From positions 62,001 to 126,000 of the forward strand of contig JAHUUM010000001.1 of the NCBI GenBank assembly GCA_019218445.1: a stretch of 64,000 nt of DNA, given 5' to 3'. The stretch comes from Weeksellaceae bacterium TAE3-ERU29 (GTDB taxonomy: Bacteria; Bacteroidota; Bacteroidia; Flavobacteriales; Weeksellaceae). The notes below the pieces were generated by a model. That model had not been told where the DNA came from. It was given only the letters and a program-made list of their open reading frames with translations, and made no database searches. This document shows, in pieces, positions 1-64,000 of this stretch. Positions within the stretch are counted from its first letter, which is position 1, and each line of letters begins with the position of its first letter. The position numbers and the translations under genes were made by a program.

Positions 1-864
1 ACCCTCTAAATTAAAATCCATATATCTCCCCCGTATTCCTCCTATATAACTTTCAAAAAAGAATTTATTTAGAATTTCTGCTTTTTCTTGTGGCAATGCA
101 TAAGGAGTCCCGACAAACCAAGAAGCAATTCTATAAGAGCCAATCAAAAAAACTGTTCCATAACTGGATATATGTAGCTGAGGACCATGTTGAAAATAAG
201 AATAATCATATTGAATACCTTCATCCTCTTGGGTGATTTGAATAGGTTCGTATGCATACCCTACAGATTTCGTTAAAAATATACTATCTTCCTCTACCAA
301 TGCTCTGTAAATATTATGAATGGCAATATCTATTTTATTAGCACCTGTCATACTTTCTGCCGACCTAGTTTTTTTCATAACCAATATAATCTCTTCTTTT
401 ACAGAAGAACTTATTGGCTGGGATGAAGTAGAGAGTAATATTAATATGCTCCCTAAATATTTAGGTGCACTTATATCATTAAACCACCAATTATTACTTC
501 TTGGCTTTTTCTGATACCAAAAATGTAATCCTTTTTCAATTGATGATTTTAATTCTATGTTATTAAAGTATGAGCTTTCAGGAAAAGTATAAGCTACTGC
601 CATTAATTCCAATCTCTTCAAATGTTCTGTAGGTTCCCAATTCGTTCTGCTTTTATCATTATAGTTAATACTTGCCCACGAACCATTGGGCTGAAGCGTT
701 TGGATATAATTTCCTATTTGATTTGCATTCAAATACTTCCCTTTTTCAGAAAAAATACCTTGTGCAATTCTACCACGAATAAGGGAGAAATCTTGTGCAC
801 TCACCTTTTGTAAACCACAAATTAATGTGCATAAAAGGGTTATTTGAAGTAATTTATTTCTCAT
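1..864 (-). CDS. Polysaccharide lyase family 8 (PL8), N-terminal 288 aa, cut by window edge
   Basis: The frame is open from an ATG at 864 to base 1 without a stop, so only the first 288 residues are visible. They align without gaps to the first 288 residues of the neighbouring lyase; a hand count gives about 69% identity. A signal peptide ends near residue 23 (VSAQ). PL8 enzymes cleave glycosaminoglycans such as chondroitin or hyaluronan by beta-elimination. The family catalytic set is present as far as the sequence goes: TGANK with Asn176, His226 and Tyr235 in QHGPQLHISSYG, and the NNWW aromatic patch. The gene starts 40 bp after the upstream lyase stops, so the two are a tandem duplication in one transcript. 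Substrate cannot be told from sequence. Family assignment is from motifs and is fairly sure. Confidence 0.85.
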   Translation of the reverse strand, partial: MRNKLLQITLLCTLICGLQKVSAQDFSLIRGRIAQGIFSEKGKYLNANQIGNYIQTLQPNGSWASINYNDKSRTNWEPTEHLKRLELMAVAYTFPESSYFNNIELKSSIEKGLHFWYQKKPRSNNWWFNDISAPKYLGSILILLSTSSQPISSSVKEEIILVMKKTRSAESMTGANKIDIAIHNIYRALVEEDSIFLTKSVGYAYEPIQITQEDEGIQYDYSYFQHGPQLHISSYGTVFLIGSYRIASWFVGTPYALPQEKAEILNKFFFESYIGGIRGRYMDFNLEG

Positions 865-904
865 TCTGAATATTTTATATATAAAAGTAATAAATATCTT
901 ATTA

Positions 905-3331
905 TCATTCGTTACATCCTTGCTTTATACATTCCCAAGTTTCTCCTAAACCGAAATCTTTATACATTTCTAAACATTGCTTGTCTTTGTCCCAAATTAT
1001 CATTCCTTCTACAGGATTATTTATATTATTTCTTTCATTTGTAGTTAAACGGGTAATGACAAAAGGTTTGTTATTCGATTCTAATTTTATAAAGCCGTTT
1101 CGGGAATTAACTATCCAATTGTCCGTACGGTTTAATGTTGTAATTCCTACTTTTGTTGGTAATACAGTTCCATCTAATTTAGGTGGTTTAGAACAAACCG
1201 ATTGAAATCTTGCTTGGACGGTCTTTCCTCTATAAGGGGCAACAGGCATTGTAAACGCTTTTGTATTTTGTACACCTGAATTTATATACGTAACATTTAT
1301 GCTTGTTTCTGTTTCATTTTGATTAGGATCGGCTATACTTACATCCACTTTGTTATCCGCTAAATGTCTTACTTGCAAAATACAAGGTTTATCTACAGAG
1401 ATACTTTCTTCTCCAAAATTTAAGGTTCCTGCCTGATAAAATACAACCTGAGTTATTTCTAATCTTTTATCTTGAACCGCTTGGATTTGAGCATCATTTC
1501 TAATAATCTCAATATTCTGTTGTGCATAATTATTTATTAAACTCTCTTTTGTAGTCGCAGGCAAAACAATATATGAATAAGATGCATTAATCGGGCTGAC
1601 TCCATGGTCAAACCAAAGTTTAAATACTTTTGATTGAGTAGGATTGTTAGAATGATTCTCATTAACTCTATACCAACTCCCACTTTGAGTTTGATTACTT
1701 AGTTGTACGCTGGTCTGATTAGGAAAAACATAGGTAACATGATTATGCCAAATGGCTTCTGTTGTAACTCCTCCATTGGTATTTAATTGAGATACTGCAC
1801 CATTTTTTAAACTAAAAACATCTCCTTTACTAAACGTTTGATTGATTGTGGTTGTGATATTTTCGGCACCGGTTGCGTTAATGTCTGCTCCCAAACATAC
1901 AACGGCTTCATCAAAAAAGAAATAAGATTTCTTTGCCGTTACACCATCATAATCTTGTGTATAAACACTCGCTCCATAGGTACCATCTGAAACGCCTCCT
2001 ACAAAAGTTGTTGAACCAAACTCTCCCCAATTAACTGTCATTTCTTTATCAAAATTATAATCTTTGGCTGTTACTCCCGGTATTTTATCCCACTCCCATA
2101 CCGGCATTATATTATAATATTCATCTCCAAAAACTTGAATATTGGTAGCTCCGTCAGGAAGTACTCCTCCTAAAATATTTTCATCATTTCCTCTTTCTGT
2201 TCTGTAAGTTCTTGTTGACACTCCTCTTACATTAAAAGAGTATTCCGGTCTAACATGTTGCGTATAATCTCCTCGCCAAAAATACGTGTGTTTAGGACTT
2301 ATTCCTAGAGAAATATCATTTGGATTTGATAATCTTTTCTTTAAATTCCCCACTTCTAACTCATATGAATCTCCTGCTACTACAGCTATCTGAGACAATA
2401 AATTATTGTCATTTTGCTCATCCATTAGCCAATATTTATCTAAATACCTCATTCTTGATATACCTCTACCTTCTAAATTAAAATCCATATATCGTCCCCT
2501 TATTCCACCTACATAACTTTCAAAAAAGAATTTATTTAGAATATCTGCTTTTTCTTGTGGTAAAGCATACGAAGTCCCTACCAACCAAAAAGACACCCCA
2601 TATAACCTATCAATAAAAGTTGTACCATAACTGGATATATGTAACTGAGGACCATGATGTAAATACGAATAATCATAGTGTATCCCCTCTTCCTCTTGCG
2701 TTAACGCTACAGGTTTATATAAATATTCTAATGATCTTGTTAAAAGTTGATTATCTTCTTTGATAACTGCTCTATAAATATTATTCCTGAATAATCCTGT
2801 TGCCTTATTAATAGGAAGATTCTCCGGATTTGGAATAGATTCCATCATAGAAATTATTTCATTTCTTATTATCGAATCCATGGGAGTAGAAGAAACAGAC
2901 ATTAATATCAGTATTTCTCCTAAATACTTAGGTGAAAGTACATCTTTATACCACCAATTATTACTTCTCGGTTTTTTCTGATACCAAAAGTGCAATCCTT
3001 TTTCAATCTTTGATTTTAATTCTATGTTATTAAAGTATGAGCTTTCAGGAAAAGTATAAGCTACTCCCATTACCTCCAATCTCTTCAAATGATCTATAGG
3101 TTTCCAATTCACTACACTGGTATCATCGTAGTTAATACCTATCCATGAACCATTGGACTGAAGTGTTTGGATATAATTCCCTATTTGATTTGCATTCAAA
3201 TGTTTCCCTTTTTCAGAAAAAATACCTTGTGAAATTCTACTACGAATAAGAGAGAAATCTTGTGCATTAACCTGTTGTAAACTACAAACTAATATACATA
3301 GAAGGGTTATTTGAAGTATTTTATTTCTCAT
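905..3331 (-). CDS. Secreted polysaccharide lyase family 8 (chondroitin AC/hyaluronate lyase-like) with C-terminal VGI/NP-x-EGM module
   Basis: 808 aa with a signal peptide (cleavage near VNAQ-DF). Residues ~25-380 form the PL8 alpha/alpha-toroid: NNWW at 124-127, His226 and Tyr235 in HHGPQLHISSYG, and Arg289/Arg293 in GRGISR. These match the spacing of His225, Tyr234, Arg288 and Arg292 known for Flavobacterium chondroitin AC lyase. The middle is the beta-sandwich lyase domain. The last ~85 residues (KVGITTLN...NPVEGMIIW...QGCNE) are not part of PL8 and recur at the end of the 2429-aa protein at 48770. One oddity: at the catalytic Asn position (176 in the tandem copy, motif TGANK) this copy reads INKATG, with Lys aligned to Asn, so activity may be altered. 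It follows a terminator after the fibre genes, so it may have its own promoter. Confidence 0.85.
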   Translation of the reverse strand: MRNKILQITLLCILVCSLQQVNAQDFSLIRSRISQGIFSEKGKHLNANQIGNYIQTLQSNGSWIGINYDDTSVVNWKPIDHLKRLEVMGVAYTFPESSYFNNIELKSKIEKGLHFWYQKKPRSNNWWYKDVLSPKYLGEILILMSVSSTPMDSIIRNEIISMMESIPNPENLPINKATGLFRNNIYRAVIKEDNQLLTRSLEYLYKPVALTQEEEGIHYDYSYLHHGPQLHISSYGTTFIDRLYGVSFWLVGTSYALPQEKADILNKFFFESYVGGIRGRYMDFNLEGRGISRMRYLDKYWLMDEQNDNNLLSQIAVVAGDSYELEVGNLKKRLSNPNDISLGISPKHTYFWRGDYTQHVRPEYSFNVRGVSTRTYRTERGNDENILGGVLPDGATNIQVFGDEYYNIMPVWEWDKIPGVTAKDYNFDKEMTVNWGEFGSTTFVGGVSDGTYGASVYTQDYDGVTAKKSYFFFDEAVVCLGADINATGAENITTTINQTFSKGDVFSLKNGAVSQLNTNGGVTTEAIWHNHVTYVFPNQTSVQLSNQTQSGSWYRVNENHSNNPTQSKVFKLWFDHGVSPINASYSYIVLPATTKESLINNYAQQNIEIIRNDAQIQAVQDKRLEITQVVFYQAGTLNFGEESISVDKPCILQVRHLADNKVDVSIADPNQNETETSINVTYINSGVQNTKAFTMPVAPYRGKTVQARFQSVCSKPPKLDGTVLPTKVGITTLNRTDNWIVNSRNGFIKLESNNKPFVITRLTTNERNNINNPVEGMIIWDKDKQCLEMYKDFGLGETWECIKQGCNE

Positions 3332-3354
3332 TTTTAATATTTACATGCAAAAAT

Positions 3355-3390
3355 TAAAAAACCCATTTCAAGTTTTTCTGAAATGGGTTT
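3355..3390 (-). terminator. Intrinsic terminator after the 530-aa fibre protein
   Basis: Inverted repeat ACCCATTTCA / TGAAATGGGT with an 8-nt loop (3361-3388), followed on the minus strand by six T. It separates the fibre-protein genes from the PL8 genes. Confidence 0.75.
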
Positions 3391-3405
3391 ATATATAATA
3401 AAGTT

Positions 3406-4998
3406 TTACTTATTTATTAATTGTTTTACCAAAGATTTTAACTCTTCTATCTCTTTTGATTGTTGCTCAATCTTTTTCTCTTGCTCAATGGTATGTAAAT
3501 ATAATTCTTCTATTTTCTCTACGTTGGTAATTTGAGTAGCGGTCATATCTATTTGACCTGCTTCTTTGACTTTCTTAGCAGAAACATATCCCGGTAAGTG
3601 ACCGTTTGTCTTTACAAAACTTTCTACTTCACTCAAATTAGGAAATTTATAATCTGATTTAGCTGTAGAGATTCCTGTATAATAGTTCTCAAATACATAA
3701 TCAGGAAATATTTCTCCGGTAGTGGCTATAAATTTAGTCGCTTTTACATTTCCGTCTACTACCAACTTCTCATCAACTGGTATATTATTAGCTTTATATA
3801 TAAATCCACCACCAATACCAACATTTCCGTTGTCAGTAATTATCATTTTAGGACCTGAAGAAGCTGAAACACCTGTTTTATCATACCCCCAAAGTACTAA
3901 CCCTTCTCTATAGCCTTCTGTTTGAGAGGTTGGATGATCATCATAGGCATTAAACCATGTCCAACGGTTCACTTGTGTATCTGATACTTTAGAATTATTT
4001 TGAATTGAAATAGCTGTTCCTACTTTTCCTTCTCCTTCCGATATAAGAGCTCTAACATATGTAATCGCGTCGTTACCCACTCTAAATGCACTTACATTAT
4101 TTGCTGTATTAAATTGAACTACATTATCATATGTAGCTATTCCTCTCACATACAACTTTTCATTACTCGCTTCCCCCCCTAAACCTAAGGCTCCATTTTC
4201 ATTAAGAAACATAGCAAAATAAGGTCCCTGATCTCCTTTTTTACGCACCCCCCAAGCTAGTTCAGAAGAAAAAGAGTTCTGGTTCTCATATTCTACAATT
4301 GTATTCCTGAAAAAAGCTGAATTTCTATTGATTAAAAATGATTTATCAGGATCTCCTACTCTAAAAAAAATCTGACCAACTCCATCTCCTGATTGAACAA
4401 ATTCAGGATTATCTATTGTTCCTCTCGTTTTTTCTAAAACTAATGCGGAAGGATTTATATCATTATGGTACCTATTTATTACTACTCCATACCCACTAAA
4501 ATCAATTTCTGCTTGATTCAATTTATTAGGGGATTCAAAAGAGGTAAAAAGCCCTGCTCTATTATTCCCTTCCGAATCCTGCATAGGTAATACTACATTC
4601 CGGCGAGTAACTCCATTTTTCACTTCTTTCTCTTCTTTCAAGAGTTCTCCGGCAGTTCCTACACTGCGCACCCATTTTGTGCCATTCCAAAAATAATATC
4701 CTTTTTCTGTAATACTACTTACTTTTTCATCCTCTCCGGTAACAGGGTAAGTCACTGTATAATCAGATATATCATCTACATAAATCATTGTAGATTCTTT
4801 TATCTCCGAATTACCACTCATTTGCAAAGCCTTGTTAATACTTACTCTTGGAATTAATAACCCTTCCAAATCATTTGTTGTATTATCCGTTTTTGCTTTT
4901 ATATCTAAAGTCGCTTTCGGACTTTGTTTATTGATTCCTATTTGAGCATAGCTCATACTCAAAGAGAGTAGAGCTATACTTATTACTATTTTTTTCAT
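3406..4998 (-). CDS. Secreted fibre-like protein, coiled-coil C-terminus (530 aa)
   Basis: Signal peptide ends at SYAQ, followed by the head motif IGINKQSPKATLDI that opens many Bacteroidota surface and tail-fibre-like proteins. Residues ~45-115 hold the GLLIPRVS...YYFWNGTKWV module shared by most surface proteins in this window. The last ~100 residues (FPDYVF, NGHLPGYVSA, KIEELYLHTIEQ, then heptads) are the widespread flavobacterial fibre C-terminus, ending in a coiled coil that probably trimerises. It lies 7 nt downstream of the 624-aa paralogue and shares large blocks with it (VNRWTW, KMIITDNGNVGIGG), so the two arose by duplication. The role is not known; a surface or extracellular adhesive fibre is an inference. 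Confidence 0.75.
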   Translation of the reverse strand: MKKIVISIALLSLSMSYAQIGINKQSPKATLDIKAKTDNTTNDLEGLLIPRVSINKALQMSGNSEIKESTMIYVDDISDYTVTYPVTGEDEKVSSITEKGYYFWNGTKWVRSVGTAGELLKEEKEVKNGVTRRNVVLPMQDSEGNNRAGLFTSFESPNKLNQAEIDFSGYGVVINRYHNDINPSALVLEKTRGTIDNPEFVQSGDGVGQIFFRVGDPDKSFLINRNSAFFRNTIVEYENQNSFSSELAWGVRKKGDQGPYFAMFLNENGALGLGGEASNEKLYVRGIATYDNVVQFNTANNVSAFRVGNDAITYVRALISEGEGKVGTAISIQNNSKVSDTQVNRWTWFNAYDDHPTSQTEGYREGLVLWGYDKTGVSASSGPKMIITDNGNVGIGGGFIYKANNIPVDEKLVVDGNVKATKFIATTGEIFPDYVFENYYTGISTAKSDYKFPNLSEVESFVKTNGHLPGYVSAKKVKEAGQIDMTATQITNVEKIEELYLHTIEQEKKIEQQSKEIEELKSLVKQLINK

Positions 4999-5005
4999 AT
5001 GATGT

Positions 5006-6880
5006 TTATTTACTCAATTGTTGTTCTATTCTTTCTAAACGAGCTTCTAAATCTGCAATTTTAGCATCTTTTGCTTTAATGGCTTTATCCTGCTCAATGG
5101 TATGTAAATACAACTCCTCTATTTTCTCTACGTTGGTTAACTGGGTCGCTCCTAAATCGATTAATCCTTTTTCTGCAATTTCTTTAGCCGAAGTATACCC
5201 CGGTAAATGACCATTTTTCTTGATAAAGTCCTCTACTTGATTTAAATTGTGAAAATTATAATCTGCTTTAATCGCACTTTTCCCCTCATAATATTTCTCA
5301 AATACATAATCAGGAAAAATACTAGAACCGTTATACCCCACAAATCCTCTCGCTAAGATTTTCCCTTCATCATCTATGGCAACATTATTTCTGCCTGCGT
5401 CTCCCACTGTAGATACACGAGGAGCCCCGGTAGAGGTTACAGCTAAGCTAAGGCTGTTTGCACTTGTATCTTCTACCCATTTTGATGAAAAACTTGAAGT
5501 ATTCCCTATTTTTAAAACTCCATTTTCATTTGCTACAACTACTCGGTCTCCTGTTCCTTTTAATCGCATAGATTTTATATTTCCATCTACTACCAACTTT
5601 TCATCAACTGGTATATTATTAGATTTATATGTAAATACACCGCCTATACCTACGTTTCCATTATCTGTAATTATCATTTTAGGTCCAGAAGCTGTTCCTG
5701 TATTTGCTTTATCATATGCCCAAAGCACCAAACCTGCTCTTAATCCTTCCGAAGAAGATATATCATTATCATAGATGTTAAACCAAGTCCAACGGTTTAC
5801 TTGTGTATCTAATATTTTAGAGTCATTTTTTATATTTAATGTCGAACCATATTTTCCGTAACCTTCTATCAATAAAGTTTGGGTATGAGTCTGTGCATCA
5901 TTATCAACTTTAAAAGCCTCTGTATTAGCCGCTGTTTTAAATGTTACAATATTATCATGTATAGATGGTGAACTACCTCTTACCAACAATCTTTCATTTT
6001 CTGCTTTCTCTCCAATTCCTAACGCTGCATATTTTGATAAAAACATACCAAAATAAGGACTATTGTCTCCTGCTTTACGAACTCCCCAAGAAAATTCAGA
6101 AGAAAAAGAATTTTCATTTTCATATTCTACAATAGTATTTCTGAAAAATCCAGCATTTTTATCATAATTCCCGTTATTCCCCAATCTAAAAATAAGATTA
6201 CCAAGAACATCATTCACTTGTACAGGCTCTGGATTTTCTATTGTTCCTCTTGCTTTACCTAGAACTAGCGCAGCTCCTGCTCCATTATCCCCATACCTAT
6301 TACTTTCTATTCCATAACCACTGGATATAAAATTACTTTGTGTAGTCTTATCAACTGATTCAAAAGAAACGTAAAGCCCTGTTCTTTTTTCTCCTTCGGA
6401 ATCTAACATTGGTAATACGGCCTCCCTGTATGTATTTCCATTTACCACCTTTTTATTTTCTTTCCATAAACCGGCTTGCGCATTGGCTTCTGAGCCACTT
6501 AAAGGCACCCAGATTCCACCTTGTAAATTATTGCTATCATTTTTATAATAGTAAAAACCTCTTTTTACCGGTGTTCCTCCTATAGCGGCTGTTCCACTTT
6601 CAGTGTTATACACTATCATACCATCCAATCGATTTGGAAATGAAGCTGGTAAACCTTGTACAGGCGCTAACAATGTAGTTAAGTTAACCAAATTAGTTCT
6701 TGGAAACACAAAACCTTTCCCTTCGTTTGTTGTATTATTCCAAGGAATATAAGAAGACGCATCTAAAAAAGCGGTTGTTCCATTAATCGAACTATTTGCA
6801 GGGATTAAATTATTTCGTACCTGTGCTTGCCCTGCATATAAAGCAGAGATTACCAATAATGTTGTATATATTTTTTTCAT
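5006..6880 (-). CDS. Secreted fibre-like protein, coiled-coil C-terminus (624 aa)
   Basis: The signal peptide ends at GQAQ. The N-terminus (NPANSS-like region, FLDASS, GFVFPRTN, LDGMIVYNTE, GFYYYKND) matches that of the 716-aa protein at 22551 in locus 2, although the two have unrelated C-termini. The centre and the end (SEFSWGVRKAG, KMIITDNGNVGIGG, FPDYVF, NGHLPGY, KIEELYLHTIEQ) are shared with the 530-aa neighbour. The last ~35 residues are a heptad coiled coil. It is the second gene of the operon, 17 nt after the 210-aa protein. I infer that it multimerises into a surface fibre; no enzyme domain is visible. Confidence 0.75.
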   Translation of the reverse strand: MKKIYTTLLVISALYAGQAQVRNNLIPANSSINGTTAFLDASSYIPWNNTTNEGKGFVFPRTNLVNLTTLLAPVQGLPASFPNRLDGMIVYNTESGTAAIGGTPVKRGFYYYKNDSNNLQGGIWVPLSGSEANAQAGLWKENKKVVNGNTYREAVLPMLDSEGEKRTGLYVSFESVDKTTQSNFISSGYGIESNRYGDNGAGAALVLGKARGTIENPEPVQVNDVLGNLIFRLGNNGNYDKNAGFFRNTIVEYENENSFSSEFSWGVRKAGDNSPYFGMFLSKYAALGIGEKAENERLLVRGSSPSIHDNIVTFKTAANTEAFKVDNDAQTHTQTLLIEGYGKYGSTLNIKNDSKILDTQVNRWTWFNIYDNDISSSEGLRAGLVLWAYDKANTGTASGPKMIITDNGNVGIGGVFTYKSNNIPVDEKLVVDGNIKSMRLKGTGDRVVVANENGVLKIGNTSSFSSKWVEDTSANSLSLAVTSTGAPRVSTVGDAGRNNVAIDDEGKILARGFVGYNGSSIFPDYVFEKYYEGKSAIKADYNFHNLNQVEDFIKKNGHLPGYTSAKEIAEKGLIDLGATQLTNVEKIEELYLHTIEQDKAIKAKDAKIADLEARLERIEQQLSK

Positions 6881-6897
6881 TTTTCTATCTTTAATGA

Positions 6898-7530
6898 TTA
6901 ATATGAACTTTTAGTTACCCATACTCCATCTACACTAATAATACAAGTTGCAAAACTTGGTTGTACTGACGCACCATTTCCTAAAGCACCTGTAGCAAAC
7001 CCCTTTGAACCTGAGTTAAAGAAACAAAGTTCTCTTCCATTATTAGCAGTAGTTGCTACTGGTACATTAATAGTCCCTCCATCCTGATTGGTTAAATGAA
7101 TAAAGAAATCAGCATCTGAAATATTTATAGAAGTTCCGTTATCTGTACGGGCATTTCTGTATACAGCAGATTTACTGGAATCTCCTACCTTTACCCAGAT
7201 ATTATTATCATAATAATAAAATCCATTTGCGTCTATTTTAGACACTTTATCATTCGAACCTGAGTACGTAGCCCCTTCTACATATACCATTGTTCCTTCT
7301 ACTAAATTCCCATCAGTTATATTGGCTACTCGCTCTTTTGTTAACTTAGGAACTAATATTCCTTCGTTTGTTGTAGCACTTGGTGCTGCATTGTCACTGC
7401 TAGGTCGGATCTCTAGTGTAGCCGATGGAGCTTCCACATTAATACCTACTGTTCCGTTTTGTTGTCCAAAAGCTATTGCTCCCAGTCCCAAAAAGAACAT
7501 TGTGCTTAATTTGTAAAATTGTTTTTTCAT
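6898..7530 (-). CDS. Small secreted surface protein, first gene of locus 1 (210 aa)
   Basis: The signal peptide ends near AFGQQ, followed by VGINVEAPSATLEI and GILVPKLTKER...VEGTMVYV...GFYYYDNNIWVKVG, the module shared across both surface loci. The C-terminal ~90 residues (NGRELCFFNSG, SFATCIISVDGVWV) are homologous to the end of the 205-aa protein at 21917, the equivalent first gene of locus 2. It is the first gene after the CA-repeat leader and starts 76 nt after its last terminator-like hairpin. No known enzymatic domain is seen. The function is unknown; it is probably exported and may cap or assemble with the longer fibre proteins encoded downstream (inference). Confidence 0.7.
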   Translation of the reverse strand: MKKQFYKLSTMFFLGLGAIAFGQQNGTVGINVEAPSATLEIRPSSDNAAPSATTNEGILVPKLTKERVANITDGNLVEGTMVYVEGATYSGSNDKVSKIDANGFYYYDNNIWVKVGDSSKSAVYRNARTDNGTSINISDADFFIHLTNQDGGTINVPVATTANNGRELCFFNSGSKGFATGALGNGASVQPSFATCIISVDGVWVTKSSY

Positions 7531-7605
7531 AATTCTTAAATTTTAATTGTGAATGTTTATTTTTATTAATTTATTTTTATATATTCGAAGTCTATTTTTG
7601 AATAG

Positions 7606-7645
7606 AAAAAGCCTGCTCCCCCAACACACACAAGAGAGAACAGGC
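7606..7645 (-). terminator. Second leader hairpin of locus 1, terminator-like, GU-rich loop
   Basis: On the minus strand GCCTGTTCTC pairs with GGGGAGCAGGC, followed by five T. The loop is TTGTGTGTGTTG, whose GTGTGTGT is complementary to the CA tract ~235 nt upstream. Its counterpart in locus 2 has the same loop and nearly the same stem. Confidence 0.7.
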
Positions 7646-7651
7646 ATAAAA

Positions 7652-7690
7652 CAGAGTCTGATTTCTTATAAGTAAAAGAATTCAGCTCTG
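7652..7690 (-). promoter_or_regulatory. Middle leader hairpin of locus 1
   Basis: CAGAG/CTCTG arms with partial inner pairing. The AACAGAG arm can alternatively pair with a CTCTGTT just upstream, so two exclusive folds exist. Locus 2 has a different-sequence hairpin (CCGAGT/ACTCGG, 21183-21221) in the same place. Confidence 0.4.
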
Positions 7691-7754
7691 TTGCTTGTTT
7701 GAAAAAACAGAGTTTACTCGCAAGTCTTTGTATTGCTAAATACAAAAAATTGAA

Positions 7755-7797
7755 AATAAAAAAAGTCATGCTTTCCCGTAAAAGGAAAACATGACTT
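7755..7797 (-). terminator. First leader hairpin of locus 1, terminator-like
   Basis: A minus-strand stem AAGTCATGTTTTCC / GGAAAGCATGACTT with loop TTTTACG, followed by a T run (TTTTTTT after the stem). Compared with the locus 2 copy, four pairs change on both sides (T-A to C-G, A-T to G-C, G-C to A-T, T-A to C-G) while the loop is kept, so the structure is under selection. Confidence 0.8.
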
Positions 7798-7874
7798 ATT
7801 TTTTTTGCTAAATTTAATTTTAGCTTATTTGTATATACAAAAAATATTCTATAAACTAACGCACACGCATAATT

Positions 7875-7913
<39 letters not shown>

Positions 7914-7997
7914 ACACAATTTCTAAAACTGTGCAAATTTAAAATGTTAAAGTTTATATTTTTCTGTGTGTTGGTCATTTAATCTTTGATAACGCTA

Positions 7998-8027
7998 CAA
8001 ATGTAAGTATAATTTTTCCTTTTACAA
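7998..8027 (-). promoter_or_regulatory. Promoter of surface locus 1
   Basis: On the minus strand a TTG (plus-strand 8025-8027) is followed after 19 nt by TACATTTG (plus-strand 7998-8005). This fits the Bacteroidota sigma-ABfr consensus TTG-N17-23-TAnnTTTG. Conserved GTTATCA follows at the expected start point in both loci. Confidence 0.7.
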
Positions 8028-8086
8028 AAAAGTCTTTATCATTATTACTCTAAAACCTTTCGCTTTTTTAATTTATTTCTTTTATA

Positions 8087-8094
8087 TATCTTCG
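8087..8094 (+). promoter_or_regulatory. Candidate -7 box of trmB
   Basis: TATCTTCG, a one-base variant of TAnnTTTG, ends 6 nt before the ATG, so the mRNA would be almost leaderless. The same TATCTTCGCA string precedes pssA at 46623. Confidence 0.4.
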
Positions 8095-8100
8095 CAGTCT

Positions 8101-8775
8101 ATGGCAAAAAACAAACTACAAAGGTTTAAAGAGAACGAGAGTTTTTCACATTTAATTCAACCAAACAGAGAAGAGGTTTTAAATGATTTTTATTTAAAAC
8201 ACAATTGGCATAAAGATTTTTTCAAAAATGAAAATCCTATTGTTTTAGAGCTGGGTTGTGGCGGTGGTGAATATACCATAGGACTTTCTGCACTTTATCC
8301 CGAAAAGAATTTTATTGGAGTGGATATTAAAGGAGCAAGATTATGGAAAGGAGCCAAAAAAGTACAAGAAAATAATATTAAAAATGTAGGTTACTTAAGG
8401 ACTCAAATTGAATTGATTGCCGATGCTTTCGGGGAAAATGAAGTAGATGAAATTTGGATTACTTTTCCTGATCCTCAAATAAAATTTAGAAGAGCAAAAC
8501 ACAGACTTACTCATCCTAATTTTTTAGAATTATATAAGAAAATACTAAAACCTAACGGAATTATTCATTTAAAAACCGATAGTGAGTTTTTACATGGCTA
8601 CACTCATGGTGTCATAGAGCAAAACGAATATAAAGTTTTAGCCTCCAACCATGATATTTACCATAAAGACACCTTCGATTTACCGGATTATGTAACCGGA
8701 ATTCAAACTTTTTATGAAGCTAAATTCAAACAAGAAAATAAAAAAATAACTTATCTTAGTTTTAAACTCAAATAA
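8101..8775 (+). CDS. trmB: tRNA (guanine-N7-)-methyltransferase TrmB
   Basis: 224 aa, normal length for TrmB, which methylates G46 in the variable loop of tRNAs with S-adenosylmethionine in the cytoplasm. The SAM-binding motif I is VLELGCGGGEYTIGL (residues ~49-63), followed by FIGVDIKGARL. The family signature TFPDPQIKFRRAKHRLT lies at ~121-137, with the downstream HLKTDSEFLHGYT typical of the substrate side. The start at 8101 follows a -7-like box directly, which supports this ATG. It is a single gene facing upp, with which it shares a terminator, and is divergent from the leader of surface locus 1. Identification is confident. Confidence 0.93.
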   Translation: MAKNKLQRFKENESFSHLIQPNREEVLNDFYLKHNWHKDFFKNENPIVLELGCGGGEYTIGLSALYPEKNFIGVDIKGARLWKGAKKVQENNIKNVGYLRTQIELIADAFGENEVDEIWITFPDPQIKFRRAKHRLTHPNFLELYKKILKPNGIIHLKTDSEFLHGYTHGVIEQNEYKVLASNHDIYHKDTFDLPDYVTGIQTFYEAKFKQENKKITYLSFKLK

Positions 8776-8806
8776 AAAAATCCCATTTCGTTGAAATGGA
8801 ATTTTT
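8774..8806. terminator. Bidirectional terminator between trmB and upp
   Basis: TCCCATTTC-gtt-GAAATGGA flanked by A7 on the left and T5 on the right, between convergent genes. Confidence 0.75.
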
Positions 8807-8815
8807 AGTTTTCTC

Positions 8816-9475
8816 TTATGATTGAAGTTTAGAGCCAAAGCATAAATCGCCCGCATCGCCCAAACCGGGAACAATATAACCATTCTCATCTAAACTGTCA
8901 TCTATGGTCGCACACCAAACAGTAGCTTGAGGTAAATCTGTATTTATTTTCTTAATTCCTTCTTTTGCTGCAATCGCACAAAGAATATGCAATTCAGACG
9001 GAGTTCCTAACTCCAAAACCGCATTTACAGCCTCACATAAAGATGCTCCTGTAGCAAGCATAGGATCAGTTACAATTAACGGTCTATTACTAATATCAGG
9101 GCAAGTTACATAATCTTGTTTTATTTCAAAACCCTGTTCATTATGTTTTCTATATGCAGCTACAAAACCACTATCTGCATTATCAAAATAATTAAGCACT
9201 CCTTGATAAAGTGGTAATCCGGCTCTTAAAATCGTCATGATTACCGGTTGTTTTTCTAACTCACAAGACGACTTAACCCCAAGAGGAGTCTTTATTTCAC
9301 AAGGAACATAATTCATAACTTCACTTATTCGCAAAGCACCAATTTCGCCTATTCTTTCTAAATTTTTACGAAAACGCAACCTATCTTGTTGCACATCTAC
9401 ATTCCTAAGTTGATTAACCCATGATGTTAAAATTGAGTTTTTTTCAGCTAAATCTACGTATTTTAAGGAGTCCAT
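8816..9475 (-). CDS. upp: Uracil phosphoribosyltransferase
   Basis: 219 aa. Converts uracil and PRPP to UMP in pyrimidine salvage. The PRPP-binding loop is VTDPMLATGASLCEA (~125-139). The C-terminal uracil-binding signature GYIVPGLGDAGDLCFG is intact. TILRAGLPLYQGVLNYF earlier in the chain is the conserved phosphoribosyltransferase core segment. Length and domain match the family. Its promoter is probably the TAAATTTG box 15 nt upstream. It converges with trmB and is divergent from the O-methyltransferase gene. Identification is confident. Confidence 0.93.
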   Translation of the reverse strand: MDSLKYVDLAEKNSILTSWVNQLRNVDVQQDRLRFRKNLERIGEIGALRISEVMNYVPCEIKTPLGVKSSCELEKQPVIMTILRAGLPLYQGVLNYFDNADSGFVAAYRKHNEQGFEIKQDYVTCPDISNRPLIVTDPMLATGASLCEAVNAVLELGTPSELHILCAIAAKEGIKKINTDLPQATVWCATIDDSLDENGYIVPGLGDAGDLCFGSKLQS

Positions 9476-9490
9476 AATTCTTTATTTTGC

Positions 9491-9498
9491 CAAATTTA
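9491..9498 (-). promoter_or_regulatory. Candidate -7 box of upp
   Basis: TAAATTTG on the minus strand, 15 nt upstream of the ATG. It matches TAnnTTTG; no clear TTG at the standard distance. Confidence 0.45.
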
Positions 9499-9574
9499 AT
9501 AAGACTTATCTACAATTAAAAATTGATTTAAAATATTTTTATTAGAATTAGCGAAAATAGTTTTAGTAAATTCA

Positions 9575-9582
9575 TATTTTTG
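9575..9582 (+). promoter_or_regulatory. Candidate -7 box of the O-methyltransferase gene
   Basis: TATTTTTG ends 4 nt before the ATG at 9587, which would give a leaderless message. Confidence 0.4.
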
Positions 9583-9586
9583 TTAA

Positions 9587-10240
9587 ATGTTTAATAACGA
9601 TATTTTACCCCAAGAACTGAGCGATTATATTGCTGCATTTTCCTCTAACGAGCCGGAATATTTAACTTATGTAAGAGAGAAAACTGAGAAAGAAATGCAC
9701 CAACCACACATGATATCAGGTGCTTTTCAAGGTAGATTTTTAAGTATGATTTCAAAATTATTAAAGCCAAAAAATATTTTAGAAATCGGTACTTATACGG
9801 GGTATGCAACTCTATGTTTAGCAGAAGGACTTCCTGAAAATGGAAAAATAACGACATTGGACAGAGATGAAAGAGTTGCAGAGTTTTATAAACCTATATT
9901 TAAAGACTCTAATTTCTCTGATAAAATAAACGCAATATTAGTAGACGCCATAGAGTTTTTAAAAAATTATAATGGGGAAAAATGGGATCTAGTTTTCTTA
10001 GATGCCAATAAAAGAAAGTACATAGAATATGTAGAGTTACTTTTACCACAAATGGAATCAGGTGGTTTAATTCTTGCAGATAACGTTTTATGGAAAAATA
10101 AAGTATTGAATAATATTGATTCTAAAGATAAAATAACGAAATCTTTGCATGAATTTAATACTTTTGTAAAAGAAGATAAAAGAATAGAGGTTGTAATGTT
10201 GCCAATAAGAGATGGCTTAACAATGATTAGAAAAATATGA
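9587..10240 (+). CDS. SAM-dependent O-methyltransferase (caffeoyl-CoA/catechol type)
   Basis: 217 aa, the usual length of family 3 O-methyltransferases (YrrM/caffeoyl-CoA OMT-like). Motif I is ILEIGTYTGYATLCLAEGL (~62-80), then TTLDRDE. The metal-binding and catalytic segment is DLVFLDANKRKYIEY (~134-148) with LILADNVLW (~162-170), whose Asp and Asn coordinate a divalent metal in this family. The substrate is not predictable; some bacterial members methylate tRNA hydroxyuridine (TrmR) and others small phenolics. The next gene (NlpC/P60) overlaps its stop by 4 nt, so they are co-transcribed. Family is sure, substrate unknown. Confidence 0.85.
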   Translation: MFNNDILPQELSDYIAAFSSNEPEYLTYVREKTEKEMHQPHMISGAFQGRFLSMISKLLKPKNILEIGTYTGYATLCLAEGLPENGKITTLDRDERVAEFYKPIFKDSNFSDKINAILVDAIEFLKNYNGEKWDLVFLDANKRKYIEYVELLLPQMESGGLILADNVLWKNKVLNNIDSKDKITKSLHEFNTFVKEDKRIEVVMLPIRDGLTMIRKI

Positions 10241-11013
10241 ATTTCGGAATTTGTAAAGTAAGTATTTCACCGGTTCGTGTAGAGCCAAATGATCGTTCGG
10301 AGATGGTTACCCAACTACTCTTCGGAGAAAAAGTGGAAATTTTAGAGTCTAAAAATAACTGGCTTAAAATTAAAGCTGATTTCGACGAATATGAGGGCTG
10401 GGTAGATCCAAAACAAATCGAAAACATAATTGAAGAAGATTTTTTTAAAGATGAAAATTGTTTCTATACAGCTGAGCCTTTTAATCTTTTAGTTTCTAAT
10501 AATGAGCCTTTAACATTGCCTTTTGGTGCAGAAATACGAAATCCGGAGGAAAATAAATTAAACTGGTCTAATGGCGAAATCTTTGAAATTCTTTGCGATT
10601 TACGAAAACCAAACACCAATTTAACTCGAGAAGAAATCATTGCCATTGCTAAAAATTACATAAATGTTCCTTATTTATGGGGAGGAAAATCTAATTTTGG
10701 GATTGATTGTTCAGGATTAATTCAGCAAGTTTTTAAATATTCAGGCATACGTTTACCAAGAGATGCCAATCAACAAGCTTTAAAGGGAGAAATGCTCGGT
10801 TTTGTAGAGGAAGCTTTACCCGGAGATATTGCTTTTTTCGATAATGAAGAAGGAAAAATAATACACGTAGGATTGATTATAGAAAATAAAAGAATTATTC
10901 ATGCACACGGAAAAGTAAGAATTGACCCTATTGATTCTACGGGGATTTTTAATACCGATAATCAGAACTATTCTCATAAGCTGAGATTTATTAAAAGAAT
11001 CCTTCCGGAATAA
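10237..11013 (+). CDS. NlpC/P60 cysteine peptidase with N-terminal SH3 domain
   Basis: 258 aa. Residues ~1-70 form a bacterial SH3-like domain (VEPNDRSEMVTQLLFGEKVEIL...NWLKI). The C-terminal ~120 residues form the NlpC/P60 papain-like fold: catalytic Cys in FGIDCSGLIQQVF, His in HVGLIIENKRIIHAHG. These enzymes cut stem-peptide bonds (gamma-D-Glu to diaminopimelate) in peptidoglycan. There is no obvious signal peptide, so it may act on cytoplasmic muropeptides during recycling, like YkfC-type enzymes. It overlaps the methyltransferase gene by 4 nt (ATGA). Family is confident; cellular role is inferred. Confidence 0.88.
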   Translation: MNFGICKVSISPVRVEPNDRSEMVTQLLFGEKVEILESKNNWLKIKADFDEYEGWVDPKQIENIIEEDFFKDENCFYTAEPFNLLVSNNEPLTLPFGAEIRNPEENKLNWSNGEIFEILCDLRKPNTNLTREEIIAIAKNYINVPYLWGGKSNFGIDCSGLIQQVFKYSGIRLPRDANQQALKGEMLGFVEEALPGDIAFFDNEEGKIIHVGLIIENKRIIHAHGKVRIDPIDSTGIFNTDNQNYSHKLRFIKRILPE

Positions 11014-11149
11014 AATAACTTTATTTTAACATTTTAAATGTAACAAATTGAATTATGTTACGTATACATAATTAGGGTCAAGAATTAAAATAAACTTAAA
11101 ATATAATTTATACCAAAGTATAATTTTATAAACAGTAAAAAGATATTGC

Positions 11150-12016
11150 ATGCGTCAGTTAAAAATCACAAAACAGGTAACAAACAGAGAAACAGCTTCT
11201 TTAGATAAATATTTACAAGAAATCGGTAAAGTAGATTTAATTACAGCCGAAGAAGAAGTAGAATTAGCACAAAGAATAAAAGCCGGAGATAAAATTGCAT
11301 TAGAAAAACTTACAAAAGCCAATTTACGATTTGTAGTTTCGGTAGCAAAACAATATCAAAATCAAGGTTTAAGTTTACCCGATTTAATTAACGAAGGGAA
11401 TTTAGGGTTAATAAAAGCAGCTCAAAGATTTGATGAAACCAGAGGTTTTAAATTTATATCTTACGCTGTTTGGTGGATTCGTCAATCAATTTTACAAGCC
11501 TTAGCAGAACAATCTCGTATTGTAAGACTTCCGTTAAATAAAATTGGTTCAATCAACAAAATCAATAAAGCTTATGCAGCTTTAGAGCAAGAACACGAAA
11601 GAGCTCCTTCTGCAGAAGAAATATCTGACCAGTTAGACATGACAGAAGATGATGTGAAAGAGTCTATCAAAAACTCGGGAAGACACGTTTCTATGGATGC
11701 GCCATTGGTTGAAGGAGAAGATTCTAATTTATATGACGTATTAAGATCAGGTGAATCGCCTAATCCGGATAGAGAACTTTTAAACGAATCTTTAAGAATA
11801 GAAATTGAACGTGCTTTACAAACTTTAACACCAAGAGAAGCAGATTTAATCAGATTATATTTCGGTTTAAATGGTCAACACCCTATGACTTTAGAGGAAA
11901 TCGGTGAGACTTTTGATTTAACTCGTGAGCGTGTAAGACAAATTAAAGAAAAAGCAATTAAGAGACTAAAACATACTTCTAGAAGTAAAATTTTAAAAAC
12001 TTATTTAGCGAGATAA
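11150..12016 (+). CDS. rpoD: Primary sigma factor RpoD/SigA (short Bacteroidota type)
   Basis: 288 aa, much shorter than the 613-aa E. coli sigma70 because region 1.1 and the non-conserved region are absent, as usual in Bacteroidota. Region 1.2 starts at [14 protein letters not shown]. Region 2 carries [16 protein letters not shown] and the promoter-melting segment [16 protein letters not shown]. Region 3 is next, and region 4.2 holds the helix-turn-helix ending [17 protein letters not shown]. It directs RNA polymerase to the TTG/TAnnTTTG promoters seen throughout this window. It is monocistronic and followed by a clear terminator. Confident. Confidence 0.95.
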
Positions 12017-12039
12017 TTTTTCATAAATTTCATATTAAA

Positions 12040-12080
12040 TTGAGCTTATATATAAATAAAATAAGCTCAATTTTATTTTT
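12040..12080 (+). terminator. Terminator of rpoD
   Basis: TTGAGCTTA / TAAGCTCAA with an A/T loop, followed by TTTTATTTTT. Confidence 0.75.
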
Positions 12081-12121
12081 AAATTAACTCCTAAAAAATA
12101 TATGCTTACAATAAATAATAG

Positions 12122-12129
12122 TAAATTTG
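12122..12129 (+). promoter_or_regulatory. Candidate -7 box of korB
   Basis: TAAATTTG ends 4 nt before the ATG at 12134, suggesting a leaderless or nearly leaderless transcript separate from rpoD. Confidence 0.45.
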
Positions 12130-12133
12130 CAAT

Positions 12134-13153
12134 ATGACTACGCAATTAACAGCCAAAGACTTTGCATCTGACCAAGATGTAAAATGGTGTCCCGGGTGTG
12201 GAGATTATTCTATATTAAAACAAATGCAATCGGTATTACCGGGATTAGATATACCTAAAGAGAAAATCGTTTTTATTTCAGGAATCGGATGTTCTTCTCG
12301 ATTCCCATATTATATGAATACTTACGGAATGCACAGCATTCACGGTAGAGCCCCGTCTATAGCAACTGGTACAAAAATAGCAAATCCTGATTTGCATATT
12401 TGGGTAATTACAGGAGATGGAGACAGCCTTTCTATCGGAGGAAATCATTTAATTCATACTTTAAGAAGAAATGTAGACCTCAATATTTTAATGTTTAATA
12501 ATGAAATTTACGGATTAACCAAAGGACAATATTCTCCCACTTCTCAGCAAGGTTTAAAAACTAAATCTTCTCCTATGGGAGCATTAGATTATCCTTTTAA
12601 TCCCGTATCTGTTGCTTTAGGTGCAGATGGTTCTTTTGTTGCAAGGTCTATGGATAGAGATCCTATGCATTTAAGAAAAATGATGGAGAGAGCCGCCTCG
12701 CACAAAGGCACAACTTTCTTAGAAGTATACCAAAACTGCCCTATTTTTAACGATGGTATTTTTGAAGAATTTACAGATAAAAAGTTACGCTCGGAAACTG
12801 CAATTTATGTGGAGCATGATAAACCTCTAATTTTTGGAAAAGAAGAGGAAAAAGGAATTATTTTAGACGGATTAACTCCGCGTGTCATTAATTATAAAGA
12901 AGAAGGTTTAAGTGAAAATGATTTAATGATTCACGACGAAAAAGATTTAAATAAAGCCTCTATTATTTCTCGCTTTTTCGATGTTCCTGCTCACGAAGGT
13001 TTACCACGTGCATTTGGAGTTATTTATGCTAAAGAGAGAGCTACTTATGAGGATTTATTAATGGCACAAATTAATGAAGCTAAAGAAACAAGTGAAGCCG
13101 ATTTAGACCTATTACTATCAGGAAAAGATTACTGGGAAATTAAAACGAATTAA
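12134..13153 (+). CDS. korB: 2-oxoacid (2-oxoglutarate):ferredoxin oxidoreductase, beta subunit
   Basis: 339 aa. The beta subunit binds thiamine diphosphate and a 4Fe-4S cluster and oxidatively decarboxylates a 2-oxoacid to acyl-CoA, reducing ferredoxin. Visible are KWCPGCGDYSIL (~17-28, CxxC cluster ligands), GIGCSSRFPYY with a third Cys, and the ThDP/Mg motif GDGDSLSIGGNHLIH...NNEIYGLTKGQ. The length fits KorB. In most flavobacteria the alpha subunit gene lies immediately upstream; here rpoD and its terminator stand there, so korB is separated from korA and appears to have its own promoter. It is followed after 8 nt by the M13 peptidase gene. Confident for the family; 2-oxoglutarate specificity is the usual assignment. 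Confidence 0.88.
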   Translation: MTTQLTAKDFASDQDVKWCPGCGDYSILKQMQSVLPGLDIPKEKIVFISGIGCSSRFPYYMNTYGMHSIHGRAPSIATGTKIANPDLHIWVITGDGDSLSIGGNHLIHTLRRNVDLNILMFNNEIYGLTKGQYSPTSQQGLKTKSSPMGALDYPFNPVSVALGADGSFVARSMDRDPMHLRKMMERAASHKGTTFLEVYQNCPIFNDGIFEEFTDKKLRSETAIYVEHDKPLIFGKEEEKGIILDGLTPRVINYKEEGLSENDLMIHDEKDLNKASIISRFFDVPAHEGLPRAFGVIYAKERATYEDLLMAQINEAKETSEADLDLLLSGKDYWEIKTN

Positions 13154-13161
13154 ACATATAT

Positions 13162-15201
13162 ATGAAAAAAATTATTTTATCATTGATAAGCATTGCTGTT
13201 CTGAGTGGATGCAACAAATCTAAAACAGAACAAACCGGAAAAGAAATTAGCGTGTTAGACATAGATAATATGGATAAAAGTGTTCGTCCGCAAGATGATT
13301 TCTATACCTTTGTAAACGGAAAATGGATGGAAAAAACTGAAGTTCCCGCAGACCGAGGAAGATGGGGAAGTTTTGATGAATTAGGAGAATATACAGATTC
13401 TGTTTCTTTAAAAATATTAAAAGAATCAATCAGCCAAAAACATGAACCGGGTTCTGACGGACAAAAAGTTGCCGATCTTTACCAAAGTATAATGGATACG
13501 ATTGCCAGAGATAAAGCAGGATTAAGCCCTATTCAAGATAAATTAAATAGAATAGATAACATAAATTCTTTAGACGATGTTACTAAGTATTTAGCAGATG
13601 TAACACCTGAAAATGACAATGCTCTTTTTGGATTTGGAGTTTCTCCGGACATGAAAAACTCTGATGTAAATGCAGTTTATCTAAGTGGACCGAGCTTAGG
13701 AATGAATCGTGATTATTATCAAAAAGATGATGCAGAATCCAAACAAAAATTAGAAGCTTATCGTAAATATCTTGTTCGTTTATTCACTTTTATGAAAGAT
13801 GAAACTCCGGAAGAATCTGCTAATGCTGTTTTAAATTTAGAAAATAAAATGGCAAAAAATATGCTTACTTTCGAGGAATTGAGAGAGGATGATAAACAAT
13901 ATAATCCTGTACAAACATCTGATTTATCTAAATATGTTAAGAATGTAGATTTACAGAGTTTCTTGAAAAATCAAAAAGTAAATGTAAATAAAGTAATTAT
14001 TCCTGAGTTTAATTATTATAAAAATTTAGATAACTTTTATAATCAAGGAAATCTTTTAGCTTTAAAGAAATATTTAAAAGCTAATTTAGTAAATGGCTCA
14101 ACTTCTTATTTAAGCACCGATTTAGATAAATTAAGTTTTGATTTTTACAGTAAAGAATTAAACGGAGTAGACAAAATGCGTGATAGAGATAAACGTGCTT
14201 TAAGCACAATCAACAACTCTATTGGTGAAGCATTTGGTAAATTATACGTTAAAGAAGTTTTCCCTCCTGAGGCTAAACAACAAGCCGAAGAAATGATTAA
14301 TTATTTAAAAAAATCATATAAAAATCATATCGAAAATGCTACTTGGATGACTGAAGAAACTAAGAAAAAAGCTTTAGAAAAACTAAGTAAATTCAATGTG
14401 AAAATTGGTTATCCTGATAAATGGAAAGACTATTCAGCTATTACAATTAAAAATACAAAAGACGGAGGAAGTTTCTATGACAATATGCAAGCTATTTCTC
14501 GTTGGGATTTTAATAAAGATTTAGAGAAAATAGGTAAACCGGTAGATAAAACCGAGTGGTTTATGGCTCCACAAACTGTAAACGCTTATTATAGTCCTAC
14601 ATTTAACGAAATCGTATTCCCTGCTGCAATTATGCAACCACCTTTCTTTAATTTTAAAGCAGATGCTGCTGTTAATTTTGGAGGAATGGGAGCAGTTATC
14701 GGTCATGAAATCTCTCACGGATTTGATGATAGTGGAGCGAAATACGATGGTGACGGAAACTTAAATGATTGGTGGACTCCGGAAGATCAGCAAAAATTTG
14801 AGAAATTAGGAAAATCTTTAGCTAATCAATATAGTAAATACGAGCCTTTTGAGGGTATCAATGTAAATGGAGAGGCTACTTTAGGCGAAAATATTGCAGA
14901 TTTAGGTGGAGTAAATGTATCTTATGACGCATTACAATTGTATTTAAAAGATCATGGAAATCCGGGATTAATAGACGGATTCACTCCTAATCAAAGATTC
15001 TTTATTTCTTGGGCTACTATTTGGAGAACAAAATCTAAAGATGAAGCATTAAAAAATCAAATTAAAACTGATTTCCACGCACCGGGATATTATAGAGCAT
15101 TTGGACCATTAGAAAATGTTCAAGGTTTTTATGATGCCTTTAATGTACAACCGGGAGATAAAATGTATAAAGCTCCTGAAGACAGAATCGTAATTTGGTA
15201 A
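13162..15201 (+). CDS. pepO: M13-family zinc metallopeptidase lipoprotein (neprilysin/PepO-like)
   Basis: 679 aa. The N-terminus MKKIILSLISIAVLSGCNKS is a lipoprotein signal (lipobox LSGC). M13_N domain starts at DDFYTFVNGKWM. The zinc motif is VIGHEISHGFDD (HExxH, ~512-523). The third ligand is in GENIADLGGV, and NAYYSP is the conserved substrate-binding segment. The C-terminus (YRAFGPLENVQGFYDAF, then YKAPEDRIVIW) is the family ending. It degrades short peptides in the periplasm or at the outer membrane. It follows korB by 8 nt and precedes the rhodanese gene by 3 nt, so a three-gene transcript ending at the 15561 terminator is likely. Confidence 0.92.
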   Translation: MKKIILSLISIAVLSGCNKSKTEQTGKEISVLDIDNMDKSVRPQDDFYTFVNGKWMEKTEVPADRGRWGSFDELGEYTDSVSLKILKESISQKHEPGSDGQKVADLYQSIMDTIARDKAGLSPIQDKLNRIDNINSLDDVTKYLADVTPENDNALFGFGVSPDMKNSDVNAVYLSGPSLGMNRDYYQKDDAESKQKLEAYRKYLVRLFTFMKDETPEESANAVLNLENKMAKNMLTFEELREDDKQYNPVQTSDLSKYVKNVDLQSFLKNQKVNVNKVIIPEFNYYKNLDNFYNQGNLLALKKYLKANLVNGSTSYLSTDLDKLSFDFYSKELNGVDKMRDRDKRALSTINNSIGEAFGKLYVKEVFPPEAKQQAEEMINYLKKSYKNHIENATWMTEETKKKALEKLSKFNVKIGYPDKWKDYSAITIKNTKDGGSFYDNMQAISRWDFNKDLEKIGKPVDKTEWFMAPQTVNAYYSPTFNEIVFPAAIMQPPFFNFKADAAVNFGGMGAVIGHEISHGFDDSGAKYDGDGNLNDWWTPEDQQKFEKLGKSLANQYSKYEPFEGINVNGEATLGENIADLGGVNVSYDALQLYLKDHGNPGLIDGFTPNQRFFISWATIWRTKSKDEALKNQIKTDFHAPGYYRAFGPLENVQGFYDAFNVQPGDKMYKAPEDRIVIW

Positions 15202-15204
15202 TTC

Positions 15205-15540
15205 ATGTTAATTCCAAATTTATTTAGATATTTGTTCTTTAGAAAAATCATAAAAACAACAACTATGGATGCTATAAGAGATAAAAATGCAACTTTAATA
15301 GATTTAAGAAATCAAGATGAATTAGATGAATACGGGTTTATAGAAAATGCGGTGCATATTCCATTACCTGAACTTCCTAATAAATTAGAAGATATAGAGA
15401 ATTACAATAAACCGATTGTACTTTTCTGCAAAGCAGGAGGAAGAGCCGAAAGAGCTAAAGAATTTTTAGAAGCTCACGGATTTACCGATGTTTATAATGC
15501 GGGAGGTTATGAAGATGTAAAATCCGTATTAGAATCTTAA
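15205..15540 (+). CDS. Rhodanese-like sulfurtransferase domain protein
   Basis: 111 aa, a single rhodanese domain. The active-site Cys lies in LFCKAGGRAERA (~74-85), with the CDC25-like substrate loop, and the motif LIDLRNQDELDEYGFIENAVHIP precedes it in the order usual for the family. The first 20 residues (MLIPNLFRYLFFRKIIKTTT) are hydrophobic and basic and could be a short membrane or signal segment; an alternative ATG at 15265 gives the bare domain. It transfers sulfane sulfur or simply binds it; the acceptor is unknown. Three nt separate it from the peptidase gene. Family is sure, start less so. Confidence 0.85.
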   Translation: MLIPNLFRYLFFRKIIKTTTMDAIRDKNATLIDLRNQDELDEYGFIENAVHIPLPELPNKLEDIENYNKPIVLFCKAGGRAERAKEFLEAHGFTDVYNAGGYEDVKSVLES

Positions 15541-15560
15541 ACTAAATTCAATATTAAATT

Positions 15561-15590
15561 AAAAGCTACTCTTTTTAAGGGTAGCTTTTT
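15561..15590 (+). terminator. Terminator after the rhodanese gene
   Basis: AAAAGCTACTCTT / AAGGGTAGCTTTTT with a T-rich loop and T5 tail. Confidence 0.75.
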
Positions 15591-15601
15591 ACATATAAAA
15601 G

Positions 15602-16519
15602 ATGGAAAAAGAACCTTTTTATAAAAGTACTAATTTTATAGCAGTCATTTGTTGTTTCCTGTGGGCAACTGCTTTTGTCGGAATAAAAATCGGACTAAGA
15701 TATTCTCAACCATTACAATTTGCAGGTATACGATTCTTTATTTCAGGATGCTTGTTGTTGGCTTTTATTCCCAAAGCAAAATTCTCATTGAAAGTAATAA
15801 AAGAAAATGCCAAACTCATTGTGTTAGTCGGATTTCTGCAAACCACACTGGTATATTCATTATTTTATACAGGATTGAGTTTTGTCCCCGCTTCATTGGG
15901 AGCAATGCTTGTGGGGAGCGGACCTCTTTTTGCTGCAATCGTAGCTCATATTTTTATCAAAAATGACAAACTAACCACAAGAAAAACAGCAGTTATTTTA
16001 TTGGGATTTTCGGGAATTGTAATAATTAGTTTAGGAAAAGGGTTTGACACTTCGGCAAATCATCTTATTTGGCTGGGAATTATTTTATTATTAATAAATA
16101 ATATTGTTGGTGGTTTAGCAAATGTGGTAGTTTCTCAACGATCAGCAAAAATATCAGCTATTTTATTGAGTTCATTATCATTGATTTTTGGAGGATTTTT
16201 ATTGATTTTGATTTCCTTTATTCTTGAAACATGGGAATTACACAATTATCCGATAGAATATTATTTATCCCTTGCATGGTTGAGTTTTCTATCGGCAACA
16301 GCGATTACTTTATGGTTTGTTTTACTGAAAAGACCGGGCGTAAAAGTATCTAATTTAAACATTTGGAAATTTATTATTCCTGTATTGGGTGCAATTTTAA
16401 GTTGGTTGATTATGCCTAACGAAAGTCCTGATGCAACTTCTATTATCGGAATGATTATTATCGGGATTTCTTTATTGTTATTAAATAGCCATTGGGTAAA
16501 AAATCCTGTTAAAAAATAA
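15602..16519 (+). CDS. EamA/DMT-family transporter (10 TM)
   Basis: 305 aa with about ten hydrophobic helices in two EamA repeats. The first starts at FIAVICCFLWATAFVGIKIGL, with the conserved Arg in QFAGIRFFISG and the repeat end LGAMLVGSGPLFAAI. The second repeat covers ~150-290. Drug/metabolite transporters of this type export amino acids, purines or other metabolites across the inner membrane; the substrate cannot be read from sequence. It starts 12 nt after the previous terminator. Family is confident. Confidence 0.85.
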   Translation: MEKEPFYKSTNFIAVICCFLWATAFVGIKIGLRYSQPLQFAGIRFFISGCLLLAFIPKAKFSLKVIKENAKLIVLVGFLQTTLVYSLFYTGLSFVPASLGAMLVGSGPLFAAIVAHIFIKNDKLTTRKTAVILLGFSGIVIISLGKGFDTSANHLIWLGIILLLINNIVGGLANVVVSQRSAKISAILLSSLSLIFGGFLLILISFILETWELHNYPIEYYLSLAWLSFLSATAITLWFVLLKRPGVKVSNLNIWKFIIPVLGAILSWLIMPNESPDATSIIGMIIIGISLLLLNSHWVKNPVKK

Positions 16520-16582
16520 AATATTCTTTATTTCACAAATTTATATTTTCTCTTACATTTACACTGTTTTTAATTAAAAAAT

Positions 16583-18223
16583 ATGAAATCCGTATTTAAA
16601 CCTAAACTTTTCAGTCTATTAAGACAAGGCATTTCACGTCAACAAATTATTACAGATAGTTTATCGGGAATTGTCGTAGGTATATTAGCGCTACCTTTAG
16701 CTATTGCATTCGCAGTTGCTTCCGGCGTTTCTCCTGATAAAGGCTTAATTACTGCAATCATAGCAGGTTTTATCATTTCTTTTTTAGGAGGAAGTCGTGT
16801 ACAAATAGGAGGCCCTACGGGTGCATTTATCGTTATTGTTTACGGCATTATTGAACAATACGGAGTCAACGGACTTATTATTTCTACAATTTTAGCAGGT
16901 TTTATGCTCATAGGATTTGGGTTGCTAAGATTAGGCTCATTACTTAAATATTTTCCTTATCCTTTAGTGGTAGGTTTTACAAGCGGAATAGCTTTAATTA
17001 TTTTTTCTACACAGATAAAAGATGCTTTAGGTTTAGACATTCAAAAAGTACCTTCTGAGTTTGGAGAAAAATGGATTTTATACTTTCAACAAATAAGTAC
17101 AATTAACTGGTATGCAGTAATTATAACGCTTGCAACAATCTTAATCACGGTTTATTCCAAAAAAATAGTTGCAAAAATTCCCGGAGCATTTTTAGCGATT
17201 ATACTCACAACAATTACTGTTCAAGTATTTGAATTACCGGTCACTACTATTTCTTCTTTTTTTGGAGAAATTCCTACTAATTTTAGCTTTGTAATTCCTT
17301 CTTTTCATTGGATAGATTTACAAAATTATATTGTTCCCGCCATGACGATTGCCTTGTTGGGAGGAATAGAATCTCTACTCTCAGCCGTTGTTTCTGATGG
17401 AATGATTGGCAGTAAACACCGCTCAAATACAGAACTTATTGCACAAGGTATTGCTAATATTGTCACTCCTTTTTTTGGAGGTATCCCTGCTACCGGAGCT
17501 ATTGCCCGTACTGCTACAAACGTAAAAAACGGAGGTCGTACCCCTATCGCCGGTATTATTCATGCTTTTACTTTACTTATCATTATGCTTTTTTTAGGCA
17601 AATGGGCAACCTTAATTCCGATGTCAGCATTAGCAGGTGTTCTTATTGTTGTTTCATACAATATGAGTGAATGGCGTTCTTTCTGTTCAGTATTAAAAGG
17701 TTCTTTGTTCGATGTTACTATTCTACTTACCACGTTTATATTAACCGTTTGGGTAGATTTAACCGTAGCTATACAAGTTGGCGTCGTTCTTTCTGCTTTA
17801 CTTTTTATGAAAAGAATGTCTGATTTAACCGATAAAAATTTAAATGACCCCATAGATAAAGATGTTTTAGAAGATTATTCTTCTATTCCTGATAACATTT
17901 CTGTTTATGAAATCAGCGGACCTTTATTCTTTGCTTCTGCACGTCGATATGCTGAAATCATTGAAGAATTAGGTGTTGAAAATAAAGCAATCATCATTCG
18001 TATGCGTCACGTTCCTTTTATTGATTTAACAGGAATAGAAAATCTTAAAAATGTAATTACCAGACTTAAAGAAGCTGAAACCACTGTAATATTATCAGGA
18101 GTACAGCCCAATGTAATTCAAGATTTTAAAAAATATAAAATATCTGAACTTATAGAAAAAGAAAATATTTTTAATACTTTTGAAGAGGCTTTGTCTTTTG
18201 TAAAAGATAACCCTAATTTCTAA
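16583..18223 (+). CDS. SulP-family anion transporter with C-terminal STAS domain
   Basis: 546 aa. The N-terminal ~400 residues are the SLC26/SulP membrane domain: DSLSGIVVGILALPLAIAFA near the start, then GGSRVQIGGPTGAFIVIV, which is the family's anion-site region, and ESLLSAVVSDGM. Residues ~440-545 are the STAS regulatory domain (FFASARRYAEI, RMRHVPFIDLTGIENL with the conserved DLTG loop). Members carry sulfate, bicarbonate or dicarboxylates with Na+ or H+. No carbonic anhydrase gene is adjacent, so the substrate stays open. It ends in a terminator shared with metE. Confidence 0.9.
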   Translation: MKSVFKPKLFSLLRQGISRQQIITDSLSGIVVGILALPLAIAFAVASGVSPDKGLITAIIAGFIISFLGGSRVQIGGPTGAFIVIVYGIIEQYGVNGLIISTILAGFMLIGFGLLRLGSLLKYFPYPLVVGFTSGIALIIFSTQIKDALGLDIQKVPSEFGEKWILYFQQISTINWYAVIITLATILITVYSKKIVAKIPGAFLAIILTTITVQVFELPVTTISSFFGEIPTNFSFVIPSFHWIDLQNYIVPAMTIALLGGIESLLSAVVSDGMIGSKHRSNTELIAQGIANIVTPFFGGIPATGAIARTATNVKNGGRTPIAGIIHAFTLLIIMLFLGKWATLIPMSALAGVLIVVSYNMSEWRSFCSVLKGSLFDVTILLTTFILTVWVDLTVAIQVGVVLSALLFMKRMSDLTDKNLNDPIDKDVLEDYSSIPDNISVYEISGPLFFASARRYAEIIEELGVENKAIIIRMRHVPFIDLTGIENLKNVITRLKEAETTVILSGVQPNVIQDFKKYKISELIEKENIFNTFEEALSFVKDNPNF

Positions 18224-18262
18224 ACCCTTTATTAAATATTTTAGACTAAAAAATAATTAAAT

Positions 18263-18300
18263 TAAAAAAGCCATTACACTTAATCGTGCAATGGCTTTTT
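18263..18300. terminator. Bidirectional terminator between sulP and metE
   Basis: AAAAAGCCATTACAC / GTGCAATGGCTTTTT (one mismatch) between convergent genes. Confidence 0.8.
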
Positions 18301-18322
18301 AATATATGTATTTGTATGGAAA

Positions 18323-20632
18323 TTATTTATACTTTACTCTTAATTCTTTAGCGGTTTCCACCATTGCTTTAAGGGCTGCTTTTGTTTCTTCCCAATGGCG
18401 AGTTTTTAGCCCACAGTCAGGGTTTACCCAAAGTAGTTTTTTATCAACTACCGCCACCGCTTTGTCCATTAGTTGTGTCATTTCCTCAACGGAAGGCACA
18501 CGAGGTGAGTGAATATCATATACACCAGGTCCTATTTCGTTAGGATATTGGAAATCAGCGAATACATCCAATAATTCCATTTGCGAACGAGAACATTCGA
18601 TAGTAATTACATCGGCGTCCATATCAGCGATGTTGGAAATAATATCGTTGAACTCGGAATAACACATGTGGGTATGAATTTGTGTTTCATCTTCCACGCC
18701 CGAAGCAGAAATTCTAAAGGCACGAATTGCCCATTCCAAGTAATTTTGCCAGTCTTTTTTACGCAACGGAAGTCCCTCACGGATTGCCGGTTCATCAATT
18801 TGGATAACTTTGATACCTGCTTTTTCCAAATCCACCACTTCATCACGAATTGCCAAAGCGATTTGCGTACAAGTAGCCGAACGCGGTTGGTCATCACGCA
18901 CAAACGACCATTGTAATATCGTAACCGGACCGGTAAGCATTCCTTTTACGGGAACATCTGTCAAAGATTGAGCAAATTTCGACCAACGAACAGTCATCGG
19001 CTCAGGACGAGAAACATCACCAAAAATAATCGGTGGTTTTACACAACGCGACCCGTAACTTTGTACCCAACCGAATTTAGTAAATGCAAATCCTTTAAGT
19101 TGCTCTCCAAAATATTCCACCATATCGTTACGCTCAAATTCTCCGTGAACTAATACATCGATATTGGCATCTTCTTGAAAACGAATCGATTCTTCGATTT
19201 CTTTTTCCAATAATTTATCGTATTCAGCTTGAGATAAATCGCCTTTCTTGAATTTGGCACGCCAACTGCGAACTTCCGAAGTTTGCGGGAATGAACCAAT
19301 TGTTGTAGTCGGGAATAAAGGCAAATTCAAGGCTTTGTGTTGTAAGTCTTTACGCTGAGCAAAAGCACTTTTACGTTGAGCGTCTTTATCCGTAATTTTA
19401 GAAAGACGGTCTTTTACGTTTTTATCGTGAATAAGCTCAGAAGTTTTTCTGCTTTCTGAGGCTTTTTTGTTTTCTTCAATAATTTTTTGAGCCGATTCGG
19501 AAACTTTACCGCTTACAATTGCATTTAGTGTTGCTACTTCGGTAACTTTCTGTTTTGCAAAGGCTAACCATTGTTTGATTTCAGGTGTTAAAACTTTCTC
19601 GTTGTTTTCCAATTCCAAATTACAAGGCGAGTGTAACAACGAACAAGAAGACGCTACAATTACACGCTCTGCACCCAATTTTTCTTTGGCTTTTTCGATA
19701 AAAGTAAGGGAATTTTCAAAATTATTTTTCCAAATATTTCGTCCGTTTACTACACCTAAAGATAAGGTTTTGTTTTCGGGGAATTTTTCCAAAACAGCGT
19801 CCAATTGCTGTGGTGCTCGTACCAAATCCACGTGAAGTGCTTCAGTAGGAAGTGAAACCGCCAAATCCAAATTATCACCTAAAGCCTCAAAATAAGTCGT
19901 TAGGATAATTTTCAATTTAGGGAATTCCTTTTGGAAACTTTCGTACACTTCTTTGTAGGCTTTTTGAGCTTTTTCGTCCAAATCCAATGATAAAAACGGC
20001 TCATCAATTTGCACCCATTCCACACCCGCATCTTGCAATTCGCCTAAAATCTGACGATATACTTTCAACAAAGAAGGCAACAAATCCAAGCGATGAAATC
20101 CTTCTTCTTTTTCTTTTCCTAATAATAAATAGGTAATTGCCCCGATTAAAACCGGTTTAGTTTCAATTCCTAATTCTTTCGCCTCTTTATAGTATTCCAA
20201 AGCGAAGTTTTTTCGCAATGAAAATGCTTGATTTTTAGCAAATTCAGGAACGATATAGTGATAATTGGTGTCAAACCATTTGGTCATTTCCATGGCAGTG
20301 ATGTCAATTCCTTCTTTTTGGTAACCTCTTGCTAATGCAAAATAAAGTTCCAAATCGGTTTTTTTCGCTTTTTCCAATTCTGCGTAACGCTCAGGAATAG
20401 CATTAAAACTGAAACTTGCGTCCAAAATCTGGTCGTACAATGAAAAATCATTGGAAGGAATTAAATCAATTCCCGCCTCTTTTTGCAATTTCCAGTTATG
20501 CGTACGGATTTCTTTTGCTGTTTTTTGTAACTGCTCTTCGGTTATAGCTCCCGCCCAGAATTTCTCATTTGCTTTTTTAAGCTGTCTTTTTTCTCCTATT
20601 CGGGGGTAACCTAAAATGTTTGACTTTGTCAT
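18323..20632 (-). CDS. metE: Cobalamin-independent methionine synthase
   Basis: 769 aa, full length for MetE, which transfers the methyl group of 5-methyltetrahydropteroyltri-glutamate to homocysteine. The N-terminal domain opens with NILGYPRIGEKRQLKKANE. The catalytic C-terminal barrel has TTTIGSFPQTSEVR (~440-455), the zinc ligands His and Cys in HTHMCYSEFNDI (~640-651), and Cys in VNPDCGLKTRHW (~725-736). IDEPAIREGLP binds homocysteine. Codon use here is richer in G+C than its neighbours. A hairpin lies just upstream of the gene. It converges with sulP. Confident. Confidence 0.95.
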   Translation of the reverse strand: MTKSNILGYPRIGEKRQLKKANEKFWAGAITEEQLQKTAKEIRTHNWKLQKEAGIDLIPSNDFSLYDQILDASFSFNAIPERYAELEKAKKTDLELYFALARGYQKEGIDITAMEMTKWFDTNYHYIVPEFAKNQAFSLRKNFALEYYKEAKELGIETKPVLIGAITYLLLGKEKEEGFHRLDLLPSLLKVYRQILGELQDAGVEWVQIDEPFLSLDLDEKAQKAYKEVYESFQKEFPKLKIILTTYFEALGDNLDLAVSLPTEALHVDLVRAPQQLDAVLEKFPENKTLSLGVVNGRNIWKNNFENSLTFIEKAKEKLGAERVIVASSCSLLHSPCNLELENNEKVLTPEIKQWLAFAKQKVTEVATLNAIVSGKVSESAQKIIEENKKASESRKTSELIHDKNVKDRLSKITDKDAQRKSAFAQRKDLQHKALNLPLFPTTTIGSFPQTSEVRSWRAKFKKGDLSQAEYDKLLEKEIEESIRFQEDANIDVLVHGEFERNDMVEYFGEQLKGFAFTKFGWVQSYGSRCVKPPIIFGDVSRPEPMTVRWSKFAQSLTDVPVKGMLTGPVTILQWSFVRDDQPRSATCTQIALAIRDEVVDLEKAGIKVIQIDEPAIREGLPLRKKDWQNYLEWAIRAFRISASGVEDETQIHTHMCYSEFNDIISNIADMDADVITIECSRSQMELLDVFADFQYPNEIGPGVYDIHSPRVPSVEEMTQLMDKAVAVVDKKLLWVNPDCGLKTRHWEETKAALKAMVETAKELRVKYK

Positions 20633-20834
20633 TTGATATTTATTTTTTATTACGGAACATTCCTTTTAACACCGACAAATGTCCGTATAATATTTTTAAA
20701 CACCAAATTATTTTCCGAATAAACAACAAAATACAAGATTATACCATATCTATAAAATAGAAAGCAAATAGTATTTACATCTAAATTTTTTATAGAAAAG
20801 AAATTACTTTTACAGTGATTATTATAAAAAACTT
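20633..20834. promoter_or_regulatory. metE upstream region with a hairpin
   Basis: About 200 bp with no gene. On the minus strand CGGACATT (plus 20678-20685) can pair with AATGTTCCG (plus 20653-20661) across a 16-nt loop in the metE 5' leader, with one bulged base. I see no recognisable SAM or cobalamin riboswitch core. The rest is A/T-rich DNA before the locus 2 promoter. Confidence 0.4.
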
Positions 20835-20864
20835 TTTACTAATTAAAAATAATTTCTATATTTG
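20835..20864 (+). promoter_or_regulatory. Promoter of surface locus 2
   Basis: TATATTTG (20857-20864) is a perfect -7 box aligned with that of locus 1, followed by the same GTTATCA. The -33 position has TTT (20835-20837) instead of TTG, so it may be weaker than the locus 1 promoter. Confidence 0.6.
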
Positions 20865-20947
20865 CCATGTTATCAGACACAAATGAACAACACACAAATA
20901 AATATAAACTTTAACATTTTAAATTTGCACAATTCAAGAAATAGTGT

Positions 20948-20997
<50 letters not shown>

Positions 20998-21075
20998 TAA
21001 TCAGGCGTGTGCGTTAGTCTATAGAAAATTTTCAAAAAACACAAATAAGCTAAAATTAAATTTAGCTCTAAAAAA

Positions 21076-21114
21076 AAGCCGTATTTCCCTTTTACAGGGA
21101 GATACGGCTTTTTT
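21076..21114 (+). terminator. First leader hairpin of locus 2, terminator-like
   Basis: AAGCCGTATTTCCC / GGGAGATACGGCTT (14 pairs including one G-T), loop TTTTACA, followed by T6 in all. It covaries with the locus 1 hairpin at four base pairs. Confidence 0.8.
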
Positions 21115-21182
21115 CATATTTTTTATTTTGGGATTAACTTCTCAAGAGTTTAAAAATAACATTTGTCTTTCCAGTTCATCAA

Positions 21183-21221
21183 CCGAGTTAAGTTTTAAAG
21201 TAAACTGTTTCTTATACTCGG
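21183..21221 (+). promoter_or_regulatory. Middle leader hairpin of locus 2
   Basis: CCGAGT / ACTCGG arms enclosing ~27 nt, at the position of the CAGAG/CTCTG hairpin of locus 1. The sequence differs and the location is kept. Confidence 0.4.
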
Positions 21222-21227
21222 TTGCCT

Positions 21228-21270
21228 GCCTGTTCCTCTTTGTGTGTGTTGGGGGAGCAGGCTTTTTTTT
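21228..21270 (+). terminator. Second leader hairpin of locus 2, terminator-like, GU-rich loop
   Basis: GCCTGTTCCTC pairs with GGGGAGCAGGC, followed by eight T. The loop TTTGTGTGTGTTG is complementary to the CA tract upstream. One G-T pair of locus 1 is G-C here. Confidence 0.7.
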
Positions 21271-21280
21271 TAAAATAAAA

Positions 21281-21911
21281 ATTAACAATGAAAAATTAAA
21301 AAATATAGCGTGCGTCATTGCGAGTTTACGAAGCAATCTCAATACGAGTGCGGTGCTGAGACATCCCCCTTTACCCCCCTTCAAAGGGAAAGTCTGCGGG
21401 AGCAGAGTATGTGATGATACCGTTAAATTCCCCCTTGAGGAGGCTTGGGGGTGTTTCGTACAAAAAAAAACGAAATCCTTTGTCACCCTGAACTTGTTTC
21501 AGGGTCTCATAATAAAAATAAATAGAGTCAAAACACATGTCATTGCGAGAGCTTGCTCGTGGCAATCCCTAACAAATCTATTTAGAGATTGCTTTATTCT
21601 TCGCAATGACGTGAAAATAGAAAAATGTACGTCATTGTCGAATGCAATGCTGAAACAAGGTTGGCATGACAGTAGGAATATAACATCCCCCTTACCCCCC
21701 TTGAAAGGGGGAATAAATACTGCTAAATATCCCCTTGAGGGGATTGTAGGGGTGTTGCACACAAAAATAAACAGAGCAAAAACGCACGTCATTGCGAGAG
21801 CTTGCTCGTGGCAATCCCTAACAAATCTATTCAGAGCTTGCTTCATTCTTCGCAATGACGTGAAAACAAAAGAAACAATTAAAAACTAAATATTAACAAT
21901 TAAAAATTAAA
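21281..21911. repeat. Mosaic of dispersed repeats inserted between leader 2 and its genes
   Basis: A near-perfect 20-bp direct repeat (19 of 20 identical; 21281-21300 and 21892-21911) flanks ~590 bp absent from the equivalent place in locus 1. Inside, a two-part unit occurs twice: a C/G-run inverted-repeat element (about 21360-21470 and 21680-21768) and an ~80-bp element running from GTCATTGCGAGAGC to GCAATGACGTGAAAA (21538-21616 and 21787-21866). A CCCTGAACTTGTTTCAGGG palindrome lies at about 21486-21505. Long open frames across it are artefacts. Confidence 0.8.
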
Positions 21912-21916
21912 GAATT

Positions 21917-22534
21917 ATGAAACGAGTATTTACAACATTAGCAATTGTCTTAGCCGGTGTAACATTTGCACAGGTAGGCATTAACACAGAAAACAATGGA
22001 GACATAGCACCTGATGCGGTATTCCATGTAAAAAACAAAACAGGAGAAAAAAAAGGCGTAGTCCTACCGGAAGTTACCTTAAACAACACTAACCAAGTAT
22101 TAAACGGCAGTACCAATTCCGATGGCTTATTAGTTTGGAATAACGGTGGTAGTTTAGCCAAAGGTTACTACTATTGGGACGGCTCCTCTTGGGCAAAAGT
22201 AGGAAACAGTGCTAAAAATGTAGGGTCAGTTTACCAAAAAGTAAGAGTATTTAGAGGTTCAACCTTTTCGTCATCAGATATCCAAGACGATGATTATTTA
22301 ATCGCTTTTACAGATGTAGGAAGTGTTGCTATGCCAGCCGTAACGGATAAATATAAAAACCGAACCATCTGTTTTAGAAATTCTACAACAGCTCCTTTTG
22401 GAACAGGTGCAAAACAAGTAAACATGACCAATGTAGTAGCAGGAGGAGCAACAATCAATCCCAATCTAACCAGATGCTTTACATCTTTCCAAGATACAGA
22501 TGATCAATGGTATTGGATATCCACATCATTCTAA
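21917..22534 (+). CDS. Small secreted surface protein, first gene of locus 2 (205 aa)
   Basis: The signal peptide ends at TFAQ, followed by VGINTENNGDIAPDAVFHVKN-type head and KGVVLPEVTL...GLLVWNNG...GYYYWDGSSWAKVG. The second half (RTICFRNSTTAPFGTG, TRCFTSFQDTDDQWYW) is homologous to the end of the 210-aa protein that opens locus 1. Immediately before the ATG, the A/T-rich stretch resembles the one before the 210-aa gene. It is the first of three genes in the operon. Function unknown; exported. Confidence 0.7.
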   Translation: MKRVFTTLAIVLAGVTFAQVGINTENNGDIAPDAVFHVKNKTGEKKGVVLPEVTLNNTNQVLNGSTNSDGLLVWNNGGSLAKGYYYWDGSSWAKVGNSAKNVGSVYQKVRVFRGSTFSSSDIQDDDYLIAFTDVGSVAMPAVTDKYKNRTICFRNSTTAPFGTGAKQVNMTNVVAGGATINPNLTRCFTSFQDTDDQWYWISTSF

Positions 22535-22550
22535 TTAAAATAAAATCAAT

Positions 22551-24701
22551 ATGAAAAAATATATCATCATAGCATCGCTTTTAGGTTTGGTATTCTCATC
22601 TAAAGCGCAAGCACAAATAAGAACAAATGCAGCTGTTGATGCGGCTATTAACAACCAAAACCCATTTTTGGATGCTTCATCACAATCACTTTTTTCAAAC
22701 ATTGGAAAAGGGATTGTATTTCCAAGAACAAACTTGACTACCTTTAAATTTAAAACCGATTTGATAGATGGCTCAGGAACCTATTTTCCCACAGCTTTTG
22801 ACGGGATGTTGGTTTACAATACCCATGTAGAAGAAAATGCTACGATAGATGACCCTGCCACTGGTTCTTATACTTTAGATTTAAAAGAAGGCTTTTATTA
22901 CTTTTCCAATCCTAATGGAGACACTTCAGGGAATTTAGCCGGCGGAAGATGGAAACCCCTTGGTTCAGGAGCAAACATATCGAGTATCTATAGCCAAAAC
23001 GGAACACTTTCAGGAGACAGAGAGGTAAACTTAGACAATCATAACCTAAACTTTATAGGAGGAAATGTAGGGATGAATACCACTAAGCCAAAAGCGACCT
23101 TAGACATTGAGGCAGTTCCGAATGCGGATACGAATGGTATATTAATACCAAGACTAAGCTCAGCACAACGTAGCGCATTTGTAAATCCTGAAAAAGGATT
23201 AATGATTTATAACACAGAGTTAGAATGTTATGAAACCAATACAGGTACTCCAGTAGAACCGAGGTGGCAATGTTTGGCAACTGCAGAAAATGTACAAACA
23301 TTAAGTATAGAGCCTTTAGGCTTTGAGGGTAATTTTAAATATGCAAGTACTAATTATCCTTCAAAACATAAAGTAGTTTTTAAGGTAACGAACAATACGA
23401 GTAGTGAGTTAACAGGATTAGACTTAAGTTATATTTATGTACAAGGAAATACACAATATATTGCAGAAGGACAAAATGATAATGTAACGATTCCTGCCAA
23501 TTCTTCTAAAATATTAAAATACGGAATTTCAGGGCAGAATTGGGGAGAGTATTCTACTTTTACTTTAAAGTATGATCAGTATTCTTCAGCGACTATAAGA
23601 TTAAACCCTGATCGTAGTGGATATAGTGAAACCGGTATATCAAAAGGAAATGGCGGAACGGCCGATATTGGCGAGATGAAATTAGAGCTGTTTTTAGTAA
23701 AAGATACAGGAATAGACAAGACAGTAACTATTACTGCAGATAATCCGTTAAAAGTAAAAATCCCATTTACGAAAGGAGAAGGAAATTATTTAGGCTATGA
23801 ATCTGAGCTAATTACATTGAACGATGCAGAGGGCAATCCTCGACAAATTCAATTAAAATATGGAGGAGGTAATTTAGATATAAAAACAGGAGAGATAGAG
23901 GCAGAGATAGTTTCGGTAGATGGGAATGATTTTGCTTTACCACAAACTACATTGGGAGTGAATACAACGATAGCACAAATTCCTGTAAAGTTAAATGATA
24001 CTGATAAGGGAACATTTGATTTGATTGCTTACGGAGGAATCCCTGACAGAAATTATAATAGAGATGATAAACATAAGTTTGTATATATGCCGATACAGTC
24101 TCCTTCAGGAAGAATATGGTTGAATAATAACTTAGGTGCAGAATATAGTAATATAAATTCAGAATTCTTTAATCCTCAACAACAAGCACAGTCTCTAACA
24201 GATATTTATGCGAGAGGTAGTGCTTTTCAAATGCGTAGGGCTGCAGATGGACATGAATTAACTACTGTTGAGAATGAAGAGATAGTATTTAAAGAAGAGG
24301 AGGTAGTAGCTACTGCAGATGATTTTTATCCTAATAGTTCAAAGATTTTTAAAAATCCTAAATCTCGATACCCTACCCCATTTAAAGATAGAATATATAC
24401 TTGGATGGATGCCCCATATAAATGGAGCCATAATGAAGAGTGGTTGGGCTTATGGTTAATAAATGGAGCCAATAACCCATGTCCGGAAGGATTTAGACCT
24501 CCTAGTTCAGCAGAGATTGAAGAAGAAATTAGGTATTTGAAGACTATTAACAAGAAAGGACTTTATGAGTCATTAAAACTTGTTGTTGGTATATGGACTA
24601 ATGATGGTAGAGCTGTTACAATGAATCCAAGTACGGTTTTTTTAGGCTATTCAGGAGAGCAAAGTCAAATTCCAGTTCGTTGTATAAAGCACGAGAATTA
24701 A
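22551..24701 (+). CDS. Secreted surface protein with FISUMP-type C-terminus (716 aa)
   Basis: The signal peptide ends near AQAQ. The N-terminal ~130 residues (FLDASS, GIVFPRTN, DGMLVYNT, GFYYFSNPNG) match the 624-aa fibre protein of locus 1. Residues ~165-245 carry a second head (VGMNTTKPKATLDI) and another GILIPRLSSAQR...NPEKGLMIYNT module. A beta-rich middle follows. The C-terminal ~220 residues, from FVYMPIQSPSGRIWLNNNLGA through NNPCPEGFRPPSSAE to VRCIKHEN, fit the FISUMP domain (Fibrobacter succinogenes major paralogous domain). Its distant locus 1 counterpart has a coiled-coil tail instead. Role in surface display is inferred. Confidence 0.75.
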   Translation: MKKYIIIASLLGLVFSSKAQAQIRTNAAVDAAINNQNPFLDASSQSLFSNIGKGIVFPRTNLTTFKFKTDLIDGSGTYFPTAFDGMLVYNTHVEENATIDDPATGSYTLDLKEGFYYFSNPNGDTSGNLAGGRWKPLGSGANISSIYSQNGTLSGDREVNLDNHNLNFIGGNVGMNTTKPKATLDIEAVPNADTNGILIPRLSSAQRSAFVNPEKGLMIYNTELECYETNTGTPVEPRWQCLATAENVQTLSIEPLGFEGNFKYASTNYPSKHKVVFKVTNNTSSELTGLDLSYIYVQGNTQYIAEGQNDNVTIPANSSKILKYGISGQNWGEYSTFTLKYDQYSSATIRLNPDRSGYSETGISKGNGGTADIGEMKLELFLVKDTGIDKTVTITADNPLKVKIPFTKGEGNYLGYESELITLNDAEGNPRQIQLKYGGGNLDIKTGEIEAEIVSVDGNDFALPQTTLGVNTTIAQIPVKLNDTDKGTFDLIAYGGIPDRNYNRDDKHKFVYMPIQSPSGRIWLNNNLGAEYSNINSEFFNPQQQAQSLTDIYARGSAFQMRRAADGHELTTVENEEIVFKEEEVVATADDFYPNSSKIFKNPKSRYPTPFKDRIYTWMDAPYKWSHNEEWLGLWLINGANNPCPEGFRPPSSAEIEEEIRYLKTINKKGLYESLKLVVGIWTNDGRAVTMNPSTVFLGYSGEQSQIPVRCIKHEN

Positions 24702-24729
24702 TAATAAATCTTTTAGAATTATAGAGAGG

Positions 24730-24755
24730 AGAGGTAATCTTTAAAGATTACCTCT
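24730..24755. terminator. 26-bp perfect palindrome between the two FISUMP genes
   Basis: AGAGGTAATCTTT followed directly by its exact reverse complement, 28 nt after the 716-aa gene. There is no T run, so it may be a processing or attenuation hairpin or a protein site rather than a full terminator. Confidence 0.5.
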
Positions 24756-24804
24756 TGCCTTCATGAAAACTCTTTAGTCATATTAATCAAAAAAAGAAAT
24801 AAAA

Positions 24805-26244
24805 ATGAAAAGAATTATATTAATAGGCTTGAGCTTTATGGCATATAACTTACAAGCCCAAGTAGGAATAAATACAGAAACACCAAAAGCGACTTTAGAT
24901 GTAAAAGGAGATGCCCGAATACAGGAATTAAAGAAGACCAGTTTAGGTGATAATGAGATAGAAGAAGCCTTAAGAACCTATGATGATTGTCCATGTTTTT
25001 TAGTAATAGGAAACGATGGGAAAGTACGTCGTTTATCTATGTCAGAAGTAAATCTAAGTGAAGGAGAAGGAGATAGTACAGGAAATCAAGGAGGATCCGG
25101 AGAGACAAAAACTGTAGCGGACTTAGGGAATAGTGCTTCTGCAACAATTGAAGATCAAATAATATATATAAGTTCAATAACTTATACAGGAGGAGAACAT
25201 CAGGGAGTAATAGATAATGATGTAAATAAGTATATAATAAAAATACCTTACACAAACGGAGATGGAGGAGCTTATCAGACAGCAACTTCAGAGGCGAAAA
25301 CAGTAGGAGTATCATCTGAAAATGGCGCTTCTTCAGATATTTCAATGAAAATAACAGGAGGTACTCTAACCAATGGTACAGGCTTTATAGAAGCAGAGAT
25401 AGCTACCCCATCAACATTTAATGTTAAGAAGTTAGAGGCAACGAACACTCAAAAGATAGCAGACTTTAAGTTTACATTAAATGGACAAGAGCATACAGTA
25501 AGCTTAACAGCGATAGGCGGTATATTAGATAAGCAATACGGAGATGGTGTTCATAACTTTGTGTATTTACCGATTCAAGTGACAGATAATAACGTATATG
25601 AGAAAGTGTGGTTAAATTATAACTTAGGAGCCGCTTATTCAAAATTGAATACGTCTGATTTTAACTTAGGAATAAATAAAACAGGAACAGAAGCACATAA
25701 TGATGATAAATTGTATGGTTCATTATATCAATGGCAAAGACAATCAGACGGGCATGAGTTTAGAAATTCAGAGACAATAGAAACTCAGGCAACGGATTGG
25801 ACAGCGACATCGCCTGAGGATGTGCAAGGGAAGTTTATAGTAACATCAAACTTTAATTGGGTGACAGGAGGAGTGTCAGCCTCATCTGGTGATGATGTTG
25901 AGCTATGGCAATCAGGAGGTGAAAACAACCCATGTCCTAAGGGATTTCATGTGCCGACAAAGGCAGAGTGGATTGCATTTCATAAAGCAGTAACAGGGAC
26001 AGAAACTAGATATGATGGAAATAAGATGCAACAGCAACAATTATTATCAAACTTGCCTATGGCAGGGCAAAGAGTTTCAGACAGTAACTCGTTAGAGAAT
26101 ATGGAAGAGTTTGGAATCTACTGGGGCTCAGAATCTGCAGGATTGGGGAAAAGTGGAGTGCGATTATTCTTTAAATCGAATGTATCTGCGATAAGTGCAA
26201 ATAAGCGAGCAGATGGACTTAGTGTTCGTTGTGTTAAGGATTAG
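24805..26244 (+). CDS. Secreted surface protein with FISUMP domain (479 aa)
   Basis: The signal peptide ends at LQAQ, followed by VGINTETPKATLDVKGDARI. A Gly/Ser/Glu linker (~85-105) and a beta-rich region precede the C-terminal FISUMP domain (~245-479): FVYLPIQV, VWLNYNLGAAYS, LYGSLYQWQRQSDGHEF, NNPCPKGFHVPTKAEW, SVRCVKD. It is the third gene of locus 2, in the position of the 530-aa fibre protein of locus 1. FISUMP domains are common in Bacteroidota exported proteins but their function is not established. Confident for the domain only. Confidence 0.78.
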   Translation: MKRIILIGLSFMAYNLQAQVGINTETPKATLDVKGDARIQELKKTSLGDNEIEEALRTYDDCPCFLVIGNDGKVRRLSMSEVNLSEGEGDSTGNQGGSGETKTVADLGNSASATIEDQIIYISSITYTGGEHQGVIDNDVNKYIIKIPYTNGDGGAYQTATSEAKTVGVSSENGASSDISMKITGGTLTNGTGFIEAEIATPSTFNVKKLEATNTQKIADFKFTLNGQEHTVSLTAIGGILDKQYGDGVHNFVYLPIQVTDNNVYEKVWLNYNLGAAYSKLNTSDFNLGINKTGTEAHNDDKLYGSLYQWQRQSDGHEFRNSETIETQATDWTATSPEDVQGKFIVTSNFNWVTGGVSASSGDDVELWQSGGENNPCPKGFHVPTKAEWIAFHKAVTGTETRYDGNKMQQQQLLSNLPMAGQRVSDSNSLENMEEFGIYWGSESAGLGKSGVRLFFKSNVSAISANKRADGLSVRCVKD

Positions 26245-26808
26245 AAATAAGATATAAATAAATTTTTATTAAAGAAGCCGTCTCAATACTCACAAAACCT
26301 ATCTGAGATTTTAATATTTGAATATTATGCCTGTGTGTAGGAGGCGAGCAAAAAACATTAAAGAAACTATTTCGATGAGTTTTGATACGGCTTCTGTTTT
26401 TATAACCGCTTTACGACCCGCACCGTCGCCTTATAAGAAGACGGTACGTTCTCAGTCGAGCAACAAGGCACTCGTCTAGGCAACGCAATATATGCTGTTG
26501 CGAGAGATTGCTTCATTCCTAGCAATGACAGAAAAACGCATGCCATTACCGAGTGCAATACTGAAACAAGTTAAGTATGACAGTAGCGATGTAAAGCACC
26601 ATGTCACTCTGAACTTGTTTCAGAGCCGCATAAGAGTTAAGATTACTTCGCACCTCGCAATGACTTGAAATACCGCTACTTACTGATGTAATACTGAAAC
26701 AAGTTCAGCAGGACACCGCTGATATAAACGTCTGCTTGTCACCCTGAATTTATTTCAGGGTCGCATAAGAATTAAGATTACTTCGTGCCTCGCAATGACG
26801 TGAAAACA
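26245..26808. repeat. Dispersed-repeat mosaic downstream of surface locus 2
   Basis: 564 bp with no supported gene. A ~70-bp unit occurs twice (26602-26671 and 26737-26806): TGTCACYCTGAA...CAG, CGCATAAGARTTAAGATTAC, CTCGCAATGAC. An ATACTGAAACAAGTT segment precedes each copy, and a related segment occurs at 21645 in the other mosaic. A CATTCCTAGCAATGACAG remnant lies near 26512. The same repeat families therefore bracket locus 2. No transposase gene is present. Confidence 0.75.
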
Positions 26809-27792
26809 TTACTTTAATAAAGCTAAGATCTCTTTTCGTTTTACTTTTCCACTTTGCGTTCGGGGAAATTCAGCTACAAAATAAATTTCTTTTGGTGTTT
26901 TATTTTTTGGTAAAATATTTTTAGGGAGATTTAAAGTTTTTTCTTTTCCTTCAATTACTAAAATCAGTTTTTCGCCTAATAATTTATCTTCTTTCCCAAG
27001 TACCACAAAAGCTGAATTTATATAAGGCTTTAAAATATTCTCAATTTCTTCGGGATTAATTTTAATTCCGCCCGAATTAATGATATTATCAACTCGTCCC
27101 AACCACCTGAACTGATTGTTTTTCAGAATCTCCACTACATCATTCGTGATAATTTCCTGCTCAAAATAAGGCGTTTTTATCTTTAAACAATTTCTGTCGT
27201 CCAAAGAAATTCCCACCTCATCTAAAGTTGTAAAACAAGTTTCGGAATTTAATTTTCGCAGAGCAATATGCGTTATCGTTTCCGTCATTCCGTAAGTTTC
27301 ATAAAATATTGAGTCGATATTTTTTAATTTATTTTCTAATGTATCGCTCACAGGCGAACCGCCCAAAATTACTTTATTCATAAGAACCAAGCTCTCCAAA
27401 GATTTTTCGGACTGCATAGGCGTTAATGCCGAGAAATCTACTTTTTGACTGATTTTCACGACTGATTTCGGTTCAATGCAAATCAATTTTAATCCTAATT
27501 CTATTGCCCGAACTATCATCATTTTTCCCGCAATGTACTGAACGGGCAAACACAATAAGGCAAAACTTCCCTTTTTTAAATCTAAGAATTTACCCGTTAA
27601 TCTTGCCGATTGTTGCATGGCTTTTTTAGGCAAAATAATTTCTTTCGGCACTCCCGTAGAACCGGAAGTATGCGCTTTTACAAAATCATTATTCAAATAT
27701 TCATTAATGAAATCCGTGATTTGTTTTTGCCACGTTTCCGTTATCTCAACTTGACTAATTTTAAAATCAGGATTAGAAAAATCTAAAATCAT
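26809..27792 (-). CDS. menE: o-Succinylbenzoate-CoA ligase (MenE-like AMP-binding enzyme)
   Basis: 327 aa, short for the family but complete: P-loop AHTSGSTGVPKEIILP (~39-54), motif YETYGMTETITHIALR (~168-183), then RWLGRVDNIINSGGIKINPEEIE (~228-250, written here as the hinge region) and the C-terminal Lys in RTQSGKVKRKEIL. It activates o-succinylbenzoate with ATP and CoA in menaquinone synthesis. The adjacent menC gene (5 nt upstream) supports MenE over other acyl-CoA ligases. Short MenE forms are usual in flavobacteria. Confidence 0.88.
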   Translation of the reverse strand: MILDFSNPDFKISQVEITETWQKQITDFINEYLNNDFVKAHTSGSTGVPKEIILPKKAMQQSARLTGKFLDLKKGSFALLCLPVQYIAGKMMIVRAIELGLKLICIEPKSVVKISQKVDFSALTPMQSEKSLESLVLMNKVILGGSPVSDTLENKLKNIDSIFYETYGMTETITHIALRKLNSETCFTTLDEVGISLDDRNCLKIKTPYFEQEIITNDVVEILKNNQFRWLGRVDNIINSGGIKINPEEIENILKPYINSAFVVLGKEDKLLGEKLILVIEGKEKTLNLPKNILPKNKTPKEIYFVAEFPRTQSGKVKRKEILALLK

Positions 27793-27797
27793 TTCTT

Positions 27798-28805
27798 TTA
27801 AGATTTAAACCATAATTTTTCGCCTCGTACTTCTAAACGAGATTCAATATTGTTGGTAAAAAGACTGCCCGTTCCTAGACCTTGTGGCATTTGATTATCT
27901 AAAGTCGCAGTGAATTGAGCAATGGCATTCAGCCCGATATTACTCTCTAATGCCGAAGTTATCCACCAACCGATATTTTCTTTTTCCACTAAATTTATCC
28001 ATTCCTGACTGCCTTTAAAACCTCCGATTAATGCAGGTTTTAAAATGATATACTGCGGTTTTATATGATTGATTAGTTCCTTTTTTCTGTCCATTTCAAA
28101 AATACCGATTAACTCTTCGTCCAGAGCAATCGGGACGGGTGTTTCTCGGCATAATTTTGCCATTTCGTCCCAATTTCCTTGCTTTATCGGTTGCTCTATG
28201 GAATGAATATCCAAGTCGGCTAATTCCTTCAAAATTAATCTTGATTCTTCAAAACTAAAAGCTCCGTTGGCATCAACTCTTAATTCTAAAACTTCTTTGG
28301 AAAATTGCTTTCGTAAATCTTTTAAAACCAATTTTTCTTCTTCCCAATTCGTTCCGATTTTAATTTTGATACAACTGAATTGATTTTCTAATTTTTCTTT
28401 TACTTGTTGCACCATAAAATCAAGGCTTCCCATCCAGATTAAACCATTTATTTTAATTCCTCTTTGAGATTTTGTAAAATCTGACGTGAATAAAATTTCC
28501 TGACTTTTATTTTTTAAAGAAAGTTGAGCTTGTTCCAGCCCGAATTGTATTGAAGGATACGCTCTTAAATCTTCCCATTTCACTTTCTCTCCCCGATTGA
28601 TTGCATCGCAAACTTGTTGCAATTTATTTTCGTAATCATCGGTATCATCGGCACTTAAACCTTTGAATAAATTACATTCGCCAACAGTTGTAAATCCGTC
28701 TTTTTCTAAATAAATAAAGTAAGTCGGTTTTGTACGTAAAACGCCCCTTGAAGTTCCTCCGGGGCGTTTAAATATTAATGTATATTGATTAAAATATGCT
28801 TTCAT
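27798..28805 (-). CDS. menC: o-Succinylbenzoate synthase (enolase superfamily)
   Basis: 335 aa. An N-terminal capping domain is followed by the enolase-superfamily barrel. CIKIKIG supplies the KxK catalytic lysine pair, LRVDANGAF the first Asp ligand, HSIEQPI the Glu ligand, and PIALDEEL the third metal ligand, with YIILKPALIGG as the second-side Lys. It dehydrates SHCHC to o-succinylbenzoate in menaquinone synthesis. It sits between serA-like and menE genes with gaps of 2 and 5 nt, so it is probably co-transcribed with them. Confidence 0.88.
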   Translation of the reverse strand: MKAYFNQYTLIFKRPGGTSRGVLRTKPTYFIYLEKDGFTTVGECNLFKGLSADDTDDYENKLQQVCDAINRGEKVKWEDLRAYPSIQFGLEQAQLSLKNKSQEILFTSDFTKSQRGIKINGLIWMGSLDFMVQQVKEKLENQFSCIKIKIGTNWEEEKLVLKDLRKQFSKEVLELRVDANGAFSFEESRLILKELADLDIHSIEQPIKQGNWDEMAKLCRETPVPIALDEELIGIFEMDRKKELINHIKPQYIILKPALIGGFKGSQEWINLVEKENIGWWITSALESNIGLNAIAQFTATLDNQMPQGLGTGSLFTNNIESRLEVRGEKLWFKS

Positions 28806-28807
28806 TT

Positions 28808-29776
28808 TTAATTTTGTTTTCCAAAAATCGAAATAATTTGCTCTGCCAATTCTACTCCTATTCTATTCTGAGCATCGATTGTTAAACCGCCTACATGTGG
28901 CGACAATGATAACTGAGGATGCATTAAAATTTGCAACTCGGGCGTTGGTTCTTTTTCAAAAACATCTAATGCAGCCGAACGAACTTTCCCCTCTTCTATT
29001 GCTTTAATTAAAGCGACCTCGTCTATCACTCCTCCTCGAGCCAAATTTAATAAAATTACACCATCTTTCATTTTACTTATGGCTAATTCATCTATCAAAT
29101 AATGTTCTTGCCTTGGAACGTGTAAAGTAATAAAGTCAGACTCTTTTAAAACTTCTTCTAACTCTAATAATGGAACTTTAAACGTAAGACTTTGTCCGTC
29201 ATGAAAATCTATTTTAACCTCATCTGCATCTCCTTCATGGTTTTCATGAGCAACTCCAAGTACTTTCATTCCTAATCCTAAAGCCATTTTTGCAACAGCT
29301 TTCCCAATTCTTCCGTAGCCTACAATTCCTAAAGTTTTCCCTTTTAATTCAATCGCATTAGCATAACTTCTTTTTAAGTCAGAAAAGTTTAAATCTCCTT
29401 CCAACGGCATATTTCTGTTAGAATCGTGTAAATTACGAGCCAAACCAAATAAATGAGCGAAAACCATTTCCGCCACCGACTGAGATGATGCAAAAGGTGT
29501 ATTAATCACATGGATTCCCATTTCCTCGGCATATTCAACATCTATATTATCTAATCTTGAACCGCCTCTACCTATTAATTTTAATGAAGGTGTATCTTCT
29601 ATTACCTCCATTGGAACTTGTGTATTCCCTCTTACCAAAAGAATTTCTATGTGTTTGTCGTTCATGAAACGAACCAATTTATCCTGCGGTACTTTTTGTG
29701 TAAATAGTTTAAATCCCGCTTCTTGCAACATTTTACCGCCTTTGGTAGAAATTCCGTCGTTTATAAGTATATTCAT
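28808..29776 (-). CDS. serA: D-3-phosphoglycerate dehydrogenase (2-hydroxyacid dehydrogenase family)
   Basis: 322 aa, short form without the ACT domain. NAD-binding motif LGIVGYGRIGKAVAKMALGLGMKV (~149-172, glycine-rich) with the downstream catalytic set: Arg in LNLARGGVIDE, Glu in VFEKEPTPELQ, and His in SPHVGGLT. It oxidises 3-phosphoglycerate in serine synthesis; this is backed by the serC gene 9 nt upstream. An alternative would be another D-2-hydroxyacid dehydrogenase, but the context argues for SerA. Confidence 0.85.
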   Translation of the reverse strand: MNILINDGISTKGGKMLQEAGFKLFTQKVPQDKLVRFMNDKHIEILLVRGNTQVPMEVIEDTPSLKLIGRGGSRLDNIDVEYAEEMGIHVINTPFASSQSVAEMVFAHLFGLARNLHDSNRNMPLEGDLNFSDLKRSYANAIELKGKTLGIVGYGRIGKAVAKMALGLGMKVLGVAHENHEGDADEVKIDFHDGQSLTFKVPLLELEEVLKESDFITLHVPRQEHYLIDELAISKMKDGVILLNLARGGVIDEVALIKAIEEGKVRSAALDVFEKEPTPELQILMHPQLSLSPHVGGLTIDAQNRIGVELAEQIISIFGKQN

Positions 29777-29785
29777 TTGATTTTT

Positions 29786-30856
29786 TTAAGCAATTTCGTT
29801 TAATCTTTTCATACAACCCACCAATACCTCAACGCTCTCTAATTCTAAAGCATTGTATAAACTGGCTCGGTATCCTCCAACTGTTCTGTGTCCCTTTAAT
29901 GCAACAACACCGGCTTCCTCACAAATTTCGGCAAATTTTTCTTTTAAAGAAACTTCTTTTAATGTAAATGTTACATTCATATCTGAGCGGTCTTCTTTTA
30001 CTGCAACTCCCTCAAATAAATCATTCTTGTCTATTTCAGCATATAAAGTTTCTGCTTTCTTTTTGTTTCTTTTGTCCATTGCCTCTATTCCGCCCTGTTC
30101 TTTCAACCATAATAAATTGAGATATGCCGTATAAATTGAAAACACGGGTGAAGTATTAAAACAACTGTCTTTCGCAATTTGCACTCTGTAATCCAAATAA
30201 GACGGAATGTTTCGTTCTAAATTCTTTTCTAAAATCTCCTTGCGAACAATTACTACCGTAACCCCCGCAGCCCCAATATTTTTCTGAGCTCCGGCATAAA
30301 TTAAATCAAACTGAGAATAATCTAATTTTCGACTTAAAATATCCGAAGACATATCACTGATTAAAGGAACTTTTGTTTTGGGAAAAGATTTCATCTGTGT
30401 TCCGTAAATCGTATTGTTAGACGTACAATGGAAATAAGATGCATTTTCTGATATTTCGTAATCTTTCGGAATGTAATTATAATTTTTGTCTTTAGAACTC
30501 GCTACAATTAAAGGTTTACAAATCTTTTCGGCTTCTAAAAATGCATTATTCGCCCACCTTCCCGTATCTAAATACAACGGCGACTCATCATTCTTTGCTA
30601 AATTAAAGGGAACCATCGTAAATTGAAGACTCGCCCCTCCTTGTAATAAAAGGACTTCGTAGTCATTATTTAATCCTGTTAATTCTTTTATTAAATCTCT
30701 AGTTTCTTTTAATATTTGTTGAAAAACGTTACTTCTATGCGAAATTTCTAAAATGGAAAGTCCGGAGCTATCAAAGTCTTTTACTGCTTGTGATGCTTTT
30801 TCAAAAACACTCTGAGGCAATATACAAGGTCCGGCACAAAAATTATGCATTTTCAT
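29786..30856 (-). CDS. serC: Phosphoserine aminotransferase
   Basis: 356 aa, normal length. The N-terminus HNFCAGPCILPQSVFEKA is the family signature. PLP contacts: LLLQGGASLQF, and the Lys in DLIYAGAQKNIGAAG (~185-199) that forms the Schiff base. HRTVGGYRASLYNAL closes the chain. It makes phosphoserine from phosphohydroxypyruvate and glutamate. It is the first gene of a minus-strand group serC-serA-menC-menE and is separated from the ferredoxin gene by a terminator. Confidence 0.93.
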   Translation of the reverse strand: MKMHNFCAGPCILPQSVFEKASQAVKDFDSSGLSILEISHRSNVFQQILKETRDLIKELTGLNNDYEVLLLQGGASLQFTMVPFNLAKNDESPLYLDTGRWANNAFLEAEKICKPLIVASSKDKNYNYIPKDYEISENASYFHCTSNNTIYGTQMKSFPKTKVPLISDMSSDILSRKLDYSQFDLIYAGAQKNIGAAGVTVVIVRKEILEKNLERNIPSYLDYRVQIAKDSCFNTSPVFSIYTAYLNLLWLKEQGGIEAMDKRNKKKAETLYAEIDKNDLFEGVAVKEDRSDMNVTFTLKEVSLKEKFAEICEEAGVVALKGHRTVGGYRASLYNALELESVEVLVGCMKRLNEIA

Positions 30857-30912
30857 TAAGCTATGCTTATTTTTTTATAGAGCAAATATAATATTTTAAA
30901 CTTTAACAAATA

Positions 30913-30946
30913 AAAAAATCCGCTACTTAAAAAATAGCGGATTCTA
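30913..30946 (-). terminator. Terminator of the ferredoxin gene
   Basis: AATCCGCTA / TAGCGGATT with an A/T loop, followed on the minus strand by seven T. Confidence 0.8.
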
Positions 30947-30964
30947 TAATTTGATTATAAATCT

Positions 30965-31312
30965 CTATGTGTGAAGCATATCTTTTTTCTCTAAAAGCTC
31001 TTCTTCTGTTTCCTCGTTATCCTCATCAGGCACACAACAATCTACAGGGCAAACTGCCGCACACTGAGGCTCATCATGAAAACCTTTACACTCTGTACAT
31101 TTATCAGGAACTATAAAATAAGTTTCATCACTAATCGGTTCTTGCGACTCAGAGGCGTCGGCAGAGTGTCCGTTTTTTCCGGCTACAAAGCCCGACAAAG
31201 TCGTTCCATCCTCGTATCGCCAATCCATTGCTCCTTCGTAAATTGCATTATTAGGGCATTCAGGCTCACACGCTCCACAATTTATACATTCATCTGTTAT
31301 TTTGATTGCCAT
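30965..31312 (-). CDS. 4Fe-4S dicluster ferredoxin
   Basis: 115 aa from the ATG at 31312 (MAIKITDECINCG). I prefer this start over one 36 nt upstream because all ferredoxins of this type begin directly before the first cluster motif. Two cluster motifs are visible: CINCGACEPECPNNAI near the start and CTECKGFHDEPQCAAVCPVDCC in the second half, with an acidic C-terminal tail. A small electron carrier in the cytoplasm. It is divergent from the acyl-CoA reductase gene with only 41 nt between starts, and the two may work together (inference). Confidence 0.9.
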   Translation of the reverse strand: MAIKITDECINCGACEPECPNNAIYEGAMDWRYEDGTTLSGFVAGKNGHSADASESQEPISDETYFIVPDKCTECKGFHDEPQCAAVCPVDCCVPDEDNEETEEELLEKKDMLHT

Positions 31313-31323
31313 AATTAATATCT

Positions 31324-31331
31324 TAACTTTG
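31324..31331 (+). promoter_or_regulatory. Candidate -7 box of the acyl-CoA reductase gene within a dyad
   Basis: TAACTTTG, a match to TAnnTTTG, lies inside the dyad ACTTTG-TTG-CAAAGT in the 41-bp gap between divergent starts. The other arm gives a weaker box for the ferredoxin gene. Confidence 0.45.
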
Positions 31332-31353
31332 TTGCAAAGTAACAACAAATTCT

Positions 31354-32403
31354 ATGCATTTAGGAAACCGTATTAAAACTTTTTCGCTGTTAGGGCTTAA
31401 TTTAGAATCATTCATAAAAAACTATTATGATGATTGCCTTACTCCGGCTCAAGAAGAAATTGCTCAGACTCTGAAACTGGCAGAAATTAAAAATCCTTGG
31501 TTTACTATAGAAAACCAATTATACGCTTTGTCCGAATGGGCTGAAGCTTTAAAAAAAGAAAATTTAGAAAAATGGCTTTCTAAATATGATTTAAGTATAA
31601 AAAATAAAAATGTAGGAATCGTGGCTGCAGGAAATATTCCGTTGGTTGGTTTTCATGATTTATTGAGCGTTGTACTTTCGGGAAATAATGCCATTATTAA
31701 ATTATCTTCTAACGATGAAGTTTTAATGAAATACATGATTCATTATTTATACGATATCGCACCCGAATTTAAGGAAATCATTAAAATCACCGATAAATTA
31801 AAAGGTTACGATGCTGTTATTGCCACAGGTAGCGATAATACCGCTCGTTATTTTGAATCTTATTTTAAAGACATTCCGCACATTATAAGAAAAAACCGAA
31901 CTTCTGTCGCAATTTTAACAGGTGAAGAAACTCCACAAGATTTAGAGAATTTAAGTAATGATATGTTGCGTTATTTCGGTTTAGGCTGTCGCAATGTTAC
32001 AAAAATTTACACACCAAAAGGTTACGATTTAAATACAATTTTTAACTCTTTATTTAAATGGAAAGACATTATAAATCATCATAAATATGCAAATAATTAC
32101 GATTATTACAGAACAATTTATTTAATGAAGCAAATTCCAATCACAGAAAACGGCTTTGTTTTAATGACAGAAGATAAAAATTTATTCAGTCCGATTTCTG
32201 TTATTTTTCATGAAGAATATGATAACTTAATCACATTGATTCCTCAGTTAAAAAATTTGGAAGAAAAAATACAATGCATTGTAAATAAATATGTTATACC
32301 CAACTTAAACACTATTAATTTTGGTGAAGCTCAATCGCCTAAATTATGGGATTACGCAGACGGAATAGATACTATAAATTGGCTGAATAATCTCAACTCT
32401 TAA
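31354..32403 (+). CDS. Acyl-CoA reductase, LuxC-like
   Basis: 349 aa. The chain shows the aldehyde-dehydrogenase-like fold of LuxC proteins: NVGIVAAGNIPLVGFHD (~84-100), AIIKLSSND, and the region of the catalytic Cys in YFGLGCRNVTKIY (~204-216), with HIIRKNRTSVAILTG before it. LuxC enzymes reduce acyl-CoA or acyl groups to aldehydes with NADPH. This gene stands beside ferredoxin and serC in many flavobacteria, but its physiological substrate is not established. Confident for family. Confidence 0.8.
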   Translation: MHLGNRIKTFSLLGLNLESFIKNYYDDCLTPAQEEIAQTLKLAEIKNPWFTIENQLYALSEWAEALKKENLEKWLSKYDLSIKNKNVGIVAAGNIPLVGFHDLLSVVLSGNNAIIKLSSNDEVLMKYMIHYLYDIAPEFKEIIKITDKLKGYDAVIATGSDNTARYFESYFKDIPHIIRKNRTSVAILTGEETPQDLENLSNDMLRYFGLGCRNVTKIYTPKGYDLNTIFNSLFKWKDIINHHKYANNYDYYRTIYLMKQIPITENGFVLMTEDKNLFSPISVIFHEEYDNLITLIPQLKNLEEKIQCIVNKYVIPNLNTINFGEAQSPKLWDYADGIDTINWLNNLNS

Positions 32404-32444
32404 ATATACTAAATTTAAAAATTTTAAGTTTATAAGTTTATTCG

Positions 32445-32452
32445 TACTTTTG
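32445..32452 (+). promoter_or_regulatory. Candidate -7 box of dnaN
   Basis: TACTTTTG, 34 nt upstream of the dnaN ATG; a TTT rather than TTG stands at the -33 distance. Confidence 0.45.
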
Positions 32453-32486
32453 TTTAAATTAAGATAGAAATAAATACATTACATAT

Positions 32487-33602
32487 ATGAAATTTATTGT
32501 TGCAAGTTCCAGTTTACTTAAACACCTACAAATGTTGGGTGGAGTAATCAATTCTAATAATACAATGCCTATTTTGGATAACTTTTTATTCGAATTGGAC
32601 CAAAATAAACTAAAAATTACTGCTTCTGATTTAGAAACTACTGTTTCTACAATTATAGATGTAGAATCGGAAGACGTAGAGTCTATCTGCGTACCTTCTA
32701 AAATTTTATTAGATACACTAAAAACCTTCCCGAGTCAGCCATTAACTTTCTTGAAAAAAGAAAACAATCAATTAGAAATAATTTCTGAACAAGGACAATA
32801 TCAGCTTTCTTATTTATCTGCAGACGAGTTTCCGGAAGTACCTGAATTAGAAGATATTCGATCAACAACTATTGCAAGTAACATTTTGGTAGAAGCCATT
32901 AATAAAACACTTTTTGCAACAGGAAATGATGAACACAGACCGGTAATGACGGGAGTTTATTTTGAATGGAGCAACGAGGCTTGTCGTTTTGTAGCAACAG
33001 ACGCTCATCGCTTAATAAAATACACCAGAAATGATATTCAATCAACTGACGGGTCTAATTTTATTATGCCTAAAAAGCCTTTAAACTTGCTTAAAAATAT
33101 TTTACCGGCGGGAGAAGATGTTTTAGTAGATTACAATGAAATTAATACAAGGTTTTCAACAGGACAAATTACAATAACTTGCCGATTAATAGACGGTAAA
33201 TACCCTGCATATAACGCGGTAATTCCTAAAGAGAATCCGAATGTTATGACAATCAATCGTACTATGTTCTTAAACTCATTAAGACGTGTTGCTATTTTCG
33301 CTAATAAATCTACTCATTTAGTAAGATTAAAATTAAACGGAAATCAATTATTAATAAGTGCAGAAGATGTGGATTTCTCTAACAAAGCCGAAGAAAAATT
33401 GCCTTGTGATTACAACGGAGAAGATTTACAAATCGGGTTTAATGCTAAATTCTTATCAGAAATGTTACAGAATTTACAAAGCGATGATATTACACTTTCT
33501 ATGTCTGAGCCAAACAGAGCGGGAATTATTCGCCCTGTGGACGGATTGGAAGAAGGAGAAGATATATTAATGTTGGTAATGCCATTAATGCTTTCAGCCT
33601 AA
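32487..33602 (+). CDS. dnaN: DNA polymerase III subunit beta (sliding clamp)
   Basis: 371 aa, normal length. Three clamp domains follow each other: MKFIVASSSLLKHLQML start, SYLSADEFPEVP (~110-121), FVATDAHRLIKY (~171-182), and the C-terminal DGLEEGEDILMLVMPLML, where the final hydrophobic residues form the protein-binding pocket. It tethers replicative polymerase to DNA. No dnaA or origin is visible around it, so it is not in the classical dnaA-dnaN arrangement, as is common in Bacteroidota. pheT follows after 39 nt. Confidence 0.94.
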   Translation: MKFIVASSSLLKHLQMLGGVINSNNTMPILDNFLFELDQNKLKITASDLETTVSTIIDVESEDVESICVPSKILLDTLKTFPSQPLTFLKKENNQLEIISEQGQYQLSYLSADEFPEVPELEDIRSTTIASNILVEAINKTLFATGNDEHRPVMTGVYFEWSNEACRFVATDAHRLIKYTRNDIQSTDGSNFIMPKKPLNLLKNILPAGEDVLVDYNEINTRFSTGQITITCRLIDGKYPAYNAVIPKENPNVMTINRTMFLNSLRRVAIFANKSTHLVRLKLNGNQLLISAEDVDFSNKAEEKLPCDYNGEDLQIGFNAKFLSEMLQNLQSDDITLSMSEPNRAGIIRPVDGLEEGEDILMLVMPLMLSA

Positions 33603-33641
33603 AAAATAAACTTATATTATTAAAATATAATTCTAAATTTC

Positions 33642-36071
33642 ATGAAAATTTCTCATCAGTGGTTATCTGATTTTTTAAAAACTGATTTAAGCGTAGAAAA
33701 AATTTCTGCTGTTTTAACCGATATTGGTTTAGAGGTAGAAGGAACTGAACAAAGCGGTATTTCTAAAGAAGATTTAGAAGGTTTTGTCGTGGGTAAAGTT
33801 TTAACTTGCGAAAAACATCCAAACGCCGATAAACTAAAAGTAACAAGTGTAGATTTAGGTAACGGAAACATACAACAAATTGTTTGCGGTGCTCCGAACG
33901 TAGCAGCCGGTCAAAATGTACCGGTAGCAACCGTAGGCACTGTAATTAAAGACGGAAAAGGCAACTCTTTTACCATAAAAAAAGCTAAATTACGAGGAGA
34001 AGAATCTAACGGAATGATTTGTTCTAAAAAAGAATTGAGAGTTTCTGAGGATAATTCAGGTATTTGGGTAATGGACGAAAGTTTAGAAGCAGGAACGCCT
34101 CTTTCAGACGTTATAGAAAGTAACATAGATTACACCTACGAAATCGGACTTACGCCTAACCGAGCTGATGCCATGTCGCATTACGGAGTTGCAAGAGATG
34201 TTTACGCAGCTCTTAAATCTAAAAAACTAAATGCAGAATTCACTGATTTAGAAGAAAATACAATTACTGAATCTAAAGATGAAAATCCGATTTCGGTAAA
34301 AGTTGAAGACGCTGAATTATGCCCAAGATATAGCGGAATTTATTTAAAAAATATTACCGTAAAAGATTCTCCACTTTGGCTGCAAACCAGATTAAAAGCA
34401 TTAGGTCTTACTCCTAAAAACAATATTGTAGATGCTACAAACTACGTTCTACACGGATTAGGACAGCCAATGCACTCTTTTGACGCTGATAAAATTGAAG
34501 GTGGTTCTATCATTGTAAAAAAAGCTGAGAAAAACACAAAATTCACAACTTTAGACGAAGTTGAAAGAGAATTAAACGGAGAAGAATTAATGATTTGCGA
34601 CGTACAAAAACCACTATGTATTGCGGGAGTTATGGGCGGATTGAATTCTTCTGTTTCAGCGGATACAAAAAATGTATTTTTAGAAAGTGCTTATTTTAAT
34701 CCTGTAAGCGTAAGAAAAACAGCAAAATATCATGCAATCAACAGCGATTCTTCTTTTAGATTTGAGCGTGGAATCGACCCGAATTTCAGTGTAAGAGCTT
34801 TAAAATACGCAGTAAAATTAATTCAAGAAATTGCAGGAGGTGAAGTTGTTGGTTCTTTAAGTGATTTTTATCCTGTACCAATAAAACCATTCGAGGTTAT
34901 TTTAAAATACAGAAACGTAGACCGAATTTTAGGAGAACGTATCCATAGAGAAAAAATCAAAGAAATTTTAGAGCTTTTAGAGATAAAAATCATCAGTGAA
35001 AAAGATGATATTTTAGAATTAGAAGTTCCGGCTTATCGTGTAGATGTTCAAAGAGAAATTGATGTTATAGAAGATATTCTTAGAATTTACGGATACAATA
35101 ATATTCAATTAAAAGAAAAGGTAAGCACCTCTATCGTTCCGGGAGAAGGCTTTTTAAATCAAAAAGTTACAGAAGGTATTTCTGATTTATTGACAGCTCA
35201 CGGGTTCAATGAAGCTATGAATATTTCTATCTATAAAGAAGATTATAATACATGGTTTGGGTTTAATGAAGAGCAATCCGTAAAACTTATAAATTCTTTG
35301 AGTAAAGACCTTTCTGTAATGCGTAGAAGCCTGTTACCAAGTTTATTGGAAAATATAGACTACAACGTAAAAAGAAAAAATCCAAATATTAAATTATTTG
35401 AATTTGGAAAATCTTACTCTAAAGAAAATGATACTTACACAGAAGTTCCTACATTATCAATCATTGTTTCGGGAGATGTTCGAGATGAGAATTGGAGCGA
35501 AAAATCTACACAAGTTTCATTCTTTTATTTAAAAGGAATTGTTCAGCAAATTTTAGAACGCTTTAAAGCTAATGATTTAGAAACCAACGAGCTGAAAGCA
35601 GATTATTATAATTATGCTTTGGACTTTTTATTAAATAAAAAATCATTAGTGCATATTGCGGAAATCTCTAATTCTATATTGAAGAAATTTGACATTAACC
35701 AGCCTGTTTATTATGCTGAATTTAATATGAATTTATTCTTTGAAAATTACGAGCAAAATAAAGGTGTTAAATTTAAAAATCTGCCTAAATTCCCTGAAGT
35801 AAGAAGAGATTTAGCTCTATTATTGAATAAAGAAACAAGTTACGCAGAAGTAAAAAATACCGTTTTACCATGTGATGAAACACATATAAAATCAGTTAAT
35901 TTGTTTGATGTTTATGAGGGTGATAAATTACCAAAAGGTAAAAAATCTTATGCAATCAGTATTAAATTACAAGATGAAAGCAAAACTATGAACGATAAAC
36001 AAATTGATTCGATTATGAATAAGATTATTAAAGAATTGAGCAATAAATTAAATGCCGAACTTAGAAATTAA
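33642..36071 (+). CDS. pheT: Phenylalanyl-tRNA synthetase beta subunit
   Basis: 809 aa, full length. An N-terminal EMAP-like tRNA-binding domain (~40-155: VGKVLTCEKHPNADKLKVT), the B3/B4 editing domain (~210-390: GLTPKNNIVDATNYVLHGLGQPMHSFDADK is the conserved region at ~252-280), B5 (~400-470), and a C-terminal FDX-ACB domain (~715-808: FPEVRRDLALLL, KSYAISIKLQDESKTM). It pairs with PheS to charge tRNA-Phe. pheS is not nearby, so the subunit genes are split. Confident. Confidence 0.94.
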   Translation: MKISHQWLSDFLKTDLSVEKISAVLTDIGLEVEGTEQSGISKEDLEGFVVGKVLTCEKHPNADKLKVTSVDLGNGNIQQIVCGAPNVAAGQNVPVATVGTVIKDGKGNSFTIKKAKLRGEESNGMICSKKELRVSEDNSGIWVMDESLEAGTPLSDVIESNIDYTYEIGLTPNRADAMSHYGVARDVYAALKSKKLNAEFTDLEENTITESKDENPISVKVEDAELCPRYSGIYLKNITVKDSPLWLQTRLKALGLTPKNNIVDATNYVLHGLGQPMHSFDADKIEGGSIIVKKAEKNTKFTTLDEVERELNGEELMICDVQKPLCIAGVMGGLNSSVSADTKNVFLESAYFNPVSVRKTAKYHAINSDSSFRFERGIDPNFSVRALKYAVKLIQEIAGGEVVGSLSDFYPVPIKPFEVILKYRNVDRILGERIHREKIKEILELLEIKIISEKDDILELEVPAYRVDVQREIDVIEDILRIYGYNNIQLKEKVSTSIVPGEGFLNQKVTEGISDLLTAHGFNEAMNISIYKEDYNTWFGFNEEQSVKLINSLSKDLSVMRRSLLPSLLENIDYNVKRKNPNIKLFEFGKSYSKENDTYTEVPTLSIIVSGDVRDENWSEKSTQVSFFYLKGIVQQILERFKANDLETNELKADYYNYALDFLLNKKSLVHIAEISNSILKKFDINQPVYYAEFNMNLFFENYEQNKGVKFKNLPKFPEVRRDLALLLNKETSYAEVKNTVLPCDETHIKSVNLFDVYEGDKLPKGKKSYAISIKLQDESKTMNDKQIDSIMNKIIKELSNKLNAELRN

Positions 36072-36078
36072 ATCAATT

Positions 36079-36501
36079 ATGAAAAAATTAATCGTTTTAT
36101 TAATCATTAGTATTACCTTTTTCTCTTGTGACTCGTTAAAACCGGTAGGAAAAGTGTCTACAGACGAAAATAAACTTGTAAACAATTGGGTTTTACAAAA
36201 TGATAAAAGCATAGAATACGGATTAAACTCTGAGCCTTTGTCTATCAATTTTAGTAAAAGTGCAGAAGAAAATAAAATCAGCGGATTCGCAGGTTGTAAT
36301 AAATTCTTCGGGAATTACAGTGCATTTAATGGGAAACTAATCATTAGTAATATAGGGGCTACAAAAATGGCTTGTCCCCAGTTAGATGCAGAAGGACAAT
36401 ATCTTTCTTTACTTGGTAAAGCTAACAGATATGAAATTAAAGGAAACAACTTATTCCTTTACAACAACAATTTATTATTGCTACATTTTGAAGCTAAATA
36501 A
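36079..36501 (+). CDS. META-domain (HslJ-like) lipoprotein
   Basis: 140 aa from the ATG at 36079, chosen because it starts the lipoprotein signal MKKLIVLLIISITFFSCDS (lipobox FFSC). The in-frame ATG at 36052 would place charged residues before the signal and lies inside pheT. The mature part matches the META fold: NNWVL, ISGFAGCNKFFGNYS, MACPQLDAEGQY with the usual two cysteines. HslJ proteins affect novobiocin resistance in E. coli; here the role is unknown. It starts 7 nt after pheT. Confidence 0.85.
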   Translation: MKKLIVLLIISITFFSCDSLKPVGKVSTDENKLVNNWVLQNDKSIEYGLNSEPLSINFSKSAEENKISGFAGCNKFFGNYSAFNGKLIISNIGATKMACPQLDAEGQYLSLLGKANRYEIKGNNLFLYNNNLLLLHFEAK

Positions 36502-36521
36502 GTAAAACATACAACTATTAG

Positions 36522-36560
36522 AAAAAGCGGAACTTGTTAAATTAAGTTTCGCTTTTTATT
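36522..36560 (+). terminator. Terminator after the META lipoprotein gene
   Basis: AAAAAGCGGAACTT / AAGTTTCGCTTTTT with one mismatch and a T-rich tail. Confidence 0.75.
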
Positions 36561-36663
36561 TTTTCGTTAAAAAACAGAAAAATATATGCTTTATTTTATT
36601 AATATTTAGTTCTATAATTTATTTAGGTACTGTTTTTGAATTAGTTTTATAAAATCAAAGATA

Positions 36664-37350
36664 ATGGGGTATTATATTTTAATTGGAATTTTTTCATTAA
36701 TTAGCATGGCTGTCAGCCAAACATTAAAAGCTAAATTCAGGAAATATTCTCAAGTAAGATTATCTAACGGAATGAGCGGAAGGGAAATTGCAGAACAAAT
36801 GTTAGCCGACAATGGTATACATGATGTGAAAGTAGTTTCTGTTCCGGGGCAATTAACTGATCATTACAATCCGATTACCAAAACGGTAAACTTATCTGAG
36901 GCTGTATATCTCGAAAGAAATGCGGCCGCAGCCGCTGTCGCTGCTCATGAATGTGGGCATGCTGTTCAACATAAAGTTGGTTACAGTTGGTTACAATTTC
37001 GTTCTAAAATGGTTCCTATTGTAAATATAAGTTCCAATTTATCTATGTTTTTAATTATGGGTGGTATCTTTTTATATGCCTCCTCCAATATTCCATATGT
37101 ATTGGCTTTTGGTGTTATAGCATTTGCCGTTACTACTTTATTTACCTTTGTAACTTTACCTGTAGAATATGACGCCAGTAACCGAGCCTTGGCTTGGATG
37201 AAACAAAAAAACATTGTACAACCTCAAGAATATGCCGGAGCAAAAGACTCTCTAAAATGGGCTGCAAGAACTTATTTAGTAGCTGCATTAGGCTCATTAG
37301 CTCAATTGATATATTTCGCGAGTTTGCTTTTAAATAATAGAAGAAGTTAA
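36664..37350 (+). CDS. Membrane zinc metallopeptidase, YugP family
   Basis: 228 aa. The zinc motif HECGHAVQH (~97-105, HExxH with an extended His) follows a run of Ala. An N-terminal hydrophobic helix (YYILIGIFSLISMAVSQTL) and two or three C-terminal helices place it in the inner membrane. The family signature VSVPGQLTDHYNP lies before the motif, and VEYDASNRALAWM after it, as in YugP/DUF proteins. Substrate unknown. Monocistronic, ending in a terminator. Confidence 0.85.
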   Translation: MGYYILIGIFSLISMAVSQTLKAKFRKYSQVRLSNGMSGREIAEQMLADNGIHDVKVVSVPGQLTDHYNPITKTVNLSEAVYLERNAAAAAVAAHECGHAVQHKVGYSWLQFRSKMVPIVNISSNLSMFLIMGGIFLYASSNIPYVLAFGVIAFAVTTLFTFVTLPVEYDASNRALAWMKQKNIVQPQEYAGAKDSLKWAARTYLVAALGSLAQLIYFASLLLNNRRS

Positions 37351-37382
37351 TAAAAATAATTAAGCTCTCTTTTTTAATATAG

Positions 37383-37420
37383 ACCACTTTTCGAATTCTG
37401 AAAAGTGGTTTTTATTTTTT
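37383..37420. terminator. Terminator between the YugP-type peptidase and uvrA
   Basis: ACCACTTTTC / GAAAAGTGGT with loop GAATTCT and a T-rich tail on the plus strand, between convergent genes. Confidence 0.8.
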
Positions 37421-37451
37421 ATATAAAGTTTAAACCGAATTAAAAAAGATA

Positions 37452-40262
37452 TTAAATAAACTTCGCGGTAAAGCTATCTTTCACCTTTTTCACTTCGTTT
37501 GGTGTTCCTTGAGCAATTACTTTTCCACCTCTTGCACCACCGTCAGGACCGATATCTATAATATAATCTGCCATACGAATTACGTCTATATTATGTTCTA
37601 TCACTATTACTGTATTCCCCAAATCCACAAGCCTTTGGATTACGTCCATCAATACCCGAATGTCCTCAAAATGCAATCCTGTGGTTGGCTCATCTAAAAT
37701 ATAAAAAGTACTTCCTGTTTGTTTTTTGCTTAATTCCGTGGCTAATTTTACACGCTGAGCTTCTCCCCCACTTAAAGTCGTAGATTGTTGTCCTAAAGTA
37801 ATATATCCTAAACCAACTTCTTGCAACATTTTTACTTTTTGATAGATTTTAGGAATCGGTTCAAAAAATTCTACGGCATCAGAAATCGTCATATCCAATA
37901 CATCGGCAATCGATTTTCCTTTGTAACGAACTTCCAACGTTTCTCGGTTAAATCTTTTTCCATGACAAGTTTCGCAAGGCACATAAATATCAGGCAAGAA
38001 ATTCATTTCTATTTGTCTTAATCCCGCTCCCTGACAAGTTTCGCATCTTCCGCCTTTTACATTAAATGAAAACCTGCCCGGTTTATAACCTCTTATTTTC
38101 GCCTCGGGTAAATTAGAAAAAAGACTTCTAATGTCCGAGAAAACGCCCGTATAAGTTGCAGGATTACTTCTTGGCGTTCTCCCGATTGGCGACTGGTCTA
38201 TATCTATCACTTTATCTAAGTGTTCCAAACCTTTTATTTCCTTATACGGCAATGGTTTTTTAACCGCATGAAAGAAATGCTGATTTAAAATTCGGTAAAG
38301 AGTTTCATTAATTAAGGTTGATTTCCCACTTCCCGAAACTCCCGTAACAACCGTTAAAGTCCCCAATGGAATAGAAATATCTACATCTTTTAAATTATTT
38401 CCCGATGCTCCTTTTAATTCAATAAAATCTCCCGTTCCTTTTCTTGGCTCTTTCGGGATTTCAATTTCTTTAATTTTATTGATGTAATCTGCGGTTAAAG
38501 TTTTTGCTTTTTTCAATTCTTTTGGCGTTCCTTCCCATACAATTCGTCCGCCTTTTACTCCAGCAAACGGACCAATATCCACGATATGGTCGGCAGACAT
38601 AATCATTTCCTCGTCGTGCTCTACCACAATTACGGAGTTTCCTATATCTCTAAGGTTTTTTAAAGATTTTATCAGTCTTTCATTATCTCTTGGGTGCAGT
38701 CCGATTGAAGGTTCATCTAAAATATATAAAACATTTACCAGTTGCGTTCCTATTTGTGTCGCTAATCGAATACGTTGAGCTTCCCCTCCTGAAAGTGTTT
38801 TAGAACCTCTGTCCAACGTTAAATAATCTAAGCCTACATCTAATAAAAATCCGCATCTTGTAGAAATTTCTTTTAAAATTTCACTTGCAATTTTATTTTG
38901 CTTTTCATCTAATCTATTCGGTAAATTATCTAACCATTCTTTAAGTTCTGCTAAATCTAAAGCGGAAACCTCAGCAATATTTTTTTCATCAATCTTAAAG
39001 TATAAAGATTCTTTCTTTAGGCGTGTTCCATGACAACTTGTACAAGTAACTAATTCAGAGTAATTTCGTTCTAAACTTTTTGTTTTTTTATTTTCTTTAT
39101 CGTTTATAACTCTCTCTAAATAAGGAACTACCCCCTCAAAATCAATATTGAATGTCTTTGTAACTTTAGAGGCTTTCAGCTCTTTTACTACATCTTCTAC
39201 CCAACCGTTTAGTATCGCATCTTTTGTTTCATCAGACAAATCTTTAAAAGGCGTTTTTATATCCTCATTATTCTTTTCTAAAATATACCCAATTTGCTGA
39301 TTAAAATATTTTTTATGTTTAATATCTTCCATTGGAGCCAAAGCCCCTTTTGCTATGCTTAAATTTTCATCGGGAACAATGGTAGACAGATTTATTTTAC
39401 GCAAATGTCCTAATCCATTACATGACGGACACGCTCCTTTTGGTGAGTTAAACGAAAATGTATTCGGTTCAGGTTTCGGATAAGAAATTCCCGAAGTGGG
39501 ACACATCATTTCTCGACTGAAATATTTGTATTCATTGGTTTCGTAATCTAAAACCATCATTACATCATCGCCTTGTAACATTGCGGTTTCTAAAGAAAGT
39601 TGCAACCTGTCATCTGACACAGAGTCGTTTAATAATAATTTATCTACAACTACCTCTATATCGTGATTTTTATATCTGTCCAGTTTCATGCCCGGCTCTA
39701 TATCTTGAATTTCGCCGTCTACTCGCACCTGAACAAATCCTCGCTTGGCAATTTGCTCAAATAATTCGCGGTAATGTCCTTTACGTGTTTTTACCACGGG
39801 AGCTAAAATTGCTATTTTTTTATCATTATATTTTTCTCGGAGTAAGGCTTTGATTTCATCATCGGTATAGCTTATCATTTTCTCGCCCGAAACATAAGAG
39901 TACGCAGTTGATGCTCTTGCAAAAAGCAATCGTAAGAAATCATAAATCTCGGTAATTGTCCCCACCGTAGAACGCGGACTTTTAGAAGTGGTTTTTTGCT
40001 CTATGGCAACCACAGGGGAAAGTCCGTCTATTTTATCCACATCAGGACGCTCCATTCCGCCCAAAAGCTGACGAGCATACGCCGAAAAAGTTTCGATATA
40101 ACGTCTTTGTCCTTCGGCATAAATAGTATCAAACGCCAAAGATGATTTTCCGCTTCCACTTAATCCCGTAAATACAACTAATTTATCTCGGGGAATTTCT
40201 AAATTAAAGTTTTTTAGATTGTGTTCTCTTGCTCCGTAAATCTGAATCTTATCGTTCTCCAT
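37452..40262 (-). CDS. uvrA: Excinuclease ABC subunit UvrA
   Basis: 936 aa, full length. Two ABC ATPase modules: Walker [19 protein letters not shown] (~30-47) and [15 protein letters not shown] in the second half; two signatures ([14 protein letters not shown] and [14 protein letters not shown]); zinc fingers [10 protein letters not shown] and [21 protein letters not shown]. It finds DNA lesions together with UvrB in nucleotide excision repair. Its upstream region carries a TAAATTTG box and is duplicated 1440 bp away at 41700. Confident. Confidence 0.95.
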
Positions 40263-40334
40263 GAAAAATATTGAACGGCAAATTTACGAATCTTTATGGT
40301 ATTATGCTTAAAGGATTAGTGTTTTTGTTTAAAT
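40260..40334 (-). repeat. uvrA promoter region, copy 1 of a 75-bp direct repeat
   Basis: Begins at the uvrA ATG and contains the -7 box TAAATTTG on the minus strand (plus 40279-40286). About 68 of 74 bases match copy 2 at 41700-41774. Confidence 0.85.
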
Positions 40335-40376
40335 CATTGTCCTATCTTTTGGGAATAACATATATTAAAAATTTAA

Positions 40377-41089
40377 TCATCTCTCCTTAATAAGAATTCG
40401 TCGTTTCCAACGTTCATTTTCTATAACTATAGAATCATAATTTTCTGTTGCTTCTATTACCCTAAACCTACTAATTTGATCCTTTTGAACAGGATCATAA
40501 GGAGTAGTAGGAGATAAAAAAATTTCTATTTCATAATTCCTGTTACCTTTCAGTGATTTAGAAAAATGATGATTTTTTTCCTGATTCCTAACCAATATTT
40601 TTCTGTCTTCGTCTTTCTTTATATGCTTAAACAATACCTTTCCTTCTTTATCAGTAAATTTATTTTCATAGTCACTTAGCACATATATATTAGGTACTAG
40701 TTTTCCATTTTCATCATAAACTGTAATATTTAGTTTTACAGAGTCCGTACTATAATTTGCATATTGCTTTATTTTACAATAAGGTTCATATTTTAACTCT
40801 GATAAATCATAATTTAAAATAAGAGAGTCTTTGCTAAGAAAATAATGTCCTTTTCCATTATTAGCAATAAAACCTGACAGTTCCTTAGCTGTAGTATCTT
40901 CAAAAATTCCATTTTTATAGAATATGAACGCCGAAGCATTAGTATCTACTTGAGGGAATTCTTTAGATTTTAAAATATAAACACCCTCTATTTTTTCTTG
41001 TCCATGACAAAAATATTAAAAAATAGAAATAAAATATAAAATACTTCTTTAATTTTCTTTTGCCTAATTATATTTGCTACTTTTTCCAT
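40377..41089 (-). pseudogene. Frameshifted lipoprotein-like gene, hypothetical (C-terminal part 40377-40682 on its own)
   Basis: Reading from an ATG at 41089 gives MEKVANIIRQKKIKEVFYIL and a hydrophobic stretch, then stops at MDKKK. One base further in frame, translation continues without stop to 40377 (CHGQEKIEGVYIL, then FIFYKNGIFED, GKGHYFLSKDSLILNYDL, NIYVLSDYENKF). The break is in a run of five T near the signal peptide; a sixth T would join the frames as LFLFFNIF-CHGQ, a lipobox. The mature part is ~220 residues, beta-rich, of no family I recognise. It may be decayed, phase-variable through the T run, or a sequencing error. Confidence 0.6.
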
Positions 41090-41146
41090 ATCCTAACGTT
41101 TTTTCATATAAGGACTTCCATGTCCTATTGTTTCTTATTATTCCTT
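41080..41146 (-). repeat. 67-bp intergenic direct repeat, copy 1
   Basis: Runs from the stop of the 127-aa gene through GGAAGTCCTTATATG to the start of the frameshifted gene (ATGGAAAAAG). Copy 2 is at 41593-41659 with only about three mismatches. Confidence 0.8.
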
Positions 41147-41521
41147 ATGAAAATTTATAGCCCAATCACGTATAGGTTTTATTTCATAAAGCTTATTATC
41201 TATGCGTTCAACTATGAATACTCTAGCAATATTATCATTTAGCTCTCTAAGTTTATCTAAAGAGATAAAGCATATATTTTTTAATTGGTCATAATTAATT
41301 TTTTTCTTTTTATAAACTAATGGGTCGTAAATGAAGACAAAAGTTCCTTTTTCCCTAATTTCGAATCTTTCGATGTAGGAAGATTCATCTGTAGGAACTT
41401 TTATTTTAAAATTATTTTTATACGAATTATAGTCTAAATAAACACTTTTTTTGTGCTGACTAAATATACTAGCACAAAAAAAACAGATAATTATTGTAAA
41501 ATACTTTTTTTTCATGGACAT
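41138..41521 (-). CDS. Small secreted hypothetical protein (127 aa)
   Basis: The signal peptide is MSMKKKYFTIIICFFCASIFS, cleaved near SQHK. The rest is ~105 residues of mixed alpha/beta character with many Lys, Ile and Asp (EIREKGTFVFIYDPLVY, ARVFIVERIDNKLYEI). I do not recognise a family. It is embedded between the two copies of the 67-bp repeat and lies upstream of a frameshifted lipoprotein gene, inside the island bracketed by the duplicated uvrA promoter. Short exported proteins in repeated cassettes are often immunity or surface proteins, but nothing here proves that. Confidence 0.55.
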   Translation of the reverse strand: MSMKKKYFTIIICFFCASIFSQHKKSVYLDYNSYKNNFKIKVPTDESSYIERFEIREKGTFVFIYDPLVYKKKKINYDQLKNICFISLDKLRELNDNIARVFIVERIDNKLYEIKPIRDWAINFHKE

Positions 41522-41592
41522 TCTTTTTCTTTTCCTTTTTTGTCGAAATCTTCAGCTATTTTATTTAGCTTTTTTCTTAAAGATAATTTCTT

Positions 41593-41659
41593 CTTTTTCC
41601 ATATCCTAACGTTTTTTCATATAAGGACTTCCAAATCCTGTTGTTTCTTATTATTCCTT
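41593..41659 (-). repeat. 67-bp intergenic direct repeat, copy 2
   Basis: Same element as 41080-41146, including the stop of an upstream frame (EKE-TAA) and a following ATGGAAAAAG, which here opens only a 13-codon frame. Confidence 0.8.
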
Positions 41660-41698
41660 CTCATCAGGAACAAGCTCCTTAAAAGAATTTGTCACTTT
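41651..41698 (-). pseudogene. Remnant C-terminus of a lost cassette gene
   Basis: Sixteen codons including the stop (KVTNSFKELVPDEKE) end inside repeat copy 2 exactly where the 127-aa gene ends in copy 1 (both terminate in KE). The rest of the gene is replaced by the duplicated uvrA promoter region. Confidence 0.4.
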
Positions 41699-41699
41699 T

Positions 41700-41774
41700 C
41701 ATGAATAATATTGAACGGCAAATTTACGAATCTTTATGGTATTATACTTAAAGAATTCGTGTTTTTGATTAAAT
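41700..41774 (-). repeat. uvrA promoter region, copy 2 of a 75-bp direct repeat
   Basis: Near copy of 40260-40334 including the TAAATTTG box (plus 41719-41726) and an ATG, offset by exactly 1440 bp. The downstream frame here stops after seven codons. Confidence 0.85.
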
Positions 41775-41785
41775 AAAAGTTCATG

Positions 41786-41958
41786 CTATTTTTTCATTAC
41801 TAAGTTTTTAGAAAACTTAATAATTGGTCTGGTAAAAATAAGAAAGAAAGCTAAAACATAAATATAAGACCCGTATGATTAAAAGATAAGTCTTCTTTAA
41901 AAAAAGTTAGAGCAAACCCTATTAATAGACAGACTACAAAAATTACAACTTTTCTCAT
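41786..41958 (-). pseudogene. Frameshifted small membrane protein
   Basis: ATG at 41958 reads MRKVVIFVVCLLIGFALTFF KEDLSFNHTG (shown in two parts), then ends at a TAG at 41851. One extra base after the GGG would continue as SYIYVLAFFLIFTRPIIKFSKNLVMKK to a stop at 41786, giving a ~57-aa protein with two hydrophobic helices. Two indels in this island suggest decay or assembly error. No family recognised. Confidence 0.45.
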
Positions 41959-41998
41959 AAAATATTATTTAGATTCTAAAGTACAAATAAATCTTTAA

Positions 41999-42622
41999 TT
42001 AAAAAACTAAATTTTCAAAATTATTTTTATAATAAACATTCTCTACATACCCATTATTAAGTGTTACAATTTTATCACATGTATTAAAAAGAGTTTCTAT
42101 AATATGAGAACTGATAAGAACAATTTTACCTTTGTCTTTCATCTTTTTTATAATATCATATAACAAATGAACACTTTCGAAATCCAGACCATTAAAAGGC
42201 TCGTCCAATACAATAATTGGTTTATCTAAAAGTAACATTGAAAGTAAGGCTAACTTTTTTTTCATTCCCGTAGAATAATTATTTACATAAGATTTAAGAG
42301 GGAGTTTAAAAAGCTCTCCGTATTTTTCTATCTGCTTTTCTTCTCCAAAATAATTTAAATATTCTTTTCCGGTAATAAAAGGATAAAAGTAATTTTGTGT
42401 TTCTATATAAGAAACATCATCTCTCTTTAGTTTCTTTTTATCCCATAATATTTCACCGGAAAAATCTAAATCTCCAAATATAGCATTGAATAAAGTCGTT
42501 TTTCCGGCTCCATTTTTTCCTAAAATCCCAACAATATTATTTTCATTATCAACATTAAATGATAAATTTTTCAGAACTTGGAGTTTATCGTATTTTACAC
42601 TGATATTCTTAATTTCTAACAT
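41999..42622 (-). CDS. ABC transporter ATP-binding protein
   Basis: 207 aa, a compact single nucleotide-binding domain. Walker A is GILGKNGAGKTTLFNA (~33-48), the Q-loop is at VSYIETQNY, the signature YSTGMKKKLALLSML, and Walker B PIIVLDEPFNGLDFES followed by the H-loop in LISSHII. It powers transport by the 309-aa membrane protein whose gene overlaps it by 14 nt. Similar compact pairs export peptides, lantibiotics or lipids, but the cargo is not known. Confident for the ATPase. Confidence 0.88.
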   Translation of the reverse strand: MLEIKNISVKYDKLQVLKNLSFNVDNENNIVGILGKNGAGKTTLFNAIFGDLDFSGEILWDKKKLKRDDVSYIETQNYFYPFITGKEYLNYFGEEKQIEKYGELFKLPLKSYVNNYSTGMKKKLALLSMLLLDKPIIVLDEPFNGLDFESVHLLYDIIKKMKDKGKIVLISSHIIETLFNTCDKIVTLNNGYVENVYYKNNFENLVF

Positions 42623-43538
42623 ATTTATTAATATTGTTTTTACTTAATTTCATACATTTTTTTATTTGTAAAATTGCAGGAAATATAAAAATAGAACTTA
42701 AAGCACTTCCGTAATAATCCATAATTGAATGATAGCTCTCCAGTTTTTTATGTGAATAATTGGCATATTTTTTAGTGATAATCAGTATCAAATATAAATT
42801 AATTATCAGCAAATATAGAGGCACCATATAATAATATTCGATATTTAGTAAAATAAAAAACAAGCAGTTAGGAAGTAAAATTATATTCAGAACTAAAATG
42901 TATTTTTTTATTTTATAGTTAAGTGAATAGGTAGAAAAATAAGCTCCTAACATTTCTTTGTTTTCATTATATTTAAAAGTATTTCTAATCCAATCCATTA
43001 CGATTAAAATACTGAAAATAAAAAAATCTTTTTGATAAGAGGTTATAAGAAAAATCGGAAGAAAGATAAAAACAGATATCGTATTTCTTCTTAAATAGCA
43101 TTTTAGTTCAAAAAGATAATCAGGGATAAAATGGAAGTTATAAATGAAAGATGGTATGCTTTTTCTTGTGAAAAATGAAAATAATATAATACCCGCAATA
43201 AAGGCAAGACTCACTACATCATATTTATAATTTATATTTATAGAAGAAAGTGAAATAAAGATTAAAACATTTTCTATAATTACCACTAAATGATAATAGC
43301 TCCCAAAAACTTTTTTTAAAAACAGAATATCTTTTCTATAAAAATGAAATATTAAGACTATGAATAAATATAGTAAATTCAAATAAATATTAGATAAAGA
43401 AATAAGTATCAATAAAATGAGAATAGGATATATAGAGAATGCTAATTTAGGATTAGATTCTACAATTCTAAATATTTGCTTAAGTCTAAATTTTAAATGA
43501 TGATATAGTAAACGAAACATTATATTAGCTATACTCAA
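42609..43538 (-). CDS. ABC transporter membrane protein, unassigned family
   Basis: 309 aa with about nine hydrophobic helices and few charged loops (for example KLAFSIYPILILLILISLSNIYL). No recognisable ABC-2 motif. The gene overlaps the ATPase gene by 14 nt, which makes it the cognate permease by context. It may be the transporter for, or resistant partner to, a product handled by the neighbouring secreted HEEGH protein (inference). Base composition is very AT-rich. Confidence 0.7.
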   Translation of the reverse strand: MSIANIMFRLLYHHLKFRLKQIFRIVESNPKLAFSIYPILILLILISLSNIYLNLLYLFIVLIFHFYRKDILFLKKVFGSYYHLVVIIENVLIFISLSSININYKYDVVSLAFIAGIILFSFFTRKSIPSFIYNFHFIPDYLFELKCYLRRNTISVFIFLPIFLITSYQKDFFIFSILIVMDWIRNTFKYNENKEMLGAYFSTYSLNYKIKKYILVLNIILLPNCLFFILLNIEYYYMVPLYLLIINLYLILIITKKYANYSHKKLESYHSIMDYYGSALSSIFIFPAILQIKKCMKLSKNNINKYVRN

Positions 43539-43602
43539 AATCTAACTTTAATTTGATTGAATAAATGTTACAAAAACAATATTATTAGGCTTATATTTTT
43601 CA

Positions 43603-44835
43603 TCACTCAATAGAATAAATAAGACCAAAATTAACTCTAAAATCATTATTTAAAGAAGGTGCTTCAGGTAAAAATCCTTTTGTTTTAGTTGAAATACCAC
43701 CATTAAAGTAAATTGAGTTTTCTCTTTCTTTTTTGAAAGAATAAATTTTATAGGCTAAATTTAAACTCCCTCCTACTCCAAACTCTTTTTCAGAGGTTCT
43801 AAAGTTTAAGTCTTTTGGTTGTGTCCAAAAATCAAGGGAAGTGTTTAATAACATATTCTTATTTAGTTCATAATTATGTAGTCTGACACCTCCGGCTAAA
43901 AAGATATTATCTTTATTGAAATACTCTATAATATAAGGGTTTAATTTTATGTTTTTATTTACATTATAATAGTAGAAGTTTTGCGAAGTATAATCGCCAA
44001 AAGGTGATAAGGAATAACCTAAACTGAAGCCTATTTTATTTCCATTTTTTAATGTGAAATTTTGTATTCCATACAGATTCGGATTAATAAAATTTATTAA
44101 AGATAAAAAAGCAATTCGTTTTGTATAGCTTTTCTCCTCTGATGTTAACTCACCCCAAGTTGTATATCTATGAAAAGAGTCATCCGGTCTATAAATATTC
44201 CTCACCATACCCCAAATATCATGTCCTACAACATCTCTTTCTAACTCGGGCTTTTTAAATTCATCTAAAGAGAATTTTTGATGATATAAAGAAGTCAAAT
44301 AATAACTACCTACTCCCAAGTTTCTCGCTATTAAATCCGGTTTTACATTTTCATATATTTGCTCTTCAAAAGCTAACTTAGAGTTTAATCTATTCAAGTA
44401 AGTATAGTCAGATTCTAAACCTGCTGTGTGAAGTCTTATATAGTTAGGTAAGTCATTTTTTCTTAAATCAATAAGGGTTGCATCTGTTACACCAATTACT
44501 TTTGCTACTCCATCTTCATCTACAAAGGGTACACTTATAGCTCCTATATTAAGCTCTGTTAATACTGAACGATGTCCTTCTTCATGTGTTAATGGTTGGA
44601 AAAATAAAGCTGTGGTAAAATAAGATATAAGTTCATATCTTCTCTTTGCTTTTTTATTTTTAAGAGGTATTTCATTCGAAATAAATCTTGTTCCTTCTAA
44701 GACAAAAGTATTAGATTGCTTCATGGTGAATAATTTAGATCCATCCATTACAGGTATTTCATAATACGTCTTTTCTTGTGCTTTTACAGAGGATATAAAT
44801 ATTAGAATAAATAATAGTGCAGATATATGTTTCAT
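43603..44835 (-). CDS. Secreted HEEGH-motif protein with beta-rich C-terminus (410 aa)
   Basis: The signal peptide ends at VKAQ. At ~83-91 the chain reads HEEGHRSVL, which fits the HExxH zinc-peptidase motif, and a downstream GLESDYTY could supply a further ligand. The C-terminal ~170 residues alternate beta strands with Asn/Tyr-rich turns (GNKIGFSLGYSLSP, SLNLAYKIYSF, YFNGGISTKTKG) and end in INFGLIYSIE-like style (VNFGLIYSIE), which is reminiscent of an outer-membrane barrel. I do not recognise a named family. It lies between lnt and the ABC transporter pair with gaps of 19 and 64 nt. Confidence 0.6.
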   Translation of the reverse strand: MKHISALLFILIFISSVKAQEKTYYEIPVMDGSKLFTMKQSNTFVLEGTRFISNEIPLKNKKAKRRYELISYFTTALFFQPLTHEEGHRSVLTELNIGAISVPFVDEDGVAKVIGVTDATLIDLRKNDLPNYIRLHTAGLESDYTYLNRLNSKLAFEEQIYENVKPDLIARNLGVGSYYLTSLYHQKFSLDEFKKPELERDVVGHDIWGMVRNIYRPDDSFHRYTTWGELTSEEKSYTKRIAFLSLINFINPNLYGIQNFTLKNGNKIGFSLGYSLSPFGDYTSQNFYYYNVNKNIKLNPYIIEYFNKDNIFLAGGVRLHNYELNKNMLLNTSLDFWTQPKDLNFRTSEKEFGVGGSLNLAYKIYSFKKERENSIYFNGGISTKTKGFLPEAPSLNNDFRVNFGLIYSIE

Positions 44836-44854
44836 ATTACTTTCATATAAAAAT

Positions 44855-46510
44855 TTAATTCTCCCTCTTCTTCATAAACAAACTCATTAGATGATAAGCC
44901 AATAAAACTCCGGTTAATAATAAAGCCATACGTCCCAGAACATCGCCCGTTTTGCTATACGTGGAAAGCTGATTATTTAAGTTTGCAGTTCCTTTTAATG
45001 CTCCTCGCTCATCATAATCAAGTGTATTTACAATATCTCCTCGCTGATTGATAAACGCTGATATTCCACTATTTGCAGAACGCACAACGTCTCTCCTATT
45101 TTCTATGGCTCGTAATTTGGCATATGCCAAAAGCTGTTTATGTCCTTGCGTGTTCCCCCACCAAGAATCGTTTGTGCTGATAGAAATTAAATTTGCTCCA
45201 TTGTTTACAAACTCCGACGTAAATTCCCCAAAAATGGATTCATAACAAACCAATGGTGCGATTCGAGCTTTATTTTCTGTATTCGTAAAAACCGAACGCT
45301 CTTCCTGTGTTGTCAAAGAATTTACACTTCCGCCAAAATCCAGCATAGCCTCTCCTATCAAGGGTTTAAGAATGCTCATATATGGAAACAACTCTACCCC
45401 CACTACCAATTTTGATTTAAAATAAACTTCTAAACTATCTACATTATTTACCTGAACGACTGCATTGTATTTATTCGCCCAAATGCCTTGTCCCACTTCA
45501 ATCGCGGTAGGATTTGGCTCTTCCTCAGCCTCTGTAAACTTAACTGCATCTGCTCCGGAAATAAAATTCAATTTTTTGTAATTCTCTATGAAAGTTTTTA
45601 TTTGAGTAATATAATAATCGTTGTCTGCACTGTTTAGATTAACACTTTCTATTCCGGGAAAAGCTGTTTCCGGTGCAATTATAAAATCAGTAGAGTCTGA
45701 AATTGCACTTTGCGAAAGTTCAAACAAATCATATAAAATATCATCACCCGACTTTGAATACTTCTCATAATACGGGTTGAGTTTAGGCTGCAATAAAACT
45801 ACATTTACAGTTCCGTCCTTTTTTTCTTCATAAGAGGAATACATTAATAATGAAATCAAAATCGGAATAATCATTAATGCTAATCCTGTAATTAAATTAG
45901 GCTTTATTTTATTTCTTCTATGCTCTAAATAAGAATTTAATGCTAAAAACAAGAAAATATTTACAACAATTATCCAAATTGTTCCGCCCAAAGCTCCCGT
46001 AACGCTATACCATTGTATGCATTCATGATAACTTGCAAATCCATTTCCTAAATTGAGCCAAGGCCATGCAAAATCCCAGTTTAAATGGAGTTTTTCTAAG
46101 GTTATCCAAGCAACAGGCAAAAATAAATATCCATAAAAATTCCCATGATTTTTCCTAATTTTATGAAATACTAAAAATGTGGTTGCCATTAATAAGGAAT
46201 TGACTATTACAGCAAAACCAAATGCAAACCAGGCTTGTCCTAATTGTTCTGAAGTCGGGTTTTCTTGTGGATGTGCATTGCTCAACCAAAAGTAACTTAA
46301 ACTATTCCATACAATGAAGGTAAGCAGGCTTAATAAAAATATTCTTAATCCTTTTCTTTTGAAAGTTGCATCTGAAAATTGCTTCTCAATTAATAATAAC
46401 GGAATGAACGCAATAAACAGAAAAAACGGGACTCCGTAGGTTGGCCATGAAATGGTAAATAACAATCCGGAGATTACAGCTAATAAAATTGATTTCCACA
46501 TAATGGGCAA
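44855..46510 (-). CDS. lnt: Apolipoprotein N-acyltransferase
   Basis: 551 aa. Six or seven N-terminal membrane helices (~1-220) precede a nitrilase-like periplasmic domain with the catalytic triad: Glu in FIIAPETAFPG (~265-275), Lys in YFKSKLVVGVELFPY (~357-371) and Cys in APLVCYESIFGEF (~408-420). It adds the third acyl chain to the N-terminal Cys of lipoproteins at the inner membrane, relevant to the M13 and META lipoproteins in this window. It is divergent from pssA. Confident. Confidence 0.92.
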   Translation of the reverse strand: MPIMWKSILLAVISGLLFTISWPTYGVPFFLFIAFIPLLLIEKQFSDATFKRKGLRIFLLSLLTFIVWNSLSYFWLSNAHPQENPTSEQLGQAWFAFGFAVIVNSLLMATTFLVFHKIRKNHGNFYGYLFLPVAWITLEKLHLNWDFAWPWLNLGNGFASYHECIQWYSVTGALGGTIWIIVVNIFLFLALNSYLEHRRNKIKPNLITGLALMIIPILISLLMYSSYEEKKDGTVNVVLLQPKLNPYYEKYSKSGDDILYDLFELSQSAISDSTDFIIAPETAFPGIESVNLNSADNDYYITQIKTFIENYKKLNFISGADAVKFTEAEEEPNPTAIEVGQGIWANKYNAVVQVNNVDSLEVYFKSKLVVGVELFPYMSILKPLIGEAMLDFGGSVNSLTTQEERSVFTNTENKARIAPLVCYESIFGEFTSEFVNNGANLISISTNDSWWGNTQGHKQLLAYAKLRAIENRRDVVRSANSGISAFINQRGDIVNTLDYDERGALKGTANLNNQLSTYSKTGDVLGRMALLLTGVLLAYHLMSLFMKKREN

Positions 46511-46622
46511 AGATAATTAATAAGCTATTATATAAAAACTTAAAAATTATCAACATTTTATTTTTACATATTTTTTAGATATAAAGCCCTTGTTCCATAA
46601 GCTATATTCAACAAAAAGATAG

Positions 46623-46630
46623 TATCTTCG
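46623..46630 (+). promoter_or_regulatory. Candidate -7 box of pssA
   Basis: TATCTTCG, identical to the box before trmB and followed by CA in both, 8 nt before the pssA ATG. Confidence 0.4.
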
Positions 46631-46638
46631 CACCTATT

Positions 46639-47361
46639 ATGCAAATCATAAAACAAATACCAAATTTAATTACGCTAAGCAATCTGCTGGGTGGTTGCAT
46701 AGCCATTGTAATTTTAGTCACCGGATTTTTACCGACGGAATATGCTTTCGTGTGTATACTCTACTCTTTAATTGCTGATTTCCTAGACGGATTCACGGCT
46801 CGGTTGCTTAAAGCTCATTCGCCTATTGGCTTACAATTAGATTCTCTTGCAGATATGGTGAGTTTTGGATTATTTCCGGGACTTCTTATTTTTTATAGTT
46901 TTGGTTTTTTCAGTAATGATCCTTCTACTTTAGAGGAAAGTCCTATTAATTATTTGGCTTTTCTTATAACTTTAGGTTCTGCTTATCGTTTGGCTAAATT
47001 TAATGTAGATTCAGAGCAAACCACTTATTTTAGAGGCTTAGCAACTCCGGCAAATACAATTTTATGTATCGGAATTTTCTATTTGCTGTCTTATTTAGAT
47101 CATTTTGACTCGTTTTTACCAATTTACTCCACTTACTTTTTAGCAGGATTTAGTATTATTTCATGCTTTTTATTAGTGAGTAATTTACCTTTATTTTCAC
47201 TCAAATTTAAAAGCTTTAAACTAAAAGATTTATTAGCTCCGATTTTATTAGCTCTTATTTCTATTATTCTTTTATTTTATTTAGGAGTAGTTGCACTTGC
47301 TCCCATCATTATTTTGTACATTATACTTTCAATCATATTTAAAAAATCATTTGTAAAATGA
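46639..47361 (+). CDS. pssA: CDP-diacylglycerol-serine O-phosphatidyltransferase
   Basis: 240 aa, membrane protein with ~7 helices. The CDP-alcohol phosphotransferase motif D-x2-DG-x2-AR-x8-G-x3-D-x3-D is complete: Asp47, Asp50, Gly51, Ala54, Arg55, Gly64, Asp68 and Asp72. It makes phosphatidylserine from CDP-diacylglycerol and serine, the first step to phosphatidylethanolamine. PgsA-type enzymes share this motif, but the length and the N-terminus (QIIKQIPNLITLSNLLGG) fit PssA. Its end overlaps the exonuclease gene by 4 nt. Confidence 0.88.
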   Translation: MQIIKQIPNLITLSNLLGGCIAIVILVTGFLPTEYAFVCILYSLIADFLDGFTARLLKAHSPIGLQLDSLADMVSFGLFPGLLIFYSFGFFSNDPSTLEESPINYLAFLITLGSAYRLAKFNVDSEQTTYFRGLATPANTILCIGIFYLLSYLDHFDSFLPIYSTYFLAGFSIISCFLLVSNLPLFSLKFKSFKLKDLLAPILLALISIILLFYLGVVALAPIIILYIILSIIFKKSFVK

Positions 47362-48128
47362 GAAAACTAAACTTATCTAAACCCTTATGTTTCTTTGATT
47401 TGGAAACTACAGGACTAAATACAGGGACTGACAGAATTGTAGAAATATCTATTTTAAAAATATACCCAAACGGAGAAAAAGAAAGCAGAACGTGGCTGGT
47501 AAATCCTGAAATGCCCATTTCCGAAGAAAGCACTTCAATCCATGGAATTACTAACGAAGATGTAGCTGAACAACCTACTTTTAAGGAAATTGCTCCTAAA
47601 ATAGTGGAAATGCTAAAGGATGCAGATATTGCAGGGTTCAACTCTAATCGTTTTGATGTTCCTTTACTTGCCGAAGAATTAATTAGAGCTGAACAGGATT
47701 TAGATTTAAAAAAATGTCGCCCGATTGATGTGCAAGTAATTTTTCATAAGAAAGAACCGAGAAATTTGTCTGCCGCTTATAAATTCTATTGTGATAAGGA
47801 TTTGGAAGGAGCTCACTCCGCTATGGCAGATACCAATGCAACCTATGAGATTTTCTTAGAACAAGTCAAAAAATATGAAGACTTAGAAAATGATATAAAA
47901 TTCTTGAGCGAATTCTCTCAACATTATAAAAATGTAGACTTTGCGGGTTTTGTTGCTTATAACGAAAAAAACGAAGAAGTTTTTAAATTCGGAAAATATA
48001 AAAATCAAAAAGTAGAAGATGTTTTTGAGAAAGATCCGGGCTATTACGGCTGGATTCAAAATGCTGACTTTCCACTTTATACTAAAAAAGTATTAACCGG
48101 AATTAAGTTGAGGAAAATGGTTAAATAA
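47358..48128 (+). CDS. DnaQ-like 3'-5' exonuclease with C-terminal GKY domain
   Basis: 256 aa. Exo I motif CFFDLETTGLNTGTDRIVEI (~11-30, DxE), Exo II AGFNSNRFDVPLLAEEL and Exo III HSAMADTNATYEI (HxAxxD) make a complete DEDDh nuclease. The last ~55 residues (KFGKYKNQKVEDVFEKDPGY, then YGWIQNADFP) form a small domain seen in putative quorum-sensing-regulated and DUF3820-like proteins. It may proofread or trim nucleic acids; it is not necessarily the Pol III epsilon subunit. It overlaps pssA by 4 nt. Confidence 0.85.
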   Translation: MRKLNLSKPLCFFDLETTGLNTGTDRIVEISILKIYPNGEKESRTWLVNPEMPISEESTSIHGITNEDVAEQPTFKEIAPKIVEMLKDADIAGFNSNRFDVPLLAEELIRAEQDLDLKKCRPIDVQVIFHKKEPRNLSAAYKFYCDKDLEGAHSAMADTNATYEIFLEQVKKYEDLENDIKFLSEFSQHYKNVDFAGFVAYNEKNEEVFKFGKYKNQKVEDVFEKDPGYYGWIQNADFPLYTKKVLTGIKLRKMVK

Positions 48129-48133
48129 TAAAA

Positions 48134-48171
48134 AACGGGTTAGAGAAATGAAATTCTCTAACCCGTTTTTT
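48134..48171. terminator. Terminator at the left edge of the surface operon
   Basis: AACGGGTTAGAGAA / TTCTCTAACCCGTT with T7 tail. A near-identical hairpin stands at 63558, after the response regulator. Confidence 0.85.
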
Positions 48172-48237
48172 TATCAATATTTCTCAGATGTTATAAACAG
48201 TATTATTTTAAAAATCAGTCTTTATGCAGTTTTTAGT

Positions 48238-48759
48238 TTAGTTCCAAAAAAACCAATAATCCCCATTAAAAACAGCTAAAGACTTACTTGAAACATCATA
48301 GGCAATAGTTCCGGGCTCCGGATTACTAATGTCTTTAGTTACATCATTTACATGAGGAAGTAATAATGCCTTCTCACTACTTTCTAATTTTAACACAGCA
48401 GAATCATCTGTTGAACTTAATAGAGAATCATCTGAAATAGTAATACCATCACCTATTTCTCCATTTGCTGGCAAAGAGTACTCTTTAATAGAAGCTTCTG
48501 TCATTTCTACTTTTCCATTCCCTGACTGATACATGACTTTTTTTGTAGAAGAGTCTACCCATAAAGCTCCTTCTTTAGCAATAGAAGAGTCTAATAAAAT
48601 AGGTAATATAATACCTTTAGCCTCTCCATTAGGTTCTACAATATCGTTAAATTCCATTATAGAACTATTACTTCTGAAAGTCTCTTTTTCGATAGCAATT
48701 TGTGCTTTTACTATTAAATTACACAATAACAATACTGAAATTATAATTGTTTTTTTCAT
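48238..48759 (-). CDS. Small secreted protein with two surface modules (173 aa)
   Basis: The signal peptide ends at IVKAQ. Two copies of the short module follow: KGIILPILLDSS with EGALWVDSSTKK, and KALLLPHVNDVTKDISN with GTIAYDVSSKSLAVFNGDYW. The same module is found in the fibre and lyase proteins of loci 1 and 2. It is the last gene of the minus-strand operon 10 nt after the 2429-aa protein, and ends before a terminator shared in sequence with the other side of the operon. Function unknown; likely associates with the other surface proteins (inference). Confidence 0.7.
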   Translation of the reverse strand: MKKTIIISVLLLCNLIVKAQIAIEKETFRSNSSIMEFNDIVEPNGEAKGIILPILLDSSIAKEGALWVDSSTKKVMYQSGNGKVEMTEASIKEYSLPANGEIGDGITISDDSLLSSTDDSAVLKLESSEKALLLPHVNDVTKDISNPEPGTIAYDVSSKSLAVFNGDYWFFWN

Positions 48760-48769
48760 AATTATTTTT

Positions 48770-51700
48770 TTATTTATTACATCCTTGTGTTATACAAGCC
48801 CACTCTAAGCCTTGACCAAAGTCTTTAAATAACTCTAAACATTGATTTGTTATATTCCAAATAATCATACCTTCGATTGGATTTGATATTTTATCTCTTT
48901 GTTCAGTTGTTAATCTTGTTATTACAAAAGGTTTAGTTGCGGACTCCATTTTTATAAATCCATTTCTTGAATTCTGTATCCAATTATCATTTTCATAATT
49001 TAATGTTGATATACCTACTTTTGTTTGAAGGCTGACACCATTTTCATAAGGGGCTTTTTTACAAATGTTTTTTATTGTTTGACCATTTTCTACAATCCAT
49101 TTATATGATTGTGATTTTAAACCACTACTATTATCTTGAGCTTCTATATTTTTAACATCAACAGATAAGGTATAATCCCCTAAATTTGAATTGTACGGTA
49201 ACAAATTATCTATATAGAACACTTGATCATTTTCTTTATGAATAGAAACTTCAGAACTTCTCTGTTTATTAAAACTACTATTCATTCTACTATAATTCAA
49301 ATGTTTTCTATTCGTAGAAGAAGACGTTAAATGTTTTCCATTTAAAAGCAAATCTTCAATAGTAAAGGTACTAGCAATAATCGGTTTATTAAAAATAACT
49401 TTAACTCTATTAATTGATTGTTGATCTTCTTCTGAATTTTCAAAATCAATTATTCCTAATTCGTCACCAAACTGAGTCCATTCTACAATCTTTATTTCCT
49501 TACCTGTTTTCCCTTTAGTGGTTTTTATTCCTTGCGTATTAATTAAAAATCTATAAGAGCCTCTCTTATCTGTCAAACTCTGGAACATTATTACATATTC
49601 ATTTCCTTTTATTTTATCTATAACCAAATGTTTCAAATCTACTTTCTCTCCATTTCTATATAAAGCTACATCTACTAAATTAAATGAGTTTTGATCTATA
49701 TCTGTATTAAAATATACAGTTATATTTCTTATAGACTCATTTGTTCCTTGTGGCACATGACTCATTTTTTCAATTCTTAAATCAATAGCTGTCTTTTTTC
49801 TAAAGAATAAAGAGTATGTTTCATCTTGATCTATAAAGTCTATAAAATGTATTTTATTCTCATATAAAGGATCTTCTCTATCCTTTAAAGTAACGAAAGT
49901 CTGCCAATAATTTTTCTCTGGAATCTCATAGTCATCTCTATCTCTAATAACTTTATATAATTCATAAATTCCATTACCCGGGTCATCTACATTAAAATAA
50001 TTCCAACCATCAGGACCCGCTTCTACATTTAACTTAACCTGAAGATTATTTACATTAACCTCTTCATTTATTCCAAAAGATAAAGGTTTAAATACATCTA
50101 AAACCTTACCATCTGATAAATATAAATGATCCGGGTAATCATCATCGTCAGGAATATCATTTACTAAAAAGTCTGCGAGACCATCATTCTCTGAACTAAT
50201 ATCTCCATCTATACTTTTTATAAGTTCGTGTACGTTTGCTCCACTTATTAGACTCAAGTTTTTATTCCCAAAACTTGTTGTATGAGCTACTTCCACTTCG
50301 TTTTTAATAAAGTGTCCTAAAATATTACTTTGTACCCACCATTGTCCTATTTTTACCGAGTGAGCTCCTACAGTTCCAAAATCAATTAAATTATAGCCCA
50401 AGTCTATTGGCTCATTATTAATACTACCTCCTACTAAATCAAATTTAATAGGAACGTGCTTTTTATTCTCAATAATTTTTGGTCTCATAGATTCTACTTG
50501 AACATTCTTAGCATCTCCATAACCATTATTTCTTATCATTAGTGCTAATTCTGCCGGGACAGACTGCTCTACAACATCTTCTGTTAAAGGATCATCTCCT
50601 AAAATATTTCTTTTTAAGAAATAATCTAAAGTTAGATCCGGAGAAGGATTAACTTCTAAAATTGTAGGATTTAACTCAACAGTCACACGATCGTCTATGA
50701 CAGAATCATAATAAGAAAAACTTCCTCCAAAACTATATGAGATTGGTGTCTCTGGAGCAGCTTGTTTAGTTGGTATAAATATAATCTCCCCTTTACCAGA
50801 GTTATTTGGCTCAACTGTCCCATCTCCGTTTAAAAATTCATCCGGATTTATTTGAAACAAATCATTTTTATTTTCCCCTTCAAGATTTTTTATTTCCGGT
50901 ATAAATCTTATATCTGAAATATTATTATTACTTCCATTATTTATTTTAAGAGTTCCTTTAAAAGCTTCTCTTGTCATAGTTACTCTTTGCTCAAATTCTA
51001 ATGTTATAGTTGCACAAACATTTTGACTCCTTTTTTTAGAAACCTCTTTTTCTAGCCCCTTAACTGCATCATAAAATAATTCATAAGGAGATGCTTTATG
51101 TCTCGCTTTTACTCTATCCTTCAATTTTTGCTCATATCCTAATAAATAATTTAATTCATTTTTATTTATAATATCAGGATATTGATCATTTGGCTCTAAA
51201 ATCCCTTGATTCCATGCGTCTATAGAAGCATTCCATTTATTTGCAAAATCGTCTATATATAAATTCACAATAGATGAGTATCCTAATTCATTCTTTTTAT
51301 CTTCAAGTTCAGATACTGTTATTTTTTGCTCTTGCTCTAATGTTCTCGCAAATTTTTCAATTATTGAGAAAAACTTTTCTTTTTCTGTATTATAATACAA
51401 ATCTTCTCCGAAAGTATATAATAGGCGTGCTTTTCTTGCAGTATGTGTATTCCTTACTGTTACTAAATCTACGAACTGATTATCTAACTCTCCTATTACT
51501 TCTTCTGTTGTCTCCACATAAAATGAAGGCCTATGATCTTCATTTTTTAATTTTTGATTTCTTCTATGCTCAGGATATATACTACTTCCTATTTCAAACC
51601 CACATGCAAAAGCATTAACCATTTGATCTACTACTCCTAGAGCTGTATTAATTCCTTCATCAAACAAATCATATATAAAACTTTTTGTTTCATCTTCAAC

Positions 51701-54700
51701 ATAATCTTTTAACCTTTCCGGATTTCCATCTATCGCATCTTGTACTTTACCCACTAATTTTACTTTATCAAATATTGCTGATATTTTTGGGAAGAATCCC
51801 ATTATTAGTTGTAAACACGGATCACAAAAATCAATAGGAGTTGATATTTTTACAGGTTCTCCATCGGAAATTACTTTTTTATTAGTTGGACTCATAGGTA
51901 AACCAGGACCAAAATTACGAAATCCGCTTGTATCTCTAATTAGGCCTCCTCCTTCACCATAGTCTCCCGAAGGATATGGGTTTTCCGGACACCCTTTATT
52001 AAATCTATAATAATTATAAGAGAATAAAGTTAAGTATTCATTTCCACATCTATACATATATCTAGTAGTTACTTTTATAGGTCTACAGTCTATAGTTGCG
52101 TCTTTTCTAGTAATTAAGACAGGGACTTCTAGCATCTCTCCTGGAGCAAGAAACCTTATAGATGAGTTTATTAAAGGAGATATGTCATATCCAGTTAAAC
52201 TTTCAAAATTTAATTCTCCATTTTCTGCTGCAACTAAACCATGATTTGTAATTTTCACAGTACTCATCATTTGTTGTCCTACTTCTAAATCTATCTCAGA
52301 ATTATCTATATCTATCGTTACAACCGGTTTAGGAACATTAGTTTCAAAAGTAGTAATTAATTTCACCTTATATCTATCTTCTATTTCTATTCTCTCTACA
52401 GTATAGTCATAAGTAATTGCTTTATAAGGTAAAATAGCTATTACTCGTGTTTCTCTTTCAGGTGCTATAAGTATTACTTCTTGATGAGGATTATGATGCT
52501 CTGCACTTAGTTTTAAAATATATTTACCTTCCTTTATATTCTCTAAATTTAACAATCCATCACTTCCCGTAATACCTTCTGCTACTACAGTACCATTAAA
52601 AGGATGAATTACTTCTACTTTTGCTCCTGCCAAATGTGGCTTCTCAGTAGTATTATAAGTAAATTCATCTGTTGCATCTACTAATAAACTTCCTGTATTA
52701 TCAGAAACTGTTTCTATTCTAAACGGAATTTTCACACCATCTGAATTGTCAGAATTAACAGCTATAGAACCTACTATTGGTACATTCACTTCTTCTGTTT
52801 CTGTAGGCGTAAGGTTAAATAATAGTGTAACTTCTTGTTCCGGTTCTAAATTACCTATATTTTTCACATTATCCATCTGTAGCCAGGCTAAATCCGGTAA
52901 ATCTATCACTACATTTTTAGCAACCATTCCTCCTTCATTTCTTAAAACAACTTCTATTTGACGTGTTTCTCCTTTTGTCATAGTTGTATTGAGTGCTTTA
53001 GGGTTTATTACCAATTTAGCATCAGCTTTTCTACTGTGATAATATATGTTTTCTATTCTTTCTGCTCCCTCATTAGACATTATTGTAATAGGATAAGTAT
53101 AAAACTCATTTAAAGGCATTACCTTATTAGATATTACAGTAAACTCAAAAAGTTTTTTCTCTCCCGGTAGTAAAGTAATAGGAGTTTGTCTTAACTCAAA
53201 AGGAACATCATTAGGAAGCTGGATGTTTACTCCTGTTAATGTTGTATGAGTGTCATTTTTTAAGTCTAAACTATAAGTTTTAGGCTCTCCATAAAATGGC
53301 ATCCATTTTATAAAGTTGGGTTTATTTACGATATTTATACCTAAAACTTCGAATTCCTGATATTCACTATTTTGAAATTCGGGATAACTTGCTGTTACCA
53401 AATAATAACCAGATTCATTTTGTAATGGCTTAAATCGATAAACAAATTCTCCATTATCATTTGTGGTTAAACTATATTTTCGGGATATACTTCCTACACT
53501 AATTTTTAAATCAAAAGGAGCATTAGCCAGAGGCGTATCATCTAAATTTAATGTTCTTCCTGATAAAACAACAACTTCACCATTCAAAAACTGCTTTTTA
53601 TTAACATCTAACGTAACTTTATAAGATGGATTTAAATTAATTACTTTAGATCTTGAATTATTATCATAATTAAGCTCTTGAATAACTTTTTTCTTATTTA
53701 CAACTGCTGTTAAATAAAATTCTCCCGCTTTTTCCGGTAACTGATAATTAATCGGTACAGAAAGAGATTCATTTGGATTTATACTTTCTGGTAATACTAC
53801 TTCTGATAATAACTGACTTCTACTATTTACTGTATTTCCAAAATAAAGATTAACTCTTGCTCCTTTCGCTAATACATTAAACCCTATATTCCTAATAGTA
53901 GCAACTGATCTGGCTGTTTGCCCTCCATTTAAATCTGTATCTACAGTCAAATCATACACTATTGCATCTGCTATATTTTGATCTACTACTAATAAATAAG
54001 CTATAGCAGACTCAAAATCATTTGCTTCTGCTCTAATCTCTATATTTTGATTTCCACTTAAAGAGGTATCTATACTTGTAGTAAAAGGAACTCTTACAGA
54101 AGTTTCTCCCGCGGGTATGGTTACACTATTCTGTATTTTTAAAACACTTTCATAATTATGAGAAATAGAAACAACAACTTCTTCTTGTAATAATATGGGT
54201 TCTTTAATGTTACGAGAGATTTCCAATTCTCCCTTTTCTCCTGCTTTTAATGTTGATGAACTAACTGATATATTTAATTTAGCATTATCATTATCCTCTA
54301 CATTAATCTGTTTCTGAGCTTTATCCGTTTGTATTGGAATGTAACAATTACAGTTTGGAGCATAAACTTGTGGATATAAAGTTACTACTCTTGTGCCATC
54401 TACAGTTGCATTATCTATTACTCCATAATTAAATGATATTTCATTTACTCCTTCTTCAAAAGTTAAGTTTTCAGGTAACATTAAAAGTCCTGATATATCC
54501 GTTTTAAGTTTTATTTTAAGCACTTTATCAGTAGATTTTCTTTTTAATGTACCCACACCTGCATTAACTCCCGCTGCTTCAGAAATATCATAATTAGTCA
54601 AACTCATTTCTATTTGCGGTATATTTGAATCTGCCAACTCTATTACCTTCCTTGCAACCTCTCTATTATTTAATTTTACAATTATATTTGCTTGTTCTGA

Positions 54701-56059
54701 CTTTATAATCTCTTGACTATTTATTATAGTAGCATTAAACGTAATTGTTTTCTCACCTGCCGATAATTCTATAAACTCAGGTAATTGTACTCTATTAGAC
54801 TTATTCGTTTCTAAGTAAAACTTTTGATTCTCTGCATATACAAATCCTACATTTAGAGTGAATAAAATATTATCCCCTGGATTGGAAGTGTAATCATCAG
54901 CTACTGTGAGTGTATAACTTTGCTCTTCATCTTCTATATAATGAAGATTTACACCCTCTTCAGAATATCCATTCCCTTTTACTTTTATCTCAAAATCTTT
55001 AGTTCCTTGTACTACTTCATTATTTATAGCTCTATAATTTACAGTTGCACTTGATTCTCCTTCAGGAATTGTAATATTTGTAGGTATATCTATATATCCT
55101 TCCCCCGTAGATGTTATTGTAAATGTTTCTGCTTGGGCTGTTTCTCCACTTCTAACTACAGTTAAAGTATAATTTGATTCACTATTTTCTTTAAATGAAG
55201 TGTTAGACGCTCTTATGTAGAGTTTTTTAGATAATTGAATAACGTCAGATATTAATACATTATTATCAGTAATCGTCTCAGGATTAGCTGTTTCATTAAG
55301 AGGCTTTACCTCTACTCGTATTTTAACATCTCCGGATATTCCTACTTCTTTAGGCAATGTCAAAGTAATATTTTGATTAGATGCTACATCTTTCGTTAGT
55401 TCTTGTATTACATCTCTACTATATAACTCCTTTTGAATAGTTCCGGACGAGTTCTGTAAAAATACTTTTTGATTCCATCCTCTCTCTAATTTACCTTCTG
55501 TTTTATTCTTAACCTGCCAACTAACTTCTATACTCTCTTCTGGTGATATTTGTGTTTTATTTACCTCTAAGTTCTCTACACTTAAATCTACTTTCTCTTT
55601 AGAAATAGTCAGTATACCATTTTTATGATTAGTTCCTATACTTTCTCCATTAGGTGAGCTGAGTATCACATCGGTTAATCTTAAATCATACTGACTTCCT
55701 ATTCTTAAACTATTATCTAAAGCAATAGGTATTTTAATTAATGCCCCTTCATTTCCTTTAAAAGTTGCATTAGTTCCTGAATAAACTATTACAAGATATC
55801 TATTACCACCTTTATTTCGAATAATTAATGAATGATTCTTTTTCCTATCAGTTAATTTTGTTTCATCTGTATTTACAGATAGACCTTGCGGAAGATAAAG
55901 ATTAAACTGCACTGCAGTTACTAAATCTGTATTATCCATAAGGATAGATATTTCACCGGAGCTTTCTGCTCTGAGTGTCATATCTTTTACGGATAGACTA
56001 TTCTGGGCTAAACACCAAGAGCTAAGCCATGTAAATAGTACAATATATATATTTCTCAT
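48770..56059 (-). CDS. Giant secreted multidomain protein: cohesin-like head, Calx-beta/CARDB repeats, C-terminal NP-x-EGM module (2429 aa)
   Basis: The signal peptide ends at CLAQ. Residues ~19-150 look like a cohesin fold (SLSVKDMTLRAES, FNLYLPQGLSV, IKIPIALDNS, LTDVILSSPNGE). Then come CARDB-type segments (VDLSVENLEVNKTQIS), Calx-beta-like repeats (SESNYTLTVVRSGE), more CARDB (~740-850), an Ig-like segment with GEFVYRFKP, and several paired Ig-type segments with NNG-AKNV. A helical region spans ~1450-1650. Two Big-type segments lie near the end, and the last ~85 residues (QTKVGISTLNYENDNW to QGCNK) repeat the tail of the PL8 lyase. It lies within the operon between the dockerin protein and the 173-aa gene. 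Function: very probably extracellular scaffold or adhesin. Confidence 0.75.
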   Translation of the reverse strand: MRNIYIVLFTWLSSWCLAQNSLSVKDMTLRAESSGEISILMDNTDLVTAVQFNLYLPQGLSVNTDETKLTDRKKNHSLIIRNKGGNRYLVIVYSGTNATFKGNEGALIKIPIALDNSLRIGSQYDLRLTDVILSSPNGESIGTNHKNGILTISKEKVDLSVENLEVNKTQISPEESIEVSWQVKNKTEGKLERGWNQKVFLQNSSGTIQKELYSRDVIQELTKDVASNQNITLTLPKEVGISGDVKIRVEVKPLNETANPETITDNNVLISDVIQLSKKLYIRASNTSFKENSESNYTLTVVRSGETAQAETFTITSTGEGYIDIPTNITIPEGESSATVNYRAINNEVVQGTKDFEIKVKGNGYSEEGVNLHYIEDEEQSYTLTVADDYTSNPGDNILFTLNVGFVYAENQKFYLETNKSNRVQLPEFIELSAGEKTITFNATIINSQEIIKSEQANIIVKLNNREVARKVIELADSNIPQIEMSLTNYDISEAAGVNAGVGTLKRKSTDKVLKIKLKTDISGLLMLPENLTFEEGVNEISFNYGVIDNATVDGTRVVTLYPQVYAPNCNCYIPIQTDKAQKQINVEDNDNAKLNISVSSSTLKAGEKGELEISRNIKEPILLQEEVVVSISHNYESVLKIQNSVTIPAGETSVRVPFTTSIDTSLSGNQNIEIRAEANDFESAIAYLLVVDQNIADAIVYDLTVDTDLNGGQTARSVATIRNIGFNVLAKGARVNLYFGNTVNSRSQLLSEVVLPESINPNESLSVPINYQLPEKAGEFYLTAVVNKKKVIQELNYDNNSRSKVINLNPSYKVTLDVNKKQFLNGEVVVLSGRTLNLDDTPLANAPFDLKISVGSISRKYSLTTNDNGEFVYRFKPLQNESGYYLVTASYPEFQNSEYQEFEVLGINIVNKPNFIKWMPFYGEPKTYSLDLKNDTHTTLTGVNIQLPNDVPFELRQTPITLLPGEKKLFEFTVISNKVMPLNEFYTYPITIMSNEGAERIENIYYHSRKADAKLVINPKALNTTMTKGETRQIEVVLRNEGGMVAKNVVIDLPDLAWLQMDNVKNIGNLEPEQEVTLLFNLTPTETEEVNVPIVGSIAVNSDNSDGVKIPFRIETVSDNTGSLLVDATDEFTYNTTEKPHLAGAKVEVIHPFNGTVVAEGITGSDGLLNLENIKEGKYILKLSAEHHNPHQEVILIAPERETRVIAILPYKAITYDYTVERIEIEDRYKVKLITTFETNVPKPVVTIDIDNSEIDLEVGQQMMSTVKITNHGLVAAENGELNFESLTGYDISPLINSSIRFLAPGEMLEVPVLITRKDATIDCRPIKVTTRYMYRCGNEYLTLFSYNYYRFNKGCPENPYPSGDYGEGGGLIRDTSGFRNFGPGLPMSPTNKKVISDGEPVKISTPIDFCDPCLQLIMGFFPKISAIFDKVKLVGKVQDAIDGNPERLKDYVEDETKSFIYDLFDEGINTALGVVDQMVNAFACGFEIGSSIYPEHRRNQKLKNEDHRPSFYVETTEEVIGELDNQFVDLVTVRNTHTARKARLLYTFGEDLYYNTEKEKFFSIIEKFARTLEQEQKITVSELEDKKNELGYSSIVNLYIDDFANKWNASIDAWNQGILEPNDQYPDIINKNELNYLLGYEQKLKDRVKARHKASPYELFYDAVKGLEKEVSKKRSQNVCATITLEFEQRVTMTREAFKGTLKINNGSNNNISDIRFIPEIKNLEGENKNDLFQINPDEFLNGDGTVEPNNSGKGEIIFIPTKQAAPETPISYSFGGSFSYYDSVIDDRVTVELNPTILEVNPSPDLTLDYFLKRNILGDDPLTEDVVEQSVPAELALMIRNNGYGDAKNVQVESMRPKIIENKKHVPIKFDLVGGSINNEPIDLGYNLIDFGTVGAHSVKIGQWWVQSNILGHFIKNEVEVAHTTSFGNKNLSLISGANVHELIKSIDGDISSENDGLADFLVNDIPDDDDYPDHLYLSDGKVLDVFKPLSFGINEEVNVNNLQVKLNVEAGPDGWNYFNVDDPGNGIYELYKVIRDRDDYEIPEKNYWQTFVTLKDREDPLYENKIHFIDFIDQDETYSLFFRKKTAIDLRIEKMSHVPQGTNESIRNITVYFNTDIDQNSFNLVDVALYRNGEKVDLKHLVIDKIKGNEYVIMFQSLTDKRGSYRFLINTQGIKTTKGKTGKEIKIVEWTQFGDELGIIDFENSEEDQQSINRVKVIFNKPIIASTFTIEDLLLNGKHLTSSSTNRKHLNYSRMNSSFNKQRSSEVSIHKENDQVFYIDNLLPYNSNLGDYTLSVDVKNIEAQDNSSGLKSQSYKWIVENGQTIKNICKKAPYENGVSLQTKVGISTLNYENDNWIQNSRNGFIKMESATKPFVITRLTTEQRDKISNPIEGMIIWNITNQCLELFKDFGQGLEWACITQGCNK

Positions 56060-56067
56060 TTTTTTGA

Positions 56068-56122
56068 TTTTTTATTTAAAAATCCATTGTGTGACTTATA
56101 ATCACACAATGGTATAAACATA
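56068..56122 (-). terminator. Hairpin between the dockerin gene and the giant gene
   Basis: CCATTGTGTG / CACACAATGG with a 9-nt loop (56082-56110), in the 71-bp gap. No strict T run follows, so partial termination or RNA processing is likely. Confidence 0.55.
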
Positions 56123-56130
56123 AGTTTAGA

Positions 56131-58692
56131 TTATTGAACCAATATATTTGCTTTTAATAACTTCACATTATTATCTACATTACATTCTATCACTATTATG
56201 TATTTACCTGCCGGCAATTGATTCCTATTAATTTTTAACTTATTCTCTCCTTTTTGAATATTTAATCTATTATTAAATATCAGCTTACCAGAAGAATCGA
56301 ATAATTTCCAATTTCCGACGCCCTCTCCGGCTGTGTTAAATAATACAGTTGCCGTATGAGAGAAAGGATTAGGATAAACCTTAATTGTTCCTGTACTTTG
56401 CTCCTGTTCTATAATCTTAGGTTTTTCTATCTTATCGGCAATTACTTTCCAAGACATTTCTTTTGCTTTGGCATTAGATAATACAGCGGTTTCTACTAAA
56501 GGAATATCTGTACTATAATCAGCAATTTTAGTTTTAGAAGAAATTCCTTTATCAAAAGTATAAGCTAATACACTTACTTTTTTTCCTAAATCTTTAATTA
56601 CTACTTGATATCCTTCTTTACTCAACAGCTCTTGTATTTGTTCTGCCTTAATTCCGGAAAGTCTTAGCTCAAATGAGGCTACTGCTTCTTTCAAAGGTTC
56701 TATATAAATACCATCTTTTGCTAAGTGTATATTGACTTTAGAATCTTCCCCTACTCTTCTTCTTGATGTATTACCGGCATTTCCGTTTGTATGTTCTGTT
56801 GCTTGTATTACTGTTACTAATTTTACAATATCTAAAACATTAATAGAAGAATCATTATTTTGGTTTGCGGTAGCTTTATTAAAATATTCTATATCTTGTT
56901 CTCCCAGTATATAATTAATTTGTGTCTGTAAATCTAATACGTTTACATCTCCATCTATATTTACATCTCCATTTATATAAGTAAGAACAAAGTTTAGTTT
57001 ACTATCTTTAGCCGCTCCGGAAGTTTGAATAAATTGTATTCTCTCATTTTGTTGGAAATTCCAAACAGGCATTACTTCTTTTAGCTTAATACCGGAAACA
57101 GGAACTTCTTTTGATTGAGAATAAGATGAACCTATCTTCAGTTTATACTGTTGAGGGGTATAATTCTTATAATCCACGTTATAATGGTGAATATTAGTGA
57201 ATTGAATATTACTACTTGACAATTCTACTTCTCCAAAATCATTTTCTTGTTGTTGAAACTTAACATTTAAGTCTTCAGGGACTTCTCCCTCTAAACGATT
57301 TACATGATTATGTTGAACATCAAATATTTGCAACTCAGGTAATCTGTTAAGTATATCCGGAATATAACCTACCAAATTATTATTAGCCAGTTCTATTTTA
57401 GTTACATGCCCGTTTTCTACCTTTACACCATACCAAGGGAAATAATGCAACTCATTTTTAAAGATATCCCATGTATTCACCCAGTTTGCTCCATTTGTAG
57501 CTGTGTACAATTCTTTTAAAGCTTCATATTCACTTTCCGGTACAGCAGGCGTATGTATTATATCTCCATCATACTGAGTCTCCATACTATAAACCGGTGA
57601 CCAATTACCAAGTTTATCTTGATATCTTACATTAATTGTATGTATTAGATAATTTCTATTACTTAAATCAAAAGTATGGTCATCTAAATATTCACTTTCC
57701 TCAGCAGAAATGTCTTTCACTATTTTATGATTAAAGAAATCATTGAACCAGTATTCTGCTTTTACAATACGATTTTCCTCTATAGGCTTATTGGTTTCTT
57801 CTAAGTTTTTAGTAATAACAGGACTCCATGCTCCGGCTTTACTTTGGAATCTATAGCTTATCTTTCTTTTTCCCGGTTGCCATGGGAGAGACTCTATTAT
57901 TTCTCCTGTTTGGGTATCTAATACTATACTCTGTTTAGAGGTAATGTCATCATCATACCAATACTCTAACAATGTAATTTTATTATCTATATTTGAGTAT
58001 TGTTCCAAATTTTTACTAATTACATAACTATATATTCCTGCGTCATTTAAAAAGCGATAACTTACTTTTTTATAATTCACATTCCAAGGAATAGAAATAT
58101 CTACATTATCATTTTCCGGAGTTATTTCTATCCTCTGCAATTCATTTACAGCATCATTATACCAATACTCCAAGGCTACTATTTTATTTTTAATATGAGC
58201 AAACTCTTTAAAACTCTTAGAAAATATAGGTGTAATATAATTATACTTAGACTTAAATCTGTAATAGATTCTCCTATCGGTAGTATAATCCCAAGGGACA
58301 GCTATCTCCTTTTGCTCTACTACAGAGTTTCCGTCATATACAGTCTCCATAGGTTGCGTAACCTTTTGGTCTTCTTTCCCTTTATACCAGTACTCTATAC
58401 TTATAGGCAAACGCTCATCATCTTTTTTACCCCTTACCGGTCTGGATAGTATAGGGGAATATTCTCCTGCAGCATTTTTAAACTGCAAGTGCACCATTTG
58501 ATCTATATAATGCTCGCCATCATCCGGAAAATCTATAGAAAGCTCTACTTCCCCTTCTGCGTTAAGCGTAACATCTACAGTGGTTCTATGGGCAAAATCA
58601 TCGCCCAACCAGTAGGTGCAACTCGTTATAGGCTCTTGTGCTTGTGCCGAAAGACAAAGCATAAAAACCAAAAATGAAAAAAAACATCTCAT
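56131..58692 (-). CDS. Secreted repeat protein with LRR, dockerin-like pair and T9SS sorting domain (853 aa)
   Basis: The signal peptide ends at AQAQ. Residues ~20-380 contain about five repeats of ~60 residues marked by EYWY(N/D)D, LPW and ISYRFQSKAGAWSPV. A leucine-rich stretch (~385-480) opens with ALKELYTATNGANWVNTW. Dockerin-like calcium loops are at ~570-620: GDVNIDGDVNVLDLQTQINY and NNDSSINVLDIVKLV. A further beta domain follows (~645-745). The last ~85 residues (IKVYPNPFSHTATVLF, LPAGKYIIVIE) are a type-A T9SS C-terminal sorting domain, so it is exported through type IX secretion. It is 3 nt downstream of the beta-helix gene. Confidence 0.8.
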   Translation of the reverse strand: MRCFFSFLVFMLCLSAQAQEPITSCTYWLGDDFAHRTTVDVTLNAEGEVELSIDFPDDGEHYIDQMVHLQFKNAAGEYSPILSRPVRGKKDDERLPISIEYWYKGKEDQKVTQPMETVYDGNSVVEQKEIAVPWDYTTDRRIYYRFKSKYNYITPIFSKSFKEFAHIKNKIVALEYWYNDAVNELQRIEITPENDNVDISIPWNVNYKKVSYRFLNDAGIYSYVISKNLEQYSNIDNKITLLEYWYDDDITSKQSIVLDTQTGEIIESLPWQPGKRKISYRFQSKAGAWSPVITKNLEETNKPIEENRIVKAEYWFNDFFNHKIVKDISAEESEYLDDHTFDLSNRNYLIHTINVRYQDKLGNWSPVYSMETQYDGDIIHTPAVPESEYEALKELYTATNGANWVNTWDIFKNELHYFPWYGVKVENGHVTKIELANNNLVGYIPDILNRLPELQIFDVQHNHVNRLEGEVPEDLNVKFQQQENDFGEVELSSSNIQFTNIHHYNVDYKNYTPQQYKLKIGSSYSQSKEVPVSGIKLKEVMPVWNFQQNERIQFIQTSGAAKDSKLNFVLTYINGDVNIDGDVNVLDLQTQINYILGEQDIEYFNKATANQNNDSSINVLDIVKLVTVIQATEHTNGNAGNTSRRRVGEDSKVNIHLAKDGIYIEPLKEAVASFELRLSGIKAEQIQELLSKEGYQVVIKDLGKKVSVLAYTFDKGISSKTKIADYSTDIPLVETAVLSNAKAKEMSWKVIADKIEKPKIIEQEQSTGTIKVYPNPFSHTATVLFNTAGEGVGNWKLFDSSGKLIFNNRLNIQKGENKLKINRNQLPAGKYIIVIECNVDNNVKLLKANILVQ

Positions 58693-58695
58693 ATT

Positions 58696-59655
58696 TTAAC
58701 GTGTTTGTGGTATTACACGTACTTTTATTTTAAACTGCTCATTTTGCACATCTAAGTAACTATTATCTTCTTTTACCATAGGTGCAAATGGGTGAGCATT
58801 CTCCTTCCAAGGGTAGTCTCCGTTGTAAATACCCATTTTTGAAATATCTGCTCCGCTGATACTTGCATCCTCTGCAAAATGATAATCTTGCGTATAAGCA
58901 GGTGTATCTGACGTTACATTTTTAAAAAGAGCTTTAAATTTATTCCAATCATTTGTGAAATGAGTATTTACCAATGTACAGTTATTTAAATTGTAGGTAT
59001 GAACTCCTATACTATTTTCTATGATTGTATTACTCATAGAATAATAAGAAGGATATGTTGCTGAATAATTCCATCCTCCTGAATAATAAGCATTAACAGA
59101 AGAACCTGTACAATTTTTTATTAAACTGTTATCTATATTATTAAAGAATCTTGCTACAGAGTTATATACATAAGAATTTTTAAAATACTCTAAACGGTTT
59201 TTTACCATTACTTCTATAAAAGTATTGTTTTTGGCATAACCATTCTCACCATATCCTTTAATATTATTTGCCAATATTCTTTTCATGGTAACATCATGGG
59301 CTTTACCTTCCGTAAATTCTATATTATGAAACTCTGCTCCCTCTAAAATACTTCCGGAGGCGGCTTCTGTAATTTTAAGTGTTTTACCATCCGTGTTTAT
59401 ACGGGTAACACTGGTGGCTTTTTCTACGTTAGGATTATAACCGGTACCTATAATGTGTACAGGCTTGTCTAAGGTTTCTAACTCATATATACCATCCGGC
59501 ATATAGATAACATCATTTGCTTTCGCAAGATTTACCGCTTCTTGCAAAGTGGTTGCAATGGCATCTGTTTGCGGTCCTTTAATGGCAATTACACGGTTTT
59601 GTGCAAAAATAGCTAATGCACAAAATAAGACTAAAAAAGTAAATGTTTTTTTCAT
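58696..59655 (-). CDS. Secreted right-handed beta-helix protein (pectate-lyase-like fold, 319 aa)
   Basis: The signal peptide ends at IFAQ. The start of the mature chain (ATTLQEAVNLAKANDVIYMPDGIYEL in the sequence order, first ~65 residues) is the usual opening of pectin-lyase-fold proteins, and Asn/Gly-rich rungs follow (ANNIKGYGENGYAKNN, DNSLIKNCTGSSVNAY). I do not see a complete catalytic set of any named lyase family, so enzymatic activity is open. First gene of the four-gene surface operon, directly after the LytTR-type promoter at 59.7 kb. A role in binding or degrading polysaccharide is inferred from fold and context. Confidence 0.72.
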   Translation of the reverse strand: MKKTFTFLVLFCALAIFAQNRVIAIKGPQTDAIATTLQEAVNLAKANDVIYMPDGIYELETLDKPVHIIGTGYNPNVEKATSVTRINTDGKTLKITEAASGSILEGAEFHNIEFTEGKAHDVTMKRILANNIKGYGENGYAKNNTFIEVMVKNRLEYFKNSYVYNSVARFFNNIDNSLIKNCTGSSVNAYYSGGWNYSATYPSYYSMSNTIIENSIGVHTYNLNNCTLVNTHFTNDWNKFKALFKNVTSDTPAYTQDYHFAEDASISGADISKMGIYNGDYPWKENAHPFAPMVKEDNSYLDVQNEQFKIKVRVIPQTR

Positions 59656-59707
59656 TTTTATGAGTTTTTAAAATTATTATTTAATGTTTAATGCGTTGTT
59701 TAAGAGC

Positions 59708-59738
59708 CAAATTTAACGTTAACAATCCTTTCACACAA
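59708..59738 (-). promoter_or_regulatory. Promoter of the four-gene surface operon
   Basis: On the minus strand TTG (plus 59736-59738), 20 nt, TAAATTTG (plus 59708-59715): a complete Bacteroidota promoter. Direct repeats end 8 nt upstream of its TTG. Confidence 0.75.
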
Positions 59739-59746
59739 TAGACATT

Positions 59747-59777
59747 ACACGAAACCCTCAAAATTTGACACGAAACC
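59747..59777. promoter_or_regulatory. Direct-repeat operator, probable LytTR binding site
   Basis: ACACGAAACC occurs at 59747-59756 and 59768-59777, a perfect 10-bp direct repeat with a 21-bp period (two helical turns). LytTR regulators bind paired direct repeats at this spacing. It lies in the 167-bp gap between the surface operon and the LytS/LytTR genes, immediately upstream of both promoters. Confidence 0.7.
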
Positions 59778-59801
59778 GATTTCTATTTAAAAAATGTTAA
59801 T

Positions 59802-59809
59802 TACCTTTG
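59802..59809 (+). promoter_or_regulatory. Candidate -7 box of the sensor kinase gene
   Basis: TACCTTTG, perfect match to TAnnTTTG, 13 nt before the ATG at 59823. Confidence 0.55.
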
Positions 59810-59822
59810 ATTCTATAATATT

Positions 59823-62765
59823 ATGAGGCTTTTAACTGTTTTTATAGGATTTTGTTACGGTATTATTCTACAAGCTCAAGTAGAATACAGTAATACTTAT
59901 GTTTATCCTCTGCCTCAAGATAACGACAATGCTTTTAATATATATTTATTAAAGAGCTATGATAATATTTATACCATTCCCTATACCGGAGGTATGTATA
60001 AAATCGATAATCAAAATGAAAAAATATTTTGCTCTAAAGATTTAAATATGCGTAGAAGCATTAAAAGTATAAATAAAGATGATTCTACTTTTGAGATTCT
60101 AATTAATAAAAAATCTTTAGTATATAAAAAGGACTCTATAACAAAAGTTTTAAATATCCCCGATGATATTAACATTCATAATAATGTTGTTTATGACGAT
60201 AATCTCTATTTTCTCTCTATTAAAAATGATAAACTCTATGTTTATAACGGGCTTAATATTAAACTTGTAAAAAATTTAAACACAAATTATTCTTATTCTT
60301 TTTGTAAGATAAATGAAAGTAGCTTTTTGGTAAAAAATAAAGGTGATAAAGTCTATTTAATAGAGTTGGATAACTTCAAAATTAAAAAAGAATTTTCTTT
60401 AAAGAATTTCTATAGTCTTTGGTACTTTTCTGACTCTTCAATTATTTATATTAATAATAATAAAGATTTTATCAAAAAACATAATAATGGAGAATATAAA
60501 TTTATCGGAAAAGAAGATAATGCACAAATCTATAATCAATGGGCTTTACGACGAATAAATTCTAAAACCATAAAAATAACAAATATAGAAACAGAGAGAG
60601 ATTATTTTATAGACACCGATTCTTATATTTTTAATTTTATAGTAGATGAAAAGAATAAAGCAGTTTATCTCGGCACAGGGCAGAGACCTATGAAGTCTTT
60701 TTTGTACATTAATAAAATACCTAATACATTTGATAATGTGACTTCTAACTCTTGTTTTACACTGGCAGAAGATAACAAAGGAAACATTTGGGCAGGAAGT
60801 TACAACAAATATTTATCAGTCATTAAGAAAGATACCATCGTTTCTAAACAAGTATCTAATTTAAAATTTTTAATTGGAAGTATTAGTCTTGGCGATACAA
60901 TTTATTTTACTACCGAAGGCGACACTGAGGGAGGAATTTGGGGAATGACTTCAGAAAGTAAACCATTTTTAGTAAAAGATAATAGCAAAAAAAGAGTACA
61001 AGGATTTTATTTATTTAAATCTTCTAAAAATAAAATCTATTACGGAACTTCAAAAAGAGGCCTATGGGAAATAGATGAAAAAGATTTAAAATCAAATAAC
61101 GGAAAATGGAGTATCATAGATGAAAATCAAACAGATAAATTAGTAAATATATTAACAATTACAGAAGATAAGTATGGTAGAATATACTTTGCCGGTACTT
61201 TAGGAATAGGTATTTATAAGGATAATAAAACAAAATATTTTTTAGCAAAAGATAGTGTTTTGCCTAAACCTATCTGTTCTTTGACAGATTCTTATGGTAC
61301 AGTTTGGTTTGGAGGAAAAGGAGGAGTATATTATATTACCCCGAATGATAAGGAAATTGAGTCAATTGATTTAAAAAAATTAAATCACCCTTTTCTAAAT
61401 CATAAAGATACTTTTACAACTGCACTTAGCATCAATCAGAATTATCTTATTGTTGCAAATCAGAATAGAATGTTAGCTTTAGATTTAAAAAAGTTTCATG
61501 AGTCTAAAGAAATTAATATAAAATATTTAACTTCTCAAGAAACTAATTTCACCTCTACAACAGAACAAAATACTACTTTAACAGCAAAAGACGGGAGTGT
61601 TTGGTTTTCTACTTTAGATATGATTTATCGGTGGGATTTTAATACATGGCTTAAACTGCCTAAACCTAAAATAAAACCTAAGCTTCAATTAATAACTAAG
61701 GATAATAATATTGAGCTTATTAAAGCTAAAAAAACACGATTATCTTCATTTGACAATACATTTAAAATAACTCTTAATTATAGTACGCCGGATAAGTTGC
61801 CCAGATATATACAGTATGCTTTCCAAAACAAAAACGACTCTATAGAATGGAGTGAAATAAATACTAAATCTGAATTTAATTTTCAAAATTTAAAAGCAGG
61901 GGATTATACATTTCATTTAAAAATATTTGAATTAAACGGCTCTACAAGTTATTATAAATACTTTATAGTAATCCCAAAATTTCTGCATGAGCTTTGGTAT
62001 TTTTGGTTAATTGTAGGAGCTGTCATTATAACTATTGTAAGCTATATAATATATACTCATCAAAATGCAAAAACAAAATTAGCTAATTGGGAACTGGAAA
62101 AAGAAAAAGTAAATAAACAACTATCCCAACTTCAGTTAACTTCTATCAGCAATCAATTCAGACCACACTTTCTATTAAATACATTCAATTCTCTTGGGGC
62201 ATATTTAGAAAGTGGATCTTATGAAGAAACTGTTTTAGATACAATGGGGAAGAGTATAAATATTCTTTTTTCAACCGCTAAGAAAGAAAAAAACTATCAT
62301 TCTTTAAAAAAGGAATGGCAATTAGTAAAAAATCTTATCAAAATTTATCAGTTAGTTTATATAAAAGACTTAAAAACTAAAGTTCCTTCCAAAAAACAAA
62401 TAAAATTAATAGAAGATCTCAATATTCCTTTTGGGATATTACAGATACCCATAGAAAATGCTTTATTACATGGATTACATAATAAACCAACCCCACCTTA
62501 TTTATTAAAAGTTTTATTAGAGAATAACGAATCAGAAATAATCTTTAGAATTATTGACAATGGAGTAGGAATTCAAAAAGCCGGTACATTATCTAACGTT
62601 CGTAAAAATGGAACCGGTTTAAAAAATTTAAATAAAATTATTGCTGTATTTAATCAATATAACTATAATAAAATAATTTTTGCTTTTATAGAAAATCCTC
62701 AAAAAGAAGGTACTGAAATTAAAATTATAATCCCTAAAAACTTTAATTATGAAATCAATAGTTAG
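59823..62765 (+). CDS. LytS-type sensor histidine kinase with beta-propeller/Y_Y_Y sensor domain (980 aa)
   Basis: The signal peptide or first helix is MRLLTVFIGFCYGIILQAQ. A periplasmic two-part propeller of Reg_prop-like blades (for example NIWAGSYNKYL, VWFGGKGGVYY, VWFSTLDMIYRW) covers ~20-620, then a Y_Y_Y domain (~625-715: FKITLNYSTPDKLPRYIQYA...FQNLKAGDYTFHL). One membrane helix (~720-745), a coiled coil, and the His kinase domain with His782 in FRPHFLLNTFNS, N-box IPIENALLHG, G-boxes IIDNGVGI and GTGLKNL. The sensor reads an external signal, by analogy polysaccharide, and phosphorylates the LytTR regulator whose gene overlaps it by 17 nt. Confidence 0.88.
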   Translation: MRLLTVFIGFCYGIILQAQVEYSNTYVYPLPQDNDNAFNIYLLKSYDNIYTIPYTGGMYKIDNQNEKIFCSKDLNMRRSIKSINKDDSTFEILINKKSLVYKKDSITKVLNIPDDINIHNNVVYDDNLYFLSIKNDKLYVYNGLNIKLVKNLNTNYSYSFCKINESSFLVKNKGDKVYLIELDNFKIKKEFSLKNFYSLWYFSDSSIIYINNNKDFIKKHNNGEYKFIGKEDNAQIYNQWALRRINSKTIKITNIETERDYFIDTDSYIFNFIVDEKNKAVYLGTGQRPMKSFLYINKIPNTFDNVTSNSCFTLAEDNKGNIWAGSYNKYLSVIKKDTIVSKQVSNLKFLIGSISLGDTIYFTTEGDTEGGIWGMTSESKPFLVKDNSKKRVQGFYLFKSSKNKIYYGTSKRGLWEIDEKDLKSNNGKWSIIDENQTDKLVNILTITEDKYGRIYFAGTLGIGIYKDNKTKYFLAKDSVLPKPICSLTDSYGTVWFGGKGGVYYITPNDKEIESIDLKKLNHPFLNHKDTFTTALSINQNYLIVANQNRMLALDLKKFHESKEINIKYLTSQETNFTSTTEQNTTLTAKDGSVWFSTLDMIYRWDFNTWLKLPKPKIKPKLQLITKDNNIELIKAKKTRLSSFDNTFKITLNYSTPDKLPRYIQYAFQNKNDSIEWSEINTKSEFNFQNLKAGDYTFHLKIFELNGSTSYYKYFIVIPKFLHELWYFWLIVGAVIITIVSYIIYTHQNAKTKLANWELEKEKVNKQLSQLQLTSISNQFRPHFLLNTFNSLGAYLESGSYEETVLDTMGKSINILFSTAKKEKNYHSLKKEWQLVKNLIKIYQLVYIKDLKTKVPSKKQIKLIEDLNIPFGILQIPIENALLHGLHNKPTPPYLLKVLLENNESEIIFRIIDNGVGIQKAGTLSNVRKNGTGLKNLNKIIAVFNQYNYNKIIFAFIENPQKEGTEIKIIIPKNFNYEINS

Positions 62766-63504
62766 AAATTATACTTATTGTGTTATTGAAGATGTAGAAG
62801 ACGTAATTATTGGCATCTTGAATAGAATGAAAAAATATAAAAATTGGAAAAGCATAGGAGAAAGTAGAGAAATAAAGTCTGCTTTAAACTTAGTTAAAGA
62901 GCATCATCCAGACTTAATTTTTATGGATTGGAGTTTAAAAGGGGGAAGTACTTACGAAATATTGGAGTATATAAAAAAGAATAAATATTATGCTCCTTAT
63001 ATTATCTTCTTTACTGCTTTTCAGAAAGATGAACCCACTATTCCGGAAATAGTACACAATAAGTATAAAGTAGATAAATATCTTCTAAAACCCATTTGGA
63101 GAAAGTTTAGTGGAAATCTCGAACAATATTTAAAAGAAGCTTCTTCTAAAAGCTCATGTAATACTTACCTTGAAATAACTGATGTAAATAAAAATATATA
63201 TAAAATTAATACCTCTCATATAACTTCTGTTTCTCTTTATGATCAGAAAAAAAGAACTAAAACTATCCGCTTATTGTCAGGAGAAGAAATAATTGTGAAA
63301 AACACATTCCAAGAAATTGAAGAAATACTTATAAAGAGGAATATAGACTTTATTTATACACATAAAAGATACTCAATCGTGATAAAAAATAATATAGAAA
63401 AATTTGAAGAAGGATATGTGTTTTTCTATGAAAACAAAAGTCCGAAAGTAGAAGTTTGCAAGGAAAATATTAAAAATGTTACAAATTGGCTAATAAACAC
63501 TTAA
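62749..63504 (+). CDS. LytTR-family response regulator (251 aa)
   Basis: The receiver domain (~10-130) has the acidic pair in VIEDVED, the phosphoacceptor Asp60 in DLIFMDWSLKGG, and Lys in DKYLLKPIW. The LytTR DNA-binding domain covers ~150-245 (YLEITDVNKNIYKINTS, then FIYTHKRYSIVIKNNIEKFE). It is encoded with its kinase, overlapping by 17 nt. The perfect 21-bp-spaced direct repeat upstream of the kinase and of the surface operon is its likely operator. It ends 53 nt before a terminator of the same sequence as at 48134. Confident. Confidence 0.9.
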   Translation: MKSIVRNYTYCVIEDVEDVIIGILNRMKKYKNWKSIGESREIKSALNLVKEHHPDLIFMDWSLKGGSTYEILEYIKKNKYYAPYIIFFTAFQKDEPTIPEIVHNKYKVDKYLLKPIWRKFSGNLEQYLKEASSKSSCNTYLEITDVNKNIYKINTSHITSVSLYDQKKRTKTIRLLSGEEIIVKNTFQEIEEILIKRNIDFIYTHKRYSIVIKNNIEKFEEGYVFFYENKSPKVEVCKENIKNVTNWLINT

Positions 63505-63557
63505 ACACAAATTAAAAACTGTATTTATATTTGACTATTATATGTTTTATTTAAAAA

Positions 63558-63596
63558 AACGGGTTAAAGAAATAAAATTCTTTAACCCGTTTTTTT
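63558..63596. terminator. Terminator after the response regulator
   Basis: AACGGGTTAAAGAA / TTCTTTAACCCGTT with T7. Nearly the same sequence, including the trailing ATCAATATT, as the hairpin at 48134. Confidence 0.85.
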
Positions 63597-63618
63597 ATCA
63601 ATATTATTTTCTAAATCA

Positions 63619-64000
63619 TTAAAAAATATAACCAAATCCTAATCTCCCAACGGAATTAGTAAGTTTATTTTCTCCGCTTAAATCTAAATCTTTCACTTCT
63701 TGGTTAGAAGTATTCAATATATTTAAGAAATTCTTATTCCAGCGAAGCTCTACAAAAAATGATTTGCCATGAGGTTTAAAGTAATAAGCTGCTCCTAAAT
63801 TTATTCCTAAATCAAAAGAATTGAAAGCCTCTTTATTAATTTCCATTCGGTCTTTTTTTATCACAGAGTTACTCATTCTATAAGTAAATTCAGGTCCTGC
63901 CGCAATCTCAAATTCCGGAGCAAATACTCTTAATTTTACTAAAACAGGCATACTTATATTATTTGTATTCAAGTAAATTGTTGTTTCTTTATTATCTCCT
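63619..64000 (-). CDS. Outer-membrane beta-barrel protein, PorT-like, C-terminal part (cut by window edge)
   Basis: The frame is open through base 64000 and codes for ~127 visible residues, so the true start lies beyond the window; a TTG at 63972 is not needed. Strands alternate with turns typical of an 8-stranded barrel: ETTIYLNTNNISMPVLVKLRVF, AAGPEFTYRMSN, SFDLGINLGAAYYFK, SFFVELRWNKN, and a last strand LGFGYIF ending in an aromatic, as required for barrel assembly. Family members in Bacteroidota include PorT and other OMP_b-brl_2 proteins. Role unknown. Confidence 0.65.
   Translation of the reverse strand, partial: GDNKETTIYLNTNNISMPVLVKLRVFAPEFEIAAGPEFTYRMSNSVIKKDRMEINKEAFNSFDLGINLGAAYYFKPHGKSFFVELRWNKNFLNILNTSNQEVKDLDLSGENKLTNSVGRLGFGYIF

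Follow-up and report, generated by a model that had tools for sequence, protein, structure and literature searches.

The locus studied here lies in a 64,000-nucleotide stretch of the genome of Weeksellaceae bacterium TAE3-ERU29 (the window), where a 167-bp gap separates a minus-strand gene for a beta-helix-like protein from a plus-strand sensor kinase gene. This gap holds a pair of direct repeats, ACACGAAACC-N11-ACACGAAACC at 59747-59777, whose two perfect 10-mers (59747-59756 and 59768-59777, plus strand) are 21 bp apart from start to start; within the 64-kb window the exact 10-mer occurs at these two places only. Half-site 1 reads GGTTTCGTGT toward the surface genes and is conserved at orthologous loci. 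On the minus strand it is followed, after eight nucleotides (59739-59746), by a TTG -33 element at 59736-59738 and, N20 further on, by the -7 element TAAATTTG at 59708-59715, 31 nt from half-site 1, which together form the predicted surface-gene promoter. In the other direction, the kinase promoter has the -7 element TACCTTTG at 59802-59809 (plus strand), 24 nt past half-site 2, and no TTG -33 element at N20 from it. TAnnTTTG is the sigma-A -7 box in flavobacteria (PMC9723704). The initial annotation had reported the perfect 10-bp repeat at 21-bp spacing, a complete promoter beginning 8 nt from it and a -7 box on the other strand, all of which are borne out.

On the surface-gene side, the exported beta-helix-like protein (58696-59655, minus strand) is encoded by the first gene of an operon whose second gene, after a gap of only 3 nt, specifies a T9SS-sorted dockerin-type protein (56131-58692, minus strand). 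The 71 nt between this gene and the next contain a terminator-like hairpin (56084-56112, minus strand; 13 bp, then ATTTTT; folding z -5.4), beyond which lie the genes for a giant 2429-aa exported CARDB/CarboxypepD_reg protein (48770-56059, minus strand) and a 173-aa exported protein (48238-48759, minus strand), with a further strong terminator-like hairpin at 48130-48171. Because a strong terminator-like hairpin precedes it, membership of the giant gene in the operon is doubtful, and it may be only partly, or not at all, in the regulated unit. The proposal that the pair controls a beta-helix/dockerin/giant operon can be kept for the beta-helix and dockerin genes and is probably too broad for the giant gene, for which the hairpin at 56084-56112 could possibly act in attenuation.

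The sensor kinase (59823-62765, plus strand) comprises a signal peptide, a Reg_prop propeller, Y_Y_Y, a transmembrane segment and a LytS-type His_kinase domain (PF06580 at 33.7 bits); its RPHF-LN, N-box (ENAL-HG) and G-box (DNG-G, NGTG) residues are invariant in four orthologues. The response regulator (62749-63504, plus strand) pairs a receiver domain (PF00072 at 46.2 bits), in which the phospho-acceptor Asp of F-x-D-W (D60) is invariant in eight orthologues, with a putative divergent LytTR domain. A search of the window regulator against Pfam LytTR (PF04397) gave no match even at E 10 and found the receiver domain alone; the sole Pfam LytTR match in this genome is in another gene, C1:18329. 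Among the orthologous regulators PF04397 scores 31.7 bits in Bergeyella, 22.6 in Ap0902 (the cut-off itself) and 19.0 in G101 (below it). An AF2 model made from the eight-orthologue alignment (pLDDT 85.6; a single-sequence model was too poor) has full-length ComE chains, of REC-LytTR architecture, as its best five PDB matches (E 2.9e-10 to 2.0e-9), with both domains aligned over 256-258 columns; whole-chain TM against ComE is only ~0.4, probably because the two domains are oriented differently. The best NCBIfam match is BtsR, nearly full length and far below cut-off. Because orthologues reach the LytTR cut-off and the model matches the ComE fold, the regulator is, as judged from homology and modelling, a divergent LytTR regulator, in agreement with the initial description of the gene.

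Taken by itself, the repeat pair is mildly unusual and only a lead, because shuffled sequences yield such pairs fairly often: when the 167-bp intergenic region was dinucleotide-shuffled 2000 times, 19 of the shuffles (~1%) contained a perfect 10-mer pair at a spacing of 20-23, and 20 shuffles of the 64-kb window gave 16 such pairs, or ~0.8 each. Comparison across loci, beyond the lone pair, makes the sequence case for a predicted operator solid. A leave-one-out profile derived from the sites of other genomes gives the window pair the highest score in the 64 kb, 29.4 bits versus 13.5 for the runner-up.

Diverged repeats at exactly 21 bp are found in the same place in nine other kinase-regulator orthologues from Flavobacteriales and Chitinophagales, which in further genomes were located with a kinase alignment: 'Flavobacteriaceae bacterium Ap0902' (44%), Bergeyella zoohelcum, G101 (another genus of the family), Niabella drilacis, a Ferruginibacter MAG, a Flavobacterium MAG and three further Chitinophagaceae/Bacteroidetes MAGs. 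Kinase identity is 31-44% for full-length orthologues and 33-37% over the best segment for the remaining ones. The nine pairs are ACATGAAACC/ACGCGAAACC, CATGAACGGTA/CATGAACGGTA, CACGAGCGGTA/CATGAACAGTA, CACCAAACC/CACGAAACT, CACCAAACC/CACGAAACA, CACCAAGCGG/CACCAAACGG, CACCAAACCG/CATGAAACGG, CATCAAACC/CACCAAACC and CAGCAAACC/CATGAAACG. A motif-free test, which took the best 10-mer self-match at each of 35 spacings in the 160 nt upstream of the kinase genes, gave a mean of 8.5/10 at spacing 21, against 5.7-6.9 at the 34 other spacings and 6.3 (sd 0.28) in shuffles, making 21 the sole enriched spacing among those tested. The kinase -7 element follows the proximal repeat by 24 nt in five loci and 25 nt in two (7/10 together), and by 33 or 35 nt in another two orthologues; L062 falls outside these counts.

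The kinase-regulator pair is absent from three congeners, and it appears to be rare, because class- and phylum-wide searches at E 1e-40 added no further close kinase orthologues; a search of genome contigs with the regulator alone returned no matches. Two peculiarities of the orthologous loci deserve mention. In Niabella drilacis (L063 7054-10082) the kinase orthologue is split over two frames (7054-7572 and 7641-10082), which reflects either a frameshift or a sequencing error. In two other loci (L064 5827-6984 and L065 3054-4211) similar genes for a 385-aa ATPase-like protein with the motif RQSGKTT lie directly upstream of the kinase, with the operator between the two; this gene was possibly inserted into an ancestral divergent arrangement.

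A search of the rest of the genome for the repeat pair, which the initial annotation had recommended as a check, uncovered further candidate members of a regulon. The own-genome scans were pattern searches, and a promoter-free pair pattern gave two more sites, C23:152599-152628 and C50:8023-8052, both of which precede lipoprotein genes and have no adjoining kinase gene. Read toward the neighbouring gene, all three own-genome sites have the order repeats-N8-TTG-N20-TAnnTTTG: GGTTTCGTGT-AATGTCTA-TTG-N20-TAAATTTG in the window, and GGTTTTGTGT-AAGAGTAA-TTG-N20-TATTTTTG and GGTTTCGTGC-AAAGTCAG-TTG-N20-TAAATTTG at the other two, where the -7 offset is identical to that of the surface-gene promoter. 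As TTG-N20-TAnnTTTG has only two occurrences in the window, both strands summed (1.6e-5 per position), its presence at the same offset in two newly found sites is not chance. A pattern joining half-site and promoter, allowed at most two mismatches, recovered exactly these three sites, each with 0 mismatches, and had no hits in the three congeners lacking the kinase-regulator pair; it was composed after the three sites were known and is a test of uniqueness, not of discovery. The C23 target is a 1051-aa Fib_succ_major/Big_2 lipoprotein and the C50 targets are two related BspA-type leucine-rich-repeat/Big_2 lipoproteins; by inspection, the targets of all three sites have signal peptides or lipoboxes. 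The two C50 genes (C50:8118-13190, L096) are tandem homologues whose products are ~46% identical, likely duplicated adhesin-like proteins.

Other genomes also contain sites apart from that of the kinase. An extra 21-bp site in L065 precedes the gene for an exported relative of the window's beta-helix protein (23% identity, E 1e-12); in L064 such a site stands before the gene for a T9SS-sorted reprolysin-type protease and in L060 before that for a 337-aa secreted protein. In L061 the kinase-side site also faces a T9SS-sorted protease. Bergeyella zoohelcum has a four-copy 21-bp array, likewise with N8-TTG-N20-GAAATTTG, and the lipoprotein on the array side is 39% identical to the C23 target over 625 aa. 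Its kinase-proximal operator is separate from this array, and between them (L049 13970-14520) lies a roughly threefold, ~110-bp low-complexity tandem repeat (GCAGGAGGCAATAGGCTGTAAGC...TTCAAACAACTTCAA) that may space the two. Across eight surface-side sites, the -7 box scores a mean of 5.25/6 at offset 31, compared with 2.2 (sd 0.64) over all offsets, and in every case the repeats share the orientation of the kinase gene and are inverted relative to the surface gene. Only the window and Ap0902 show clear two-way use of one site, and L061 is a likely further case; at the kinase-adjoining sites of L060, L064, Bergeyella and G101 no convincing divergent -7 element was found.

Some matches were set aside. 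Those at L060:3204, L097 and L065:8290 were excluded from the operators because they lack a promoter or lie inside a gene; at least two profile or pattern matches (L060:3204 and L097) show no promoter where one would be expected. In 79 relatives, the pair pattern with one mismatch is about as frequent as its reversed control. The single 21-bp pair matches inspected in relatives without the kinase-regulator pair (L101, L103 and L104) are probably due to chance, because all lie within coding sequence.

We consider it very likely, from these sequence comparisons, that the regulator encoded at 62749-63504 uses the repeat pair as its operator, an activator site for the surface promoter and, reversed, for the kinase-regulator pair's own promoter. 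A signal sensed at the periplasmic propeller of the kinase would lead to phosphorylation of the regulator, which would then bind the two LytTR half-sites on one face of the helix, 21 bp apart. Toward the surface genes the layout is the canonical LytTR one and would most likely recruit RNA polymerase to the beta-helix/dockerin operon, and the two further copies would recruit it to the genes for the Fib_succ_major lipoprotein and the two BspA-type leucine-rich-repeat lipoproteins. Toward the kinase the same pair, in opposite orientation, abuts the position of the missing -33 element and would most likely mediate autoregulation; positive autoregulation is more likely than negative, because the kinase promoter has no -33 element. 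The repeat pair is thus very probably a docking site through which the regulator switches on its own genes together with three or more sets of surface-protein genes. The initial reading of the repeats as a LytTR operator, and the suggestion that the sensor-regulator pair controls both itself and the surface genes, gain support from the 21-bp spacing conserved in front of the kinase orthologues, the two extra sites of the same geometry before surface lipoproteins and the REC-LytTR fold.

The site could also belong to this regulator and serve mainly autoregulation of the kinase-regulator pair, with the divergent surface genes as bystanders. The repeat-to-kinase arrangement is indeed the one conserved in every orthologue, and several genomes have a different divergent neighbour or no promoter at the right place. 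We nevertheless think this improbable, as the C23 and C50 sites occur without a kinase yet before surface lipoproteins and with the same N8-TTG-N20-TAnnTTTG, and L060, L064 and L065 have separate sites before exported genes. It is somewhat less probable still that the repeats bind another protein: the site tracks the kinase-regulator pair across orders, the three congeners without the pair also lack the operator-promoter pattern and the one-mismatch pattern in relatives hardly differs from its reversed control, even though the LytTR regulator C1:18329, a clear Pfam match elsewhere in the genome, would be a ready candidate, as might be an unrelated surface-gene factor. Finally, a chance repeat or repeat-element remnant with no regulatory role has next to no probability. 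About 1% of shuffled intergenic regions hold such a pair, as does, on average, about every shuffled window, but the spacing is kept though the letters have diverged, matching sites occur in nine other orthologous loci and three sites of the same geometry lie within one genome; these comparative data in practice refute an accidental origin.

The proposed operator resembles known LytTR sites. Published examples consist of 9-11-nt repeats with an 11-13 spacer (PMC4847170) and lie 4-11 bp, mostly 8-11, upstream of the -35 element, one form being ACCnnTTAn repeats that are separated by 12 bp and usually stand 10 bp ahead of -35 (PMC6193735). The classic activation geometry proposed in the initial annotation fits this spacing, TTG being 8 nt from the repeats at each of the three own-genome sites. 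As in the operators of AgrA, ComE, YpdB and VirR, two direct repeats (here 10 nt, spacer 11) stand just upstream of the -35/-33 element, and the regulator is of the REC-LytTR type, with ComE as best fold match. Unlike in those systems, the promoter is of the Bacteroidota type (TTG / TAnnTTTG) and one repeat pair appears to serve two divergent promoters, reversed for one. The repeat letters, CAYSAAACSG, also depart from the common ACnGTT form, which reappears in Bergeyella, where the sequence on the surface-gene strand, ACCGTTCAT-N12-ACCGTTCAT-10 nt-TTG, agrees with the published ACCnnTTAn repeats (PMC6193735).

LRS systems (HdrRM, BrsRM and LRS-like Bacteroides operons) are similar in that they have autoregulatory direct repeats, which are separated by 11-13 bp and lie 4-11 bp in front of the promoter, and the LRS-like Bacteroides repeat examples end in TATCTTTG. 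They differ in that their partner is a membrane inhibitor protein, whereas here a PF06580 histidine kinase with a propeller sensor takes that place and a receiver domain is part of the regulator. BtsS/BtsR and YpdA/YpdB share the combination of a PF06580-type kinase with a REC-LytTR regulator. In LytS-type BtsS/YpdA kinases, however, the sensor is a membrane-embedded 5TM-LytS domain; the kinase studied here instead has a Reg_prop/Y_Y_Y propeller like that of Bacteroidota hybrid systems.

The locus is best described as a well-supported, sequence-predicted new regulon that uses a known mechanism, LytTR operators, and not as a new type of mechanism. A limited literature search found no description of the operator of this kinase-regulator pair, and documented cases of a regulator with its operator seem to be few for the surface and T9SS-exported proteins of Bacteroidota. 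There is perhaps an even chance that we are dealing with an undescribed, sparsely distributed Bacteroidota switch, in which a propeller kinase and a divergent LytTR regulator are dedicated to cell-surface and T9SS-exported proteins and the operator works in two directions from fixed, unequal distances, with species-variable targets and a fixed geometry. What it offers is a precise motif, GGTTTYGTG-N12-GGTTTYGTG-N9-TTG-N20-TAnnTTTG, together with a candidate three-site regulon in one genome and a candidate regulator that escapes standard domain searches. Of most interest are the apparent use of one operator in two directions and the replacement of surface targets while the promoter geometry is retained, and the natural variants of the repeats, AAACC versus AACGGTA, provide material for mapping LytTR specificity. 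Elsewhere in the window, perfect dinucleotide runs, (AC)22 at 20950-20994 and (TG)16 at 7879-7911, are possible phase-variable tracts.
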